DNA from: Flectobacillus sp. BAB-3569
Lineage (GTDB): Bacteria > Bacteroidota > Bacteroidia > Cytophagales > Spirosomataceae
Length of the DNA stretch: 64,000 nucleotides
Assembly (NCBI RefSeq): GCF_002270355.1
Contig: NZ_NJFZ01000007.1
Location: forward strand, 62,001 to 126,000
Reading direction: 5' to 3'
Of this stretch, positions 1-64,000 are shown piece after piece. The notes beneath the pieces were generated by a model. The model saw only the letters and a list, made by a program, of their open reading frames with translations, was not told the DNA's origin and searched no databases. Position numbers and translations under genes: made by a program. The first letter of the stretch is position 1. Every line of letters starts with the position of its first letter.

Positions 1-19
1 ATTGATATTTCTTTGATTA

Positions 20-2863
20 TTATTTTACTAGTTCGATATAGCCTTTTAATGTTAAACTATTTTTGGCTGTATCTAATGTCAAGAACTTCACTGAACAATT
101 ATAGAAATATGTTCCCGAAGGAGACTCATTACCAGAATTATCTCGACCATCCCACTCTAGTTTTGGCCCTGTGTAATCATACACTTTTTGTCCATTTCTA
201 TTATAAATCGAAATAGTCACTTCCTGCACAAAACGTGGACATTTTAAAGCTTGGAAAATATCATTTTTACCATCTCCATTTGGCGTAAAGACATTTGGTA
301 ATGAGAAACTAGGACAATTATCTTTACAAACGACATTACTACGTGCACTTTCTGTCCCATACTTATTTGTGGCAGTTACATAATAACATCCCATATACGA
401 ATCTGTTTTGGTATGCGTATAGTTGTGTGCAGGAGGATTTGGCGTAGTAATATCTGCAATTTTTGTAAATGCCCCATCAGGTCCAGAAGCGTAATACAAA
501 GTATATTTTACAATATCCTTATCACAATTAGCTCCTGTTGCGTCTGTCCATGTAAGCTTATTATCAAAAGTTGTTTGATTACAATTACTATTGTCTTTCG
601 TGTAAGCATCACAATCAAGAAGGTCGATATTGAGTACTGGCGGACAAGGAATCAAATCACTTTTTGGCGTTGCACAACTAATTTGAGAGAAGTTATACAA
701 CAAACTAGGTTTGATTCTAGCAGAATTATATGAACCTACAGTTTCTACCTTGTAGCAATACGATGAATCTGGTGACATTGTCACAGGGAAAGAGCCGTCT
801 GAAGCAATTCTATCTTGTCCATCATCTGTAAAAGTATAAGTAGATGCGCCTTGTACCGTTACATCGGCAATACGTGTAAATACTCCAGAACCTGGACGAG
901 TTTCACGATACACACGATGCGTTTGATTATCGTTAGACCAAGGCGTATTTGCCTGCCAAGTAAGCACAACTTTACGAACATCAGCAGTAGTGGTCAAACG
1001 CACACTCGAAGCAGCTTCTGTGCTATCCAATAAGGTCAAGCCTGTAGCGCTTGTGTAATAGAACAGCAAGCGATAACGATACGCATTATCTTGTGTGTTG
1101 AGATTTTTATCAACAAATACAGTATCGGCTACCGTTCCAGATAAATCTGTATTAATATTCGCCCCTACTTGTGCAAAAGACGTACCCGTCAAACCAGTAG
1201 CACGGAATAAGCGATATTGATACGGTCCTTTGAATTGCTCTGGTTTGAAATCAATTGGACGAGTCCATTTTACTGTGATTTCCCCTTGTGTAGAAGATGT
1301 CTTATCTACTGTTACATTGGTAATAACAGGTACTTGTGCTTCTAGTTTTAGACAGATTTGATCCGACGATACACTTTTACCTCCCGAAGGCGCTGCAAAA
1401 GATGCTACTACTCGGTAGCTATAATCAGTATCGCGTTTCAATCCGTTGTTATCTACATAGGTAGTAGCATTGACAGGAACTCTACCTATTTCAACATAGC
1501 CCAATCCCGCAGGAATACCCGTTTGACACACATCTGGCACAAAATTATCACAACCTTGTTTACGGTAAATGATTAACTCTGCTCCTGCATTTTGGCAAGA
1601 ATACGCATCCCAAGTCAAAGTGATAGCCTTGTTACCTGCATCGCCAGTAGCTTTTAGGTTTTTCACTCTTGGTGCAACGATTTTTACCTTCCAAATTTTA
1701 CTATCTACCAATTTAGGGATAGTACTTCCTACCCTCGATGGCGGAACGTCCTCTACCTTGAAGAGAATATCATAGGTTTGCTCTCGTATATGTGCACAAC
1801 TTGTTTGCCACCTAAATACACCTGTAGCAATAGGATTTGAGGGATTGGTCGCCGTAAAGGTCGCATAAGGTTGAGCAAAGAAAGCCGTTCCATCAGTTGG
1901 TCTATAGACAGAGCCTGTTGAAAATAAATTCAGTTGATCTTTACGTCCTGTACTAGAAGGAGTATCATCAGCAGTAACATTTTGTTGAATAAAGGTTCCA
2001 GCTTCCACACATATATCGTCTGGCACTTTGATAATAGGAGCTTTGTTATCGGCATCCTTTACCTCAATTTGCATATCACGAACCGTCTCGGATATTTTCA
2101 CCCCATTTCGCCATTCTTCAATAATAAAAGCACAGTTATAAAGACCCGTTTCTTGCGGTACATTCCAGATCAAATCACCCGTACGACTATTGATGGTAAA
2201 ACTAGAAGCCGTTGCCGCTACTAAGTTAGGTTGACGAAAACCAGCTATAGCATTACCACGTCCAGTACAGGTAGTTTGCAAGCCCGTACGACAGTCGATA
2301 AGGCGATAAGCCAAGCTATCCCCTTCAATATCTACTGCGTTGGGGTTGTGAATAAACCTTTGTCCAACCACAGCAGTAAGGTCTACCGCAGGGTTCATGA
2401 GCAGAGGCGTTGAGTTAAGCCCTAGGCCTGGGTCTATTTTAAATACGGTCTCGACATAAAAGCCCACCATATCCGAATTAGGGATATTTCGAACGTTGGC
2501 ATTACGGTTTTCGATACCTACGTTTACCTTGTAGATACTTGGCGCTGCGTAGGTGTAAGTGACTTTATAAATACCCTTCATTGTCCCATTACCAATGTCT
2601 TCGCCCAAGCCATTGCCATTAGAACGAGGAGCCCACTGAGAGCCCAACCCATCTCCAAAGCAAAAAAGGACTTCGCGTTGTTGCTGCCAAGCCACGTTAT
2701 TTTCACAATATATCGTGAGGGTAAATTCGTAAGTAAGAGCCGTACTCGATACACGACGCACGGTAATTTCGCCCCCTTTCATGTGAGTTGCCCTTGCGGA
2801 ATGAAATGAAAAAAGGCCTACAAAAAAGGTAAAAATGAGAATGTAGATAAAGTTTGGTCTCAT
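20..2863 (-). CDS. Secreted fibronectin type III protein with T9SS type B (gliding motility-associated) C-terminal domain
   Basis: The 947-residue protein starts with a clear signal peptide (about residues 1-25, hydrophobic core then SARA). An N-terminal beta-rich region follows, opening with THMKGGEI, an opening common in large Cytophagales/Flavobacteria surface proteins. About four fibronectin-III-like modules lie between residues 400 and 850, recognisable by repeats such as ITLTWDAYS, ITVKWTRP and VVLTWQAN. The last ~90 residues carry FTPNGDGKNDIF, an internal IYNRNGQKVY strand and a WDGRD turn, which is the type B sorting domain that sends cargo through the type IX secretion system. It is therefore probably exported to the cell surface or medium; binding partner unknown. 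It stands alone on the minus strand, divergent from sdhC. The ATG at 2863 is chosen because the signal peptide begins directly there. Confidence 0.9.
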   Translation of the reverse strand: MRPNFIYILIFTFFVGLFSFHSARATHMKGGEITVRRVSSTALTYEFTLTIYCENNVAWQQQREVLFCFGDGLGSQWAPRSNGNGLGEDIGNGTMKGIYKVTYTYAAPSIYKVNVGIENRNANVRNIPNSDMVGFYVETVFKIDPGLGLNSTPLLMNPAVDLTAVVGQRFIHNPNAVDIEGDSLAYRLIDCRTGLQTTCTGRGNAIAGFRQPNLVAATASSFTINSRTGDLIWNVPQETGLYNCAFIIEEWRNGVKISETVRDMQIEVKDADNKAPIIKVPDDICVEAGTFIQQNVTADDTPSSTGRKDQLNLFSTGSVYRPTDGTAFFAQPYATFTATNPSNPIATGVFRWQTSCAHIREQTYDILFKVEDVPPSRVGSTIPKLVDSKIWKVKIVAPRVKNLKATGDAGNKAITLTWDAYSCQNAGAELIIYRKQGCDNFVPDVCQTGIPAGLGYVEIGRVPVNATTYVDNNGLKRDTDYSYRVVASFAAPSGGKSVSSDQICLKLEAQVPVITNVTVDKTSSTQGEITVKWTRPIDFKPEQFKGPYQYRLFRATGLTGTSFAQVGANINTDLSGTVADTVFVDKNLNTQDNAYRYRLLFYYTSATGLTLLDSTEAASSVRLTTTADVRKVVLTWQANTPWSNDNQTHRVYRETRPGSGVFTRIADVTVQGASTYTFTDDGQDRIASDGSFPVTMSPDSSYCYKVETVGSYNSARIKPSLLYNFSQISCATPKSDLIPCPPVLNIDLLDCDAYTKDNSNCNQTTFDNKLTWTDATGANCDKDIVKYTLYYASGPDGAFTKIADITTPNPPAHNYTHTKTDSYMGCYYVTATNKYGTESARSNVVCKDNCPSFSLPNVFTPNGDGKNDIFQALKCPRFVQEVTISIYNRNGQKVYDYTGPKLEWDGRDNSGNESPSGTYFYNCSVKFLTLDTAKNSLTLKGYIELVK

Positions 2864-3328
2864 ACGTTAGTGAATAAAAAGTTTTGAGGACAGCCTCTTC
2901 AAAAAGCCTTGGTATAAGGTAATGATAACTGACCTACACACTTTACTGGCACAATTTAGAGAATAATTTTTTTTACAACTAACAAAACAAAAAAATCAAA
3001 CACAAAGTTGGAAAAGTGAATCAAAAACACAAATCCTATGAAAGACCCTCCAAAGTATCGTTAATTATAGCAAAACCGATTGGTTGGTATAATTCCTAAA
3101 TCGTTGGCTAAATCCAATAATACAGTACAAAAACGTAGAAAGATTATAAATAATTGCTAAAATCTTATAGATTATTTGATTGACAGGTGATTCAATTGTA
3201 GTTTTGGGTTCAATTTTTCAACTAATTAATAGTTAATAGCAATTAATCCATACAGGGTTTTCTTTGTATAGATTAAGAACCAGCCCTATTAATTGTTAAC
3301 TAATTAACAACCAATAACTTATAAAAAA
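2864..3328. other. Divergent intergenic region upstream of sdhC
   Basis: This AT-rich spacer separates the T9SS protein and sdhC. It holds the candidate sdhC promoter at 3175-3206. Near its right end (about 3225-3320) there is low-complexity sequence built from repeated ATTAAT/GTTAAC-like words. Similar words recur around the gene inserted between sdhA and sdhB. No ORF or RNA gene was recognised. Confidence 0.5.
3175..3206 (+). promoter_or_regulatory. Candidate sdhCAB promoter (Bacteroidota type)
   Basis: TTTG at 3175-3178 is followed after 20 bp by TAGTTTTG at 3199-3206. This matches the Bacteroidota primary sigma pattern TTTG-N~20-TAnnTTTG. Transcription would begin near 3213, leaving a leader of about 115 nt before sdhC. 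Inferred from sequence only. Confidence 0.5.
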
Positions 3329-3997
3329 ATGTCTTGGGTAACAAAAACATTATCAAGTTCGTTGGGCCGAAAGCTCATCATGGCGGTAACAGGCTTATCG
3401 TTGGTAGCCTTCCTTCTCGTCCATTGTGGTATCAATGCGTGCATTTTTTTGAATGACGGAGGTGAAACCTTCAATGAGGCCGCAGAATTTATGGCTAAAA
3501 ACTTTTTCATCCGTGCTGCTGAAATCGGACTATTTGCGGGTTTAATCCTTCACATTGTAGACGGTTTAATGTTGTGGTCGGCTAATAAGAAAAAACGCCC
3601 AGTACAATATGCTGTTGTATCAAAAGAGAATAGCACATGGTACTCTCGCTCAATGGGTTTATTGGGTACATTATTATTACTTTTCTTAGTGATGCACTTA
3701 AAGCATTTTTGGGTAGTAAGCCGTTTTACAGATGTGATTACTGGCGGTCAAAAAACACTTTTCCAAGAAATGCAGGAAGTTTTTGCTAGTCCAATACCTG
3801 TAATTGTGTATGTAGTTGGTTGTATTTCTTTGGCATACCACTTATTACATGGTGTTCAAAGTGCATTCCAATCAATTGGATGGAACCACCCTAAGTACAC
3901 TCCGTTTGTAAAGGCTTTCGGAAGTTGGTTTGCTATTATCATTCCAGTTGTGTTTGCAGCAATGCCAATCGCAATGCATTTAGGACTTATTAAATAG
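3329..3997 (+). CDS. sdhC: Succinate dehydrogenase cytochrome b subunit (di-heme, B-type)
   Basis: The 222-residue protein has five hydrophobic segments, the topology of the single-chain membrane anchor of B-type succinate:quinone oxidoreductases (Wolinella FrdC/Bacillus SdhC class). Histidines at about H32 (LVHCG), H75 (LHIVDG), H123/H126 (MHLKHF) and H161/H164 (YHLLHG) sit in or next to these helices and are the likely axial ligands of two b hemes. It anchors SdhA/SdhB and passes electrons to menaquinone (the quinone is inferred from the phylum). It is first in the sdhC-sdhA-(insert)-sdhB cluster, with sdhA starting 69 bp downstream. The ATG at 3329 follows an A-rich leader with no Shine-Dalgarno, as is usual here. 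Confidence 0.95.
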   Translation: MSWVTKTLSSSLGRKLIMAVTGLSLVAFLLVHCGINACIFLNDGGETFNEAAEFMAKNFFIRAAEIGLFAGLILHIVDGLMLWSANKKKRPVQYAVVSKENSTWYSRSMGLLGTLLLLFLVMHLKHFWVVSRFTDVITGGQKTLFQEMQEVFASPIPVIVYVVGCISLAYHLLHGVQSAFQSIGWNHPKYTPFVKAFGSWFAIIIPVVFAAMPIAMHLGLIK

Positions 3998-4066
3998 TTC
4001 ATAGTTGTTTGTTATTTTTTGACAACACTATATCTAAAATTTTTATCATTACATAATTCTTAAGTT

Positions 4067-6055
4067 ATGGCAACTTCACCAAGATTAGATGCTAAAATCC
4101 CTGATGGTCAGCTGTCTGAAAAATGGACAAAATTCCGTTCGACAGTACCATTAGTAAACCCCGCAAACAAGCGGAATATCGAAATCATCGTAGTAGGTAC
4201 AGGTTTGGCGGGTGCTTCGGCAGCGGCTTCTTTGGCCGAAATGGGATATAAAGTAAAAGCTTTCTGTTTTCAAGATTCTCCTCGCCGTGCTCACTCAATT
4301 GCAGCACAGGGTGGTGTCAACGCTGCTAAAAACTATCAGAACGACGGTGACTCTGTGTATCGTCTTTTCTATGATACGATCAAAGGCGGTGACTACCGTG
4401 CAAGAGAGGCTAACGTTCACCGTTTGTCAGAGGTATCTGGTAATATTATTGACCAATGTGTGGCTCAAGGTGTACCATTTGCTCGTGAATACGGTGGTTT
4501 GTTATCAAACCGTTCGTTTGGTGGTACTCAAGTACAACGTACGTTCTACGCGGCAGGTCAAACTGGTCAACAATTGTTGTTGGGTGCTTATTCTGCACTA
4601 CAACGTCAAGTTGGTTTGGGCAACGTAACTATGTATACTCGCCACGAAATGATGGACGTAGTAATGGTAGACGGTAAAGCTCGTGGTATCATTGCTCGTG
4701 ATTTGATCTCTGGTAAATTAGAGCGTCACTTCGGTCACGCAGTATTGTTGTGTACAGGTGGTTACGGAAACGTATTCTACTTATCAACCAACGCAATGGG
4801 ATCGAATGTAACAGCTGCTTGGAAGGCTCACAAAAAAGGTGCTTTCTTTGGTAACCCATGTTACACACAAATTCACCCGACATGTATCCCTGTGTCTGGC
4901 GACCACCAATCTAAATTGACTTTGATGTCAGAGTCTTTACGTAACGATGGTCGTATTTGGGTTCCTAAAAAACCAAACGATACACGTCCAGCTAACCAAA
5001 TTCCAGAAGATGAACGCGACTATTACTTAGAGCGTCGTTACCCTGCGTTTGGTAACTTGGTACCTCGTGATATTGCTTCACGTGCTGCTAAGGAGCGTTG
5101 CGATGCAGGTTATGGTGTAGGTGCTTCTAAAAAAGCGGTTTACCTTGACTATGCTGCAGCTATCTTACGTTATGGTCGTGTTGAAGCTACGAAAAGAGGT
5201 ATGCACAATGCATCTAACGAAGAGCTTCAAGTAATGGGTAAAGAGGTAGTGAAAGAGAAATACGGTAACTTGTTTGACATGTACAAACAAATTACTGGAG
5301 AAGACCCTTATGAAGTTCCAATGCGTATTTATCCAGCGGTTCACTATACAATGGGTGGACTTTGGGTAGACTACAACTTGATGACTACAGTACCAGGTCT
5401 TTATGCTTTGGGAGAAGCAAACTTCTCCGATCACGGTGCAAACCGTTTGGGTGCTTCTGCCTTGATGCAAGGTTTGGCTGATGGTTATTTCGTAATTCCA
5501 TACACAATTGGTGCTTATTTGTCTGGAGATATTCGTACAAAAGCGATTCCAACAGATGCTCCTGAGTTTGTGGCTGCAGAGAAAGCCGTTCAAGATACCA
5601 TCGACAAATTGATGTCTATCCAAGGAACAAAATCTGTAGATTACTACCACAAAAAATTAGGCTTAATCATGTGGGATAAGTGCGGTATGGCTCGTAACGA
5701 AGTTGGTTTGAAAGAAGCTATCGAAGAAATCAAAGCACTTCGTAAAGAGTTCTGGTCAAACGTTCGTATTCCGGGCGATGCTAATGAATTTAACCCTGAA
5801 TTAGAGAAAGCTGGTCGTGTGGCCGACTTCCTTGAACTAGGTGAATTGATGTGTATCGATGCCTTGAACCGTAACGAGTCTTGTGGTGGTCACTTCCGTG
5901 AAGAATATCAAACTGAAGAAGGCGAAGCAAAACGTGATGACGAAAACTACGCTTACGTAGCTGCATGGGAGTACAAAGGCGATTCTGACTACGAATTACA
6001 CAAAGAAGAGCTAGTGTACGAAAACATCAAAATTGCACAACGTAGCTATAAATAA
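4067..6055 (+). CDS. sdhA: Succinate dehydrogenase / fumarate reductase flavoprotein subunit
   Basis: This 662-residue catalytic subunit oxidises succinate to fumarate in the TCA cycle and donates electrons to SdhB. An N-terminal dinucleotide-binding loop GTGLAGA (residues 44-50) precedes [11 protein letters not shown], whose His76 is the residue that binds FAD covalently in this family. The substrate/FAD region [11 protein letters not shown] and the later [17 protein letters not shown] block are intact, and the length fits B-type enzymes. Codon use is smoother than in neighbouring genes (frequent GGT, CGT), which suggests high expression. The gene is normally followed directly by sdhB; here 664 bp, including an unrelated ORF, intervene. 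Confidence 0.97.
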
Positions 6056-6060
6056 GATAT

Positions 6061-6235
6061 TATCCGTTATCGGTTAGCAGTAATAGGTAGGAAAACGTTA
6101 ATAGTTAACAGTATATTGGTTATTTGAAGATATTCATAATCAAAAGGTTACAGTCAAATTTTACCTCTGATATACTATTAATTTAATCTTTCCTGCTACT
6201 TAGGTTAAAATTAATTACTGCTAACTTTCATCTCT
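6061..6235. repeat. Imperfect inverted, word-rich spacer after sdhA
   Basis: Left side reads GGTTAGCAGTAATAGGTAGG (from about 6072). The right side, at about 6190-6228, contains the reverse-complementary CCTGCTAC and ATTACTGCTAAC. The middle carries AATAGT...AGTATAT facing ATATACTATTA, so the spacer could fold into one long imperfect hairpin. A related direct word, TAACGGTTAACAGATAA, occurs just upstream of sdhB near 6696-6714, so the inserted gene is bracketed by similar sequence on both sides. Confidence 0.45.
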
Positions 6236-6255
6236 TTCTGCATCTGATTCAAATT

Positions 6256-6651
6256 ATGGAAATTTCATCTTTTCAAGACTTAAAATGTTGGAAAGAAGCT
6301 GTAAAACTTAGAATAATGTTAAGAACTGTTTTGCAACTTCTCCCTAGTGATGAAAAATATCGCCTAAAAGACCAAATAGTTAGAGCTTCTCGCTCAGTAA
6401 CTAATAATATAGCAGAGGGGTTTGGGCGGTACCATTATTTGGAAAATGTACAGTTTTGTAGACAAAGTAGAGGTTCGTTATCAGAATTAGAAGACCACCT
6501 ACTCATAGCAGTTGAAGAAGATTTTATTTCAAAAGAAAATTTCATACAACTACAAGTCCAAATCAATACTTGTACGGCTCTTTTAAATGGGTACATCAAT
6601 TATCTAAATAGAGCAAAAGTCGAAGCAGAACGAGAACGCGGAAAACATTAG
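6256..6651 (+). CDS. Four-helix bundle (S23/bAvd-like) protein inserted in the sdh cluster
   Basis: A 131-residue, all-helical protein. It matches the four helix bundle family originally described from 23S rRNA intervening sequences: an N-terminal FQDLKCWKEA motif, RLKDQIVRASRSVTNNIAEGFGR in the middle, and a C-terminal helix beginning about INTCTALLNGYI. Family members are small, often occur singly at odd positions, and mostly have no known function; some act as accessory proteins (Avd) of diversity-generating retroelements, but no reverse transcriptase is present here. It lies between sdhA and sdhB, where it has no evident metabolic role, and is flanked by word-like repeats. Arrival by insertion is the simplest inference. 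Confidence 0.85.
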   Translation: MEISSFQDLKCWKEAVKLRIMLRTVLQLLPSDEKYRLKDQIVRASRSVTNNIAEGFGRYHYLENVQFCRQSRGSLSELEDHLLIAVEEDFISKENFIQLQVQINTCTALLNGYINYLNRAKVEAERERGKH

Positions 6652-6719
6652 GAGTTAAATATTTTCTAATTCAATCCCTAGAGTTTAAATACTCTGGTAA
6701 CGGTTAACAGATAACAACA

Positions 6720-7487
6720 ATGGAAGGAAATATGAACTTGACGTTGAAGGTATGGCGTCAAAAAAATACCAATACAGAAGGAAACTTCGAAAATTATGAC
6801 GTTCAAGGAATTTCAGAGGATATGTCTTTCCTCGAAATGTTTGACGTTCTTAACGAAAGATTAATCAACGATGGTAAAGAACCTATCGCTTTTGATCACG
6901 ACTGTCGTGAAGGTATCTGCGGTATGTGTTCTATGTACATTAATGGTAGCCCGCACGGTCCAAACCGTGGTGTAACTACTTGTCAATTACACATGCGTTC
7001 GTTTAAGTCTGGAGATACTATCACTGTTGAGCCTTGGAGAGCAGCAGCATTCCCAGTAATCAAAGACTTAACTGTAAACCGTTCGTCTTTCGACCGTATT
7101 ATCTCTGCGGGTGGGTTCGTTTCAGTAAACACTGGTAACGCTCAAGATGCTAACGCATTGCCAATCGCGAAAGAAAAAGCTGACGAAGCATTTGCAGCAG
7201 CAGCTTGTATTGGTTGTGGTGCTTGTGTAGCAGCTTGTAAAAATGCCTCGGCTATGTTATTTACTTCAGCAAAAATTTCTCAATTGGCATTGTTACCACA
7301 AGGTCAAGCTGAACGTGAAATGCGTGCTGAGAAAATGGTTGCTCAGATGGATATCGAAGGTTTCGGTGCTTGTACAAACACAGGTGCTTGTGAAGCAGAA
7401 TGTCCAAAAGGTATTTCATTGGAAAACATTGCTCGTATGAACCGTGAATACTTTGGTGCTGTATTGTCATCAAAAGAACACGAATAA
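6720..7487 (+). CDS. sdhB: Succinate dehydrogenase iron-sulfur subunit
   Basis: This 255-residue electron-transfer subunit links SdhA to SdhC. The [2Fe-2S] ligands are in the N-terminal ferredoxin domain (C62, C67, C70, C88; CREGICGMC...TTCQ). The [4Fe-4S] cluster motif is [11 protein letters not shown] (C163, C166, C169, C173), and the [3Fe-4S] cluster uses C218, C224 and C228 ([17 protein letters not shown]). The first ATG is at 6720 and a second at 6732; the family usually begins close to [10 protein letters not shown], so 6732 is an equally good start, with GGAAGGA just upstream of it. A 21-bp-stem terminator follows at 7628. Confidence 0.96.
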
Positions 7488-7627
7488 TTTGTGGCAAAAT
7501 TGAGTGAATTGAGATTGAGTGACTGAGTGATTGTTCCTTAAATCTCCTTTTACCCATAAAGCCACAAGACTTCATACTTAATATATGTCGTTGAGGATTT
7601 TAACTTCTAGGTTATTTTCCAAGTGTT

Positions 7628-7675
7628 TATCAAAAAAGGCGGTCGAAATTAGTTTTTCGACCGCCTTTTTTGATA
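7628..7675 (+). terminator. Intrinsic terminator of the sdh operon
   Basis: Perfect 21-bp inverted repeat (TATCAAAAAAGGCGGTCGAAA and its complement) around a 6-nt loop, with a T-run built into the right arm. It lies about 140 bp past sdhB. The A-run/T-run symmetry makes it work in either direction. Confidence 0.85.
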
Positions 7676-7701
7676 CTATATTTCAAAATGACACTTTTTC
7701 A

Positions 7702-7724
7702 AACGTAAAGCATAACGTCTCTAC
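7702..7724 (+). repeat. Dispersed intergenic repeat, copy A
   Basis: The segment reads ACGTAAAGCATAACGTCTCTAC and is related to GACGCAAGGCATTGAGTCTCTAC at 10509 and to a more decayed copy at 23676. The preceding ~20 bases (AATGACACTTTTTC) also resemble those before the 10509 copy (AATGACACATCTTTC). Homology therefore extends beyond the core. Confidence 0.55.
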
Positions 7725-7877
7725 TAGGAAATTTTCTCTGTTAAATAATCACTCGTTCGCTCAATCTCTCCATCGCTAAGTTTGGGATGACTCATAATTA
7801 TACTGATAATAAATATAAGTCAACTAATTACATCACATCAGCACAAACAATACATCCTATTGGGCGGTTTTGTTTAC

Positions 7878-9410
7878 ATGAAAACACTTCGACTTATTCT
7901 TGGAGATCAACTCAATAGCCAGCATTCATGGTTTGACACGGTCAATCAAGATATCACTTACGTAATGATGGAAATGCGTCAGGAAACTGACTATGTTACG
8001 CACCATATCCAGAAAATTGTAGGCTTTTTTATGGCTATGCGCCAGTTTGCAGAAGAACTAAAACAGAAGGGGCATCAGGTAGCGTATATCACCCTAGACG
8101 ACGAAATAAATACCCAATCGCTTCCTCAAAATCTTCTTTGGCTTATTCAAGAATTAGATATTGAACAATTTGAATACCTACTACCCGACGAATATCGCCT
8201 TGATTTACAACTTAAAAACTTTTGCCAGATTCTTGCAATACCCTCAAAGGCATTTGATTCTGAACACTTTTTGAGTCAGCGAGATGAGCTAGCTACTTTT
8301 TTCAAAGGAAAGAAAACCTTTCTCATGGAAAACTTTTATCGCATGATGCGGAAAAAGTATAATGTATTGATGGATGGCAATGAACCTACTTCTGGACAAT
8401 GGAATTTTGATGCCGACAATCGCAAAAAACTACCTAAAGATCATCGTCCAGTAGAACCTTTAGTTTTCTCAAAGAATGTAGATGATATCGTTAAACTGCT
8501 TTCTCAATCTGGCGTATCATCCATTGGAAACATCGATGCTAAAAATTTCTTGTGGCCTACCACTCGACAAGAGAGTTTGGCTTTATTAGCGTTTTTCTTA
8601 GAAAATTGTCTGCCACAATTTGGCACCTATGAAGATGCCATGCATCCCTCCTATTGGTCGATTTATCATTCTCGACTATCCTTTTCGCTCAATCTGAAAT
8701 TACTACATCCATTAGAAGTTATTCAGAAAAGTGTAGAATATTGGGAACAACATCAAGATACAATTACGATTGCTCAGATTGAGGGGTTTGTCAGACAAAT
8801 TCTTGGCTGGCGAGAATACATGCGAGGAATTTACTGGGCAAAAATGCCTGAATTTGCCCAAATGAATTTCTTTGGACATGACAGAAAGCTTCCCTCATGG
8901 TTCTGGAATGGTCAAACAAAAATGGCTTGTTTACGTCATGCTATAACTCAAAGTTTGGATTATGCCTACGCCCATCATATCCAAAGATTGATGTTGACAG
9001 GAAATTTTATGCTATTGGCAGGTATTCATCCTGATGAAGCCGACGCATGGTATTTGGGGATTTATATTGATGCCATTGAGTGGGTCGAGATTACCAATAC
9101 ACGAGGAATGAGCCAGTACGCAGATGGTGGAATCATTGGCTCAAAACCTTATGTGGGTTCTGCCAATTATATCGACAAAATGAGCCATTATTGTGGCAAT
9201 TGTTTTTATGACAAAAACAAAAAAACTGGTGACAAGGCATGTCCTTTTAACAGTCTCTATTGGCATTTTTTTGAAAGAAATCGCAACCTTTTAGAAAAGA
9301 ATCCAAGAATAGGAATGTCTTACGTAACGCTCAACAAGATGGCCCAAAATCAAAGACAAGAGCTACTAAAACAAGCAGATTTTTATTTAGAGCATATTGA
9401 AAAATTGTAA
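7878..9410 (+). CDS. Cryptochrome/(6-4) photolyase-related protein, FeS-BCP family
   Basis: A 510-residue flavoprotein of the iron-sulfur bacterial cryptochrome/photolyase group, which repairs (6-4) photoproducts using light (Agrobacterium PhrB is the model). It opens with RLILGDQLN, typical of the group. Cysteines at about 351, 439, 442 and 455 (the last three in YCGNC...KACPFN) fall at almost the same numbers as the four [4Fe-4S] ligands of PhrB, so the cluster is probably present. The ATG at 7878 is preferred over an in-frame TTG at 7860 because the conserved domain begins two residues later. It could also be a light sensor. No carotenoid or opsin genes lie nearby. Confidence 0.93.
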   Translation: MKTLRLILGDQLNSQHSWFDTVNQDITYVMMEMRQETDYVTHHIQKIVGFFMAMRQFAEELKQKGHQVAYITLDDEINTQSLPQNLLWLIQELDIEQFEYLLPDEYRLDLQLKNFCQILAIPSKAFDSEHFLSQRDELATFFKGKKTFLMENFYRMMRKKYNVLMDGNEPTSGQWNFDADNRKKLPKDHRPVEPLVFSKNVDDIVKLLSQSGVSSIGNIDAKNFLWPTTRQESLALLAFFLENCLPQFGTYEDAMHPSYWSIYHSRLSFSLNLKLLHPLEVIQKSVEYWEQHQDTITIAQIEGFVRQILGWREYMRGIYWAKMPEFAQMNFFGHDRKLPSWFWNGQTKMACLRHAITQSLDYAYAHHIQRLMLTGNFMLLAGIHPDEADAWYLGIYIDAIEWVEITNTRGMSQYADGGIIGSKPYVGSANYIDKMSHYCGNCFYDKNKKTGDKACPFNSLYWHFFERNRNLLEKNPRIGMSYVTLNKMAQNQRQELLKQADFYLEHIEKL

Positions 9411-9492
9411 ACCGACTATCAAGGTTTATCACTATTCCAAAAAAAACTTAAAAACTATATTGCCGAGTTCTGAATGCCTACTAAATTTGGGT

Positions 9493-10239
9493 ATGATAGA
9501 GATAAAAGACGTTTGTAAAGCCTTCAATGGCCGAGATATATTATTAGGAATCAGTGGACAATTCAAGCCAGGTGATACCTCCTTGATTATTGGCGGTAGT
9601 GGTACAGGAAAAAGTGTACTGCTCAAATGTATGATTGGGATTATCAAACCTGAGTCGGGACATATTTTGTACGATGGGCGTGATTTTCATAATTCCTCAG
9701 AAGAGATACAAAAGGATATTCGTCGTGAAATGGGCGTGCTATTTCAAGGTGGAGCACTTTTTGACTCTAAAACCGTTTTAGAAAATGTCAAGTTTCCATT
9801 GGATATGTTGACAAATATGTCGGAAAAGGAAAAAATCGATCGTGCAGAATTCTGCCTTCAAAGGGTAGGTTTGGAAAATGCGGGACAACGTACTCCTTCT
9901 GAAATTTCGGGTGGTATGAAAAAGCGTGTGGGTATTGCTCGCGCTATCGTAATGAATCCCAAATATCTATTTTGTGATGAGCCTAACTCTGGTCTCGATC
10001 CTTTAACCTCAGTCAGGATTGATGAGCTTATCAAAGAAATTACCGATGAGTTTGGAATCACCACCGTAGTTATTACCCATGATATGAGTTCGGTAATGGG
10101 AATTGGGGAAAGTATTATGTTTTTGTATAAAGGCAAAAAATTGTGGGAAGGCGACAACTCTAATATTCTTCAAAATACTGTTCCAGAATTAAACGAATTC
10201 TTATTCTCAAGTAAACTTTTACAGGATTTGAGAAAATAG
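9493..10239 (+). CDS. ABC transporter ATP-binding protein, MlaF-like
   Basis: This 248-residue ATPase has a Walker A loop GGSGTGKS (34-41), signature ISGGMKKRVGIARA (from about 138), Walker B LFCDEP (159-164) and an H-loop VITHD (about 196). The GGM-KKR signature and the PNSGLDP segment are typical of MlaF/Ttg2A ATPases, which drive phospholipid (MCE) transport at the outer membrane. The matching MlaE permease and MCE substrate-binding protein are not adjacent, so the partner must be elsewhere. The ATG at 9493 begins the canonical MIEIKDV. A longer TTG reading frame from 9397 overlaps the photolyase gene and adds an unconserved tail, so it was rejected. Confidence 0.92.
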   Translation: MIEIKDVCKAFNGRDILLGISGQFKPGDTSLIIGGSGTGKSVLLKCMIGIIKPESGHILYDGRDFHNSSEEIQKDIRREMGVLFQGGALFDSKTVLENVKFPLDMLTNMSEKEKIDRAEFCLQRVGLENAGQRTPSEISGGMKKRVGIARAIVMNPKYLFCDEPNSGLDPLTSVRIDELIKEITDEFGITTVVITHDMSSVMGIGESIMFLYKGKKLWEGDNSNILQNTVPELNEFLFSSKLLQDLRK

Positions 10240-10335
10240 TGTTAATGATTTGAAAATTTGATGATTTGAAAATTTGAAATTTTGAGAGTTGAGATAGAGT
10301 ATATAAATGGTTATTCTAAGATTTGTATTCTAGTT

Positions 10336-10532
10336 GTAGAGATGCAATGCTTTGCGTCTTAAGCCGAGTCAGACATAACATAGTAGTATCAAAAAAGCGG
10401 TTGGAAATTGTTTTCCAACCGCTTTTTTGATGAACATTTAGAGAATAATCCCAATTCTAAAATTCGGAATGATTTGATATTACTACAATGCTCAATGACA
10501 CATCTTTCGACGCAAGGCATTGAGTCTCTACT
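10336..10532. repeat. Inverted copies of the dispersed repeat flanking a hairpin (copy B)
   Basis: GTAGAGATGCAATGCTTTGC at 10336-10355 faces GACGCAAGGCATTGAGTC at 10509-10526, nearly its reverse complement. A terminator hairpin sits between them, so the whole 197-bp unit is symmetrical. It looks like a small non-autonomous or REP-type element. Confidence 0.6.
10388..10431. terminator. Bidirectional terminator between ABC ATPase and MoxR genes
   Basis: Perfect 20-bp stem (ATCAAAAAAGCGGTTGGAAA) with a 4-nt loop. Because the flanking genes converge and each arm ends in A6/T6, it can serve both. The design is almost the same as the hairpin at 7628. Confidence 0.85.
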
Positions 10533-10599
10533 ACTGAAATGGATGTTGAGAACAATCACTCATTCACTCCATCAAAAATTCACTCAATAAATGCTAAGA

Positions 10600-11565
10600 C
10601 TACACCAATTTCTTGATAATATCTTCTACAGAAACGCCTTCAGCCTCAGCTTTGAAGTTACGTACGATACGATGGCGTAAAATCGGTAATGCTACTGCTT
10701 GTACATCTTCGATGTCTGGTGAATATTTTCCATTAATTAAAGCATTGCATTTTGCAGCCAAAATTAGGTTTTGAGAAGCACGCGGACCAGCACCCCACTC
10801 CAAATATTGGTTAGTCACAGCATCGCTCAATTCTGATTTAGGACGCGTTTTGTGAACCAATTTTACGGCGTATTCTACTACATTATCAGCCACAGGAACT
10901 TTACGAACTAGCTCTTGAAAAGCTAGTATTTCTTCTCCCGAAACCTGTTTTTGTACTTTGTATTTGGTGGAAGTAGTTGTATTCTTTACAATTTCGACCT
11001 CAGCACGATATGATGGATAATCCAAATTGACCATAAACATAAAACGGTCAAGCTGTGCCTCTGGCAACGGATAAGTACCTTCTTGTTCGATAGGGTTTTG
11101 AGTAGCCAATACAAAAAATGGACGACTCAATGGATATTTTTTGCCCGAGACCGTCACTGCATATTCTTGCATCGCTTCCAAAAGTGCTGATTGGGTTTTG
11201 GGAGGAGTACGGTTGATTTCATCCGCCAAAATGATGTTTGCAAAAATTGGACCTTTTACAAACTTAAAATTACGTTCGTTATCGAGGGTTTCAGAACCTA
11301 CAATATCTGACGGCATCAAGTCTGGGGTAAACTGGATACGATTAAAATCGAGGTCCAGAGCTTCAGCAATTGTTTGAATCAGCAACGTTTTTGCCAATCC
11401 CGGAACTCCAACTAATAAACAGTGTCCTTGACAAAAAATAGCTGTAAGTAAGAGTCTAACAGTGTCTTCCTGACCAATAATAACTTTACCGATTTCTGAA
11501 GTAAGTTTTTGATAAGATTCTTTCAAAGCGTTTACCGCTTCCACATCCGACTTGTATTGCGCCAT
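10600..11565 (-). CDS. MoxR family AAA+ ATPase
   Basis: The 321-residue protein has a MoxR-type Walker A GVPGLAKT (53-60), Walker B IILADEIN (111-118), the downstream TPPKTQSALLEAMQE helix and the sensor segment ATQNPIEQEGTYPLPEAQLDRF. MoxR ATPases act as chaperones for assembly or activation of protein complexes, often with a DUF58/von Willebrand partner; none is next to it here. It follows two folding factors on the same strand (surA-like and parvulin/OmpA genes) but is separated from them by a terminator, so it is probably transcribed alone. ATG at 11565 gives the normal family N-terminus. Confidence 0.94.
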   Translation of the reverse strand: MAQYKSDVEAVNALKESYQKLTSEIGKVIIGQEDTVRLLLTAIFCQGHCLLVGVPGLAKTLLIQTIAEALDLDFNRIQFTPDLMPSDIVGSETLDNERNFKFVKGPIFANIILADEINRTPPKTQSALLEAMQEYAVTVSGKKYPLSRPFFVLATQNPIEQEGTYPLPEAQLDRFMFMVNLDYPSYRAEVEIVKNTTTSTKYKVQKQVSGEEILAFQELVRKVPVADNVVEYAVKLVHKTRPKSELSDAVTNQYLEWGAGPRASQNLILAAKCNALINGKYSPDIEDVQAVALPILRHRIVRNFKAEAEGVSVEDIIKKLV

Positions 11566-11925
11566 GCTTGTGATATTAACTATGTTTAGATTTTTGAACT
11601 CTTTTACTCCATGATATTATCCTAAAAATAGGTATTTTCTGAATACAGAGGTAATTCTTAGACGTATTGCTTCAAATAAATCATTGGTGTTACAAGAGTA
11701 TGATTGAATAGCGTGTACCGTAAAGTTAATCAAATAACCTGCCAATTTGTAGTGATTTGGTGGGGTTTATTCAAAACTTTCGACCAAACAGTTTGCTAAC
11801 GTCTTTAATGTCAAAGTTATTGAGTCATTCATTAAGTTTTTGGAAAACAAAAACGGTCAGCATAAAGCTGACCGTTCTCAATATTGCTTGGCAGTGTTAA
11901 ATTTTCAACTCTTTCAACACTACAT
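11566..11925. other. Intergenic region upstream of moxR
   Basis: AT-rich spacer between two minus-strand genes. The left part is presumably the MoxR promoter region, but no good TAnnTTTG box was found. The right part holds the hairpin at 11848-11876 that ends the SurA-like transcript. Confidence 0.5.
11848..11876 (-). terminator. Terminator of the SurA-like gene
   Basis: ACGGTCAGC at 11853-11861 pairs with GCTGACCGT at 11867-11875 over a 5-nt loop. On the minus strand the stem is followed by a T-run (plus-strand A-run at 11848-11853). Confidence 0.75.
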
Positions 11926-13272
11926 TTATTGCCCTGTGCCTTTCATGACGTTACAATCTTTGTATTCGTCCGAAATATAGATAAATACTTCACCTTTAGC
12001 TTTAGCAAACCATTCTTCAATAGCATTGTTACGTTTTCTGTTCAAAGTAATCGTTGCTAATTTCTGGAAGTCATCTTCCAAGTTTGCAAAGTGAGGTGGG
12101 TGTTTTGCTTTGTAGTACAATACTCTAACAGCAGTACGGCCATCCTCTGTACGGTATTGAATCGGCTTCGTAAGTGTTCCTACTGTCATTGAATCTAAAG
12201 TGAAATACAAACCAGATTCCATACTACCATCTAATGGCATTTTGATAGAACGTGTACTTGGGTCAATCAACATACCACCAGCATCTTGAGTACCTTTATC
12301 TTCAGAGTGTAATTGAGCAGCTTTTTCAAACTTCAATGAATCACGTTGTACCAATACTCTAATACTATCCAAATAGTTGGTTGGCTCTGTTAAGTCCATT
12401 TTCTGATAATCAGGACGCAACAAAATATGACGTGCATGGTATTCTTGACCACGAATCTCCAATAATTGAATTAAGTGATAACCAAACTCTGACTCAACAA
12501 CGTCCGACAATTGATTAGGTTTCAACTTTAGGGCAGCAGACTCAAAAGGCGCTACCATTTGACCACGTTTAGCAAAACCTAAATCTCCTCCACGTTTTCC
12601 TGAACCTAAATCTTCAGAATATAATTTGGCCAGTTCTGCAAAGTCTTCGCCATTTTCTACTCTACGTTTATAGTCTAGCAATTTCTTGATAAGCTCATCT
12701 TTTTGATTTTTGGTCACTTTAGCTAAGCGAACAATATGCCCTACTTCTACTTCTGAAGGCAAATACGGCAAAGAGTCTCTTGGGATAGATTCAAAAAACT
12801 TGCGTACTTCTTTTGGAGTAACTTTTACATCGCCCGTAATTTTTTCCTGCATTTTACGAGTAGTAAGCTGTTCTTTAATGGCCGAACGAAGCTCGTCTTT
12901 CAAAGATGCAATTGTTTTGCCATAAGCTTCAACAATGTTCTTTTGTGAGCCAAATTGTTGCTCCATTTGATCCATACGAGAGCTTAACTCCATTTCCACT
13001 TTCTTGTCATCGATCAGGACTGAGTCAATTTCGGCTTTTGCTAACATCACTTTACCAATAATCAAACTCTCAAGCAATTGGCAACGCGTAGGCGTATTTC
13101 CCTGTCCGCTTTGCAAATATTGCTGATACTGTGCTTCAAGTTCAGACTTAAGAATATAGTGATTGTCAACTTTTGCAATGATTTTATCAATTACCAAAGA
13201 TTGAGCTTGCATCGAAAAGCTCATCACCAGTAACAGACCCATCAATGAGAGTAAATAAAAGGGTTTCTTCAT
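11926..13272 (-). CDS. SurA-like periplasmic peptidyl-prolyl cis-trans isomerase
   Basis: A 448-residue exported chaperone. A signal peptide (MKKPFYLL...SMQAQ) precedes a SurA-type N-domain (VDKIIAKVDNHYILKSEL) and two parvulin (PpiC) domains at about 174-271 and 278-390. The GGDLGF and FGYHLI motifs are intact in the first. Such proteins help outer-membrane beta-barrels fold in the periplasm. The ATG at 13272 is chosen over a reading frame that starts 19 codons earlier, because only the shorter form puts the signal peptide at the terminus. It lies downstream of a second parvulin gene on the same strand, but hairpins at both ends suggest its own transcript. Confidence 0.92.
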   Translation of the reverse strand: MKKPFYLLSLMGLLLVMSFSMQAQSLVIDKIIAKVDNHYILKSELEAQYQQYLQSGQGNTPTRCQLLESLIIGKVMLAKAEIDSVLIDDKKVEMELSSRMDQMEQQFGSQKNIVEAYGKTIASLKDELRSAIKEQLTTRKMQEKITGDVKVTPKEVRKFFESIPRDSLPYLPSEVEVGHIVRLAKVTKNQKDELIKKLLDYKRRVENGEDFAELAKLYSEDLGSGKRGGDLGFAKRGQMVAPFESAALKLKPNQLSDVVESEFGYHLIQLLEIRGQEYHARHILLRPDYQKMDLTEPTNYLDSIRVLVQRDSLKFEKAAQLHSEDKGTQDAGGMLIDPSTRSIKMPLDGSMESGLYFTLDSMTVGTLTKPIQYRTEDGRTAVRVLYYKAKHPPHFANLEDDFQKLATITLNRKRNNAIEEWFAKAKGEVFIYISDEYKDCNVMKGTGQ

Positions 13273-13486
13273 TGTTATATGATTTCTTATGTAATGCTTA
13301 ATGTAATTAGGTTTAATCGCATGGCACAAACCTCATTCGCTTTCAAAAACCATAATTCATTCTAAAAGGAGAAGAATTCTAGTTTCTCAATTAACAAATT
13401 TAAGCGTTTTTATCCTCTAAACCTGTGGATAGCGCCGTTAAAAAATGTTAATTGGCCTTTTTGGCAACATTTATTGAATAGAAAAT

Positions 13487-13540
13487 CAAAAAAATAGTGA
13501 AACTGCCACAGAAATTCCTCTGACAATTTCACTATTTTGA
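13487..13540 (-). terminator. Terminator of the parvulin/OmpA gene
   Basis: AAAATAGTGAAA (from 13491) pairs with TTTCACTATTTT (to 13538), the stem continuing with one mismatch toward the loop. The minus-strand side ends in a long T-run. Confidence 0.7.
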
Positions 13541-13550
13541 GACTTGTATT

Positions 13551-15833
13551 CTACTCAATGATACGACGTACTTCGTTTTCGTTGATTGAAACAGGGTAAC
13601 GTTCTTTCAATTTCGAAATCCAGTTATCGTATAACTGCTTTTGGTAATCTTTGATAATTTGCCCACGCGCTTCTTGGAAAGTCTTGGCTCTAGGCAATTC
13701 CACTTTATTGATATCTATCCAAACTTGACGACCTTTTGACTCAAATGTCTGTTCGCCCACGGCCCAATTTGCTACATCTACAAATTCGTTTTCACCACGT
13801 TTAAAATAGCGTTCTTCTGCGGTAAGACTATTAGGCTTGAGGGTATTAAATCTTTTTACCACATCATCCATCGACGTTGAGAAGAACTTGATAGACACAC
13901 GCATATTCTTACTATGATCGTTTTTTGAAGCTGGTTTAAATTTACCATCATCTTTCTCAATAACTCTAGTAGCCGAAATACCTTTATTGATTAAGCTATT
14001 TACGATATTTCTAGCACGTTCTGCTGAAATATTTTCGGGCTCATCTGCATCAGAATTTCCTGTAATTTCTACCGTGTAATCACGATTCTTAATCATGATA
14101 ACTGCCAATTCGTAAAGCATTTTCTGAGCATCAGGCGTAAAGTCAGCTTTATCTTTTTCAAAATAAATTTCAGGGAAACGACGGTTCATAGGATAAGGTC
14201 CCTTCTGCAATACCTGCTTTGCCTGTTCCAATGTTTCTTTTCTATCTGTAGTAATCAATTTCGCCAAAACACGGTTGGTATATTGATAGCGATCTGGATT
14301 TTGTTGAAAAAATCTTACTTGACCCAAAGAATCCAAAGAAGGTGTCAAAACATACTTTTCGAACATTTCTTTTTGCAAAATTCCTTCACGGTACTCCTGC
14401 ACAACTGAACGAAACTCAGGATATCTCACTTCAAGATTGGCTTCTTCAAAAGCAATATTAGCCTGTTCTACAAATTGTTTGTACCAAGTATCTACAGATT
14501 TGTCTTCTACAACGCCCACTTTCAACATTTGGCGCTGTTGTTTTAACACAAAATCATAAAAGTCCTTCGTCTTGTAAGGCTTTGAGTTAATCGAAAATAA
14601 GGTCTTTCCTAAATAATCTTCTTGTCCTGTACGATCTTTATAGAATTTATCAAAGGCGTCTTGTTTGACCGAAATATATTCTAAGAAATTATTATCTCTC
14701 ACAAGTTTTTTGACCAAAGTACCTCTTGCCAGTGCACCTCTAGAAGCATCTGCATTGATTTTTTGGCGAATGTAAGGAGCGATTTCTTCAAATTTCAACA
14801 AACTTTTTTTCTCTACTAATCTAAAGATATGCCATCCCAAAGAAGTCTGAATGGGAGTTGTATAGTCGCCTTTTTCTTTAAGGGAAAATACTAAATCTGT
14901 AATTTTTTCATCAATCAAAGTACCTGCTTCGTACCATCTTCCGAGTACTCCTCCTCTCGACTTGGTACTAGCATCGTCAGAGAATGTACGACATACACCT
15001 TCAAATGGCTCATTTTTTTTGAGATAAGCATAGGCGTCATCAATACGCTTTTTGGCAGCAGCTTTTTCAGCCTCCGACATACTCGCTGACACCGAAACCA
15101 AAATATGCGCCAAACGTACCTTTCCTCTAAACGAACGACGATCTAAAACCTTGATAATATGATAGCCCTTTTCGGTACGAAAAGGCATAGAGACCTCACC
15201 TTTGGGCGTGTTATAGGCAGCAGATTCAAAAACATAATTGTTGTCTAACACAGCCAAATAACCCAAATCGCCTCCACGAGGAGCAGATTTAAGGTCTTTG
15301 GAATAGTCTTTGGCAATTTGTTCAAAAGCTTCCCCTCTTAAAATTCGAACACGAAGATTTTTGATTTCATCATACGCTGCTAATGTATCTGCAGGAGTGG
15401 CATGTGAGCTTATCGGAATAAAGATTTGAGCCACTCTCACCTCCTCTTTCATACGTTCATAAGCTTCTTGAATCAACTTTTCAAGCATCGCTTTATCGGT
15501 GAGATAAGGGATAGCTAGCTCTTTACGATAGGTATCAAGCTCGTCAACAAATGCTCTGGAAGTATCCAAACCAGCTTTTTCAGCCGCAAATACACTAAGT
15601 TTATAATTAATAAAATCTTGTAAAAATGCTTTGGAGTTCTCTTTTTTGACGCTGTCACTCTGGACAAGCTTTTTGTAAGTTAGTTCAAAATCTCTTGAAC
15701 TGATGATTTTTGATCCTATAGTAATAGCAGGCACTTCGCTTTGCGCCAGAGCCGTTTGCTCATGAGTCGCCAATCCAAAAGAGGCAGCTATGACCGTGTA
15801 TATTTTAAATAACTTGTTCATTCTTTCATTCAT
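13551..15833 (-). CDS. Parvulin peptidyl-prolyl isomerase with embedded OmpA-like domain
   Basis: A 760-residue exported protein. After a signal peptide (about 1-31, ending ALAQ) there is a helical PpiC N-domain, then two parvulin domains at about 132-231 (GGDLGY, KGYHIIKVL) and 237-342 (GGVLGRW, LGWHIFRLV). A long helical linker follows, then an OmpA/MotB-like domain at about 554-652: FEKDKADFTPDAQKML, ITGNSDADEP and SAERARNIVNSLINKGI. The final ~100 residues look like the usual C-terminal part of PpiC foldases. Family knowledge suggests outer-membrane protein folding; the OmpA-like part would tether it to peptidoglycan. Alternative start Met5 at 15821. The fusion is unusual but several parts agree. 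Confidence 0.88.
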   Translation of the reverse strand: MNERMNKLFKIYTVIAASFGLATHEQTALAQSEVPAITIGSKIISSRDFELTYKKLVQSDSVKKENSKAFLQDFINYKLSVFAAEKAGLDTSRAFVDELDTYRKELAIPYLTDKAMLEKLIQEAYERMKEEVRVAQIFIPISSHATPADTLAAYDEIKNLRVRILRGEAFEQIAKDYSKDLKSAPRGGDLGYLAVLDNNYVFESAAYNTPKGEVSMPFRTEKGYHIIKVLDRRSFRGKVRLAHILVSVSASMSEAEKAAAKKRIDDAYAYLKKNEPFEGVCRTFSDDASTKSRGGVLGRWYEAGTLIDEKITDLVFSLKEKGDYTTPIQTSLGWHIFRLVEKKSLLKFEEIAPYIRQKINADASRGALARGTLVKKLVRDNNFLEYISVKQDAFDKFYKDRTGQEDYLGKTLFSINSKPYKTKDFYDFVLKQQRQMLKVGVVEDKSVDTWYKQFVEQANIAFEEANLEVRYPEFRSVVQEYREGILQKEMFEKYVLTPSLDSLGQVRFFQQNPDRYQYTNRVLAKLITTDRKETLEQAKQVLQKGPYPMNRRFPEIYFEKDKADFTPDAQKMLYELAVIMIKNRDYTVEITGNSDADEPENISAERARNIVNSLINKGISATRVIEKDDGKFKPASKNDHSKNMRVSIKFFSTSMDDVVKRFNTLKPNSLTAEERYFKRGENEFVDVANWAVGEQTFESKGRQVWIDINKVELPRAKTFQEARGQIIKDYQKQLYDNWISKLKERYPVSINENEVRRIIE

Positions 15834-15959
15834 ACTAAATCAGAAAAACTTTCCTGACTTGTTCATTTTAACTGGCAAGCACAGTGGAATATTGTACAAA
15901 AAAACAAAAATAACAATAAAATTGAGATTAAGTCACGGCTGTGACTTATCATACTCCAC

Positions 15960-16712
15960 TTAGTTGGAAGATGATTTCTGAATGCTAGTCTTGATTAGTT
16001 TGAGTTGTAGGTCATACGTTAGCTCATACTGGAAGGAGTTTTTGAGGTGTTCTCCTTTAAATACCAATGGTACGGTATAAAGTGTCTTACCTGATTTGAG
16101 CTCCTGAGCTGACAATTGAAAAGTATTTTGCCCTAAAAGGTCGTCTTTATCAAAACGTTCGGCGGCTTTGAGCCCTAAACCTGCGGCTTGCAAACTACCA
16201 AACACGATGGCTAATGGTGTTTGATACTCTGCAATACTTACCATAACGGCAGGAATTTTAGCAATACCTCCAAATTCATTGATTTTTTTGACTAACTCTT
16301 GCGCTTTTGTATAATCGTCAATTTCATTTAACACGACAGAAACCAATAATCGCCCGTTTTCTGGAACGACCAACTCGATTGGCTTGAAACGCTCTGAAGT
16401 GAGAATTTGCCCTGCTTTGACAGACTCTACCCCAAACGACCCAGTAACTACCTGAGCAATTTTTCCTTGATCGTCAACAGCTGTTAGGGTATAATTTAAT
16501 ACTATTTCATCGGCAAAGGATAAATCTTCTTCCAAATCTACAGCTTTCAGCTGCTTTACTTGCATACGAGTTTGGTAGTCGGTTTTCACAATCGTTTCGA
16601 CAACTGGCGTGTTTTGTTGCGAAGTAGATTGAGTAACAGGTTTGGCGGTTTTGCACGCACCCAACGCCCATACAAGTCCAAATGAAGCGAAATACACTAA
16701 TTGTTTTTTCAT
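15960..16712 (-). CDS. Predicted lipoprotein of unknown function
   Basis: A 250-residue protein beginning MKKQLVYFASFGLVWALGAC. The LGAC lipobox predicts lipid attachment at the cysteine and an envelope location. The mature part is mixed alpha/beta, with no motif I recognise. It contains a run of beta segments (VLNYTLTAVDD, GRLLVSVVLNEIDD, LVFGSLQAAGLGLKAAERFD). It sits 126 bp upstream of the parvulin/OmpA gene on the same strand, so a role near envelope folding is possible but only inferred. The ATG at 16712 is chosen over a TTG three codons upstream because the signal sequence begins there. Confidence 0.7.
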   Translation of the reverse strand: MKKQLVYFASFGLVWALGACKTAKPVTQSTSQQNTPVVETIVKTDYQTRMQVKQLKAVDLEEDLSFADEIVLNYTLTAVDDQGKIAQVVTGSFGVESVKAGQILTSERFKPIELVVPENGRLLVSVVLNEIDDYTKAQELVKKINEFGGIAKIPAVMVSIAEYQTPLAIVFGSLQAAGLGLKAAERFDKDDLLGQNTFQLSAQELKSGKTLYTVPLVFKGEHLKNSFQYELTYDLQLKLIKTSIQKSSSN

Positions 16713-16924
16713 GGTGTGCAAAAAAATTATAGGTATCTCTATTTTTACGAAAGTAAGTACGCAAAATCAAATTTATTTTTTAGCTCTTGGCTTTCAGCTA
16801 TAGGCATTTGGCAAAAACATATCTATCGTTACTAAAAAACAATTTAACACTCTTTGCCTTTTGCCTAAAACACAAAACTTAAAATAATTCTGCACGAATA
16901 CTAAAATAGAGATACCACATGAAA

Positions 16925-17962
16925 TTACACGGCAGGTTCTTGCTGTGTGAGACAGTGAAAACTTCCTTGTCCCCAAATGATTTTATTAGATGGTAATCCA
17001 ATTACTGGACGGTCAGTAAATACCTGAGAAAGAATATCTAAAGCCACGTCATCATTTTTACAATCGAAAGTAGGTACCAATACTCCTGCATTGCAAATTA
17101 AGAAATTAGCATAAGAAGCTGGTGTTCTGAAATCATCTACGACCACTGGCGATGGCATTGGAATTTCTACAATATTCAACTGTTTGCCATTCAACAAACG
17201 CATTTGCTTGAGTAACTGAAGGTTTTCTTCCAAAATCTCGTGATTATCGTCGGCCTTATTAGGTTCTACCATTGTGATAACGGTGTCTTCATTAACAAAA
17301 CGAACTGTATCATCAATATGTCCGTCAGTATCATCCCCAACGATTCCGTCATTTACCCAAAGTACTTGTTCGGCACCATAGTAATCATACAAATACTGTT
17401 CGATTTGCCCTTGAGTTAAATGTGGGTTACGGTTTTCGTTTAACAAACATTCGCGACTGGTAAGAATCGTCCCAGCGCCATTAAATTCTACCGAACCGCC
17501 TTCCATAATAATACCTGGTGTTACATAATTCAAACCTCTATGTTTGGCAATAGCTGTAGGCAAATTATTGTCGTCGTCGAATGGAGGATACTTTCCACCC
17601 CAAGCATTATAGCCCCAATTGACAATCATACGTTCCTTTGTTTCAGGATTAATCAAGAAAGCAGGACCGTGGTCACGACACCAAGCGTCGTTAGTAGGGT
17701 TTACTAAAATTTCGATTTGATTAAGGTCAATTTCATATTTTGGTAACTCGCCTAAAATGAAATTTTTCAAGGTCTCATCATTAACATTCAAGCCTACTTT
17801 CTCACCTTTAGAGATAGCTTTGATAAGACCAAAATACTGTGAATACATGAGGTGGCGTTTGTTGCCTTGCCAAGATGCTTCATTATGTGGGAACGTCAGC
17901 CAAGTAGCTACGTGTGGATGCCATTCAGGCGGGAAAAAAAATCCTTGTTGCTTCGGAGTCAT
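16925..17962 (-). CDS. aguA: Agmatine deiminase / peptidyl-arginine deiminase family protein
   Basis: A 345-residue guanidine-modifying enzyme that converts agmatine to N-carbamoylputrescine plus ammonia in polyamine synthesis. Family motifs are complete: PPEWHPHVATWLTFPHNE near the start, WCRDHGP (D97), GDDTDGHIDDTVRF in the middle, and the C-terminal GSFHCLTQQEPA with catalytic Cys337. The usual partner, N-carbamoylputrescine amidase (aguB), is not in the window. A TAACTTTG box on the minus strand at 17983-17990, just upstream of the ATG, may be its -7 promoter element, though no good -33 box was found. Confidence 0.93.
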   Translation of the reverse strand: MTPKQQGFFFPPEWHPHVATWLTFPHNEASWQGNKRHLMYSQYFGLIKAISKGEKVGLNVNDETLKNFILGELPKYEIDLNQIEILVNPTNDAWCRDHGPAFLINPETKERMIVNWGYNAWGGKYPPFDDDNNLPTAIAKHRGLNYVTPGIIMEGGSVEFNGAGTILTSRECLLNENRNPHLTQGQIEQYLYDYYGAEQVLWVNDGIVGDDTDGHIDDTVRFVNEDTVITMVEPNKADDNHEILEENLQLLKQMRLLNGKQLNIVEIPMPSPVVVDDFRTPASYANFLICNAGVLVPTFDCKNDDVALDILSQVFTDRPVIGLPSNKIIWGQGSFHCLTQQEPAV

Positions 17963-18124
17963 GTCTACTTCATTTTAAACCGCAAAGTTACAAAAACCTT
18001 GCCTTGTAACCTGAATTTTCTGTACGCCATATCTTGAGGCAGTAAACTTAAATAACCAAACAGCTGATTAACAACCACTTACTGGCAAATTTTTAATAAG
18101 ATGTTAATTTTGTGAACATTCCGA

Positions 18125-18532
18125 TCAATACACTACTTTGCCTCGTTGAGTCTTTCTTTCAGCATTCTTCTTTTTGTCCTTCAAGCGCTCTGCTATCATA
18201 GCGGCTGTAGGTTTGGTGGGTTTTCTTTTAGGAGCAACGGTCAAAGCCTTTACCAATAGAGCTTTAAATTTCTTGATAACAAGTGTTTTATTCTTAAGCT
18301 GACTCCTATCTTCCTGAGATACCACAATGAGCTCACCCTCTGAGTTAATTTGATTTTTTAACTTTTGTAAAATCAAGGCTTTCTGAGATTCATCGAGTAA
18401 TTGGGAATTTACTACATTAAAACGAAGTTCTACTTTTGAAGAAACTTTGTTTACATTTTGTCCACCAGCACCGCTACTGCGCGAGGCTTGGAATTGTAGT
18501 TCGGGTAAAAAATCTATTTCTAAAATATTCAT
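18125..18532 (-). CDS. arfB: ArfB/YaeJ-type alternative ribosome-rescue factor
   Basis: This 135-residue release-factor-like protein hydrolyses peptidyl-tRNA on ribosomes stalled on truncated mRNAs. The catalytic GGQ is at residues 23-25 within SSGAGGQNVNKVSSKVELRF, the hallmark of class I release factor domain 3. The C-terminal ~30 residues are a lysine/arginine-rich tail (KKKNAERKTQRGK) that in E. coli ArfB enters the empty mRNA channel. No stop-codon recognition domains are present and the length is typical, so it is not a truncated RF2. Confidence 0.94.
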   Translation of the reverse strand: MNILEIDFLPELQFQASRSSGAGGQNVNKVSSKVELRFNVVNSQLLDESQKALILQKLKNQINSEGELIVVSQEDRSQLKNKTLVIKKFKALLVKALTVAPKRKPTKPTAAMIAERLKDKKKNAERKTQRGKVVY

Positions 18533-18879
18533 AAAGCCGTTTTTCGGAATTTTAATTAATGCTGTATTTTCAAACTGGTTAGAAGATGTTATATGTTAAC
18601 GGTGTATCTGCTATTTGAAGGCACTCACCAGAAGGATACCAATGATCTATTGAGTTAGTGGGCTTTTTGTACTTTAAGCGTTCAGGTATCGGCTTTCGGC
18701 GATGGGCTCTAGTTATTAACTCTTTGCCTAATGCCTAAACATCTTAAATCTTCTTTTGCACGATTACTTATTCATTTAATCTTTATCTTATTCTCAAAAA
18801 TTTCCGAAATCATAAATCGCTTAAGCACTAACTCACACTTGTAGACTACAAAACTCATTTAGCAGCTATTACTTTAAAC
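18533..18879. other. Intergenic region, word-repeat spacer
   Basis: Between arfB (minus) and dinB (plus). It contains GTTAAC-like and TTTGCCTAATGCCTAA words (about 18726-18742) that resemble spacers at 16780-16880 and 20940-21015. No gene or clear promoter was recognised. Confidence 0.4.
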
Positions 18880-19950
18880 GTGGAAACTCGAAAAATCATA
18901 CATATTGATATGGACGCCTTTTTTGCCTCGGTCGAGCAACGGGATAACCCTTCGCTGAAAGGCAAGCCTGTGGCTGTGGGCGGTTCGAGCGAGCGTGGCG
19001 TTGTGGCAGCGGCAAGTTATGAAGCACGCAAATATGGAGTACGTTCGGCTATGTCGTCCAAGATAGCTGCTCAAAAATGTCCTCATTTAATTTTTGTTAA
19101 ACCGCGCTTTGAGAGTTACCGAGCTGTTTCGCATCAAATTAGAGAAATTTTTGCAGAATACACACCTTTAATCGAGCCACTTTCCCTCGACGAAGCCTAT
19201 TTGGACGTCACCAACAACCTCAAAGGAATTGAAAGTGCCACCCAAATTGCGATTGAGATAAAAGAAAAAATCAAAATGCGCACACAGCTTACTGCTTCTG
19301 CGGGTGTTTCGTACAACAAATTTTTAGCCAAGATAGCCTCTGATTTCAACAAACCAGATGGTTTATACATCATAAAGCCCAAACAAGGTCCTTTGTTCGT
19401 AGAAACCTTAGAAATTGACCGTTTTCATGGCATAGGTAAAGTGACAGCTCAAAAAATGCACAAGATGGGTATTTTTACAGGAAAAGACCTACGAGAATAT
19501 GATGAGGCTTTTCTGGTAAAACACTTTGGGAAAATTGGACGCTATTACTACCAAATTGCCAGAGGGATTGATACCAGAATCGTAAATCCTGAACGCATTC
19601 GTAAGTCGGTAGGTTCCGAAAATACCTTTATGCAAGACCTAGAGGCACGTGCCGAAATTCAGCTTGGGCTCGAACCCTTAATTGAAGATGTATGGCGATA
19701 TTGTACCAAGCATGAGATATTTGGTAGAACGGTATCTCTCAAGGTAAAATACAACGACTTTCAAATCGTAACTCGTAGTCGGACGACACTCTCCCCTATT
19801 TTTGATTTATCTTTATTTGAAAGAATTGCCTATGAGCTATTAGATCAAATAATGCCTCCCAGCAAGGGAATTCGGCTATTGGGAATTGCAATCTCAAACC
19901 TCAGTAATGAACAAGATATGGAAGGAAAGCAACTTACACTGGAGTTTTAA
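18880..19950 (+). CDS. dinB: DNA polymerase IV (Y-family translesion polymerase)
   Basis: A 356-residue Y-family polymerase that copies past DNA lesions. Catalytic carboxylates are in IHIDMDAFFASVEQRD near residue 10 and PLSLDEAYLDVT near residue 106. The palm/fingers motif GVRSAMSS, the helix-hairpin-helix IDRFHGIGKVTAQKM and a little-finger domain (KHEIFGRTVSLKVKYNDFQ) follow in order. The C-terminus LTLEF may contact the sliding clamp. The first in-frame start is GTG at 18880; the conserved domain begins five residues later, so GTG is most likely used. No SOS operator was identifiable. Confidence 0.96.
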   Translation: METRKIIHIDMDAFFASVEQRDNPSLKGKPVAVGGSSERGVVAAASYEARKYGVRSAMSSKIAAQKCPHLIFVKPRFESYRAVSHQIREIFAEYTPLIEPLSLDEAYLDVTNNLKGIESATQIAIEIKEKIKMRTQLTASAGVSYNKFLAKIASDFNKPDGLYIIKPKQGPLFVETLEIDRFHGIGKVTAQKMHKMGIFTGKDLREYDEAFLVKHFGKIGRYYYQIARGIDTRIVNPERIRKSVGSENTFMQDLEARAEIQLGLEPLIEDVWRYCTKHEIFGRTVSLKVKYNDFQIVTRSRTTLSPIFDLSLFERIAYELLDQIMPPSKGIRLLGIAISNLSNEQDMEGKQLTLEF

Positions 19951-20503
19951 CCCAAACTAATTCACTTACTTTCAGTTTATTAAGCAGCCAAAAACTTGTT
20001 TTTCTGAAATTAAATACCTAACTTATTTTAACAAAACCTCAACCGCCCCAAAACATCTGGTTTTGTCAGTTTTATTCATACACATTATGATTTGATAGTC
20101 ATGTTATCTTCTATAATAATGACTTTATTTAACCGCATCTATCGCTACATTTTGCTGTACAATCGCGTTATTCAAGGCTTTAGCCAATCTTTATAATCTT
20201 AAATATCTACTACCATTTATAGTATTTCGAACCTTGTTTTTCAAATCTCTCAAATAAGCAGTTTGACATACTTTAAAGCGGTTTTCACATACTAAAAACC
20301 GACATTCACACAATTTTACATTTTATTAATATACAGTCTTATATCTTTGTTACTGTACTTTTCTCTTATTTCTCAGCAATCATATAATTATAACTATATG
20401 ATTTTTAACCCCATAACCCGAAACGTCAATTGAACTTTAGTAAGAAAAACCTCGTATTGTCTACCGTCTGTCCTTATTGTAACACACTTAAAATTATTTC
20501 GCT
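19951..20503. other. Long intergenic region between dinB and the LytTR gene
   Basis: About 550 bp of AT-rich, apparently non-coding DNA. The only element I can support is a -7-like TATCTTTG at 20342-20349, about 150 bp before the LytTR start. A small RNA or long leader is possible, but nothing in the sequence shows it. Confidence 0.4.
20342..20349 (+). promoter_or_regulatory. Possible -7 element for the LytTR gene
   Basis: TATCTTTG fits TAnnTTTG, the Bacteroidota -7 consensus. No clear TTTG lies at the right distance upstream, so the call rests on one box. It would give a leader of about 145 nt. Confidence 0.3.
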
Positions 20504-20854
20504 ATGAGTTTTGAAAATTTTTGCATCGTTTCTCAAGGCAACCTTGACTTTAAATTCCAAAAAATTAAAATCGCTATCGAAGACATTGTCATGCTTCAAG
20601 CAGATAGCAACTACACTCATGTATATTTGAGTGATGGCAAACGATTTATATTCGCTCGAACAATCAAACTATTTGAGGATATGCTCAAAGATTACAGTTT
20701 TGAGCGTATCCATAAAACATTCATTATCAACTGTGACCATTTACTTGGTTATGATTCAAAAACAGAATCATTGGTTTTAAGTAATAACCTAAAAGCCAAC
20801 TTATCGAGACGTCGCAAGTATCAATTAAAGAGACAACTATCGGTACTAAATTAA
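20504..20854 (+). CDS. Stand-alone LytTR DNA-binding protein
   Basis: The 116-residue protein consists almost entirely of a LytTR domain: IAIEDIVMLQADSNYTHVYL, RTIKLFEDML, FERIHKTFIINCDHL and a closing SRRRKYQLKRQL. There is no receiver domain, so phosphorylation by a kinase cannot be the direct input. LytTR proteins bind direct repeats about one helical turn apart. It is a single-gene unit, ended by a 15-bp-stem terminator and followed by a perfect 38-bp palindrome. It differs from the receiver-LytTR regulator at 31669. Confidence 0.88.
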   Translation: MSFENFCIVSQGNLDFKFQKIKIAIEDIVMLQADSNYTHVYLSDGKRFIFARTIKLFEDMLKDYSFERIHKTFIINCDHLLGYDSKTESLVLSNNLKANLSRRRKYQLKRQLSVLN

Positions 20855-20886
20855 AAGGGATTAGGCATAATTGCCTAATCCCTTTT
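20853..20886 (+). terminator. Terminator of the LytTR gene
   Basis: AAAAGGGATTAGGCA pairs perfectly with TGCCTAATCCCTTTT over a 4-nt TAAT loop, followed by more Ts. The left arm begins at the stop codon. Confidence 0.88.
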
Positions 20887-20891
20887 TTATG

Positions 20892-20929
20892 GCCTAAAGC
20901 TGGCAAAATTAATTTTGCCAGCTTTAGGC
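20892..20929. repeat. Perfect 38-bp palindrome
   Basis: GCCTAAAGCTGGCAAAATT is followed directly by its reverse complement with no spacer. It has no T-run after it on the plus strand, so it is not an ordinary terminator for the gene before it. Word-like echoes (ATGCCATAGGC, TTTGCCTAATGCCTAG) follow to about 21015. Confidence 0.75.
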
Positions 20930-21046
20930 TCTAGTCTTTATGCCATAGGCTAAGAATTAAAAGTGTTTCTCATGATATAATAGAAACTTTTTTGCCTAAT
21001 GCCTAGGGCTTACAACCTAAAGCGTATTAATATAGAGTTTGTCTGT

Positions 21047-22231
21047 TTAGTCAACTTTGGCAACAAGTACTTGTGGGTTTAAATCCACAGGCTTATTGAG
21101 TGTATAGTGAGCCATCAATGGAAAATGGTCAGAAAAGCCTACCGAAGAAACGGTTTCGCAGCTTTGAATTTGCCATTGATGGCTATAAAATTGTTGGTCT
21201 ATTCTAACAAAATATGGCTGACGATTTAGGGTAAAACCCATGCCTTTACCAACTTCCTCGAAAGCATTTTTGTATAATAAACTCATTTTTCCGTATGCGT
21301 AACCAAACGGCGTTTCATTAAAATCACCACAAAGAATTACAGGGTAACGACTCCCTGCCACATATTCTTGCACCTCGTCAATTTGCTGGTAGCGCGAATC
21401 AAATCCAAACTTTAATCTTCCAAAACTATCGCCTAGCTCTCTAAAAAAGCTTGCGATTTTACCTTCTTGCAGTGCGTCAAAAGCTTGGTTGATACGAATT
21501 CCCATCGACCAAAAATGTACATTTACAACTCTTACGGTATCTCCTTTATAGGCAATATCAGCAACGATATAACCATTGATATTAGGCTGACCTTCACGAT
21601 TCCAGATACGACCATATTTTTTTACAATAGGGTACTTAGACAAAAGCCCCAAGCCAACCTCCTCATTCAAATCGTCTGCCAGTAGTACTGCTTTTTCGGA
21701 ATAGTTTTTCTCAACAGTTGCGTTAGGCGAATATTCTTGAAAACAAGCAATATCGGCATCAAGCTCATTCCATTGGGCAAAATCACTTGGAAAATCAGCA
21801 AACTTGGCGCTATTAAAACTCAATACTTTAAGCGAATTGGCGTTTTGCAACGCAGTCATTGGTTTTTCGGTACCAATACCCATAAATCTACGAGCTAATG
21901 GCGTTGCTAGCAAGCACCAAACCACTCCTATCGTTGCAACAACTCTTTGTTTTTTAACCAATAAGAAAATCGTTGCTAAACCACCCCAAATCAACGCAAC
22001 GGGTAAAGACATCATCATAAATCCTGCGAACCAATGTCCTGAGATAGGCCAGTAACAAAATGCCATACTCAAAAACATATAACTCAAACCCACAAACGAA
22101 AACGGATAACGACGAAGGGCTGTCCACAACAAGCTAATGAATTCTTGCATAGTCTCGAATGCTTCGCTAGTCCGAATCATCCAATAGAGAATGGCAATAT
22201 GCCTCGGAAATGTGATGTGTAGCGTCTTCAT
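21047..22231 (-). CDS. Endonuclease/exonuclease/phosphatase family membrane protein
   Basis: A 394-residue protein with three hydrophobic segments in the first ~125 residues, then an EEP (DNase I-like) catalytic domain. Motifs are SFNSAKFA, DIACFQEYSP (metal-binding Glu), VNVHFW, ILCGDFNETPFGYAY (Asp/Asn) and a terminal FSDHFPLMA (catalytic His). Such membrane-anchored EEP proteins are common in Bacteroidota; whether the substrate is a phospholipid, nucleic acid or other phosphodiester is unknown. The ATG at 22231 gives the longest form; an ATG at 22150 (MQEFISLLW) would start closer to the first membrane segment and is also plausible. Confidence 0.88.
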   Translation of the reverse strand: MKTLHITFPRHIAILYWMIRTSEAFETMQEFISLLWTALRRYPFSFVGLSYMFLSMAFCYWPISGHWFAGFMMMSLPVALIWGGLATIFLLVKKQRVVATIGVVWCLLATPLARRFMGIGTEKPMTALQNANSLKVLSFNSAKFADFPSDFAQWNELDADIACFQEYSPNATVEKNYSEKAVLLADDLNEEVGLGLLSKYPIVKKYGRIWNREGQPNINGYIVADIAYKGDTVRVVNVHFWSMGIRINQAFDALQEGKIASFFRELGDSFGRLKFGFDSRYQQIDEVQEYVAGSRYPVILCGDFNETPFGYAYGKMSLLYKNAFEEVGKGMGFTLNRQPYFVRIDQQFYSHQWQIQSCETVSSVGFSDHFPLMAHYTLNKPVDLNPQVLVAKVD

Positions 22232-22343
22232 GTGTGTTGTGTTTAAGAAATTGACCTCAAGAGATCAATTAGTGGTTTAACAAAAGAACGATGTAAGCAT
22301 GCCTACACCGTTCTAGATATACTCAGTAAATAAAGGGCAAAAA

Positions 22344-23285
22344 CTATTTTACTTCGAAAGTACCTGTACCTATTTTGAATCCTTCAGAATATAGTTCAAT
22401 TGAATACTTTCCTGATTTGTAAGCAGAACCTTTAGCATACACTACGTCTACTTTTTGATCGTTGTTTTCGAACAATACGTTTTGTTTCACAGTAAAGCCC
22501 AACTCTTTGCCATCGTATTGCATCGTTCCTGACGAACCATCTGCACTTATTACAGCACCAGTAGCATCCATGATACGGATATAGATATCTTTGTTATTTC
22601 TCTCTGCTACTGGATTAGAAGCTAAACCAAAAGATATTTTCAAACGATCAATTTTTGAAGCTTTATAACGTCCACCATCGCGCACTTTACCGTTAGAAGC
22701 TAAGGCATATACCTCCACATTAGTTGCTTTCATGGCCGAAGCGATCGTTACTTTACGCTTCAACTCTTCATTTTGAGAAGTATAATCAGCAACTGTTTTG
22801 CTCAAATTATCCTTGTCTGATTTCAAACCAGCATTTTCGTTCAAAGCTGCTTCTTTTTCAGACTCTAAGTTTTTGTTACGAGCCAGCAAGTCTCCATTTT
22901 CTTCTCTTAGCTTAGTCAATTCCTCATCTTTGGTAGCCAAAAATGTTTCGTATTCCTTGATTTTAGCTTCGTATTTTTGGATAGAAAAACTCAAATCTGA
23001 CTTCAATTTTTTCTTATCCGATTCTAATTGAGCTTTTACTTTTTCTAGTTCAGCAACATTACCGCCCAACATCTCAACCTCTTTGATTTTCTCATCTAAC
23101 GATTTTGAGATAGAATCTAATTTGATTTGTGTACTCGATAACTGTTCTACTTTTGTTGTAAGTGCTTTTTGTAACTCAAATGTTTCGTTACGAGCGCCAA
23201 TGAACAAATAACTCAACAAAGCGATAACACCTACTGTAACACCTAATGCTACCTTAAAGAAGGTCTGATTATTATTATTCTCCAT
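22344..23285 (-). CDS. Coiled-coil membrane-anchored protein of unknown function
   Basis: A 313-residue protein with a single hydrophobic segment near residues 10-30 (FKVALGVTVGVIALLSYLFIG). A long charged coiled coil of about 150 residues rich in K/E/L heptads follows (residues ~38-185). A compact beta domain forms the C-terminal ~120 residues (KISFGLASN, IYIRIMDATGAVI, YSIELYSEGFKIGTGTFEV). This looks like an inner-membrane anchor, a periplasmic rod and a beta-sandwich head. No enzymatic motif was seen and its function is unknown. It is a single gene. Confidence 0.75.
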   Translation of the reverse strand: MENNNNQTFFKVALGVTVGVIALLSYLFIGARNETFELQKALTTKVEQLSSTQIKLDSISKSLDEKIKEVEMLGGNVAELEKVKAQLESDKKKLKSDLSFSIQKYEAKIKEYETFLATKDEELTKLREENGDLLARNKNLESEKEAALNENAGLKSDKDNLSKTVADYTSQNEELKRKVTIASAMKATNVEVYALASNGKVRDGGRYKASKIDRLKISFGLASNPVAERNNKDIYIRIMDATGAVISADGSSGTMQYDGKELGFTVKQNVLFENNDQKVDVVYAKGSAYKSGKYSIELYSEGFKIGTGTFEVK

Positions 23286-23603
23286 AGTTATTAATTTGCT
23301 TTAAAATGAATGGTTGGGATTGTTTTAAGAATAAATTTTAAAAAGTAAGGAAAAAATTAGTTACCACAATCATTTATAAGTTCCTGTTTTCGTTCGTTTT
23401 ACATGAGCAAAATAACTGTAACGCTTTTAAAGAGGAGTTAAATCAACCTTAAATCGACCTTAAAAATTGTGGATTGGAGATTTTTGATTTCGGAACTCCA
23501 AAAAACATCTTCATTGTCTGTAACACAGTATCTATTTCAGCTTTCCTATAGTTGACGAAATTTTCCCAAAATACCTTTCAAAACTTTACCAGAATGTGTT
23601 CTT

Positions 23604-23671
23604 TAACCGATTAAAATCAAAAAGTGGTCAGAAATTGATTTCCTAACCACTTTTTTGATTTTAATCGGTTA
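23604..23671. terminator. Long-arm terminator-like hairpin after the histidine kinase
   Basis: TAACCGATTAAAATCAAAAA (from 23604) pairs with its complement ending at 23671. The arms of about 31 bp have one unpaired base and a mismatch, and the loop is about 4 nt. It resembles the hairpins at 7628 and 10388 (AAAGTGGT...AACCACTTT around GAAATTGATTT). Confidence 0.7.
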
Positions 23672-23675
23672 TTTA

Positions 23676-23698
23676 GACCTAAAGTATAATGTCTTTAC
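23676..23698 (+). repeat. Dispersed intergenic repeat, copy C (decayed)
   Basis: GACCTAAAGTATAATGTCTT resembles the core GACGCAAGGCATTGAGTCTC found at 10509. It again lies beside a long terminator hairpin. Confidence 0.4.
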
Positions 23699-23726
23699 CA
23701 TTTTTAAAACAATCACACACACACAA

Positions 23727-25124
23727 TCACAAATCACTCAATGGGACTGGCATTAATATACTTGGAAAACTTACACGGAAAGTAGTTCCCTCTGAGGACG
23801 ATTCTACTTCTATTTGTCCGTTATGTAGTTGAGTAATTCGATGGACAATTGTTAGCCCAACTCCATGTCCTTTCACGGATTGTGCAGTGGCATTACTCCT
23901 ATAAAACGGTTCAAAAATATTGGGAAGGTCTTTGGCAGGAATCGCTGGACCGTCGTTAAAGAATGATAATTTTATCCAATAATCATTTGTTGAAAAGTCT
24001 ACTTTGACGGTCTTATTTTCTGAAAACTTACAAGCATTATCCATCAAATTCATTAATACCACTTTCAGGGCAGCTTCGTTGCCATTGATGACCAGCGTAT
24101 CTTCTTCTTCAGGAAAATCATTGAAAGAAATATTAATTTGATAATCCTCATGCCATTTTTGAACCTGACTTTTGGCATCCCAAAGTAGTTCATCCATTCG
24201 CACTGAGGTCTTGGCAATGGCTTTTGAATCTACCACAGTATTTGCCAAATCCAGTAAAGTATTTGTAAGCTGTGTTAGGGTACGGGTATCATCTTTCAAA
24301 GACGACAAAAGTTTTTGATAAACCTCCACCGTACGTGGCTGTAGCAGAGTAATTTCGAGCTGCGAATAGATTTTGGTTAAGGGATTTTTGAGCTCATGCG
24401 AAACGTTTGCAATGAATATTTTTTGCGTCAAAAGGGTTTGTTCTACTCGATCAAGCAAACGGTTGAAGGTATCTACCAACAACCCAATTTCATCTTCTCG
24501 GTCGGGATGCTCAACCCTTTTTCCAATATTTTTCGGAAAAATAGAGTTAACCTGCCTAGTAATAGCCGACATAGGCGCTAGCGCTTTATCAGCAAAAATC
24601 CATCCACTCAAGCCCACCAATAGAATAGCCACCAAGGTCATAATCATTAAAATCTTCCTCAAGTCAGACAATGCTTCTTTCCCAGCTTCATCAACAGCAC
24701 TTACTATAATCCAATGATTATTTCCTTTGTACTGGATAGACATCCCAAAAACCTGATAATCATCTACCATCAGATAACTACTCGCTTGTGTGCTTATTAC
24801 GCGAGGAAGCACCTGCGCATGAATCTTTTCATTACCTTTTTCAGTTGAAAAAATAAACTTATTGTCAGTCTGACTATAGACCGAAACCGATTCATCGTGC
24901 AGTATTTCTTTATCAGAAATATTAACCAGTTTTAGTACCGTGGTATCTGCTGCCTGAATCTCAAACAGTAAAGTGGCAGTCGTAACAGCGCTATTTTGAA
25001 GGCGTTTGTAAAAACGTTTTTCCAAATAGAGTTTACTAAAAAAATATACCCCAACCGAAAACAAAATCATAATGGCGGTCACAAGGGCGATAAACTGAAA
25101 TGTAAGTCTGAGACGGATATTCAT
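23727..25124 (-). CDS. Sensor histidine kinase (HAMP-HisKA-HATPase)
   Basis: A 465-residue membrane kinase. Transmembrane helices at about 10-30 and 158-178 bracket a ~125-residue periplasmic sensor region. A HAMP linker (to about 235), a dimerisation/phosphoacceptor helix with His243 in FIANVSHELKNPLTKI, and an ATPase domain with an N-box (LMNLMDNACKF) and GHGVGLTIV follow. The response regulator gene lies just upstream on the same strand. If that gene's frameshift is corrected, its stop falls at 25149, only 24 bp before this ATG, so the two form an operon. The signal sensed is unknown. Confidence 0.93.
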   Translation of the reverse strand: MNIRLRLTFQFIALVTAIMILFSVGVYFFSKLYLEKRFYKRLQNSAVTTATLLFEIQAADTTVLKLVNISDKEILHDESVSVYSQTDNKFIFSTEKGNEKIHAQVLPRVISTQASSYLMVDDYQVFGMSIQYKGNNHWIIVSAVDEAGKEALSDLRKILMIMTLVAILLVGLSGWIFADKALAPMSAITRQVNSIFPKNIGKRVEHPDREDEIGLLVDTFNRLLDRVEQTLLTQKIFIANVSHELKNPLTKIYSQLEITLLQPRTVEVYQKLLSSLKDDTRTLTQLTNTLLDLANTVVDSKAIAKTSVRMDELLWDAKSQVQKWHEDYQINISFNDFPEEEDTLVINGNEAALKVVLMNLMDNACKFSENKTVKVDFSTNDYWIKLSFFNDGPAIPAKDLPNIFEPFYRSNATAQSVKGHGVGLTIVHRITQLHNGQIEVESSSEGTTFRVSFPSILMPVPLSDL

Positions 25125-25201
25125 AAATTGGATTGCTGAAGGATTTCCCTAATTTATCACCTTGAGTACGTATCCCATGCCTATATGCGTATGAAGGAGT
25201 T

Positions 25202-25828
25202 TTACAGTAAAATCTTTATCGATTTTTTACGTAAAAAATTCACATACACTTCTATCACATTTGTGCCCGTGTCGAAGGTTACATCCCAAATTTTCTCGGC
25301 GAGTTCTACCTTCGATATCACACGTCCTTGATGGCGGATAAAATATTCTAGCAAACCAAATTCCTTGGCTGTCAACGGAATCGTTTTGCCTCCTCTTGTT
25401 ACAGACTTCATATCCAAATCCATTTCGAGGTCAGCAATTTTGAGTACGTTGGTCGTTTGCAACGGCGCACTACCACGACGTGTAAGTGCCCGAATACGTG
25501 CTACCAGCTCTCGAAATTCAAAGGGTTTTGCAAGATAATCGTCGGCACCTGCATCGAGACCCACAATTTTGTCATCGGTAGTTCCTAATGCCGTCAGCAT
25601 CAAGACAGGTGTGGCGATTTTGGCCTCCCGAATTTTTTTACAAAGTTCGAGTCCATTAAAACCTGGCAAAATAATATCAGTAATAATCAAACTGTAAGGA
25701 TGGCGTGAGGCTAACTGAAAACCCATCGGACCGTCATAGGCAACATCTACTTCGTATTGTTGCTCTTCGAGACCCTGTTGGATAATTCTAACCGTTTTTA
25801 CCTCATCTTCTATTAATAAAATTCTCAT
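25202..25828 (-). CDS. OmpR-type response regulator, C-terminus altered by a one-base frameshift
   Basis: A 208-residue reading frame. The receiver domain has acidic residues EDE at 7-9, phosphoacceptor D51 (IITDIILPGF) and KPF near 102. A winged-helix domain begins near residue 128 (LKIADLEMD) and carries LTAKEFGLLEYF and the recognition-helix region GTNVIEVYVNFLRKK. The frame then ends in SIKILL, lacking the usual wing. If the A6 run (minus strand, 25223-25228) had one more A, the frame would continue IDKDFTVKLLHTHIGMGYVLK and stop at 25149, giving a normal 226-residue regulator. It is paired with the kinase downstream. Sequencing error or a slippage site is likely, because selection evidently kept the out-of-frame end. 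Confidence 0.9.
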   Translation of the reverse strand: MRILLIEDEVKTVRIIQQGLEEQQYEVDVAYDGPMGFQLASRHPYSLIITDIILPGFNGLELCKKIREAKIATPVLMLTALGTTDDKIVGLDAGADDYLAKPFEFRELVARIRALTRRGSAPLQTTNVLKIADLEMDLDMKSVTRGGKTIPLTAKEFGLLEYFIRHQGRVISKVELAEKIWDVTFDTGTNVIEVYVNFLRKKSIKILL

Positions 25829-26084
25829 AAGCCTTGAGTTAAGTCAGTGAGTGGGGAGGAAATTCAAGTCCTGATACGAAACAATCATTACGCGTTGGAG
25901 CTAGAAAACGTAAAAAGAGGACGAAAGTACTTACTCAGAGTTAATTTAACACATTTTATAATCAATTTCTAATAAAATATGTACTAAAGTAAGTGCTGAA
26001 AAAACCTATTTTATTGTCAAAAAAACCATTATAAGCTATATTAGATATTTGAATTCTTAACCAACAAACGCTTTTCTAAATTAG

Positions 26085-27376
26085 ATGAAAAAAATCGTAC
26101 TTCCCTCTCTCCTTGCTTTGGGCTTGAATTTTGGCGCACAAGCACAAAAACTAAACCCTACCGAACAAAAAATTGCTCAATACATCGATGCCCATTTTGC
26201 TCAAACTGAGCAACTCTTGAAAGATGCTGTAAATATCAATAGTGGCACGCTCAACACTGCTGGAGTAAAACAAGTTGGTGATATTTTTAAAAAAGAATTT
26301 GAAAAAATTGGGTTTGCCACCACTTGGGTCAATCTACCTGATTCGCTCAAAAGAGCAGGGCATTTAGTAGCTGAGAAAAAAGGGAAAGCAGGTAAAAAGC
26401 TTTTCTTGATTGGACACTTAGATACCGTTTTTGAAAAAGAAATGACGTTTTCTCCCTATACCTATATCAATGACTCCACCATAACAGGACAAGGGGTCAA
26501 TGACATGAAAGGTGGTGATGTCGTGGTCATAGCAGCACTTCAAGCACTACAAGCTCAAAAATTATTAGATAATGCTACCATAACCGCGTATTTTACAGGC
26601 GATGAAGAAAGTGCTGGTAAGCCAACTTCTGTAAGTCGTAAAGATTTTATTGACCGTGCCAAAACACATGATGTAGCATTGGCATTCGAAACGGCTGTGG
26701 GCTTACATACCGTTGCTACGGCTCGTCGTGGCGCGAGTGGTTGGTCATTAAAAACCTACGGAAAAACTGGACATTCATCAAGAGTATTTAGTCCCGAAAT
26801 GGGATATGGCTCAATTTATGAAGCAGCACGTATCCTAAATGAATTTAGAGAGCAATTAAGTTCTGAAAAATATCTCACTTTTAACCCTGGCATGATTTTA
26901 GGCGGTGCCGAAATCAAATACAACGAAGGAAAAGCCAATGGTTCAGCTGTAGGAAAAACGAATATTATTTCGCCCGAAACTGTCGTAAATGGCGATTTAC
27001 GCTTTTTGACAGAAACCCAAAAAATAAGGCTCGTGAAGTGATGAAGGCTATTGTTGCCAAAAATCTTACCGAGACAAAAGCTGAGATTAGTTTCTCAGAT
27101 GGTATTCCTGCCATGGAGCCAACAGCAGCCAATGAACAAATTTTAGCACAACTCAATCAAGTAAGTAAAGATTTGGGCTATGGCGAAGTAAAAGCTGGCG
27201 ATCCGGGTTCGAGAGGTGCAGGTGATATTTCGTATGTGGCAGAATATGTAGCTTGTTTAGACGGATTGGGAGCTTCGGGCAAAGGTGCTCACGCTCCTGG
27301 CGAAACCCTCAATATCAAGGAACTCCCTGCCTTAATCAAGCGCACTGCCATCTTGATTTATAGATTGACCAGATAA
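26085..27376 (+). pseudogene. M20 family metallopeptidase (glutamate carboxypeptidase-like), frameshifted
   Basis: Signal peptide (about residues 1-20), then an M20/M28-type zinc peptidase. Motifs are IGHLDTVF (zinc His/Asp), GQGVNDMKGGDVVVI (bridging Asp) and TGDEESAGKP (catalytic and metal Glu). A dimerisation domain with GKTGHSSRVF follows, then the C-terminal APGETLNI. Frame 1 stops at 27041. The protein clearly continues in the next frame from MKAIVAKNLT to 27376. The break maps to A6 at 27019-27024 (TETQK, then a shift); one extra A would give TETQKNKAREVMKAIV and a 430-residue protein of normal length. All catalytic motifs are intact, so the gene may be whole in the living cell. Confidence 0.88.
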
Positions 27377-27384
27377 TTTTGATG

Positions 27385-27421
27385 AAAAGGCAAAGATGTG
27401 ATATATTCCTCTTTGCCTTTT
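27385..27421 (+). terminator. Terminator of the M20 peptidase gene
   Basis: AAAAGGCAAAGA pairs with TCTTTGCCTTTT over a 13-nt loop, followed by a further T-run. It begins 8 bp after the stop codon. Confidence 0.85.
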
Positions 27422-27575
27422 TTTATACTACCACAGAAAAGGATATTCTATAACGTTCTATCTTTTAATTTTCCTTTCAAGTAAGCGACACTCTGTTTGA
27501 AAGCGATTCAATATTTTCAGCGCTTCATTACTTGGTTGCCAAGCTCTTTTACTCAATTTATACCCAATTTTAACT

Positions 27576-28175
27576 ATGAAAAAAGTATCTCTCCTCCTAC
27601 TCCTGTGGGTAGCGTGCGCCAGCTTTGGGTTTGCACAAAAAAAACAATCGTTGTTCAACAAAAAAGACCTTAGCGGTTGGAAAATCTATGGTACCGAAAA
27701 ATGGTATGTAGAGAAAGGATTACTCATCTGCGAAAGTGGACCCGACAAGGAATATGGTTATCTGGCAACAGATAAAACCTTCAAGGATTTTGAATTGACC
27801 CTTCAATTTTTGCAAGAAGCCGATGGTAATAGTGGGGTATTTTTTCATTCGAGTATCGAAGGAACCAAAATTAGTGGTTGGCAAGCAGAGGTAGCTCCTC
27901 CGGGGCATTCAACTGGTGGGATTTATGAATCGTATGGTAGAGGATGGTTGATTAAACCTGCTGAAGAAAAAGACAAAGCCTTGAATATGGGTGAATGGAA
28001 TACCATGAAAATCAAAGTAGTGGGAAATAAAGTAACTACATGGCTCAACGGTGTGGAAATGATTACGCTTGACGATGAAAAAATTGGTTCTCGCTCAGGC
28101 TCTATTGCTTTGCAAATTCATTCTGGCGGTGGAATCAGGGTAAAATGGAGAAAAATTAATATTGTAGAATTATAA
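27576..28175 (+). CDS. Secreted DUF1080 (3-keto-disaccharide hydrolase-type) protein
   Basis: A 199-residue protein with a signal peptide ending about CASFGFAQ. A single concanavalin-like beta-sandwich of the DUF1080 family follows: DLSGWKIYG, WYVEKGLLICES, YLATDKTFKDFEL, NSGVFFHSS, WNTMKIKVVGNKVTTWLNG and GSIALQIHSGGGIRVKWRKI. Members are common in Bacteroidota and Planctomycetes, and some cleave 3-keto-glycosides; for this protein the activity is inferred. It follows the M20 peptidase after a terminator, so it is probably expressed separately. Confidence 0.9.
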   Translation: MKKVSLLLLLWVACASFGFAQKKQSLFNKKDLSGWKIYGTEKWYVEKGLLICESGPDKEYGYLATDKTFKDFELTLQFLQEADGNSGVFFHSSIEGTKISGWQAEVAPPGHSTGGIYESYGRGWLIKPAEEKDKALNMGEWNTMKIKVVGNKVTTWLNGVEMITLDDEKIGSRSGSIALQIHSGGGIRVKWRKINIVEL

Positions 28176-28202
28176 AAGCTTCAATAGAGAAATAGGATTT
28201 TG

Positions 28203-28248
28203 AAATTCCATCAGCAAGCAAACTACGAGTACTTGCCGATGGAATTTT
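28203..28248. terminator. Bidirectional terminator between DUF1080 and upp genes
   Basis: AAATTCCATCAGCAAG pairs with CTTGCCGATGGAATTT with one mismatch, between two converging genes. Both sides show A/T tracts. Confidence 0.75.
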
Positions 28249-28273
28249 CTATCTTTCACCTAGTTTTTGGGCT

Positions 28274-28918
28274 TTACAGTTTCCCACCGTATGCCAAATC
28301 ACCAGCGTCGCCAAGGCCAGGAATGATATAAAATTTTTCGTTGAGGCGTTCGTCTTTAGCTCCGACAAATAACGAAGCTTCTGGAATTTGTTCTTGAATA
28401 TATGCCAATCCTTCAGGTGCTGCTATGGCCGCTGCAATAATCAATTTGGCAGGTTTTCCATATTGTAATAGTGCTTGGTAAGATTTTACCAAAGATTTAC
28501 CTGTAGCAAGCATTGGGTCAATGAGCATGACGGTTTTCCCCTCCAAGGACGGACAAGCCAGATAATCCATCTGAATATCAAACGTCTCGTCGGCACGGTG
28601 TTTGCCACGATAGGCACCAATGAAGGCATTTTCGGATTGGTCAAATAAATTTAAAAAGCCTTGATAGAAAGGCAAACTAGCGCGAAGAATCGCTACCAAA
28701 ACAGGCTGTTCAGTCAATAACGCTGTTGATGCTTCTGCCAATGGCGTTTGTACGGTAGCTGGCTGATAGTCTAAGGTTTTTGAGATTTCATAGGCCAAAA
28801 TTTCACCCAAACGCTCCATATTCTTACGGAATCGCATAGAGTCGTTTTGAACAGTGATGTCTCGCATTTCTGCTAAAAATTGATTCGCTATCGAATTTTG
28901 GGCATTGAGTATAAACAT
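28274..28918 (-). CDS. upp: Uracil phosphoribosyltransferase
   Basis: This 214-residue pyrimidine salvage enzyme makes UMP from uracil and PRPP. The PRPP loop is MLIDPMLATGKSL (about residues 130-142). The RASLPFYQGFL segment and the C-terminal uracil-binding YIIPGLGDAGDLAYG are both typical. Length is normal. It is a single gene, facing the DUF1080 gene tail to tail. Confidence 0.95.
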   Translation of the reverse strand: MFILNAQNSIANQFLAEMRDITVQNDSMRFRKNMERLGEILAYEISKTLDYQPATVQTPLAEASTALLTEQPVLVAILRASLPFYQGFLNLFDQSENAFIGAYRGKHRADETFDIQMDYLACPSLEGKTVMLIDPMLATGKSLVKSYQALLQYGKPAKLIIAAAIAAPEGLAYIQEQIPEASLFVGAKDERLNEKFYIIPGLGDAGDLAYGGKL

Positions 28919-29053
28919 GAGGTTATGGATATTTAGCGTTTTATAACAAAACTGGTATATTGATTACTAATCAAAATTAGGCTTTATCTATTATATAAAA
29001 AACTCTCGGTAACTTCCCTTTATCTGAAATTAACCTAAGCTTAATCCAAACCG

Positions 29054-29086
29054 TTTGAAAAATACCTTATTCCTTTCTCAATTTTG
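29054..29086 (+). promoter_or_regulatory. Near-consensus promoter of the phosphodiesterase gene
   Basis: TTTG at 29054-29057 is followed after 21 bp by CAATTTTG at 29079-29086, which differs from TAnnTTTG at one base. It lies about 50 bp before the ATG. Confidence 0.35.
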
Positions 29087-29137
29087 TAGCTTAAACTTTT
29101 CTCAACTCAATTTTCTTACCATAACGATACTACCTTT

Positions 29138-30367
29138 ATGAAAAAATACAGTTTGCTCATTCCATTTCTTCTTTTTAATACGCTATTTTCTTTTGCTCAA
29201 AAACTAACACCCAAAGCAGTATTTATCATTGTAGATGGGATTCCTGCCGATGTAATTGAAAAAGCTTCTACCCCCACCCTGTCAGCTATTGCAAAAGTTG
29301 GCGGCTTTAAACGTGCCTATGTGGGTGGTCAAAAAGGAACTTATTCTCAGACTCCAACGATTTCTGCGGTTGGATACAATAGTCTTTTGACAGGTACATG
29401 GGTCAACAAACACAACGTATGGGACAACGATATCAAAGCTCCTAATTATAATTATTGGACTATTTTTAGATTCTTCAAAGAACAGTATCCTCAGAAAAAA
29501 ATTGCGGTATATTCTACTTGGCTTGACAATCGTACCAAGCTCGTTGGCGATGGTTTGGCACAAACCAAGCAACTCAAAGTTGACTATCATTCTGATGGTT
29601 ATGAGTTAGATACTGCGACTTATAAGCATGACAAAGAGCGTTGGTATATTCATCAGATAGATGAAAAAGTGAGTGATGATGCACAAAAAGGTATTCTTGA
29701 AAATGCCCCAGATATGACTTGGTTATATATGGAATATTCGGATGATATGGGACATAAATATGGCGATAGCCCACAAATGCAAAAGGCCATCGAATATGTA
29801 GACCAACAAGTAGGAAAAGTGTGGTCGGCGATTCAAGAAAGAGAGAAAAAGCATAAAGAAAAATGGTTAATCTTTATCACAACTGACCACGGACGCGATG
29901 CACAAACAGGTCGTAATCACGGAGGACAATCAGAACGTGAACGCACCACTTGGATGACGACCAATGCCCAAAATCTTAATACTTATTTTAAGGATTACCA
30001 GCCAGCAGTCGTTGATATTATGCCAAGTATTGCGCATTTTATGAATATCAAATTTCCTCAAAAACAAGCTTTTGAAATAGATGGCGTAGCTCTTAACAAA
30101 CCTGTTTCAGCTATTTTGCCAGAAGTAAAACTTCTTGATAAGCAATTGGAAGTATCTTGGAAAGCTCTAGAAAAACAAGGTAAAATGAAAGTCTGGTTAA
30201 GCACAACCAACCATTTTGAAGAAGGTGGTGAAGATCAATACCAATTAATCGGAACGACAGATTTGGCTAAGGAGCATTTGATTATCAAAGATATTCCTGC
30301 CTCAAGTTTCTACAAAATTGTGTTAGAAAGCCCACATAATACCCTCAATCGTTGGATTGTAAAATAG
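29138..30367 (+). CDS. Secreted type I phosphodiesterase/nucleotide pyrophosphatase (alkaline phosphatase superfamily)
   Basis: A 409-residue protein with a signal peptide (residues 1-20, ending SFAQ). The alkaline-phosphatase-fold metal motifs are in order: IVDGIPADV (Asp), the nucleophile region TPTISAVGYNSLLTG with Thr/Ser, YSDDMGHKYG (Asp/His), FITTDHGRD (Asp-His) and a later NHGGQSERERTTWM. The closest named group is the ectonucleotide pyrophosphatase/phosphodiesterases, so it probably releases nucleosides or other alcohols from phosphodiesters in the periplasm. The C-terminal ~90 residues form a beta-rich extension. The LytS-type kinase starts only 39 bp downstream, so co-transcription is possible. 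Confidence 0.9.
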   Translation: MKKYSLLIPFLLFNTLFSFAQKLTPKAVFIIVDGIPADVIEKASTPTLSAIAKVGGFKRAYVGGQKGTYSQTPTISAVGYNSLLTGTWVNKHNVWDNDIKAPNYNYWTIFRFFKEQYPQKKIAVYSTWLDNRTKLVGDGLAQTKQLKVDYHSDGYELDTATYKHDKERWYIHQIDEKVSDDAQKGILENAPDMTWLYMEYSDDMGHKYGDSPQMQKAIEYVDQQVGKVWSAIQEREKKHKEKWLIFITTDHGRDAQTGRNHGGQSERERTTWMTTNAQNLNTYFKDYQPAVVDIMPSIAHFMNIKFPQKQAFEIDGVALNKPVSAILPEVKLLDKQLEVSWKALEKQGKMKVWLSTTNHFEEGGEDQYQLIGTTDLAKEHLIIKDIPASSFYKIVLESPHNTLNRWIVK

Positions 30368-30406
30368 GAGTTTTGAGCATCTAAGAAATTATCAATACTT
30401 TGCAAT

Positions 30407-31498
30407 ATGAAACAGCGACTTTCGACCATTCTATTGCAAAGTATTCCAGTCCTTTCGTTTATTGGACTGATTTATATATTTACTCCCGAAGATCTTTTAG
30501 CTTGGGAAATGCTCAAACGTAATCCACATGAACTGAGCAATCTTTTTTCGTACACCCTTATGTTTGGTTGCTTTTATGCCAACTATTATTGGTTTACACC
30601 ACGCCTATATCTCACTGAGAAATATCTTTCGTTTTTAGGGATATTGCTATTGCTGTTTGGTTTTATTTATGTTATTTCAAACCAAATCAATTGGCCTATT
30701 ATTCTTGGCGAATCGCAAAATAACCTATTGCCTCCTCCCCCACACCTAATACACCTTACTCCACCACCATCTGATCATCCAGATATGGGTCATCATGGTC
30801 CTATGAATCCCCCAGGTATTATTTTTGATTTTGGGAAATCTGTAATTTTATATCTGCTGGGTATTCTTTTCACAACCTTGTTCCGTACTCGACAGTTTCA
30901 GTATGCGCTGACGCAAGCCAAAACCGATGCAGAGTTAAAGTATCTCAAAGCACAAATTCATCCACATTTTCTATTCAATTCTCTCAATAGTGTTTATGCT
31001 ATGTGTATTGAAGAAGAGGCTCCACAATCAGGCAAAGCAGTTTTGCAGTTATCCAATATGATGCGCTATGTGATTTCGGATGCCCATGCAGATTTGGTTG
31101 ATTTGGAAAAAGAGATTACCTATATCAAAAACTATGTTGCTCTTCAAGAGTTGAGATTGGGAGATACCGCTCAAATTGATTTTAAGATAGAAGGAAATAG
31201 CCAATCCTTAAAAATTGCTCCATTGTTGCTGATTTCGATTATTGAAAATGCTTTTAAATATGGAATTTCTCCAGAAGATGATTCTCCTATCAAGATACAT
31301 CTGAGTATCCAAGAACAGCATTTAACTCTTTTAGTAGAAAATAAAATTCACCCCAACATTTTACACAAAGAAAGCACTGGACTAGGTTTACAGAACACAC
31401 AGCAACGATTGGAGTTGAATTACCCCAACAAAAATTGTTTGATCATCAATAATAGTCATCTTTTTTCGGTATCCTTATCGTTGGAGTTGAATAAATAA
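30407..31498 (+). CDS. LytS/YehU-type sensor histidine kinase
   Basis: A 363-residue kinase with four hydrophobic segments (about 10-27, 47-63, 74-92, 144-160). A His/Pro-rich loop (about 109-136, with PPPPHLIHL and DHPDMGHHGP) lies between the third and fourth and could bind a metal. The cytoplasmic part has the His_kinase motif QIHPHFLFNSLNSV (phosphoacceptor His about 187) and a HATPase N-box LLISIIENAFKYGI, ending GLGLQNTQQRL. It pairs with the receiver-LytTR regulator 170 bp downstream. Confidence 0.92.
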   Translation: MKQRLSTILLQSIPVLSFIGLIYIFTPEDLLAWEMLKRNPHELSNLFSYTLMFGCFYANYYWFTPRLYLTEKYLSFLGILLLLFGFIYVISNQINWPIILGESQNNLLPPPPHLIHLTPPPSDHPDMGHHGPMNPPGIIFDFGKSVILYLLGILFTTLFRTRQFQYALTQAKTDAELKYLKAQIHPHFLFNSLNSVYAMCIEEEAPQSGKAVLQLSNMMRYVISDAHADLVDLEKEITYIKNYVALQELRLGDTAQIDFKIEGNSQSLKIAPLLLISIIENAFKYGISPEDDSPIKIHLSIQEQHLTLLVENKIHPNILHKESTGLGLQNTQQRLELNYPNKNCLIINNSHLFSVSLSLELNK

Positions 31499-31514
31499 TT
31501 GACTCAAAATTAGT

Positions 31515-31598
31515 GTTACACGAAGGATTTCGAACTATTGAAGATTTTGGAAATGTAATAGAATGCCTGTGTTTTTTATATAAAAAAGTAGGTTACAC
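31515..31598 (+). repeat. Direct repeat GTTACAC upstream of the LytTR regulator
   Basis: GTTACAC occurs at 31515-31521 and 31592-31598. Each copy is followed by similar CGAAnnn...ACTAT/GATAG-type sequence. LytTR proteins bind direct repeats, but the 77-bp spacing is larger than usual, so a role as operator is only a suggestion. Confidence 0.3.
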
Positions 31599-31668
31599 AT
31601 CCGAAATGGATAGTTTGAAATCTTTCCTACAGGATTAATTCCCAATACTGCTACTAAACCCTTTTGAA

Positions 31669-32379
31669 ATGCCAACATTAAAAGCCATAGCCCTCGACGA
31701 CGAACCACCAGCTTTGAAGGTACTAGGTAGCTTGTGCAAGCAGAATCCTAATATCAATCTTGTACAAACTTTTACCAAGCCTTCCGAAGCTACTGCTTTT
31801 TTACAAAACAACCCAGTTGATTTACTTTTTCTAGACATCAATATGCCCACAATTTCTGGCATTGATTTTTTCAAAAGTATTTCACAACCTGTAATGCTCA
31901 TTTTTACAACAGCTTTTAGTGAATTTGCCTTGGAAGGCTTCAATCTCCAAGCGATTGATTATTTACTAAAACCCATCACCCCCGAACGCTTTGAACAAGC
32001 TTGTCAAAAGGCTTTATTGTATTATGAAAAAATATTGAGCACGCAAGAAGAAGAAAATATACCTGAGTATCTCCAAATTAGAGCCGACTATAGTTTACAT
32101 CAAATAGCCTTCGAAGATATTATTTTAGTGGAAGCACTTGATGATTATGTAAAAATTCATTGTACAACAGGTAAACCTATTGTTGCTCGTATGACCTTGA
32201 AAAATTTACAACTCAAATTGCCTGAGAAACTGTTTGTCAGAGTTCATAAATCCTATATTATTTCTTTCCATAAAATTAAAGCCTTGCGGAATAAAGTAGT
32301 GTATTTACCCAATTTCGAAATTCCACTGGGTCCCACATATGAAAAGGTTTTATTGGCAAGGTTAAAAGGGTTAGATTAA
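31669..32379 (+). CDS. LytTR-family response regulator
   Basis: A 236-residue regulator: receiver domain with DDE at about 10-12, phosphoacceptor D56 (LLFLDINMPTI) and KPI near 103. A C-terminal LytTR DNA-binding domain follows (YLQIRADYSLHQIAFEDI, VEALDDYVKIHC, RMTLKNLQLKLP, FVRVHKSYIISFHKI). It is cognate to the LytS-type kinase just upstream. Its targets are unknown; no matching kinase exists for the lone LytTR protein at 20504. Confidence 0.94.
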   Translation: MPTLKAIALDDEPPALKVLGSLCKQNPNINLVQTFTKPSEATAFLQNNPVDLLFLDINMPTISGIDFFKSISQPVMLIFTTAFSEFALEGFNLQAIDYLLKPITPERFEQACQKALLYYEKILSTQEEENIPEYLQIRADYSLHQIAFEDIILVEALDDYVKIHCTTGKPIVARMTLKNLQLKLPEKLFVRVHKSYIISFHKIKALRNKVVYLPNFEIPLGPTYEKVLLARLKGLD

Positions 32380-32557
32380 AAGTACTCTTGTAGGAATCCG
32401 TTTATTTCTTTTCAAAACATATCTTTCACCGACACATTATTAGTGTTTACCTCAAAAATACGCCCTTTCGTAACGCTTCATGATTAAACTAGGTCATGAA
32501 AGTAAACAACAAGACATATCTCGAAAATTGGTATCGAATCTAATAAACAACTGTGTT

Positions 32558-33286
32558 ATGAAAAGAATTGATTTTTTGAAAAGAGCAGGTTTGGGTTTAG
32601 TAACAGCACAAATCGTAGCATGCAAAACCGAAAGTGTTGATCCAACCTCAAGCTCTAGTAGCTCTAGCTCGTCGTCAACCACAACTAGTGGCTCCACCAA
32701 TACAAGCTGTACTAGTACTCCATCTGAAACAGAAGGACCATTTCCTACAAAAACTCCTTCGTCTTTAGTACAAAGTAATATTACTTCAGACCGTACAGGA
32801 ACCAAACTTACGATTAAGATTAACATCCAAAACAAGAATGCAAGTTGTGCTGGTTTAGCAAATGCTATTGTAGACATTTGGCATTGTGATGCTGCTGGCA
32901 ACTATTCAGAATATGGTGGTACTGGTATGCAAGCTACGAATTATACGACAGTACACTTTTTAAGAGGTCGCCAAGTTACAGACAGTACGGGTTTGGTTAC
33001 TTTTACTAGTATTTACCCAGGTTGGTATTCTAGTAGAGCGCCACACATCCACGTGCATGTATACAATAGTTCGGGAACGTCATTGTTGGTTACACAAATC
33101 GCATTTCCTGAAGATATTTCTAAAATTGTATATGCACAAGGTGTGTATGCCAGCCATGGGCAAGCAGATACTACCAATGCAAAAGATAACGTCTTTGGAG
33201 ATGGTGTAACTTATGAAATGTCAACCGTTACAGGCAACACAACCGACGGATATGTTTTGACTCACAACATTGTAGTATCAGCCTAG
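32558..33286 (+). CDS. Intradiol ring-cleavage dioxygenase-like lipoprotein
   Basis: A 242-residue protein with a lipoprotein-like N-terminus (GLVTAQIVAC), then a low-complexity Ser/Thr linker (about residues 31-55), then an intradiol dioxygenase beta-sandwich. Likely non-heme Fe(III) ligands are all visible: Tyr in GNYSEYG, Tyr in SIYPGWY, and two His in RAPHIHVHVY. The PSETEGPFPT opening is typical of the exported, hydroxyquinol-1,2-dioxygenase-like branch. The ring substrate is unknown. The ATG at 32558 is preferred to one 26 codons upstream because the anchor sequence begins there. Confidence 0.88.
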   Translation: MKRIDFLKRAGLGLVTAQIVACKTESVDPTSSSSSSSSSSTTTSGSTNTSCTSTPSETEGPFPTKTPSSLVQSNITSDRTGTKLTIKINIQNKNASCAGLANAIVDIWHCDAAGNYSEYGGTGMQATNYTTVHFLRGRQVTDSTGLVTFTSIYPGWYSSRAPHIHVHVYNSSGTSLLVTQIAFPEDISKIVYAQGVYASHGQADTTNAKDNVFGDGVTYEMSTVTGNTTDGYVLTHNIVVSA

Positions 33287-33320
33287 GCAAGAGGCAAGAG
33301 GCAAGAGGCAAGAGGCAAGT
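33286..33320 (+). repeat. Tandem GGCAAGA heptamers
   Basis: Five consecutive 7-bp units (four exact GGCAAGA, last GGCAAGT) start at the last base of the dioxygenase stop codon. Copy number could vary between strains. The last unit leads into the stem at 33318. Confidence 0.8.
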
Positions 33321-33375
33321 AGAAAAAAATTGCAATACACCCCTACCTACTCGGTGTTAAACATTTTTTTCTACT
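33318..33375 (+). terminator. Terminator-like stem after the dioxygenase gene
   Basis: AGTAGAAAAAAAT (33318-33330) pairs perfectly with ATTTTTTTCTACT (33363-33375) across a 32-nt loop, followed by TTTT. The stem is weak in GC, so termination is uncertain. Confidence 0.45.
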
Positions 33376-33463
33376 TTTTGCCAAACTAACAACTATACAC
33401 TAACCCCTAAAAAACACTTTGTGCCTCAGTGCCTTATCCCTGTTCACTAATAAAAATCCAACC

Positions 33464-33976
33464 ATGTCCAAAGGAATCATACAACTATGTTATCGTAAAA
33501 TCATAGACGCCAACTCTACCAAGCTTTGGGACAAGTATGTGTTTGATGATACCCATCAAGAGTTTTTTATGCAAGCGCAATTGTATCATCAAGAAGGAAA
33601 ACTTAAAACATATCACGAAATTCTTGAGAAAAATCCGCAAGCAGAAAAGCTTCAATTTTTGGTTAGTACCGCTGCAGTTGGGTATATTCAACAGCTTAAT
33701 GGTATTGTTCCTGAAATCACTAATGCGTTCGGGAAGCTTTGTTTATCATTTGAAAATTTCAGGTTTGAAATTATTCAATCCCATATCAGCGACAAACAGC
33801 AACACAAAATAGCTATCTATTTTTACAGCAAACCACTTTTGTGGATAGATACCATTGCTAACCAGCTCTTGGTAAGTCATTCGACCGATCTTCAAGAAGA
33901 ACACGAAACCGACTTGATTGCATTGCAGCCATTGCTTAATATTAGTTCATTTAAAGCTACTCCAATACTTAACTAG
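33464..33976 (+). CDS. Hypothetical protein (170 aa)
   Basis: A soluble, unrecognised protein of 170 residues starting MSKGIIQLCYRKI. No signal peptide or membrane segment is visible. It is mostly helical in the first half and beta-rich later (FRFEIIQSHI, KIAIYFYSKPLLWID). The ATG at 33464 is chosen over a TTG 15 codons upstream, which would add a leader unlike a protein N-terminus. It is followed after 2 bp by the next gene, so the two are surely co-transcribed. Confidence 0.65.
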   Translation: MSKGIIQLCYRKIIDANSTKLWDKYVFDDTHQEFFMQAQLYHQEGKLKTYHEILEKNPQAEKLQFLVSTAAVGYIQQLNGIVPEITNAFGKLCLSFENFRFEIIQSHISDKQQHKIAIYFYSKPLLWIDTIANQLLVSHSTDLQEEHETDLIALQPLLNISSFKATPILN

Positions 33977-33978
33977 CT

Positions 33979-34635
33979 ATGATTACACAGACTGAAGGCC
34001 GCATCATATTATCTGAGATGCAACCACATACGCAAACCCCAACTTTTCACAAGACACATATTTGGGAAAAAGGTGAAACACAAAACTACGAGCTAGAATA
34101 TGTAGAAAAGGTATTGCTTTTGCCTAACTGCACCTTTAGTTTACCTGTTTCTTCCGTCCACTCTGTCTTGATTATTCCCTACATTGGTGATTTATATGTA
34201 GAAAATACCCGAATAGGGCAAAAATGTATTGAAGAACATCAAACATTTTCTTTGCAAGCAAACCTATATTCTGAGATACTTAATCCTTATCAAGATGAAA
34301 TGGTCACATTTTTTATTGCAAAATATTCCAATGTACTAGCAGAAGAACTTAACGATATTTCGATTCAGGTGAGTAAAAATGAATTGCTACCAATACCTGC
34401 GTCATCGTGGATAGGACAGTTTGATGGAAGACAAAAAGGTAAATTATCGTTAAGCAATAAGCATAAAGATGTCTTAGTATATGTGGTTGATGGAGCTTTC
34501 GAGGTTCAAGATAGACTATTGCACGCAGAAGATGCGCTATTGCTAAATTCAGTCGATATGGTGGACTTTGAAGCTCTTTCCAATGAAGCTATTTTACTCT
34601 TTTTTGAATTAGCATTACATACAAAAAGGGGATAA
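33979..34635 (+). CDS. Pirin-like / cupin-fold protein
   Basis: A 218-residue beta-rich protein. Its C-terminal half (KDVLVYVVDGAFEVQDRLLHAEDALLLN) has the pattern of the second cupin barrel of pirin-type proteins (bacterial YhhW-like). The N-terminal half also looks like a cupin, but I see no clear His-rich metal site. No signal peptide. It is translationally close to the preceding 170-residue gene (2-bp gap). Both follow the intradiol dioxygenase-like gene. Function unknown; the fold assignment is a moderate-confidence inference. Confidence 0.6.
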   Translation: MITQTEGRIILSEMQPHTQTPTFHKTHIWEKGETQNYELEYVEKVLLLPNCTFSLPVSSVHSVLIIPYIGDLYVENTRIGQKCIEEHQTFSLQANLYSEILNPYQDEMVTFFIAKYSNVLAEELNDISIQVSKNELLPIPASSWIGQFDGRQKGKLSLSNKHKDVLVYVVDGAFEVQDRLLHAEDALLLNSVDMVDFEALSNEAILLFFELALHTKRG

Positions 34636-34655
34636 AGTAAGCACCCTATCCCCTT
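34626..34655. terminator. Terminator between convergent genes
   Basis: AAGGGGATA pairs with TATCCCCTT over a 12-nt loop. The left arm overlaps the stop codon of the pirin-like gene, and the next gene converges from the other side. Confidence 0.6.
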
Positions 34656-34674
34656 ATACGTAATCCTACATCAA

Positions 34675-35385
34675 TTATTTATCAGTTTTATCACCAATAG
34701 AAAATCCTAATTTTAGACCAAAAAAGCTTGTAAAGTCATTGCTTGAAGCCCCTGAAACATCACTAATTTTACCTACAAACTTATGCCCATCTGGCATGCT
34801 AGCAGAAGGATTACTTACCCCTACAGTACCATTCAAACGATCGGTAAAGGCAAATCCTGATTGTGCAACAAACGAAAGTTTTGCTTTTTCTGAAAGTTTA
34901 AAACCTACCTCAAATCCAAATGGAATTATCAAGTCATTTACCCCCTCAGGACTGCTTGCTGTACCATCAGCATAGCGAATGACTGTACCATTTTGGCTAA
35001 CCTTTGGATTGTAAGCAATCACTCCCAAACCAACAAATGGAGAAAAAGTTGGCTTTTTCCCCTCTCCTTTTCCCAATTGGTATTTGGCTAAAACTGCCGT
35101 CTGGAAGAAGCTTGTTTTGCCTGTATATGTATAGCCAGAATAAGCATTAGTCGCAATCGAACCGAAATCAAAACTAGCATTTAGCGAAAACTTTTCTGTC
35201 ATTCTTTTTTCGATAAACATACCATAGGTCAAACTACCTGTAAATGCTTGTCCGTCGCCGATAATAGAACCAAATCCAGTCTTTACACCAATACTCCAAG
35301 GTAAAGTTTGTGCTTGTGAAATAGAGAAAATAGGAAAACAGTTGGCTATAAAAATAGCCAATACAGCCAAAGAGAACTTTTTCAT
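34675..35385 (-). CDS. Outer-membrane beta-barrel protein
   Basis: A 236-residue protein with a signal peptide (about 1-25, ending SISQAQ). Alternating strands typical of a small OMP barrel follow (WSIGVKTGFGSIIG, FSLNASFDFGSIA, PFVGLGVIAYNP, FGFEVGFKLSEKAKLSFVAQ). It ends FFGLKLGFSIGDKTDK, close to the aromatic strand pattern recognised by BAM. No specific function is evident. Single gene. Confidence 0.82.
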   Translation of the reverse strand: MKKFSLAVLAIFIANCFPIFSISQAQTLPWSIGVKTGFGSIIGDGQAFTGSLTYGMFIEKRMTEKFSLNASFDFGSIATNAYSGYTYTGKTSFFQTAVLAKYQLGKGEGKKPTFSPFVGLGVIAYNPKVSQNGTVIRYADGTASSPEGVNDLIIPFGFEVGFKLSEKAKLSFVAQSGFAFTDRLNGTVGVSNPSASMPDGHKFVGKISDVSGASSNDFTSFFGLKLGFSIGDKTDK

Positions 35386-35481
35386 GAGGATACTGTTTAA
35401 GTGATCAATAATAGCAGGAAGGAATATGTACCTTCTACTTTATCAGACGATTACTCATGAAAAAGTCACAATCAATCTTTT

Positions 35482-36704
35482 TTACTTCTTAAAAATTATG
35501 GCTTTGATTGGTTGAATCCTTGTAATTACAAAGGTAGGAATCAATAAAACAAACAACACTAAAGACACCGTTGCAAGATTCAGAAGCATAATGACACCCC
35601 AATTCATGGTTATTGGGACGGTGTTCATGTAGTAGTTGGCAGGATCAAGGGGAATTAGTTTAAAATGTTGTTGAATAAGGCAAAAGCCGATACCAATAAT
35701 ATTTCCATAAACCATTCCTTTAAAAATCATCAAAAAGCCACTCCAAAGAAATATCTTACGAATTTGCCAGTTGGAACTACCAAGTGCTTTAAAAAGCCCA
35801 ATCATTGGAGTACGTTCCATCATGAGTACCAACAATATTGAAATCATATTGAAGCAAGCCACAAACAAGATTAAGGTAAGAAAAATCACCATATTGCGAT
35901 CCAACATCCCTAACCAATCAAACAAACCCATAAACTTATCGGTTACTTTTTCGAGCTTCATATCAGGCTGCATCTTATCCTGAACTACTTTTGAGGAAGT
36001 TTGTATGGCATCAAAATCTTTCAAATAAATCTCATAAGCTCCGACAGAATCTGCTCCCCAGCCATTTATTTTTGAATCAATCCCAAATCGCCTATAATCA
36101 GGGTTTTATCAAATTCTTCTAAGCCTGTTTCATAGATTCCAGAAACATTCAATTTTCTAGGACGATCTGGTGCATTCAAAAAGTAAATAATCGCATTGTC
36201 ACCTACATTCAATTTGAGTTTATCAGCAATGATTTTACTAATCAAAATATCTTTTGAATAAGTCGTATCATTGAACTGAATCGGCTTTCCTGCAATCATC
36301 ACCGAGTGAAAGTTGGTTGTATCAAAATCACGACTTATTCCTTTCATTACTACGCCTAGCATTTCTTCAGGAGTCTTCAAAATACCTGCTTTCTGAGCCG
36401 AAACCTGTAAATGTTTGATGTCAGGAATATTTTTATAATGACGATACAAGTCAGTTTGTTTCGTAATAGGATATTCCTCATAAGATTCATTGGCTGAAAA
36501 TTTAGCTACACGAATGTGAGGGGTAATACTAAAGAGTTTTTGTCGGATTGCATCCTTGAAGCCAAACAATATTCCAAAAGCAATAATCATAACCATCAAT
36601 CCTAGAGCGATGCTGCCAATGCCGATTTTGGTAACTGTAGCCGAAAAAGATTGAGATGCCGTATTCTGAATACGATTGGAGATATATCTAGGAAAATTAG
36701 TCAT
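35482..36704 (-). pseudogene. LolC/LolE-type ABC transporter permease, frameshifted
   Basis: The first segment (36704 to 36066) has MTNFPRYISNRI, a first membrane helix (about 26-48) and the start of the MacB-like periplasmic domain. It stops after GDLGLIQK. The second segment continues in another frame: a further periplasmic stretch, then three membrane helices with the FtsX motif PMIGLFKALGSSNWQI. The break maps to a 5-A run (plus-strand T5 at 36069-36073); one extra A gives QKINGWGADSVGAYEIYLKDFD with no interruption and a 407-residue protein, the normal size. Such permeases help move lipoproteins to the outer membrane. No ATPase is adjacent. Confidence 0.85.
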
Positions 36705-37027
36705 AATTCAAATATTTCAAGCGTTAAAGCTTTTATCGTAGGGATGTTTTTTGAGATTTTCTAAAAAACATTAATGGTACATTCAAATCTACAAACAAAG
36801 TTTGTTGGCAGATTATGAAATCATAACGAAGGTTAAAACTTATTACGTTTACTTTTCAATCTACAAATAAAAAACAAATGTTTCGTATCCTCAAACATCC
36901 ACTCATTTAATATAAATTAAGCATCCAATAGCATTCTGTTTTATTTTGAAAAGAAATAGGTTGGCATCTGTGATATTATGCTATTTTTGTCAAATCAACG
37001 CATTGTATTTTCTGACACATCGACTCT
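36705..37027. other. Divergent intergenic region between permease and SGNH genes
   Basis: AT-rich spacer. It contains the promoter candidate at 36961-36989 for the SGNH gene. No gene was seen in it. Confidence 0.45.
36961..36989 (+). promoter_or_regulatory. Candidate promoter of the SGNH-like gene
   Basis: TTG at 36961-36963, an 18-bp spacer, then TATTTTTG at 36982-36989 fit the Bacteroidota pattern TTG-N17-23-TAnnTTTG. The leader to the GTG start would be about 30 nt. Confidence 0.45.
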
Positions 37028-37999
37028 GTGAAGTATTTAGAGTACGCATATAACCTGTACCCAAGCATCTTAAAAATCTTAAAGTACCTAGTAGGAGCTT
37101 CAGTGTTTCTATGGTTAATTGTGTTTACTTATCTCAACGTAATACCTTCTTCAAAAAACTGTTATCACGCCGCAATTCTTCAAAAGCAGAAGCTTTTGGA
37201 AGAAACGCCTTCGCCTCGAATCATCATTACAGGCAGCTCATCCGCTGCTTTTGGCATCAATAGCACTATTTTACATAATGACTTTAATTTGCCTGTGGTA
37301 AACATGGCACTTGACTCTGATTTGGGTAGTAGTTTTATGCTAAAACAGCTCGAAGGTCATCTTCAACCAAACGATATTGTATTATTGGTCGTCGATTATC
37401 AGACTTCTCAAAAAGGAAACCTTCTTCCACAATTAATTACGGGAGACTATCTGTCAGAGGCTCGTGATTGGCGTTCCTCATTTACCCTTTCAGAACGTTT
37501 GAATGGGCATCTAGCCTATTATTGGTACATTTCAAGGTCTTTTTTTTTAAGCATATGGGATATGGCCCATATTTCTAAAGAATCTTCTTTTAGTAATGTG
37601 TATACAAGTCGAGGCTTTGACTCAAAAGGTGATTTAGTTTCGCATTTGGGACAGCCCCCCTATTTCAAGAATTCGTTACCAGCATTAGTAGTAGATAGTA
37701 CCCTAAATCAACAAATCGAAGAAGTAAATAGCTTTAATAGATACGCCACCCAAAAACAAGCAAAACTATTTTGGGTAATAGGCAGTTGCTCGCAAGGATA
37801 TTTTGAACAAAATCAGAAGGCTATTCAGCAGTATGAAAGCGTATTGAATAACACCTTATTTTGTCCTATTATCGGAAATAGTCTGACGGGTGTCATGGAC
37901 GATGCTTTATATTTTGATTCTCAAAATCACCCCAATGCAGAAGGACGAAAGATTTGGACCTACCGAATTGTAGAATTATTGGACAGTTTTGACTTTTAG
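37028..37999 (+). CDS. SGNH-like protein of an acyl-transfer cassette
   Basis: A 323-residue protein with one N-terminal membrane helix (about 17-38), so mostly periplasmic. SGNH/AlgJ-like features: IIITGSSSAAFGINS (block I Ser), NMALDSDLGSS and a C-terminal YFDSQNHPNAEGRKIW, where the Asp-x-x-His pair would complete the catalytic triad. AlgX/AlgJ/DltD-type partners of MBOAT proteins look like this, and an MBOAT gene lies 1.1 kb downstream, separated only by the Rpn-family gene. It probably transfers acyl groups onto an extracellular glycan; the substrate is unknown. Start codon is GTG at 37028, the only one that keeps the leader helix. Confidence 0.72.
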   Translation: MKYLEYAYNLYPSILKILKYLVGASVFLWLIVFTYLNVIPSSKNCYHAAILQKQKLLEETPSPRIIITGSSSAAFGINSTILHNDFNLPVVNMALDSDLGSSFMLKQLEGHLQPNDIVLLVVDYQTSQKGNLLPQLITGDYLSEARDWRSSFTLSERLNGHLAYYWYISRSFFLSIWDMAHISKESSFSNVYTSRGFDSKGDLVSHLGQPPYFKNSLPALVVDSTLNQQIEEVNSFNRYATQKQAKLFWVIGSCSQGYFEQNQKAIQQYESVLNNTLFCPIIGNSLTGVMDDALYFDSQNHPNAEGRKIWTYRIVELLDSFDF

Positions 38000-38057
38000 G
38001 TCAAAACCATGGAAATCAAGCTTCTATCTTTATAAAGAGTAAATCATAAAAATTGTC

Positions 38058-38065
38058 TAACTTTG
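38058..38065 (+). promoter_or_regulatory. Possible -7 element of the Rpn-family gene
   Basis: TAACTTTG matches TAnnTTTG 27 bp before the ATG. No good -33 box is visible. If real, the inserted gene brings its own promoter. Confidence 0.35.
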
Positions 38066-38091
38066 GATTTTAGAACTACTCCTTTATAAAC

Positions 38092-39084
38092 ATGAAAGCA
38101 AAATATCTTAATCCATTTACGGACTTCGGGTTCAAGAAAATCTTTGGTGAAGAAGCCAGTAAGCCACAACTTATTGACTTCCTAAACTCCCTTTTGCCCG
38201 AAAGAGACCAAATCGTAGAACTCACCTTCAAAAACAATGAGCAATTAGGCTTTACACCCTACGACCGAAAAGCCATTTATGATATCTATTGTGAAAATCA
38301 AAATGGTGAAAAGTTTATCGTAGAACTACAAAAAGCCAAACAGAATTATTTTAGAGAAAGAACCATTTACTATTCCACTTTCCCGATTCGAGAACAAGCT
38401 GAAAAAGGTATTTGGAACTACAATCTCAAAGCGGTATACTGCATAGGCGTGCTAGATTTCACCTTTGATGATTACGAATCTGAACCTGAAAAATCAGAAG
38501 TCGTTCATACCATCAATCTCAAAAATCAGCATGGAAAGGTCTTCTACGACAAGTTGACTTATATCTATCTGGAAATGCCTAATTTCAAAAAAGAAGAACA
38601 TGAGTTGGCTACAAGACTAGATAAATGGTTGTATTTTATCAAAAACCTCGAAGACTTTCAAAACATTCCAGAGTTGTTTAAAGATGAAGTATTTACTCAC
38701 GCTTTTCAAGTCGCTGAGCTAGCCAAAATGGATAGGGAGGATTGGGAACGATACGAATACAGTCTTAAAGTATTTAGAGACAATAAAGCCACCTACGATT
38801 ATGCAGTCGAAACAGCCCATGAGGAAGGACTCTTAAAAGGTATGCAGGAAGGGTTGAAAGAGGGAATTCAAAAAGGAATTCAGGAGGGAATGGAAAAGGG
38901 TATCCAAGAAGGCATGGAGAAAGGAATTCAAGAGGGAATGGAAAAAGGCATCCAAGAAGGTATTTTAGAAGGAAAAAAAGAAGAACAAAGGCACATAGCT
39001 CGTCAAGCAAAGATTATGGGGTTAGGCATTGAAAATATCAAAATGCTCACTGGACTCTCAGAAGAAGAAATCAACAACCTGTAG
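38092..39084 (+). CDS. Rpn-family recombination-promoting nuclease / PD-(D/E)XK nuclease family transposase
   Basis: A 330-residue protein starting NPFTDFGFKKIFGEEASKP, the standard opening of this family. Nuclease residues D64 (AIYDIYCEN), E78 and Q80/K81 (IVELQK) make a PD-(D/E)XK site. E. coli RpnA relatives cut DNA and promote RecA-independent recombination, and many copies per genome behave like passengers. Residues about 245-294 are a run of GxxEGxxK octads (units such as EGMEKGIQ, three near-perfect copies) that form a charged helix of variable length. It sits between the SGNH-like and MBOAT genes, and its stop codon is inside a terminator hairpin. Confidence 0.92.
   Translation: MKAKYLNPFTDFGFKKIFGEEASKPQLIDFLNSLLPERDQIVELTFKNNEQLGFTPYDRKAIYDIYCENQNGEKFIVELQKAKQNYFRERTIYYSTFPIREQAEKGIWNYNLKAVYCIGVLDFTFDDYESEPEKSEVVHTINLKNQHGKVFYDKLTYIYLEMPNFKKEEHELATRLDKWLYFIKNLEDFQNIPELFKDEVFTHAFQVAELAKMDREDWERYEYSLKVFRDNKATYDYAVETAHEEGLLKGMQEGLKEGIQKGIQEGMEKGIQEGMEKGIQEGMEKGIQEGILEGKKEEQRHIARQAKIMGLGIENIKMLTGLSEEEINNL
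38824..38973 (+). repeat. In-frame 24-bp tandem repeats in the Rpn-family gene
   Basis: Units encoding (Q/K)EG(M/I)(E/Q)KGI, with three close copies of EGMEKGIQ and shorter relatives either side. DNA identity between the central copies is high (GGAATGGAAAAGGG-type units), so unequal recombination could change copy number without shifting the frame. Confidence 0.75.
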
Positions 39085-39108
39085 GGGGCTCCCCTACAGG
39101 TATTTTTT
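39077..39108 (+). terminator. Terminator hairpin at the Rpn stop codon, just before the MBOAT start
   Basis: ACCTGTAGGGG pairs perfectly with CCCCTACAGGT over a 3-nt loop and is followed by TATTTTTT. The stop codon (39082-39084) lies in the left arm. The MBOAT ATG is only 13 bp past the right arm, so read-through or a promoter inside the Rpn gene is needed to express it. Confidence 0.8.
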
Positions 39109-39113
39109 ACATT

Positions 39114-40589
39114 ATGCTTTTTAACTCAATAGAATTTTTAGTGTTTTTCCCAATCGTGACGATTGGCTATTTCTTGTTACCGCACAAATTCAGATGGTTG
39201 TGGCTTTTAGTAGCATCTTGCTATTTTTATATGGCATTTGTACCCATTTACATGGTTATTCTAGGCTTCACCATCATCGTTGACTACTACGCGGGTATAT
39301 TGATAGAACAAAGCGAGGGTAGTCGGCGAAAATGGTTTCTGGTAATGAGTCTGATTGCCAATATTGGGGTTTTAGCCGTTTTTAAATATTATAATTTTAT
39401 TAACGAAAATATCACTTGGTTATTAAAAGGTTTTGCGCTTCAAAATCCTATTCCTTATTTAGAAATACTTCTACCAATTGGTTTGTCATTTCATACTTTT
39501 CAGGCAATGAGTTACACCATAGAGGTTTACCGAGGCAATCAAAAAGCAGAAAGGCATTTTGGGATTTACTCGCTCTATGTGATGTTTTATCCACAACTGG
39601 TAGCTGGTCCCATAGAGCGTCCACAAAATGTACTGCATCAATTTCATGAGGAACATTATTTTGACTATAAAAATGTAACCAATGGACTCAAGCTAATGGC
39701 TTGGGGGATGTTTAAGAAAGTAGTCATTGCCGATAGATTAGCGGCTATGGTTGGACAAGTATATGACCATCCGCAAGGATATACAGGTTTGCCATTAATT
39801 ATTGCGACTTGCTTGTTTTCAATTCAAATATTCTGTGATTTCTCGGGTTACTCAGATATTGCTTTAGGCTCAGCACAGGTGATGGGATTTGAGTTGATGA
39901 AGAATTTTGACCGTCCTTATTTCTCAAAAACTATTTCAGAATTTTGGCGTCGCTGGCATATCTCACTATCTACTTGGTTTAGGGACTATTTGTACATCTC
40001 TCTAGGTGGGAACAGGGTCTCAAAATGGCGTCGAGAAGTGAACTTATTTATCGTTTTCCTAGTAAGTGGCATTTGGCATGGTGCTAGTTGGAACTTTGTT
40101 ATTTGGGGAGCTATTCATGGTTTTTATCTGATTTTCGCTAATCAAACAAAGGATATTCGAAATAAAATTATAAGTTCTCTTGGCTTAAACACTTGGCCTA
40201 TTTTCTACAATATTCTTCAGGTATTGACGATTTTTGGACTAACCAGTTTTGCTTGGATTTTTTTCCGTGCCAAAGACTTCCAAACGGCATCTTACATTGT
40301 GAGTCACTTATTTACTGATTTACCACATCAAATAAACCAATTGAGTAATGGTGAGTTTTTTGCCAAAAATGTAATGCTCAACAAAGGCGAACTCAATTTT
40401 GTAGTGGTCATCTTGGCACTTATTATGATGGAAAGCGTTCATTGGGCACAAAGAGGAGTTCATATTAGAGAAAGACTTAGCCAAAAACCACTTTGGTTTC
40501 GTTGGCTACTATATTACGGAATTATCTTCGCTACCTTATTCATGGGTATGTATCAGGCACCAGCGCAATTTATTTACTTTCAGTTTTAA
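39114..40589 (+). CDS. MBOAT family membrane-bound O-acyltransferase
   Basis: A 491-residue polytopic protein (about ten membrane segments) of the AlgI/DltB type. Motifs include LPIGLSFHTFQAMSY, VAGPIERPQN, FCDFSGYSDIA, FWRRWHISLSTWFRDYLY and the catalytic His in SGIWHGASWNFVIWG. It moves acyl groups across the inner membrane for transfer to exported polysaccharides, usually by an SGNH partner such as the product of 37028. Which glycan is modified cannot be told from the window. It begins directly after a terminator hairpin and ends at another. Confidence 0.93.
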   Translation: MLFNSIEFLVFFPIVTIGYFLLPHKFRWLWLLVASCYFYMAFVPIYMVILGFTIIVDYYAGILIEQSEGSRRKWFLVMSLIANIGVLAVFKYYNFINENITWLLKGFALQNPIPYLEILLPIGLSFHTFQAMSYTIEVYRGNQKAERHFGIYSLYVMFYPQLVAGPIERPQNVLHQFHEEHYFDYKNVTNGLKLMAWGMFKKVVIADRLAAMVGQVYDHPQGYTGLPLIIATCLFSIQIFCDFSGYSDIALGSAQVMGFELMKNFDRPYFSKTISEFWRRWHISLSTWFRDYLYISLGGNRVSKWRREVNLFIVFLVSGIWHGASWNFVIWGAIHGFYLIFANQTKDIRNKIISSLGLNTWPIFYNILQVLTIFGLTSFAWIFFRAKDFQTASYIVSHLFTDLPHQINQLSNGEFFAKNVMLNKGELNFVVVILALIMMESVHWAQRGVHIRERLSQKPLWFRWLLYYGIIFATLFMGMYQAPAQFIYFQF

Positions 40590-40591
40590 GT

Positions 40592-40629
40592 AAAACGGCA
40601 TAAAGACAAAATATTCTTTATGCCGTTTT
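40592..40629 (+). terminator. Terminator of the MBOAT gene
   Basis: AAAACGGCATAAAGA pairs perfectly with TCTTTATGCCGTTTT over an 8-nt loop and is followed by Ts. Confidence 0.88.
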
Positions 40630-40841
40630 TAATTTCTAAATACATTAAAAATGAAAAACCTTGTATAATTCATCATACTTTAGAGACATACGACACTATT
40701 CCTTCATTTTTAGGAAGATATTTTATAGCATTTTTGAATAAGCTATGTATTTTTTTCCGAAATTTGCACCTTCTTTTTAGACACGTAGGACTTGCTAAGA
40801 GGCTAAACACCTAATTATCAATATCCTAATTCCAAAGTATC

Positions 40842-42368
40842 ATGACCGAAAAAATATTAATCCTCGATTTTGGTTCTCAAGTAACGCAATTGATTGCACG
40901 TCGTGTGCGCGAGCTAAGCGTCTATTGCGAAATTCATCCATTCAATCATATCCCTGAAATTGGTGACGATGTAAAAGGGGTTATCTTCTCAGGTAGTCCT
41001 TGTTCTGTACGTGAAGAGGATTCTCCACGTGTGGATATGTCTCTTTTCAGAGGAAAATTACCTTTATTAGGTATTTGCTATGGGGCACAATTGCTAGCTC
41101 ATACTGCTGGTGGTGAGGTTTTTAACTCAGGACACCGTGAGTATGGTCGTGCTAAAATGACGAAAGTTCAATCATCTGAACTTTGGGAAGGCGTTTCGGA
41201 AGACTCTCAAGTATGGATGTCACACGGTGATACAATCATGTCTGTTCCTGAAAACTTTGAAATCATTGGTTCTACAGATTCAGTGAAAGTAGCAGCTTTT
41301 AAAATCAAAGACGAATCTACTTACGGCATTCAGTTCCACCCAGAGGTAACTCACTCTTTGGAAGGAAAAGATATGTTGAAAAACTTCGTAGTTGGCATTT
41401 GTGGTTGTAGCCAAGACTGGACTTCGGACTCATTTGTAGACTCGACTGTTGCTAATTTGAAAGAAAAATTAGGTAATGATAAAGTTGTTTTAGGACTTTC
41501 TGGAGGCGTTGATAGTTCGGTAGCTGCTGTATTGATTCATAAAGCTATTGGCAAAAACTTATACTGTATTTTTGTAGATAACGGATTACTTCGTAAAAAC
41601 GAATTTGAAGAGGTACTTGAATCTTACAAAAACTTAGGATTGAACGTAAAAGGTGTTGATGCAAAAGAACAATTCTATACAGCGTTAGCAGGCTTGTCAG
41701 ATCCTGAAGCAAAAAGAAAAGCTATTGGTAAAACATTTATTGATGTTTTTGACCAAGAAGCTCATTTAATTGAAGATGTAAAATGGCTAGGTCAAGGTAC
41801 TATTTATCCAGACGTAATTGAGTCTGTTTCGGTAAAAGGTCCTTCTGCTACCATCAAATCTCACCATAACGTAGGTGGCTTACCTGACTACATGAAGTTG
41901 AAGGTTGTTGAGCCACTTAATACTTTGTTCAAAGATGAAGTTCGTTTAGTAGGTAAAACTTTAGGAATTGATCCAAATATTTTGGGTCGTCACCCATTCC
42001 CAGGTCCAGGTTTGGCTATTCGTATTCTTGGAGATATTACTCCAGAAAAAGTAGATGTTCTTCAAAACGTAGATGCAATCTTTATCGGGAAATTGAAAGA
42101 AAAAGGATTGTATGACCAAGTTTGGCAAGCAGGTGCAATTTTGTTACCTATCCAATCGGTAGGTGTAATGGGCGATGAACGTACATACGAAAAGGTAGTT
42201 GCGCTTCGTGCTGTAACATCTGTAGATGGTATGACTGCTGACTGGTGTCACTTACCTTATGAATTTTTAGCAGAGGTATCTAACGACATTATTAACAAGG
42301 TAAAAGGTGTTAATCGTGTTGTATACGATATTTCTTCAAAACCACCAGCTACCATTGAGTGGGAATAA
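40842..42368 (+). CDS. guaA: GMP synthase (glutamine-hydrolysing)
   Basis: This 508-residue enzyme of purine synthesis turns XMP, glutamine and ATP into GMP. The class I glutaminase domain has Cys79 (GICYGAQ) and the QFHPEVTHS His/Glu. The ATP-pyrophosphatase domain has the P-loop [14 protein letters not shown] (about 217-230). The C-terminal dimerisation domain ([27 protein letters not shown]) completes it. Codon choice is like that of the sdh genes, consistent with housekeeping expression. It is followed by its own terminator. Confidence 0.97.
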
Positions 42369-42685
42369 GCATAAAAAGGAAAGTCCAGTCGAAAGGCTGG
42401 ACTTTTTTGTTTTTGTAGTTTTTCAGTAATCTTCTACTCAGTATTGAGTAGAAAAGCCTTCCGTAGACATAACAAACTCATTATCAATACAATACGAAAA
42501 CCTTTTTTTTCTAAACAATTTTATTTTCAAAATATAACTAAAAAGATATTTTTTGACCTATTTGATTTTTATCCTCCGAAAAATAAATTTCTATTCAGTT
42601 TTGCGTCCATTAAGTACTATTCATAGAATTTTTAGAATGATATTTGAGCGTGCTTTATTAAGTCTCATTTTAAAAATTCTCATGT
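42369..42685. other. Intergenic region between guaA and the OMP gene
   Basis: It contains the guaA terminator and about 270 bp of very AT-rich DNA leading to the outer-membrane protein gene. Short overlapping frames here lack coding character. A GATATTTG sequence near 42639 is one base off the -7 consensus. Confidence 0.4.
42380..42405 (+). terminator. Terminator of guaA
   Basis: AAAGTCCAGTC pairs with GGCTGGACTTT over a stable GAAA tetraloop (one G-T wobble), followed by TTTTGTTTTT. Confidence 0.9.
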
Positions 42686-43393
42686 ATGAAAAAGTTTTAC
42701 CTTTTAATCCTCTCTGCTCTTTTAATGGGCAATGCCGCAACGGCACAGAGTAGCAAGCCTACACTAGGCAACTCTATTAATATCCAATTTGGTAGTTTTG
42801 GTTTTGGAGCAGGTTTATCAAGACAACTAAAACCTGGCAAGTTTAATTTACGTATCTCGGCCGAATTTTTAGACAGTAAAAATTTCGTAAAAAATCCTAT
42901 TAAAGTAAACCTAGGAGACGGAGCATCCGATGTTTTGATTAATCCAACTGTAACTTCTATGCTTTTGGGAGCAAAGGTAGATTGGCATCCATTCAAGAAA
43001 AGTTCTTTTAAGTTAGTTGGTGGAGTATCTTACGGTAGTGGAGACTTCTATGTAGATGTAGAGCCAGCTCAGAAAACAGGGCGTTTTAAATTGGCAAAAG
43101 ATGTAGAGTTGGATGCGGAAGAATTTGGCACGGCTCGTTTGATTGTTTCGGGTAATAAAGTACGTCCTTATCTAGGACTTGGTTTTGGTAGAGCTATTCC
43201 TAAGCACAAACTAGGTTTTTCGGTTGACTTGGGAACATATTACACTGGCTCTCCTAAACTAGCAGTACCTCGTACAGGCATGATTGAGTCGATTTTGACA
43301 GACCAGAATATCTCTGATATTGAGAAAAACATCAAAAACTACTCATTTGTACCAAACATCACTTTCAGCATTACCTACAAGCTGAATAAATAA
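42686..43393 (+). CDS. Outer-membrane beta-barrel protein, cassette 1
   Basis: A 235-residue protein with a signal peptide (about 1-20, ending ATAQ). Beta strands typical of a small porin-like barrel follow: FGSFGFGAGLSRQL, FNLRISAEFLD, SFKLVGGVSYGSG, PYLGLGFGRAIPKHKLGFSV, ending ITFSITYKLNK. It is clearly homologous to the protein at 47406 (shared LGLGFGRA(I/V)PK, LGTYY and a late Glu-rich region). It is followed after 39 bp by a lipoprotein gene that also has a homologue beside the second OMP. The two probably work together at the outer membrane; function unknown. Confidence 0.82.
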   Translation: MKKFYLLILSALLMGNAATAQSSKPTLGNSINIQFGSFGFGAGLSRQLKPGKFNLRISAEFLDSKNFVKNPIKVNLGDGASDVLINPTVTSMLLGAKVDWHPFKKSSFKLVGGVSYGSGDFYVDVEPAQKTGRFKLAKDVELDAEEFGTARLIVSGNKVRPYLGLGFGRAIPKHKLGFSVDLGTYYTGSPKLAVPRTGMIESILTDQNISDIEKNIKNYSFVPNITFSITYKLNK

Positions 43394-43432
43394 TTAAACT
43401 ACAAGGTAAAATTTAATCAAAAACGAATACTT

Positions 43433-45061
43433 ATGAAAAAGCTTATATATATTTTAGGTGCTTTTATGCTAGCTGGTGCTTGGTATGCCTGTACGCCCCC
43501 TCTCGACGGTGTAACGCTTAAACTTCCAGTAGCACTTGCTAATTCAAATGTTGTTGTTCAATTCCAACCAGACAATATTAGCGCGGGCGACTTACCTAGC
43601 AATATCAAAATCTCACTTGGTGGTGCCGATACAGCCAAGGTTGTAAATAGTGTTGGTGGAAAAACATTGGCGGTAAAACAAAATGTTTTGACCCTGGCTG
43701 CCAAATCAAACAGTGTTCCTAGCGCAAACGCTCCAATCAAATTTTTTATCATAGCAGAGGCTGACGGATACTTGCGTAGCATTACTCCTGTAGAAATTAC
43801 TAGTACAAAAGACCAGAACTTAGTTGTTAAATTAACCAAAATTGCAGCGCCTCCTGCAGGTGTATCTGTGGTTCAACAACCAGCTACCGTTCCTGCATCA
43901 GGAACAACTTCAACCCCTATTGCTGCAGCTACTTCGACTACTTCAACTGTACAAGAAAAGGCAACTGTAAATATCCCATCGGGTGTTACGATGAAAGATG
44001 GCGATGGTCAAACTGTGGGTGGTAACGTGAATGTGGTAATTACTAAAACTGATGCCACTAAGACACCTGTTAACATTGACCTTGGTGATGTGAGTAAGGT
44101 TTTGGATAAAAATAACCAACCTATCCCTTCGTTTACTTTTAAACCAGTGGTAGGTATGGACATTGAGATTTCGAATGATAAAAACCAAAAAGTAAAATCA
44201 TTCTCAGGACAAATTGATGTTCAAACGGAATTTCCAACTGGAGCTACTGACCCAACTACAGGCAAGCCTTTAGTAGCTGGCGATTTGATTGCGATTGCAT
44301 CTTATGACGAAGATACAAAAGTCTTTAAGTATGAAGGGAGTGTAAAATTAACAACCAATGCTAATGGCAAATTAGAGGCAAAAGGAACTATCAACCACTT
44401 AACTTCTGTATTTTTTGCGTCATTCAATGGTATTACCGTTGCAGGAAACTCAAATAGTCCAGCGGATATTGCAGCTGCAAAGGCAGCGTTTGGCGATAAT
44501 GTTACTCCTGCTATGATTAATGCTATTAAAACTTATACATTGGCATTTGGGGGTTCAGTTGGACAATATGCTAGCGAAACGTTTATTGTAGATGTAAACG
44601 ACGGCGTAGTTGTGTTTGAAACGACTGATAGATTAAATAACTCTATCATTACGCCAAATGAAATCACTAAAATTGTGGTCAAAAACTCATTAGGTGAAGT
44701 AATCACAACTGTCAATAACCCATATCCAAGTGGTCAGTCAGCAACAATCAATATGCCAGCACCACCAAACTTTATCGAGTTACAAGCTAACTTAAAGTGT
44801 AAAGACGCAAACAAAACGTCAAATGCTGACAATATTCATATGTATGCGAAAAAGCCTGGTGATGGATATTTCTATGTTGGTAAAGCGACTAGAAATGCTT
44901 CAAATATCATTACTGCCACTTCTACTATTTTGAAAAGAGGTGGTGTATATGACTTTATGTTTGATGTGGGTGGTATTCTGTTTTACTACGATAATCAAAC
45001 TGTAACCTCGGGTAGCGTTCACTCTATCAATAGCTCTATGCCAGACGTTCTGTGTAAATAG
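43433..45061 (+). CDS. Large surface lipoprotein, cassette 1
   Basis: A 542-residue protein with lipobox AWYAC (Cys20). The N-terminal half has two beta-sandwich-like stretches, then EKATVNIPSGVTMKDGDGQ and a domain containing GLIAIASYDEDTKVFKYEG-type sequence (actual DLIAIASYDEDTKVFKYEG). That segment has the look of the extracellular domains of FAM171/CILP-like proteins. The C-terminal half is a separate, less conserved beta region with several Cys. It is paired with the OMP gene just upstream and homologous to the lipoprotein at 45693 in the N-terminal half only. A perfect 52-bp palindromic terminator follows. Confidence 0.8.
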   Translation: MKKLIYILGAFMLAGAWYACTPPLDGVTLKLPVALANSNVVVQFQPDNISAGDLPSNIKISLGGADTAKVVNSVGGKTLAVKQNVLTLAAKSNSVPSANAPIKFFIIAEADGYLRSITPVEITSTKDQNLVVKLTKIAAPPAGVSVVQQPATVPASGTTSTPIAAATSTTSTVQEKATVNIPSGVTMKDGDGQTVGGNVNVVITKTDATKTPVNIDLGDVSKVLDKNNQPIPSFTFKPVVGMDIEISNDKNQKVKSFSGQIDVQTEFPTGATDPTTGKPLVAGDLIAIASYDEDTKVFKYEGSVKLTTNANGKLEAKGTINHLTSVFFASFNGITVAGNSNSPADIAAAKAAFGDNVTPAMINAIKTYTLAFGGSVGQYASETFIVDVNDGVVVFETTDRLNNSIITPNEITKIVVKNSLGEVITTVNNPYPSGQSATINMPAPPNFIELQANLKCKDANKTSNADNIHMYAKKPGDGYFYVGKATRNASNIITATSTILKRGGVYDFMFDVGGILFYYDNQTVTSGSVHSINSSMPDVLCK

Positions 45062-45692
45062 GGTTTGGTTAAATTAGATTTGTTTGACTAACAAAAGCTA
45101 TCAACTAAAAACGGTATCGAATTAATTCGATACCGTTTTTAGTTGATAGGTATTCAGCCATACCCAATAGGTTAAACGTTTGAATATATTTCTTAAGAAA
45201 TCAGATAAGCATTTTACCAAGTGTACATCACTAACGACCGAAAGCTCAAAACAAACTATAACCTTTTGATTATGAGAAAGTTTCACCAAAACACTTAATC
45301 TTCTCCTCTGACCTTTAAACAGTTTAAACGTCAGTCCAAGACAAAGTCTTAAACTCGGAACTTCAATTTTGTCTAATAATCAGACTATTAACTTATAACA
45401 TATTCGCACAAAACTAATTTGAAAGACTAATTTTTGAGAAAATTTTCAATAGCTTCACTATGAAAAACTCTACGGTAAACTATATACGATGCAATTATTT
45501 TTAAATGGTCTTACAATTGTTCATAAAAAACTCATGTACTATGTCTAAGAAAAAACACAATACATGAGTTTGATTACTTCATCTGAAATCTAAACCATTT
45601 CTATAAATTTCATTTTAAGACAACACTAAGTATAGTACTAATAGGATAACTACAATTAGAATTTAGTTAGACAACCTCTTCGAATAGCAAAC
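45062..45692. other. Junction between the two convergent cassettes
   Basis: About 630 bp between the tails of the two lipoprotein genes. Apart from the palindromic terminator at 45098-45149, I see only AT-rich DNA with no gene. A small convergent-strand transcript cannot be excluded. Confidence 0.45.
45098..45149 (+). terminator. Perfect 52-bp palindromic terminator after lipoprotein 1
   Basis: CTATCAACTAAAAACGGTAT (45098-45117) opens an exact palindrome: the 26-bp left half, ending CGAATT, is followed directly by its reverse complement. With A5 and T5 tracts inside the arms it can end transcription in either direction. Confidence 0.85.
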
Positions 45693-47366
45693 TTAGTTAC
45701 AGGTTTCAGACTCATATGTTGCAAATACAGATACGATATCAGTTACTGGATTGTAGCTCGTTGTTCCTGTTATGCCTTTCCCATTTGCAGTGATAACAGA
45801 AGATGTCTTGTTGAATGTTACATTGCCTTCGTAAGTTTTATTATCGTAGTAGGTAAAGAAATAATATGTTTTTCCTTCCGTTATATTGAAATTAGCCTTC
45901 CCACTTACAGCGTAGGAATAGTTCCACGTATATGAATCTAAACTAATCAAATATAACCATGTTGAAGGCTTAATATTGAGGCTTTTATTAGTACATTTTG
46001 CAGTAAAATCAACCTCTACATTCAAATAGCTTGGTAGGCTTTTCACATTAAGAGAAATAGGAACTGATGAAACAGAGCATGGGTCAAATTGTGAGGTAGC
46101 CCCCAGAAAAGTATCCCCTTGACGCGAATAGACTTCTACTTGAAGTTTAAAATTTGCCGGCGGATTTGCATTAAAAAGACCGTTTGAACTATTACCATTG
46201 GTGACATCAAAATCATACATAGTTTTTACATAATTTTTCACACCAGCCTCACTAATACAATACACTTTTGCATAAAAATCATTGCTATTAGCATAACGTG
46301 TAACGTTAGAGCTTACATTGAATGTAAGAGGCTCCCACGAACGGCAGCTAGAATAAAACCAATCCAAATTCCAATAAGATAAATGTGGAGCTTTGAATTG
46401 TGCTACCAATTCGCCTTTGTTATTTCGTATCACATTTGCAACCCCCTCTTCTTTCCAAGCTCCAGTATCGCTATCATAACTCCAAGTCGGGATAGAATCT
46501 CCCTCCTTCATTAACTGACCTGTATTGGGATTTTTCAAATCGGGATTTAATCCTACAGTAACTTCAATTGGTTTTGAGAAACTTTTTACATCTTTTCCAG
46601 CAGCTTCCATTTCGACAGCAACAAACCCTCCCGTTATAAAAGAGCCATCAACTGATGAGCCACTATTCATAGCCACATTTTCTGCCGCAAATCCACCAGG
46701 AAAGCTTTCTATTGATTCTTGTGTTTCGGTGGTATATTGCACTACTGTTACTGCCACCTCTTTAGAATTAATAATCGTACCTGATGCATCTTTTATCTCT
46801 GTGCCTGGAGTAATTGTAATACTAGCTGTTTCAGGCTTATCAGGAGTAGAAGGTACTTCTACACTCTTCCCTTTACTTAAGTCTACAGTTGCTTTTTCTG
46901 TTGCTGCTCCAACAGGTGGAGTTGCAATATTTGTAAGAGGAACTCTGAAGTTCAGAGCATCTTTAGGGTCAGTAATAATAATTGTTTTGCTTGTAGATAC
47001 ATAACCCTCCCCAGAGACGGCCACAGTAAATTCAATAGGAGCTTTAGTTGTCGGTGCAACATTTTTATTTAAAACTAAACTTAATACATTTCCTGATGGG
47101 GTATAGTTCTTTTTTCCTGCATCACTCAGTACTAAATCTTTACCTGGACCCGAAATAGTTACCTTGAGATTCTGAGGACGACCCTTTACTTCCGGGTTTG
47201 CATCTACAAACTCAATTAATACTGGAGCCTTGTAAATATCGGTATTTACGGTAAGTTCTAAATCTTCAAATGGGTTTATTTTTTGACAGGCATTTAGTGC
47301 GCCAAAGATCAATATTAGGACTCCAGAAAGGCGCATAAAAAGTGTTATGTTTGGTAATTTATTCAT
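45693..47366 (-). CDS. Large surface lipoprotein, cassette 2
   Basis: A 557-residue protein with lipobox (LIFGALNAC, Cys27). It shares with the lipoprotein at 43433: a leading P-V-(L/V)-(I/V)-x-F strand, a NxL(K/S)xxISGxG stretch, APIEFTVAVSGEGY versus APIKFFIIAEADGY, an EKATV block, then TIPTWSYDSDTGAWKEEG versus LIAIASYDEDTKVFKYEG. The C-terminal ~200 residues have diverged. Serine/asparagine-rich, so likely exposed on the cell surface. It follows the OMP gene at 47406 with a 39-bp gap, the same spacing as in cassette 1. Function unknown. Confidence 0.8.
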   Translation of the reverse strand: MNKLPNITLFMRLSGVLILIFGALNACQKINPFEDLELTVNTDIYKAPVLIEFVDANPEVKGRPQNLKVTISGPGKDLVLSDAGKKNYTPSGNVLSLVLNKNVAPTTKAPIEFTVAVSGEGYVSTSKTIIITDPKDALNFRVPLTNIATPPVGAATEKATVDLSKGKSVEVPSTPDKPETASITITPGTEIKDASGTIINSKEVAVTVVQYTTETQESIESFPGGFAAENVAMNSGSSVDGSFITGGFVAVEMEAAGKDVKSFSKPIEVTVGLNPDLKNPNTGQLMKEGDSIPTWSYDSDTGAWKEEGVANVIRNNKGELVAQFKAPHLSYWNLDWFYSSCRSWEPLTFNVSSNVTRYANSNDFYAKVYCISEAGVKNYVKTMYDFDVTNGNSSNGLFNANPPANFKLQVEVYSRQGDTFLGATSQFDPCSVSSVPISLNVKSLPSYLNVEVDFTAKCTNKSLNIKPSTWLYLISLDSYTWNYSYAVSGKANFNITEGKTYYFFTYYDNKTYEGNVTFNKTSSVITANGKGITGTTSYNPVTDIVSVFATYESETCN

Positions 47367-47405
47367 AGCCGTATCGTATTAAAATGTATGTGTTCGATTT
47401 GTTTT

Positions 47406-48098
47406 TTAGTTCAGTCTTACTGCCAACCTAAGGTTGAACATAGGCCAATACCTCCAATCTTTCATATTGTTTTGAATTTTACTTTCTTGCTCACTCATGC
47501 TACTTAGTCTTTCAGTACCAGTTAAAGATACTTTGGGTTCAGACAAATAATATGTACCTAATTCAAACCCAAATCCAACTCTTTTTTTAGGGACGGCTCT
47601 CCCAAAGCCTAATCCGATAAATCTGGCTACACCTCCATTGTAACTCAAATCAAAGTTAAATTCTCCGATTTCCTTAGGAGTAAATTCGGTTTCACCTATT
47701 TTGTAATTCTCTGTGGGTGAAGCCACAACCAATACACGTCCTTTCTGAATATAACTAAGTCCCAAAATAAACTTAAATGAGCTTTTTGACGAAGGGTAAA
47801 GCTCCACCCCTAACCCTAGTGCGTTCATATCCAAGTTGCCATTTAGTTGTATGTCTTCATCTGAAACTGTTAACTTGTTGGACATGGTGTAATTTAAAAA
47901 TGTGTTCATCAATCTTACTGAAATGTTGGGCGTAAACCGAGCCGAAACGTCAAATCCGGGTGTTGTACCTCCTAAAAGCCCTATACCGAACTTAATCGAG
48001 TTAGTATTTGATTTAGGTGCAACAGGCTTGATAAGTTGAGAAAAACCTCTAAAACTTATCGAAGCTACTAATAAAATTAAAAGTAGTTTTTTCATCAT
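47406..48098 (-). CDS. Outer-membrane beta-barrel protein, cassette 2
   Basis: A 230-residue protein with a signal peptide (about 1-21, ending GFSQ) and small-barrel strand pattern. It is a homologue of the OMP at 42686: RFIGLGFGRAVPKKRVGFGF against PYLGLGFGRAIPKHKLGFSV, and the shared GTYY strand. The ATG at 48098 or 48095 may be used. Same order and spacing with its lipoprotein as in cassette 1, but on the opposite strand. Confidence 0.82.
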   Translation of the reverse strand: MMKKLLLILLVASISFRGFSQLIKPVAPKSNTNSIKFGIGLLGGTTPGFDVSARFTPNISVRLMNTFLNYTMSNKLTVSDEDIQLNGNLDMNALGLGVELYPSSKSSFKFILGLSYIQKGRVLVVASPTENYKIGETEFTPKEIGEFNFDLSYNGGVARFIGLGFGRAVPKKRVGFGFELGTYYLSEPKVSLTGTERLSSMSEQESKIQNNMKDWRYWPMFNLRLAVRLN

Positions 48099-48511
48099 GG
48101 TAACTTCATTTTAATAGTTCAATAATCATATGTAGTATATTGTTTTTAATCTTGAGATTCAATGCTAAATATCAATTTTTGGGCAAAACACATAACCACT
48201 AGTTTGAGACAAAACCTCTCTAACTAGTTAAAAGTGAATATTTTCAGACGGTTGATTTATTTATAAGAATAATAGCTAATCATCAAAAAGACTACCTCGA
48301 ATAGTATATCCTTTTTCTTGATGTAAAGCTATAAGAAGAACAGGTTCGATTTGTTAGTAGATTACTTTATCTTGTTTTTTTTTATTTTATGGTACTGCCA
48401 ACACAGGATACACCATTTTATAAAGCAAAACACAACAAAAACAAACACTCTAAATAGAAGAAACGAAGGTTGACAATGTATTGAATACAAGGAAACATTA
48501 TACTAACATAA
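48099..48511. other. Intergenic region before the IS element
   Basis: AT-rich DNA upstream of cassette 2 (minus strand) and to the left of the IS4-family element. It should hold the cassette 2 promoter, but I found no TAnnTTTG match on the minus strand. No ORF seen. Confidence 0.4.
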
Positions 48512-48564
48512 GAAATTTAGTACTCTACCCTACTAAAAAATGGGACAAATTAGGTAAAAAGAAA

Positions 48565-48613
48565 GGGAAGTAAGAGTTTTGTAGTTACCAAGCTCCAAAA
48601 CATCCCACTTCCC
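48565..48613 (+). promoter_or_regulatory. Hairpin abutting the transposase start codon
   Basis: GGGAAGT (48565-48571) pairs with ACTTCCC (48607-48613), and inside it GTTTTG (48576-48581) pairs with CAAAAC (48596-48601). The ATG begins at the next base. Such stem-loops in IS elements limit transposase translation from transcripts that read in from outside. Confidence 0.6.
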
Positions 48614-49799
48614 ATGAACCAACGGCTCGAAAGCGAAATTACCAGTGTTTTATCAAAATTTCCAATTGTTAAGAATTTATCACGCAAAAAATTCATTTGC
48701 TCATTTATTTTAGGATTAATAAAAAGTAGAAATCGGGGCGGCCCGTGCCATACAATTTTGCGATGTAGCTCAACATCTAAATGTCAAGGCTAAATTAAGC
48801 TCCAATGAAGTTCGAATACAGGATTTTTTCAGGGAGGTTAATATTGATTATTTTTATGTAGCTTTGCTGTTGTTGCAGTTCTTACCGACTAATAAAAAGT
48901 TACGTTTATGCCTTGATAGAACAGAATGGGATTTTGGCTCCTGTCAGATAAATATTTTGATGGTAGTAGTAGGTTGTGGAGATTATCAGCTTCCTTTATA
49001 TTGGGAAATGTTGGATAATAAGAGTGGAAATTCATCTACCCGAGACCGTAAAGCTATCGTAGAAATGTGTGTAAATTTGATTGGCAAAGAACGAATAGGA
49101 TACATAGTTGGAGACCGTGAGTTTATCGGCCATTCATGGATTAAATATCTGAAAGACAATGGTATAAATTTTATAATGCGCTTGCCAAAACATCATTTAT
49201 TACAAAAACCAGATGTTAGTGTGTTCAAAATAGAGTGCTTGAATTTAAAAATTAACAAAGCTGTGATATTAAGAGATTGTCTAGTAGATGGTGTAGTGGC
49301 CAATGTTTGGGTCAAGGCCTTGCAAAACGGTGATTTTTTATATTTATTGGGTACAGTAAATGTAGAATTTATGGGGCAGCTATATGCTAAAAGATGGACT
49401 ATAGAGACTTGTTTTCAAGGATTGAAAGGTAGAGGTTTTAACTTAGAAAAAACGCATTTAAAATGTTTGAAAAAGATTAAAAAACTCATTGCCTTAGTCG
49501 CTATATCATATGCCGTTTGTATAAGTATGGGAATTTACTTTCACGCTAAAGTACAAAAAATCAAAAAGAAAAAGCATGGTTATAAATCCAATAGTTTTCT
49601 TAGAAAGGGTATAAATATGATTCAAGAATTATTCCGGCAAGCAATACTGACAGATACAGCTATTGAGAATAGAATATTCAGCTTTTTAAGATGTATAAAA
49701 ATGCAAATGTCTCATTATCAAAAAAAATATGCCTACTTAAAAAAAGCTGGGTATAGTAGAAATTTAGCTAATATAATGCTGAGTATTAATGCAACATAA
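48614..49799 (+). pseudogene. IS4-family transposase disrupted by a 16-bp insertion
   Basis: The first 40 codons from ATG 48614 (MNQRLESEITSVLSKF to LGLIKSRN) read normally, then 16 extra bases (48734-48749) shift the frame. After them the protein resumes with IQFCDVAQHLNVKAKL in the new frame and runs to 49799. DDE residues are present: RTEWDFG (first Asp), VGDREFIG (second Asp) and the YREK signature YAKRWTIETCFQGLK. Without the 16 bases the protein would be 389 residues, the family norm. A shorter frame beginning at TTG 48864 still carries the catalytic core but lacks the DNA-binding N-terminus, so the element is probably inactive. Confidence 0.88.
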
Positions 49800-49921
49800 A
49801 TTTGCATTAACATATTGTGGTCTATGAGCTATAGGTACTAGGTTAAAATGTACTAATAATTTCGTAGGAAATACTTTGATTCTTTTTAATTGTAGCATAA
49901 GGTAGTCCCATGAAAATAAGT

Positions 49922-50583
49922 TTATATTTTACCAGTGATTCTTTTCAAAATATCTTCAATTTCTAACGCTCGCATTTCAGAATAAACACTGGTATGGAAA
50001 CGATCGAGTTTGGCTAGAACATGAAAAAGCAATTCCCTTTCATCTGATTTAAGCACTTGGAATAGTACTGCATCTACCTTGATCATCTCGGGCAAACAAC
50101 TCATTATCCAACTCACACCCGATGATGTTATTTTTACTTGCTTTGAGCGCGCGTCGTCTGGATCATTAAATTCTTCTACAAGGTTATTCTTTATAAGACG
50201 GTTAATTACATTGGTGCCTGAGGTAAACTCAGAAATATTTCGATGAATTAATTCGCTTTTTCGCATAGCACCCATGAAATGCAAATCTGACAAGTACGCG
50301 AAATCTTCAATATTATCGACTGGTAGATTTTGCATTGTTTTTTTACATAAAAATGAAGGTACTTCTGAACTCGAACAAGTGCTTTACCTAGGCCGTTGGA
50401 TGGCTTCACTACTCTACCTCCTGTATGATGTATATATTCTTCATCGACTTGCTTAAATCTTGCTAATTGTTGTTTTTGTAAGTAATCCTGACAAAATTCT
50501 TCCAAGTTACCTGTTGGATTCTCGTTCTCAAACACTTCCCAAGCCTTTACTAATTCAACGACTGGATTAATTGCCTTCTTCAT
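49922..50583 (-). pseudogene. MarR-family transcriptional regulator, frameshifted
   Basis: The N-terminal frame (ATG at 50583: KKAINPVVELVKAWEVFE...) runs to KALVRVQKYLHFYVKK and then goes out of frame. The winged-helix part continues in another frame (MQNLPVDNIEDFAYLSDLHF to 49922) with MRKSELIHRNISEFTSGTNVINRLIK and the DPDDARSKQVKIT wing. Adding one A to the 7-A run (plus-strand T7 at 50338-50344) joins them as KKTMQNLPVD and gives 220 residues, the usual length of this longer MarR type in Bacteroidota. A dyad and -7 box lie just upstream (50649-50691), suggesting autoregulation. Confidence 0.87.
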
Positions 50584-50648
50584 ATATTCATCAACGCTAT
50601 TTCTAAATATTTCTTAGTTTGGGGGAGTACTTCATTTCGACTTTACCA

Positions 50649-50691
50649 CAAATATAAAAGAGTAGTAATAGCTTTACTAATACTACTCTTT
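50649..50691 (-). promoter_or_regulatory. Promoter -7 box and dyad operator of the marR-type gene
   Basis: On the minus strand TATATTTG (plus 50649-50656) fits the -7 consensus. Immediately upstream of it is an 11-bp inverted repeat, AAAGAGTAGTA (50657-50667) and TACTACTCTTT (50681-50691), with an inner TAGTAA/TTACTA dyad. The dyad covers the -33 position, where a MarR dimer would block RNA polymerase. Inferred operator. Confidence 0.5.
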
Positions 50692-50726
50692 AGTAACAAT
50701 GCTAATGTAGTTTTGTTTCGAAAACA

Positions 50727-50754
50727 AAAGGCTTGAGATATCTCCCAAGCCTTT
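50727..50754 (-). terminator. Terminator of the histidine kinase gene
   Basis: AAAGGCTTG pairs with CAAGCCTTT over a 10-nt loop, a few bases after the kinase stop codon on the minus strand. The following T-run is imperfect (GAAAAC on the plus strand). Confidence 0.65.
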
Positions 50755-50758
50755 CTCT

Positions 50759-51958
50759 CTAAACTTCCTCATCATTCACACCTGCAATAATGATTCTGAA
50801 TGTAGTGCCTTTGCCCACTTCTGAATATTTAACGAAAAGCTTACCACTATGATAATTTTCGATAATCCTTTTGGCAAGTGTCAAACCTAAGCCCCATCCT
50901 CGCTTTTTGGTACTGAAACCTGCATTAAAAACCTTACTCAAATTCTGTTTACTGATACCTTTTCCTGTGTCCGAAATATCAATGATAATTTGATTGTGTT
51001 TGCCATTTTCCATCGTCACTTTCAACGCTCCCACACCCGTCATGGCGTCTACCGCATTTTTACAAATATTTTCAATAACCCATTCAAACAAATACTTATT
51101 AATTTTGACCGTTGGATGTGTCAAATGATTTTCAATCGTCAATGATACTTTAGATGAAATTCTTCGTTTGAGATAGCTCAAAAATACCTCAACGGTCTCA
51201 GCTACATTTTCTTCTTTGAGCACAGGTATCGAACCTATGTTAGAAAAACGTGTCGTGATTACATCGAGTCGCTGAACATCCTTCTCTAATTCCTTTACAA
51301 TTTCTTGATCGAAAGTAGGATCTGATTTAAAAAACTCCACCCAAGCTGTTAATGAAGATAGTGGCGTGCCCAACTGGTGTGCTGTTTCTTTAGCCAAACC
51401 TACCCAAACTCTATTTTGCTCAGAGCGGCGTGAAGCATCAAAAAACAGATACGCTGCCAAGCCAAAAATCAACACTACAATCAACTGAAATACAGGATAA
51501 TACCTAAGCATATTTAGCAAATGAGAATTTCCATAATATACATATTCCTTATGAAAATCCATATCAAGCTCAATCGGTGGGTTATCATCACGCATGATTT
51601 CATTCAATTTATCACGCAAAAAAGCTTGTTGCTCTTTTGAATTCAATCCCGGTGGAATCTGGATACTTTCTGAAGCGGTCAAATATCCTGAACCGTCTTT
51701 CAAGATGACAGGAATCGTAATATTCTCATTAGATTTCTTGATTTTTTCGAAAAAGAAATTCACATCTTTATCCAAATCATTGGTCATCATAAACTTAAAC
51801 GACTCAGCATAAAGTTGAATTTGATCTTTCTCTCGTTCTTCCAATTTCGAAACAATTCGGTCAGTGAAGTACAAGGAAAATGCCCCGATAATAACGCAAA
51901 CGAATAGAAAAGCGATTTTCCACCATGTGTTTTTACTATAAATATCGACTGTTAACAT
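50759..51958 (-). CDS. Sensor histidine kinase (membrane-bound, HisKA-HATPase)
   Basis: A 399-residue kinase with membrane helices at about 10-30 and 155-172 around a periplasmic domain. The phosphoacceptor is in GLAKETAHQLGTPLSSL, an H-box variant (AHQLGTPL) frequent in Bacteroidota. The ATPase domain has NICKNAVDAM, DTGKGIS, GWGLGLTLAKRI and GKGTTFRI. The ATG at 51958 is used: a longer frame to 52060 would overlap the end of the C25 peptidase gene and add a non-membrane tail. No response regulator is adjacent. It lies 82 bp after the PorU2-like gene on the same strand and may share its transcript. Confidence 0.92.
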   Translation of the reverse strand: MLTVDIYSKNTWWKIAFLFVCVIIGAFSLYFTDRIVSKLEEREKDQIQLYAESFKFMMTNDLDKDVNFFFEKIKKSNENITIPVILKDGSGYLTASESIQIPPGLNSKEQQAFLRDKLNEIMRDDNPPIELDMDFHKEYVYYGNSHLLNMLRYYPVFQLIVVLIFGLAAYLFFDASRRSEQNRVWVGLAKETAHQLGTPLSSLTAWVEFFKSDPTFDQEIVKELEKDVQRLDVITTRFSNIGSIPVLKEENVAETVEVFLSYLKRRISSKVSLTIENHLTHPTVKINKYLFEWVIENICKNAVDAMTGVGALKVTMENGKHNQIIIDISDTGKGISKQNLSKVFNAGFSTKKRGWGLGLTLAKRIIENYHSGKLFVKYSEVGKGTTFRIIIAGVNDEEV

Positions 51959-52040
51959 AGAATAATTATTGAGCGAATTAGCGAATGGGTGATTTAGTGA
52001 TTTTGACAAAAGTATTTGAAGAGGAATAGGAAAATCATTT

Positions 52041-55000
52041 TCACTTTCTCTCCAATACAATTTTGCCAGTAAAGGTATCTGCTATCGACAACGAATCCTT
52101 TGGTTCTTTATTTTGTAATGTTAGCTTGTAAAAATACAGCGCATTAGGCAAAAAATTACCTTCTTGATTTCGTCCATCCCAAAATATTTCTTTTTCGGTC
52201 GCATTCACTGTCTGTTGAACCTCATAAACCTTTTTCCCGGAGACATCAAAAATCTGACAAGTTACCCAGTAATCATGTTCTGGTAAATTTTCAATACTCC
52301 ATCTTGTCCACGTATGCAAAGGATTTGGAAAGACCTTTAATTGAACAGGAGTAACTTTCTCATCAATTACCATCTGTATTTGATATGCTTTAGTCGACAC
52401 CTTTGCTCCTACTCTATCGCTAGCATTAATGGCTATCCAAACGGTGTCTTTAAGCCAATCTGTAGCCTGATAGGTTAACGAAAGCTTTCCTTTTTCCTCT
52501 GTTATAGCGGTAATGTTAGAATTATTTCCAGCAACCCAAGCACAAGTTTGGCAATGCTTTATCGAAATTTCTACATTTTCTTTTCTCAAAAAAACAAAGC
52601 GATTATTGTCCCATAACTGTATTTCCAATGTTGGATTTGGACTAAAATGCTCGAAGTTTTGGGCTATTCTCCCATTCACTTGCACAAGCATGGTAGGTGC
52701 GATATTATCTTGTTTGACGTTTACCAAAACTTGGGTTGAATTATTACTAAAATTGGCTTCATGTTTACGAGATGGATTTACCACAAAACGTAAAACATAG
52801 TCGCCAGCCTGCTCAAATGCTTTTGAAAAAACAGGTAGTGCTATTGAATCATGCGCCACAAAAGACGAAAGAGGCTCTTGTTGACTCTCCAAAACTTCTC
52901 CATTCTGAATAATTTGCCAATGCAAAAAAGTGCTATCGCTAAAAGGGGTATCGGAGGTATTATAGACATACCGTCTGATATTCAATACTTGTCCTATCTC
53001 TACTTCGTGGGTGTCTTTTAATGCCTCAATGGCTAAATCTGCATACGGTTTACCCAATACTCCCCAACGACGCAGTTGGCTGGCTTGCTTTACTTGTTTT
53101 GCTCCAAATTTTACTCGAATAGGAGTCAACAACCTTTGTGTAGAAAGGGGTTGAAAAGTTAGGTTTTCTTGTAATGCATAGCTTTCATCATTGATATTCA
53201 ACTCATAGTTGCTTGGTTTTTCTAAAGATTGAAAATCTGTAAAAACTTGTTTGGCATCCTCCAAAGCGCCCATTTGCGGTGGTGTCATTTCCCAATTTTG
53301 AGTTTCAGGCAATAAATACAGCGTATCACTAATGGCGGAGATAGCACTTTTGCCAAACTTTTCGATGGCATTTTGCTTACCTTTTTGTACTGCTAACAAA
53401 AAAGGTGTTCCTAGCGGTAAGGCTTTGATTTTAGCGATTGAAAAGCCCAAATTTTGTAAAGATGTCCATATCTCCCCAGACCATTTTTGAGTACTTACGC
53501 GCCCATGTGGCCAAAGAATAAGCCAATCACCAACTTTCAGTTGCTGTAAATAAGTCAACAAAGGATTTTCACCTAATAATAGGTTTTCATTCAAATTTTG
53601 AATCCAATATGGGGAATTTCCACAGCTCAGTTGTGGCAAAATAAGATAGGGCTTCAATTGCGCGTCGAGCGTTATGGCGTTGAGGCTACTCCAAGGATAG
53701 CACAAGCCGTTACCCATCCATTGTTGATCATTTACTTTAACCCAACCCAGGTAATTACTTTGAGTAATATCTGCGCCAGGTACGTACAAAGCTATTTTAA
53801 GCGTATCAGGCTGTAGTTTCCAAGTACTTTTATCCCATGTAATTTCTGAAGTTTTTATGGCCTGAAAATGCGCTGATGTTCGCTGTATCCAGCCTAAAAG
53901 ACTATTGGGAATATAGGTAAATGTTCCGTTCAACAGTACACTGTCTGAAGTAATCATCCGCCAATAATAGGTAGTTGTATCCTTGGCAATACTTTTAAAC
54001 AAATAGCGAAAAACACCTTGTTTAGTAATCGTTTTTTGAAAAATAATAGACTTAAAATCTGAGTTATCAGCAAGCTGTAATTGCACAGGAGCAAGCAGAG
54101 TCTTATTTCCTTCCAACCAAATCTCGGGACTTGACACTATCGCCCAATTGCTGGGATAATACAATGCTAAAGATTTTTTCAGGTGGAAATCTCGAAGTTC
54201 GATATCATTATTCTTCGTATTTACTTCTTTTAAAACACCTTCATCGTCAAGCGATAATCTCAGATTGAGAGTATCGTTTTGCCAAGCAGAATTTAATGGA
54301 ATTTTCAAAGAAAGAACGTCAGTGTTAACCAAAGTTTTTTCATATAACTGTTGAAAAATATCTTGTTGGTTGACAGATAAATGAATCGAAAATGGAACTT
54401 GGTTTGCTTTTCCATAATTAACGATTGAAACATTGATCCTGAGTGAGTCCTGTTGAAAATCTATACTCAGGCTATTTTTTACAAAAGCGATATCTGGCAA
54501 CGCTATTGCTTTGAACAGCCGAATGGCAGGATCACCTTGCAGGGTAAATTGTTGCAAGGTTGTTTTGAGATAAGGGTCAGTAGCCTGATGTTTGAGTACC
54601 TGCGCATGAGCTTCTCCTAAAGTTTGAGATAACTCTCCTTGAAATAACTGCTGATAAAAGCTTTTGGAAAAAGCATACAATGAATTCGGATAGGCCAAAT
54701 GAGTATGAGCCATAAAAGCAATAGCTCCACGGTCGGGAGACAATAACCAATCGGTACTTAAGGCCTTTTTTTCTGTAAAAAAATCGCCTGCATCACAACC
54801 ATTGACCAATACAAACGGATATTTTCCTTGATTTTGATACCCCAAATCAGGATTGCTGACAAAGCCTATATCAAGGTCGAGTTGTCCAATAGCCGAATGG
54901 CCAAACAACGTAATCATACCAATGCCTTGATTCACTTCTTCCGATACATTACGGACTTCCACATAGGCATCGGTCTGTTTGCCAATGGTCCGAACCTCCA

Positions 55001-56621
55001 AACCTTTTTGTTGTGGGATATTGGCCAAGGAATCTAAATAACTTCGAAATAACGTTTGCTCTATTCCATATCTACCACCACTCAAATGCAAAAGCTGTTT
55101 ACGTCCTATATAGGTATTCTCCTCTTTTTCAAAAGCCATTACTTTTTTGAGATAAGCCTCCACTTCAGCATTGGTTTCGGCTGGTATCCGACCAATCGAC
55201 CTATTGATGCCCATGGCAAACGGTGTGTCTGAACAAGGATAGCCATTGGTTGGCACCAAATCTCTAGCGTAAGCAGATACACTTTTTCTTGCTATTTGTG
55301 GATATGCACCCGTGCCAATAAGCAAAATAGTAATAGGATTTTTCTGGTTTTTAGAAACAGTAAAATATCGCCGAAATGCCAGCGTTGATTTGTCTCCATG
55401 GTTAAAATAGTCATATAACATACGGCTAGTTACTACCTCACAACGATAGGCTCCACCAGCTTGAGAGCTTCGATAAGTGGCATATTGTTGGGCACTTTCC
55501 CTCAAATTTTCGTGAGTGACAATCAAAAAATTCGCTAAGGTATCAGGTTGCCAATCTCGAATTGGGGATAGACTGGTTATCTCTACAGGTTTTTCCCAAA
55601 ACACCATTTGTGTACCAGTAGTAAAAAGAGTATCTCTGAATTGAGGTATATTTTTAGGAAAAAACTCATCCGAAATATTCCAAACTTTTAGCGTTTGAGA
55701 GTTCATTGGGATTTTTTTGGGCAAAGGCTCCTTCCAAAAATATTGTCCTCCTTTCGGCTCTAACGTACAAGCATAATCGTATTTGACACTCGCTATGGCA
55801 AATAATGATGCTTTACCTTTTATCTCTAATTCTTTGCCTTTACTGAGCAATATGTAGCCATTTATATCTTTACATTCGGCAGGTTGCAATTCAATCGTTG
55901 AGATAACTTGTGAACCTTGTATTATTTCAAGCACTTGAGTCGTACGCTTCTGACTTACTAGTCGTATATTGAATTTGAGCGTATCTTCTTCCGTATCTAG
56001 GGCACTGAAAATCAACCGTTCAGGTGAGTTTCCTGTAAAACTCATGCTCATCCAGCCTTCTGCTTTTTGATAGTTTGAGTCCCAAATTTTCTCGTTATCA
56101 AAAGGCGTTAATACTAAACCAGCGAAATAATTATCAGAGAATACTTGAATTTGTTCCTTTCGTGCTGTCAAACACAATCGATAGTTTTCTTCCAAATTTT
56201 GCATTTCAGTTCGTATTCTAAATACCGATTTTTGTGAAGGCTCGTATGTCAACACATATGCAGCAGTATCAGAAAAAAGACTGTAGGAAGGATTGGCTTG
56301 CGCTTGGGCTGATTCGTACAATGAAGAGTCCGTAATACCATCATTGGGTTTTCCCCAAAACAATAGATGGTCACCCGATGTGAAATAGGAATCATTTTTG
56401 CTGTGAATTTCTAAAGCAACCTCTTTTCCTTGACGATAGAGATGGATATATTGGTTCTCGATTATGTAAGGCCAAAAACTCTGGAGCGTTTCATAGTGAA
56501 TTCTGTGCACCGCATTTTGCGCAACAGATACACGGAGCGATGGGTAATAAGTGGTTGTTTGAGCAACACAGACCCCTATCTTGCTCACAAGGAGCAAACT
56601 AAGAAAAATGATTTTTTTCAT
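52041..56621 (-). CDS. C25-family cysteine peptidase, PorU2-like T9SS sortase
   Basis: A 1526-residue exported protein. Signal peptide (about 1-20, ending CVAQ), then a ~350-residue beta N-domain. A gingipain-type caspase-fold peptidase follows (about 360-720), with PIDWQPDTLANFLIV-like entry (actual RDWQPDTLANFLIV), His575 in LFGHSA and Cys609 in VNGCDAG. A long series of Ig-like modules precedes a terminal domain VFPNPLHTWTRWSI...WDGRNQEGNFLPNALYFYKL typical of the T9SS type A/FlgD-like tail. This matches the large PorU2-type putative T9SS sortases of Cytophagales better than secreted gingipains. It would cleave cargo C-terminal signals at the outer membrane; cargo such as the protein at 20-2863 is present. 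Confidence 0.85.
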   Translation of the reverse strand: MKKIIFLSLLLVSKIGVCVAQTTTYYPSLRVSVAQNAVHRIHYETLQSFWPYIIENQYIHLYRQGKEVALEIHSKNDSYFTSGDHLLFWGKPNDGITDSSLYESAQAQANPSYSLFSDTAAYVLTYEPSQKSVFRIRTEMQNLEENYRLCLTARKEQIQVFSDNYFAGLVLTPFDNEKIWDSNYQKAEGWMSMSFTGNSPERLIFSALDTEEDTLKFNIRLVSQKRTTQVLEIIQGSQVISTIELQPAECKDINGYILLSKGKELEIKGKASLFAIASVKYDYACTLEPKGGQYFWKEPLPKKIPMNSQTLKVWNISDEFFPKNIPQFRDTLFTTGTQMVFWEKPVEITSLSPIRDWQPDTLANFLIVTHENLRESAQQYATYRSSQAGGAYRCEVVTSRMLYDYFNHGDKSTLAFRRYFTVSKNQKNPITILLIGTGAYPQIARKSVSAYARDLVPTNGYPCSDTPFAMGINRSIGRIPAETNAEVEAYLKKVMAFEKEENTYIGRKQLLHLSGGRYGIEQTLFRSYLDSLANIPQQKGLEVRTIGKQTDAYVEVRNVSEEVNQGIGMITLFGHSAIGQLDLDIGFVSNPDLGYQNQGKYPFVLVNGCDAGDFFTEKKALSTDWLLSPDRGAIAFMAHTHLAYPNSLYAFSKSFYQQLFQGELSQTLGEAHAQVLKHQATDPYLKTTLQQFTLQGDPAIRLFKAIALPDIAFVKNSLSIDFQQDSLRINVSIVNYGKANQVPFSIHLSVNQQDIFQQLYEKTLVNTDVLSLKIPLNSAWQNDTLNLRLSLDDEGVLKEVNTKNNDIELRDFHLKKSLALYYPSNWAIVSSPEIWLEGNKTLLAPVQLQLADNSDFKSIIFQKTITKQGVFRYLFKSIAKDTTTYYWRMITSDSVLLNGTFTYIPNSLLGWIQRTSAHFQAIKTSEITWDKSTWKLQPDTLKIALYVPGADITQSNYLGWVKVNDQQWMGNGLCYPWSSLNAITLDAQLKPYLILPQLSCGNSPYWIQNLNENLLLGENPLLTYLQQLKVGDWLILWPHGRVSTQKWSGEIWTSLQNLGFSIAKIKALPLGTPFLLAVQKGKQNAIEKFGKSAISAISDTLYLLPETQNWEMTPPQMGALEDAKQVFTDFQSLEKPSNYELNINDESYALQENLTFQPLSTQRLLTPIRVKFGAKQVKQASQLRRWGVLGKPYADLAIEALKDTHEVEIGQVLNIRRYVYNTSDTPFSDSTFLHWQIIQNGEVLESQQEPLSSFVAHDSIALPVFSKAFEQAGDYVLRFVVNPSRKHEANFSNNSTQVLVNVKQDNIAPTMLVQVNGRIAQNFEHFSPNPTLEIQLWDNNRFVFLRKENVEISIKHCQTCAWVAGNNSNITAITEEKGKLSLTYQATDWLKDTVWIAINASDRVGAKVSTKAYQIQMVIDEKVTPVQLKVFPNPLHTWTRWSIENLPEHDYWVTCQIFDVSGKKVYEVQQTVNATEKEIFWDGRNQEGNFLPNALYFYKLTLQNKEPKDSLSIADTFTGKIVLERK

Positions 56622-56836
56622 ATTGTAGGTGTAAACTAGAAATTAGTATAGAAACTTTTTCAAAGAAATTTACAAAAAAACTCAATAGTTCTCAACAAAA
56701 TAAAAATATTCACAAGCATTGCCTCGTAATTATTAAGCTTCAAGTAGATTCTATTTGATTTTCTGTAATAGTTATTTTAAGTTTATAAACGCATAAATGA
56801 TTCTTTGATTACAATTTCGAATCATTTGTAACTCAT

Positions 56837-56844
56837 TATCTTTG
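56837..56844 (+). promoter_or_regulatory. Possible -7 element of the hybrid kinase gene
   Basis: TATCTTTG fits TAnnTTTG 36 bp before the GTG start. The best upstream partner, TTTC at 56815-56818, is imperfect. Confidence 0.4.
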
Positions 56845-56879
56845 TCGATAGATTCTATTATTTAAAACCTTAAGCTAAA

Positions 56880-59225
56880 GTGTTTTTAGAAAAATATACC
56901 AACTGGCAATTTAATACCTTAAGCCCTTCTGATTTAGAGGAGTTTGAAGCAGAACGTTTGTCATTCCAAACGAGAGCGATTGTTTTTGCTTTAAAAATCG
57001 GTATTATCATGATGCCATTATTGACCATCAGTGATATTGTCGCCCTCAAAGATATTCTTACGCCTAATGGTTGGATGAGTTATTTGGGAGGACTTATGTC
57101 TTTTGAGTTTATGTTTCTTCTGTCTCATAGTCAAATATCTAAGTTAATTTCCCAATCCCAAAGAATCAGTAGTCTGAAAGCATGGATTACTTTGGCCGTT
57201 CTTACATTGACTGTTATGCAATATGTTACAGCTTTTATGGCAAAACATTATGGAGCAGAACTGTCGATGATAGCCTTGGCAATTTCGTATTTCAACCTTT
57301 CGTTTATGCTCAATGCTAAAGAAAGGCTTTACTACAATATAATCTGTTTGGCATTTTTCTTCTTGGGTTATCTAACCATTTTCCCTAAAGAACATATTCT
57401 TTTGGACACTATGTTGGTGGCGGTTGGACTGAGTGTAACTCTATACTTTGCTGGCGATATTATTTATAAATTACAATTAGAAAAGTTTGCTCAAAATAGA
57501 CTCTTATTGAATCAAACCAAAGAGCAAAACGTACAGCTAAAACGTGCCATTCGCAATCAAAAAGATATTTTAGAAGTACTTTGTAATGAAATGGGTGTAA
57601 GTACCGAAGCACTCAACTTCGACAATCCAGATGCTTTGGGCTATCAAACTAAAGCATTGTTATTGCGCTTTGCAGAATACAAACAGCAAATTCTTGAGTC
57701 AAAAGAGCGCTATCAAGACCTCTTTATGAACATGAATGATGGTGTGGCTATTTTGTCAGAAAAAGGAGCAATCAAAGAGGCGAATGATACTTTCTTAGAT
57801 ATTTTGGGAATCAATCGAGACGAGATGACCACTTTTGACTTGGGTCGGTTAGTCCATCCTGAAGACAGAGAACATTCTAATCATCATCTTAAAAAACTTC
57901 TAACGGATGGATTTTATAAAAACTATGTAGGAAGGGTTATTCGCGGTGATGGCGAAGTACGTTACTTGGAAGTAAGCTCGACTGCCATCGTTGAAAACGG
58001 AGAATTCAAAGGCTCCAGAGATATTATCCGAGATATCACGCATCGTAAATTGGCAGAACAGGCGCTCGAAGAAGCTCGCAATGCCGAAAAGCAGTTTCTT
58101 TCGACGATGAGTCATGAAATCCGTACACCTCTGAATGCTATTATCGGTATCACACACTTGTTATATGATACACATCCAAATACACAGCAAGTTGAGTATT
58201 TTGACATCTTGAAAAACTCATCGCAGTTTTTGCTCAACTTGATTACCGATTTATTGGATTTTGCGAAAATGGATGCTGGAAAAATTACGGCACATCCAAA
58301 GGATTTTGACTTAAAGGGCTTACTAAAAACCATTCAGCAAACTTTCCAAATGAAGGTTACACCAAAGGGATTGGATGTAGACTTTATGGCAGATATGCGT
58401 ATGGACCAGTTTTATCATGGCGACGAAACGCTTATTTACCAAGTACTTTTCAATTTACTAGGTAATGCCGATAAGTTTACGGAAAAAGGTAAAATTGGAC
58501 TAAAAGTAAAAATCCTAGAAAGAAGCGAGGAAGATACCCTTTTTGAGTTCCAAGTATTTGACACAGGTATGGGAATTCCTGCCGATAAAATTGATTTGAT
58601 TTTTAATAAGTTTACCCAGATTCATGACAAAAATAAAATTAAAACGCCTGGAACTGGCTTAGGGTTGTCTATTTGTAAACAAATTGTAGAGTTTTTAGGT
58701 GGAACAATCTGGGTAGAAAGTATTGAAGGAAAAGGTACTAAGTTTTTCTTTACACTTCGTTTACCAAAGGCGGTTGCATCCAACGGACTAGCCATCGAAG
58801 AACCTTTGGCGTTGACCGAAACGAAAAAAGCCTCTGAGCCTAGCTCTGTACTAGAAGGTTTTAAAATACTATTGGTAGAAGACAACGAACTGAATCGTAA
58901 ATATGCTACCACCCTACTCAAAAAGTGGAAAATCGATTACGATATGGCTTTTGACGGTGCTGAAGCTTGTCAGAAAGCCCTCGACAAAAAATATGATTTG
59001 ATTTTAATGGATATCCAAATGCCTATTATGGATGGATATGAGGCAACTATCAAAATCACCAATACCGAAAATCCTAATAAGAATACGCCAATTGTGGCGC
59101 TCACTGCCAGTGCATTAGTAACCCAAAAAGACAAGGCTTTGGAATGTGGTATGTCCGATTATCTCAGCAAACCATTTACGCCAGTGCAACTCAAAAGTGT
59201 TCTGAGTAAGTTTGCTATCATGTAA
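56880..59225 (+). CDS. Hybrid sensor histidine kinase/response regulator
   Basis: A 781-residue protein. Six hydrophobic segments lie between residues 33 and 195. A helical linker (195-270) is followed by a PAS domain (about 275-390; LFMNMNDGVAILSEKG, LVHPEDR, DIIRDITHR). HisKA follows with His412 in FLSTMSHEIRTPLNA, then HATPase (LLGNADKFTEKG, DTGMGIP, GTGLGLSICKQI). A C-terminal receiver has ILLVEDNELN, phosphoacceptor D711 (LILMDIQMPIMDGYEAT) and KPF. No output domain, so phosphate probably passes to a separate Hpt/regulator. Start is GTG at 56880. Single gene on the plus strand, divergent from the PorU2-like gene. Confidence 0.92.
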   Translation: MFLEKYTNWQFNTLSPSDLEEFEAERLSFQTRAIVFALKIGIIMMPLLTISDIVALKDILTPNGWMSYLGGLMSFEFMFLLSHSQISKLISQSQRISSLKAWITLAVLTLTVMQYVTAFMAKHYGAELSMIALAISYFNLSFMLNAKERLYYNIICLAFFFLGYLTIFPKEHILLDTMLVAVGLSVTLYFAGDIIYKLQLEKFAQNRLLLNQTKEQNVQLKRAIRNQKDILEVLCNEMGVSTEALNFDNPDALGYQTKALLLRFAEYKQQILESKERYQDLFMNMNDGVAILSEKGAIKEANDTFLDILGINRDEMTTFDLGRLVHPEDREHSNHHLKKLLTDGFYKNYVGRVIRGDGEVRYLEVSSTAIVENGEFKGSRDIIRDITHRKLAEQALEEARNAEKQFLSTMSHEIRTPLNAIIGITHLLYDTHPNTQQVEYFDILKNSSQFLLNLITDLLDFAKMDAGKITAHPKDFDLKGLLKTIQQTFQMKVTPKGLDVDFMADMRMDQFYHGDETLIYQVLFNLLGNADKFTEKGKIGLKVKILERSEEDTLFEFQVFDTGMGIPADKIDLIFNKFTQIHDKNKIKTPGTGLGLSICKQIVEFLGGTIWVESIEGKGTKFFFTLRLPKAVASNGLAIEEPLALTETKKASEPSSVLEGFKILLVEDNELNRKYATTLLKKWKIDYDMAFDGAEACQKALDKKYDLILMDIQMPIMDGYEATIKITNTENPNKNTPIVALTASALVTQKDKALECGMSDYLSKPFTPVQLKSVLSKFAIM

Positions 59226-59226
59226 T

Positions 59227-59342
59227 TTGAGTTCTGAGTGATGAGTCGTGAGTTTTGAATAAAAAATTAAAATACTAACTATCAACAACTTACAATTTAT
59301 CACTCACAACTCAGCATTCAAAATTCAGCACTCAAAATTCTC
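59227..59342. repeat. Imperfect inverted GAGTGA/TCACTC spacer
   Basis: GAGTTCTGAGTGATGAGTCG and GTGAGTTTTGAAT (59227-59260) face TCACTCACAACTCAGCATTC and CACTCAAAATTCTCAC (about 59300-59344). The spacer between the kinase and acetyltransferase genes could fold into a long imperfect hairpin and act as terminator. Same word family as at 7500, 10560 and 51965. Confidence 0.5.
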
Positions 59343-59344
59343 AC

Positions 59345-60268
59345 ATGCTACACTTATTAAATCATTATGCCACTCAGGAAGAGTGTTCGTTTACACTATC
59401 CTTATTTTTTCAACCTGAACACTTGCATTGGCAATCGAACAGACAAGCGATAGGGTTTGCGTGGCAGGATTATGACCATCCTCAATATCAAGCTTTAGCC
59501 TATTTCTGGCTTGAAAATCAACAGGCAACGAGTCCATTAGCAGCTAGTTTTGGAGGCTTTGATTTTGATAATAAACTTTCAGACAAACAGCTTTTTGCCT
59601 TCGTTGAAGCGGTATTCTGTTGGTTGAAAACGCAACAAATTCATACAATACGATGTGTACAAGCTCCTATCTGTTATCAAACTCATTATTCGAGGCTACA
59701 AGCTATATTAGCTTCTTTTGGCATTAACACTATTTCAGAGACCAACCAACATCTGATTATTTCTGATACTACTTTTTCTAGTATCATCAATCCAGCTGCT
59801 AAACGACGTTTAAGCAAGTGTGAAAAAGAGGATTTTGTCCTCGACAATAGTACAAACAATCTTTATGAGCAATATGCCTTCATTCAAAGCGTAAGATTCG
59901 ATAAAAAAATTCCCCTGACCATTACTCAAACAGGTTTTTTATCCCTTTTTGAAAACTTTCCTGAAAGCTTTATCCCTTTTACATTATACCATAACTATCA
60001 AATTATTGCAACTTGTACAGCAGTAGTGGTTATTCCAAAGCAAACCATCTATTACTTTCTTCCTGCGAGTGACCCAGACTACAACGCATTTAGTCCCAGT
60101 ATTTTATTGATAAAATATTTATACGATTATGCCCAAGCACATCAATTCCAACTATTGGACTTAGGTATATCATCGATTAATGGGGTTTTGAATGAAAACT
60201 TATTTCGATTCAAGAAAAATCTGGGAGCCATTACTACGATCAAACAAGTAGTTCATGCCGAAATATAG
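59345..60268 (+). CDS. GNAT/FemAB-like acyltransferase-fold protein
   Basis: A 307-residue soluble protein. It has two GNAT-like halves, of which the second (about 150-300) is clearer: AKRRLSKCEKEDFVL, PFTLYHNYQIIATCTAVVV, YYFLPASDPDYNAFSPSILL, HQFQLLDLGISSINGVLNENLFRFKKNLGA. This resembles the BioF2-like acetyltransferase (GNAT) group in Bacteroidota that is often linked to envelope or lipid modification. The substrate is unknown. Starts at the first ATG of the frame, 59345. Confidence 0.7.
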   Translation: MLHLLNHYATQEECSFTLSLFFQPEHLHWQSNRQAIGFAWQDYDHPQYQALAYFWLENQQATSPLAASFGGFDFDNKLSDKQLFAFVEAVFCWLKTQQIHTIRCVQAPICYQTHYSRLQAILASFGINTISETNQHLIISDTTFSSIINPAAKRRLSKCEKEDFVLDNSTNNLYEQYAFIQSVRFDKKIPLTITQTGFLSLFENFPESFIPFTLYHNYQIIATCTAVVVIPKQTIYYFLPASDPDYNAFSPSILLIKYLYDYAQAHQFQLLDLGISSINGVLNENLFRFKKNLGAITTIKQVVHAEI

Positions 60269-60605
60269 GATTATCCATTTGAGCTACTCCCTCCTTTTGT
60301 CTTGTTTATCAATGCATTAGCAGCTTTGTGCCATCATCATATGTATAAGCCCTGCTTCTGACGGGTCTTCGGGTTTAAATTTTACCATTCAACCTTTTTT
60401 CTGACCATTTATCCAGCTTAAACAAAAAAAATCTCTATAGTACTTTGCATTGCATAGTACCTTTTTATATCTTTGAACTAAGGATTACCCAGTAGTGGGT
60501 ATTGTCCAAGTAAATCGACTAATCACGGCAGTAGACTGATAGGACAAACCGACAGAAATTTACTGCTTTTTGCTAACAGTCTAGGCTAACAAATATTGAA
60601 GAACT
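60269..60605. other. Regulatory region of the PadR operon
   Basis: The spacer holds the strong promoter at 60444-60475 and a ~125-nt leader. The leader contains TTGTCC (60502-60507) facing GGACAA (60542-60547), and AGACTG (60533-60538) facing CAGTCT (60577-60582). These could be regulator sites or RNA stems, but both are short. Confidence 0.45.
60444..60475 (+). promoter_or_regulatory. Promoter of the PadR-PspC/GIN operon
   Basis: TTTG at 60444-60447, a 20-bp spacer, and TATCTTTG at 60468-60475 fit the Bacteroidota promoter consensus exactly. The leader would be about 125 nt. Confidence 0.6.
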
Positions 60606-60983
60606 ATGGATTTAGAAAATGCCAAAGTGCAGATGCGGAAAGGAATTTTGGAATTCTGCATTCTGCAAATCATATCGAGAGGAGAAGTATATGCCTCAGA
60701 TATGCTCGAAGAACTAACCTCTGCCAAGATTATGGTCGTAGAAGGAACACTCTATCCTTTGTTGACTCGCCTTAAAAATTCTGGCTTATTAGATTATAAA
60801 TGGGTAGAATCGTCATCAGGACCTCCACGTAAGTATTATGTTTTGACAGACAATGGTAAAACTTTTCTTGAACAACTCGAAACTACGTGGAAAGAATTAC
60901 AAGAATCAGTTGCTCAAATTATTCTAGACAGCTACCACAAAAAGCAAGAGGCTAGCAACACCGAAACGGAAGAACAAGCCTAA
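60606..60983 (+). CDS. PadR family transcriptional regulator
   Basis: A 125-residue winged-helix regulator: VQMRKGILEFCILQIIS, the recognition region VVEGTLYPLLTRLKNSGLL, a wing GPPRKYYVLTDNGK and a C-terminal dimerisation helix (LEQLETTWKELQES). PadR proteins respond to small molecules and usually repress their own operon. It opens an operon with the PspC/GIN protein 51 bp downstream, an arrangement seen widely in Bacteroidota, where it is linked to envelope stress. Confidence 0.93.
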   Translation: MDLENAKVQMRKGILEFCILQIISRGEVYASDMLEELTSAKIMVVEGTLYPLLTRLKNSGLLDYKWVESSSGPPRKYYVLTDNGKTFLEQLETTWKELQESVAQIILDSYHKKQEASNTETEEQA

Positions 60984-61034
60984 TTTAACCTTAAACCAAT
61001 CATCACACAGCGTGAGCAAAAATTGAATTTTCCG

Positions 61035-63464
61035 ATGAAAAAGACCATTTCTATCAATATAGCAGGTATTATTTTCCACATAGAGGAAGATGGATACGAA
61101 AAATTGGGGCTTTATCTCAAGGCTATCCAATCGCACTTTGCTTCTTATGAAGGTTCAAAAGAAATTACCGAAGACATTGAATCTCGTATTGCAGAAAAAT
61201 TTTGGGACAAACAAAAACGTGATGCCAAACAGGCTATTACCCTAGAAGATGTAGACTCACTTATTGCTTCAATGGGAACAGTTTCTGATTTTGAAGCAAT
61301 TCAAGAAGAAGAAGATTTAGTGACAGAAGAAAAAGCACAACAAACTGCCCAATCGACACAATCTGAACAAAAATCTACTACTTCTGAACAATATGAGTAT
61401 CCAAGATTTGAGACTGCGAAAAAGCTTTATCGCGATACACAACGTAAGCTTTTGGGTGGTGTTTGTGCAGGCTTTGCACACTATTTAGGCATTGACGCCC
61501 TTTGGGTACGTCTGATTTTCTTAGTCACTTTCTTAGGATTAAGTCCATTGACAGAATCTCCACTAAGCGGTGTTATCTTTGTTTTGTATATCGCCTCATG
61601 GATTGCCTTTCCTGCCAATGCTTTCTTGGAAGAAGACGACACTGTAAAGAAATTTTATCGTAATCCTGACGATAAAGTCTTGGGTGGTGTGGTAAGCGGA
61701 TTAGCCTCTTACACAGGTTTTGACTTAGGAATGCTACGTTTTGTATTTGTCTTAATGATTTTTGCCTTTGGTTCGGGTATTGTTATTTATTTGATTTTAT
61801 GGGCAATAGCTCCTGAAGCCAAAACCATTACCGATAAAATGCAGATGACTGGTGAACCCATCACTTTGGAGAATATCGAGAGTAATATCAAGCGTACTTT
61901 AAATACTGAAAACAAGCCCGAAGATACTCTTACGAAGGTATTACTATTGCCTTTCAGAATGATGTCGCAGGTATTCAAAGCACTTGGTCCGATAGCCAAC
62001 TTTGCCATTATCTCATTTAGATTCTTTGCTGGTGGTATGATGATTTTCACATCTATAGTAACCATCGTAGCGTTATTTTTCTCTTTATTCGTTGGTTTTA
62101 CGGCGCTCGAAACGGCAAATGTATATATTGGCGACAACCTACCCTTAGGTTTTTTGGCTCGTGACGCTTCTCCTTTTATGTTTATAGCAGGTTTTTTAGC
62201 TGCCATTGCTCCTGCTATTGCAGTTGGTATTGCAGGGATTTCCTTAATTATTCGTCGTAATATCTTTACCTCGATAGTTTGGCAAAGTCTGTTAGGGATT
62301 TTTATTGTGGGCTTATTTGGTGCCATGTATACAGGAATCAGCTATGCTAAAAACTTTTCAAGAAGTGCAAATATTCAACAATCGTCTAATCTTGATTTTG
62401 GCAAAAAAACGCCTCTATTCACAATCAAGCACATTTCTGATCACGTAGAGTTTGTTCCATCACTCGAAATTATAGGCTATGAGGGAGACGCCTACAAACT
62501 TGAAAAGGAGTATTATGCAAAGGGTATTGATAAAAAAGATGCAGAAAGAAATGCTTCAGAAATTCTTTATACCTACTCGAAGATAGATTCTGTATTGTCC
62601 TTCGACGAAGAATATGAGTTTACCGAAAATGCTCGTTTCCGTGCTCAGCGTGTTCGTTTGAGACTATATGTTCCATACGAAAAACCATTTAGCATGACCA
62701 GAGAATTTGCTTCCTTCATCGAGAATAGAATTTCTGGGGGATACTTCGATGGTGAAAAAGATTTATTCAAAGGCTCTTTGTGGCAGTTTACTCGTGAAGG
62801 CGAACTTGTATGTTTAAACCGTTTCCCTGTAGAAAACAATTATGATAACGATAGCAACTCTTCTGATGATGAGACTGATTTCGCACCTAATGACTTTGTA
62901 CAAAAATTCCCGCTCAAAGACTTCGACAAAGTCCAATCAGCTATAGAAACTCCTTCTGAAGTATATATTCATTTTGGAGAAAATTATAAAGTAGAAGTTG
63001 GCGGAGACCAAAAAGATGTGGAAAACATCGTTGCAGAGGTAAAAGAAAGAAAATTAAGCATTTCGCAAAAGAATCCAAGTAAACAAGCGGGCTTCTTGAC
63101 GGTACATATTACATTACCCAACCTTTCTTATTTGAATCTTGATAAAGGCTTTGGCAATGTTAGAATAAAAGATATTCAGGCTGATAACTTCCAATTAGAT
63201 ACCAAAGGACAATATAAAATTCGTGCTACGGGTCATCTGGGTAATCTTACTGCCGAGCTTGCTGGATTAACTAACTTGGAAGCTTTTGAACTAAATATCG
63301 AAAATGCTAAAATCAATGCTACTGAAAATGCACATGTGGAAGTTGATGTAAATCAAAACCTCGAGGCTAAGGCTTCTGGCGTTGCGCAAATTCGTTACAA
63401 GGGAAGTCCGAACCTTCAAAAAACGATAAAAGATAGTGGTGTAATCAAACCCGAGAGAGATTAG
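61035..63464 (+). CDS. PspC-domain membrane protein with C-terminal GIN-like domain
   Basis: An 809-residue protein. The N-terminus (KKTISINIAGIIFHIEEDGY; SRIAEKFWDKQKRD) is a conserved cytoplasmic domain. Two PspC repeats follow, each LYRDTQRKLLGGVCAGFAHYLGID and FYRNPDDKVLGGVVSGLASYTGFD-like, with their hydrophobic partners. Further membrane segments lie at about 325-470. A C-terminal beta-helix of the DUF2807/GIN type follows (LTVHITLPNLSYLNLDKGFG onward). PspC elsewhere senses membrane stress. The ATG at 61035 is used, not an earlier TTG. It lies between PadR and another GIN protein. Confidence 0.88.
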   Translation: MKKTISINIAGIIFHIEEDGYEKLGLYLKAIQSHFASYEGSKEITEDIESRIAEKFWDKQKRDAKQAITLEDVDSLIASMGTVSDFEAIQEEEDLVTEEKAQQTAQSTQSEQKSTTSEQYEYPRFETAKKLYRDTQRKLLGGVCAGFAHYLGIDALWVRLIFLVTFLGLSPLTESPLSGVIFVLYIASWIAFPANAFLEEDDTVKKFYRNPDDKVLGGVVSGLASYTGFDLGMLRFVFVLMIFAFGSGIVIYLILWAIAPEAKTITDKMQMTGEPITLENIESNIKRTLNTENKPEDTLTKVLLLPFRMMSQVFKALGPIANFAIISFRFFAGGMMIFTSIVTIVALFFSLFVGFTALETANVYIGDNLPLGFLARDASPFMFIAGFLAAIAPAIAVGIAGISLIIRRNIFTSIVWQSLLGIFIVGLFGAMYTGISYAKNFSRSANIQQSSNLDFGKKTPLFTIKHISDHVEFVPSLEIIGYEGDAYKLEKEYYAKGIDKKDAERNASEILYTYSKIDSVLSFDEEYEFTENARFRAQRVRLRLYVPYEKPFSMTREFASFIENRISGGYFDGEKDLFKGSLWQFTREGELVCLNRFPVENNYDNDSNSSDDETDFAPNDFVQKFPLKDFDKVQSAIETPSEVYIHFGENYKVEVGGDQKDVENIVAEVKERKLSISQKNPSKQAGFLTVHITLPNLSYLNLDKGFGNVRIKDIQADNFQLDTKGQYKIRATGHLGNLTAELAGLTNLEAFELNIENAKINATENAHVEVDVNQNLEAKASGVAQIRYKGSPNLQKTIKDSGVIKPERD

Positions 63465-63474
63465 ATCAACCTAC

Positions 63475-63505
63475 AGAGGCATAATGTCAAACACGTTATG
63501 CCTCT
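63475..63505 (+). terminator. Weak terminator between the PspC/GIN and GIN genes
   Basis: AGAGGCATAA pairs with TTATGCCTCT over an 11-nt loop, followed by ATTTTTG. The short T-run suggests partial read-through. Confidence 0.6.
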
Positions 63506-63595
63506 ATTTTTGAAATACTTTTGATTTTTTCAAAACTCATGCAACCTTACTTTCAGTCTTTGCATCTTATCGACAAATCTTAATCAATCAACGTT

Positions 63596-64000
63596 ATGAA
63601 ACTTCAAACCTACTTTCGCCAAGCTCTTATGGCTGGTGCTTTATTCTTAGGAACAAACTTGGCTCAAGCTCAAAGCCAAAAAGATTTTAACTATACAGGA
63701 TTCAACGAAATCGAAATGTCTAGCGCATTTGTGGTAGATGTAACGCATGGCAATACCTTCAAAATTCATGTAGAGGCTGAAAGAAGTGAAGATATAGAAG
63801 ATTTGGAAGTAAAAGTATCAGGCAAACGCCTGATTGCTCGTTACAAAGACAAAGGTAGCTGGGGATGGAACAAAAACCGTAAACGTGTACATTTCAGCAT
63901 CGTTGTACCAGACATCAAAGCATTAGATTTCTCAGGCGCAACAAAATCAAAAATTTCTGGTTTCAATGACTTAGAATATTTGAAAGTACAATTCTCGGGT
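63596..64000 (+). CDS. GIN (DUF2807) domain protein, partial at the window end
   Basis: 135 codons are visible and the frame is open at the edge. A signal peptide (about 1-26, ending LAQAQ) is followed by the head-GIN domain: DFNYTGFNEIEMSSAFVVDV, KRLIARYKDKG and VPDIKALDFSGATKSKISG. It is the typical secreted beta-helix of the family, probably anchored in the envelope. It follows the PspC/GIN protein, whose own C-terminus has a related repeat. Start ATG at 63596. Confidence 0.88.
   Translation, partial: MKLQTYFRQALMAGALFLGTNLAQAQSQKDFNYTGFNEIEMSSAFVVDVTHGNTFKIHVEAERSEDIEDLEVKVSGKRLIARYKDKGSWGWNKNRKRVHFSIVVPDIKALDFSGATKSKISGFNDLEYLKVQFSG

What the first reader, a model, noticed from the sequence alone, without database searches (positions are those of the whole stretch)
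42686..48098. Duplicated OMP-lipoprotein cassette in tail-to-tail orientation
Two operons, each a ~230-residue beta-barrel followed after 39 bp by a ~550-residue lipoprotein, face each other across a 630-bp spacer. The barrels share LGLGFGRAxPK and GTYY strands. The lipoproteins share the N-terminal half, including a (T/L)I(P/A)xxSYDxDTxxxKxEG motif, but their C-terminal halves differ. I know of no named system with this layout. A barrel plus a surface lipoprotein with a variable outer domain suggests a paired export/display or binding device whose specificity has diverged after duplication.
Basis: partly seen in the sequence, partly recalled or inferred. Interest (0 to 1): 0.7.

Follow-up and report, generated by a model that had tools for sequence, protein, structure and literature searches.

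The report
Barrel plus possibly self-cleaving surface lipoprotein
Two gene pairs, each a small outer-membrane barrel with a large lipoprotein, belong to an apparently unnamed pair family found in several branches of one bacterial phylum; the lipoprotein contains a domain shaped like the self-cutting domain of animal adhesion receptors, so it may cut itself and let its outer head come off.

Summary
Both cassettes (CarO-like 8-strand barrel, 39 bp, ~550-aa lipoprotein) are present and convergent. The pair is conserved beyond this genome: of 121 family genomes 56 have the lipoprotein and 54 the barrel, all 54 being among the 56; 76 of 102 lipoprotein places have the barrel directly upstream. In a 296-genome phylum sample, all 28 genomes whose lipoprotein I judged to bear the N-terminal domain also have the barrel. 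The cassettes are not a local duplication: A sits in conserved synteny, while B (25% identical) belongs to another old subfamily and lies in a 4.9-kb segment absent there from two close relatives. The C-terminal halves are homologous (C458, C556), with one Ig-like domain (D3) often changing fastest. The HL(S/T) self-cleavage triad sits at the expected turn in both window proteins; 70 of 123 homologues keep H-x-[S/T]. Best explanation: a barrel-held surface receptor or adhesin, probably self-cleaving, with D3-D4 as the releasable head. Surface exposure, complex formation and cleavage are untested.

The parts
42686..43393 (+). Barrel A (235 aa), CarO-like outer-membrane beta-barrel
   Evidence: profile of 25 barrels vs CarO 4rlb E 2.6e-17; 97% identical to G002, 91% to G001
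43433..45061 (+). Lipoprotein A (542 aa), same four-domain plan as B by alignment
   Evidence: 95% identical to G002, 92% to G001
43850..44428 (+). GAIN/ZU5/FAM171-like domain (D2) of lipoprotein A
   Evidence: aligned with D2 of B; A itself has no Pfam FAM171 hit at E<=1
44396..44404 (+). HLT triad (H322-L323-T324) of lipoprotein A at the GPS-like position
   Evidence: alignment; place in the fold inferred from the model of B
45093..45154 (.). 31-nt inverted repeat, 94% complementary, probable terminator after lipoprotein A
45693..47366 (-). Lipoprotein B (557 aa): lipobox Cys C27, D1, D2, D3, D4
   Evidence: AF2 model m60319c71d3c8, mean pLDDT 76
46929..47285 (-). D1 of lipoprotein B (residues 28-146), candidate barrel-docking domain
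   Evidence: D1-only short lipoproteins of ~145 aa in L006, L063, L066; strongest barrel co-divergence
46347..46919 (-). D2 of lipoprotein B (residues 150-340), GAIN/ZU5/FAM171-like
46377..46385 (-). HLS triad (H328-L329-S330) in the turn between strands 320-328 and 331-338
46047..46334 (-). D3 (residues 345-440), often the fastest-evolving domain, bracketed by C341 and C430
45696..46031 (-). D4 (residues 446-557), terminal Ig/CnaB-like domain with C458 and C556
47406..48098 (-). Barrel B (230 aa), CarO-like 8-strand barrel
45062..49941 (.). Segment (spacer, cassette B, transposase remnant) absent from this site in G001 and G002
   Evidence: blastn

Best explanation
Each cassette encodes a two-protein outer-membrane complex. 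The first protein is a CarO-type 8-strand beta-barrel. The second is a lipoprotein of four beta domains: D1 next to the lipid, then D2, D3 and D4. D1 docks on the barrel and holds the lipoprotein at the outer membrane, most likely facing outward. D2 is a FAM171/GAIN/ZU5-like domain that, in both window copies, carries the HL(S/T) triad at the turn where GAIN and ZU5 domains cut themselves. I propose that it cuts itself there, leaving two fragments held by beta-sheet pairing, so that D3-D4 can be pulled off or exchanged under load or on ligand binding. D3, often the fastest-changing domain, does the binding; D4 caps the end. Shown by tools: gene pairing, domain plan, fold matches, triad position, cysteine pairs of the kind disulfides give, D3 variability, and that B is not a local copy of A. 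Inferred: surface exposure, barrel-D1 contact, self-cleavage, head release, and the ligand (unknown).
Against: No Pfam GPS or ZU5 hit among the 25 families listed (of 29) for 31 members at E<=5, though HMMER's filters lose most matches above about 0.1. 53 of 123 homologues lack H-x-[S/T], so cleavage cannot be needed family-wide. The joint loss of H and S/T is alignment-sensitive once descent is allowed for: an earlier set that still held 7 truncated duplicates gave 8 contrasts, 3.8 concordant, median p 0.125; even now p ranges 0.016-0.125. FAM171A1/A2, the nearest relatives by sequence, lack the triad. The D2 profile also matches a flagellar protein (3c12) at E 0.0014. The lipoprotein model was made from only 5 sequences and its coordinates could not be inspected. 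D1's lead in co-divergence may partly reflect better alignment; family-only data also give D4 a partial of 0.29. No complex could be modelled here. In the C2-type G001-G002 pair D3 is not the fastest domain, in one subfamily-A pair D3 dN is below D1's, and D3 is the lowest of the four in only 159 of 309 pairs with D1 identity of 50% or more. The residues after the lipid Cys fit none of the surface-export signals I recall.
Confidence: 0.5

Rival explanations
1. Same barrel-held surface lipoprotein, but D2 is only a structural beta-sandwich as in FAM171 and never cuts; the triad is a folding feature of the last turn.
For: FAM171 proteins keep the domain without the triad; 53 of 123 homologues lack H-x-[S/T]; no Pfam GPS/ZU5 hit seen.
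Against: H and S/T are more often kept or lost together than apart (70 and 35 against 11 and 7); HFS or HFT, which I recall as the ZU5-type form, stands in for HL(S/T) in 10 members; the triad is found in the window's family and in 16 of 35 rows from outside it, the Ignavibacterium MAG among them.
Confidence: 0.4
2. The pair makes an S-layer or cell-coat subunit and its membrane anchor, like Bt1926/Bt1927, rather than a receptor.
For: Same layout, 8-strand barrel plus surface lipoprotein (PMC12578637, passages); pilin- and adhesin-like D3/D4 fold matches.
Against: At 557 aa the lipoprotein is a little over half of the 100 kDa given for Bt1927; several divergent copies per genome and a fast-changing middle domain fit recognition better; no homology test to Bt1926/1927 was possible.
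Confidence: 0.25
3. The barrel is a small-molecule channel (the NCBIfam CarO model is named an ornithine uptake porin) and the lipoprotein is its substrate-capturing cap.
For: CarO fold and sequence relation.
Against: Only 29 and 43 bits against a CarO cut-off of 300; no transporter or enzyme gene recurs beside the cassettes family-wide in the 26 loci clustered, though a sugar-transferase-like gene follows the C2-type in 5 loci.
Confidence: 0.1
4. The barrel is a dedicated exporter or flippase of the lipoprotein.
For: Tight gene pairing.
Against: 8-strand model; genomes with more lipoproteins than barrels, such as G004; barrel without a detected lipoprotein in 26 genomes of one family.
Confidence: 0.1

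Closest known systems
Bt1926/Bt1927 of Bacteroides thetaiotaomicron and other surface-lipoprotein-barrel complexes of Bacteroidota
   Same: Small predicted 8-strand barrel encoded with a large surface lipoprotein; barrel thought to be the anchor or secretion partner (PMC12578637, passages)
   Different: Bt1927 is a 100-kDa phase-variable S-layer protein; homology to it was not tested here
GAIN domains of adhesion GPCRs and the ZU5 superfamily (PIDD, UNC5, Nup98)
   Same: Fold of D2 and HL(S/T) or HF(S/T) between the last two strands
   Different: No Pfam GPS/ZU5 hit seen; anchor on the N-terminal side, so the C-terminal part would be the loose one; cleavage not shown
Bacterial ZU5 surface proteins and polymorphic toxins (Zhang et al. 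2012, PMC3482391, passages)
   Same: ZU5-type self-processing domain proposed in bacterial surface proteins
   Different: Those described in the passages are large proteins with RHS repeats, toxin, adhesion or enzyme domains; here a 4-domain lipoprotein with a dedicated barrel and no toxin domain seen
FAM171 ectodomain (PF10577; PDB 9y6n, 9y63)
   Same: Sequence homology over D2 (Pfam E 8.2e-11 for lipoprotein B; FAM171A2 E 1.2e-6)
   Different: Animal protein (membrane topology recalled, not looked up); triad absent (QLG in the alignments)
CarO of Acinetobacter (NF038067; PDB 4fuv, 4rl9, 4rlb)
   Different: Far below the CarO cut-off; paired with a lipoprotein

Membership tests
Surface-lipoprotein-barrel complexes of Bacteroidota | Barrel and lipoprotein encoded together | tested here: met
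   76 of 102 places in the family sample; 30 of the 35 phylum-sample places kept
Surface-lipoprotein-barrel complexes of Bacteroidota | Lipobox cysteine | tested here: met
   C27 in all 122 of 123 that are not gapped there
Surface-lipoprotein-barrel complexes of Bacteroidota | Surface exposure and physical complex | not testable with these tools
   needs protease shaving and co-purification
Bt1926/Bt1927 S-layer pair | Sequence homology to Bt1926 and Bt1927 | not tested
   sequences not to hand; only passages read
GAIN/ZU5 autoproteolytic superfamily | Fold | tested here: met
GAIN/ZU5 autoproteolytic superfamily | H-[LF]-[ST] triad between the last two strands | tested here: met
   HLT in A, HLS in B; 67 of 123 homologues with L/F in the middle
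GAIN/ZU5 autoproteolytic superfamily | Match to the Pfam GPS or ZU5 model | tested here: not met
   not among the 25 families listed (of 29) for 31 members at E<=5, with filters on
GAIN/ZU5 autoproteolytic superfamily | Self-cleavage | not testable with these tools
   needs SDS-PAGE and mass spectrometry
FAM171 (PF10577) | Gathering score 31.2 | tested here: met
   lipoprotein B 42.1 bits; lipoprotein A no hit at E<=1; 17 of 31 members match at E<=0.01
CarO (NF038067) | Curated cut-off of 300 bits | tested here: not met
   29.4 bits (A) and 43.1 bits (B)
CarO (NF038067) | CarO barrel fold | tested here: met

The most novel reading that the evidence does not exclude
A bacterial counterpart of the adhesion-receptor ectodomain with the anchor at the other end: a barrel-docked lipoprotein whose GAIN/ZU5-like domain cuts itself at HL|S/T, so that a variable recognition head (D3-D4) is held only non-covalently and can be shed by pull or ligand. 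Its D2 would link animal FAM171 (triad lost) to the GAIN/ZU5 self-cleaving domains.
Probability: 0.35. Interest if true: 0.8.

Novelty: new variant of a known kind. Interest (0 to 1): 0.6.

Why it matters
If right, it gives an apparently unnamed barrel-lipoprotein pair family a domain plan, a likely partner interface (D1-barrel) and a one-residue test (S330A). It would put a GAIN-type self-cleaving switch on bacterial surfaces, easy to express and study, and offer bacterial relatives of FAM171 and of the GAIN/ZU5 fold for questions about where those animal domains came from.

Tried and rejected
Local tandem duplication: rejected. A is 95% and 92% identical to its counterparts in G002 and G001, while the nearest B copies (G001, G003) are 57-59%. 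In G001 and G002 only 66-67 bp separate the regulator gene from the end of lipoprotein A, where the window has 4.9 kb. Whether this was gain here or loss there is not settled; B's low identity and a transposase remnant beside it favour gain.

Plasmid or virus carriage: no match to lipoprotein B in plasmids or viral contigs. A conserved third gene: none family-wide in the 26 loci clustered; only the C2-type subfamily keeps a sugar-transferase-like gene (named by recall) next to it in 5 loci. The neighbours in the 20 further loci were looked at, not clustered. Pfam GPS/ZU5 membership by sequence: no hit seen. Positive selection on D3: dN/dS up to 0.40, never above 1. The structure listing for D1 was thin (one search tests mainly 114-556), so its fold is not claimed. 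The 2014 GAIN/ZU5/Nup98 paper was not held. Searches for FAM171 with Bacteroidetes or with GAIN domain found nothing relevant.

A count that I mended: searches used a set of 130 homologues in which 7 were truncated copies of genes already present. Searches removed them (123 left), realigned and recounted; the report uses those numbers, except the per-pair dN (no duplicate involved) and the profile A5 (drawn from the older set, no duplicate in it).

Rows dropped before counts. For the phylum count I kept 35 lipoprotein places in 25 genomes that I judged whole or D1-bearing (two, G164 C2:183684 and G255, match only from profile position 155 and 83 on) and left out the matches of the 19 genomes hit only in other parts, one such match in G239, and G000, G007 and G034. 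One search scored at most 4 candidates per genome and at most 9, so their counts are lower bounds. For the homologue set, ORFs under 400 aa were dropped; it includes three larger proteins (L109-L111) that share mainly D2. A5 holds 36 of the 72 triad-bearing rows of the older set, chosen under 55% identity, so its invariant His is by selection.

Full report
What is there. One search confirms the four genes at the stated places: barrel A 42686-43393 and lipoprotein A 43433-45061 on the plus strand, lipoprotein B 45693-47366 and barrel B 47406-48098 on the minus strand. Both internal gaps are 39 bp and the two 3' ends face each other across 631 bp. The barrels are 31% identical over 205 aa and the lipoproteins 25% over 530 aa. 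Downstream of lipoprotein A lies a 31-nt near-perfect inverted repeat, a probable terminator.

How many and where. The window's genome holds four such pairs: two here, one on contig C2 and one on C34, and four matches to the D2 profile. The C34 pair is followed by a short lipoprotein that is D1 alone (about 145 aa), as are its counterparts in G001 and G002. Named relatives are Arcicella rosea (55% and 51%) and an Ignavibacterium MAG (29%), so the window probably comes from a relative of Arcicella. Lipoprotein B has no match in viral contigs or plasmids.

Pairing. With profiles of 31 lipoproteins (A1) and 25 barrels (A2), 121 genomes of the same family gave 56 with the lipoprotein and 54 with the barrel. 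All 54 are among the 56; the two exceptions hold a partial match (G011) and a partial match with a stop inside (G369). Of 102 lipoprotein places, 76 have the barrel within 500 bp upstream on the same strand. The 26 others include three D1-only short genes, second lipoproteins in genomes that have another pair, contig ends and fragments. In some genomes of genera g18 and g20 the genes are unlinked yet both kept; in G021 and G359 they lie about 170-200 kb apart on one contig. Since neighbours are inherited together, the unlinked cases are the better sign of a functional bond. In a sample of 296 genomes of the phylum (lower bounds, as few candidates per genome were scored), 47 match the lipoprotein profile: 28 with a lipoprotein that I judged to bear D1, all 28 with the barrel; and 19 with matches to other parts only, mainly D2, none with the barrel. 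In the six f35 loci examined no lipoprotein gene was found nearby. So the barrel can live alone, while the D1-bearing lipoprotein in this sample was not seen without it.

Not a local duplication. A tree of 25 barrels and a tree of 31 lipoproteins show the same subfamilies: A-type, B-type, C2-type and C34-type. Three of them occur in G000, G001, G002 and G003, and B-type in G000, G001 and G003, so they predate the split of these genus members, and A and B are old paralogues. Nucleotide alignment to G002 runs at 90% from 38001 to 45061 and resumes at 49942 (84%); the 4.9 kb between, with cassette B and a transposase remnant, is missing there, and also in G001. Lipoprotein A is 95% and 92% identical to G002 and G001, B only 57-59% to its nearest counterparts. 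B therefore most likely arrived separately; loss in the relatives is not excluded.

The lipoprotein. The AF2 model of B (5 sequences, mean pLDDT 76) shows beta domains that I divide as D1 (28-146), D2 (150-340), D3 (345-440) and D4 (446-557). Across 123 non-redundant homologues, C27 and G73 are kept in all 122 not gapped there, C458 in 121 of 123 and C556 in 117 of 119. Counted within three columns, C341 and C430 are both present in 102, both absent in 16 and single in 5; C458 and C556 both in 117, single in 4, neither in 2. This is what disulfides closing D3 and D4 would give.

Which part touches the barrel, and which part varies. Over 99 adjacent pairs with domains realigned, the divergence of D1 follows that of the barrel (rank correlation 0.62; partial 0.42, bootstrap 0.35-0.51), against partial values of 0.08, 0.05 and 0.19 for D2, D3 and D4; in the 70 family-only pairs D1 has 0.40 and D4 0.29. 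Differences in alignment quality may add to this. D3 is often the most variable: between G000 and G002, C34-type D1/D2/D3/D4 are 95/93/71/92% identical. D3 dN is 3.4-12.5 times that of the other domains in the C34-type and mostly 1.5-3 times in subfamily A, with dN/dS at most 0.40. Against this, in one of three subfamily-A pairs D3 dN is below D1's, in the C2-type G001-G002 pair D3 is not the fastest, and D3 is the lowest of the four in 159 of 309 pairs with D1 identity of 50% or more. In genus g31 the D3 part is repeated in open frames of 920-948 aa.

Mechanism. I favour a barrel-docked surface receptor or adhesin with a probable self-cut in D2 and a variable head. Pairing, domain plan, fold and triad are shown by tools; exposure, docking, cleavage and release are inferred. 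The nearest layout I found in print is Bt1926/Bt1927 (PMC12578637, passages), whose barrel is a putative anchor of an S-layer lipoprotein. A purely structural D2 is the main rival (0.4).

Verdict. A real, widely conserved and apparently unnamed barrel-lipoprotein family; a new variant of the surface-lipoprotein-barrel kind, with an unexpected FAM171/GAIN/ZU5-like domain. Interest 0.6; if self-cleavage holds, 0.8.

Noticed in passing
window 48540-49830: Transposase remnant (DDE_Tnp_1, 311-aa open part at 48864-49799) with a broken reading frame beside cassette B; no second copy in the genome, only a 38-base match elsewhere.
   Followed up: partly
window 49922-50583: Regulator-like gene (by recall) split into two overlapping frames, whereas G001 and G002 have one 217-aa gene at this place.
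   Followed up: partly
window 52041-56621 and 50759-52060: Peptidase C25 gene (1526 aa, PorU-like by recall) overlapping a histidine-kinase-like gene; both stay next to cassette A in G001, G002 and G003.
   Followed up: no
window 20-2863: Protein with a CHU_C type IX secretion signal, so the organism probably has that secretion system.
   Followed up: no
L006:5642-6079, L063:9079-9516, L066:9291-9725: D1-only short lipoprotein just downstream of the C34-type pair.
   Followed up: partly
L005:7048-8544 and counterparts in L064, L067, L069, L080: Sugar-transferase-like gene (by recall) directly after the C2-type cassette, also in another genus; in G000 it is only 51-55% identical to the same-genus copies, like the cassette beside it.
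   Followed up: partly
L122-L127: CarO-like barrel without any lipoprotein gene found nearby in six genomes of family f35.
   Followed up: partly
L109, L110, L111: Larger proteins of other families with the D2-like domain and HFS/HFT at the same place; no barrel match in their three genomes.
   Followed up: no
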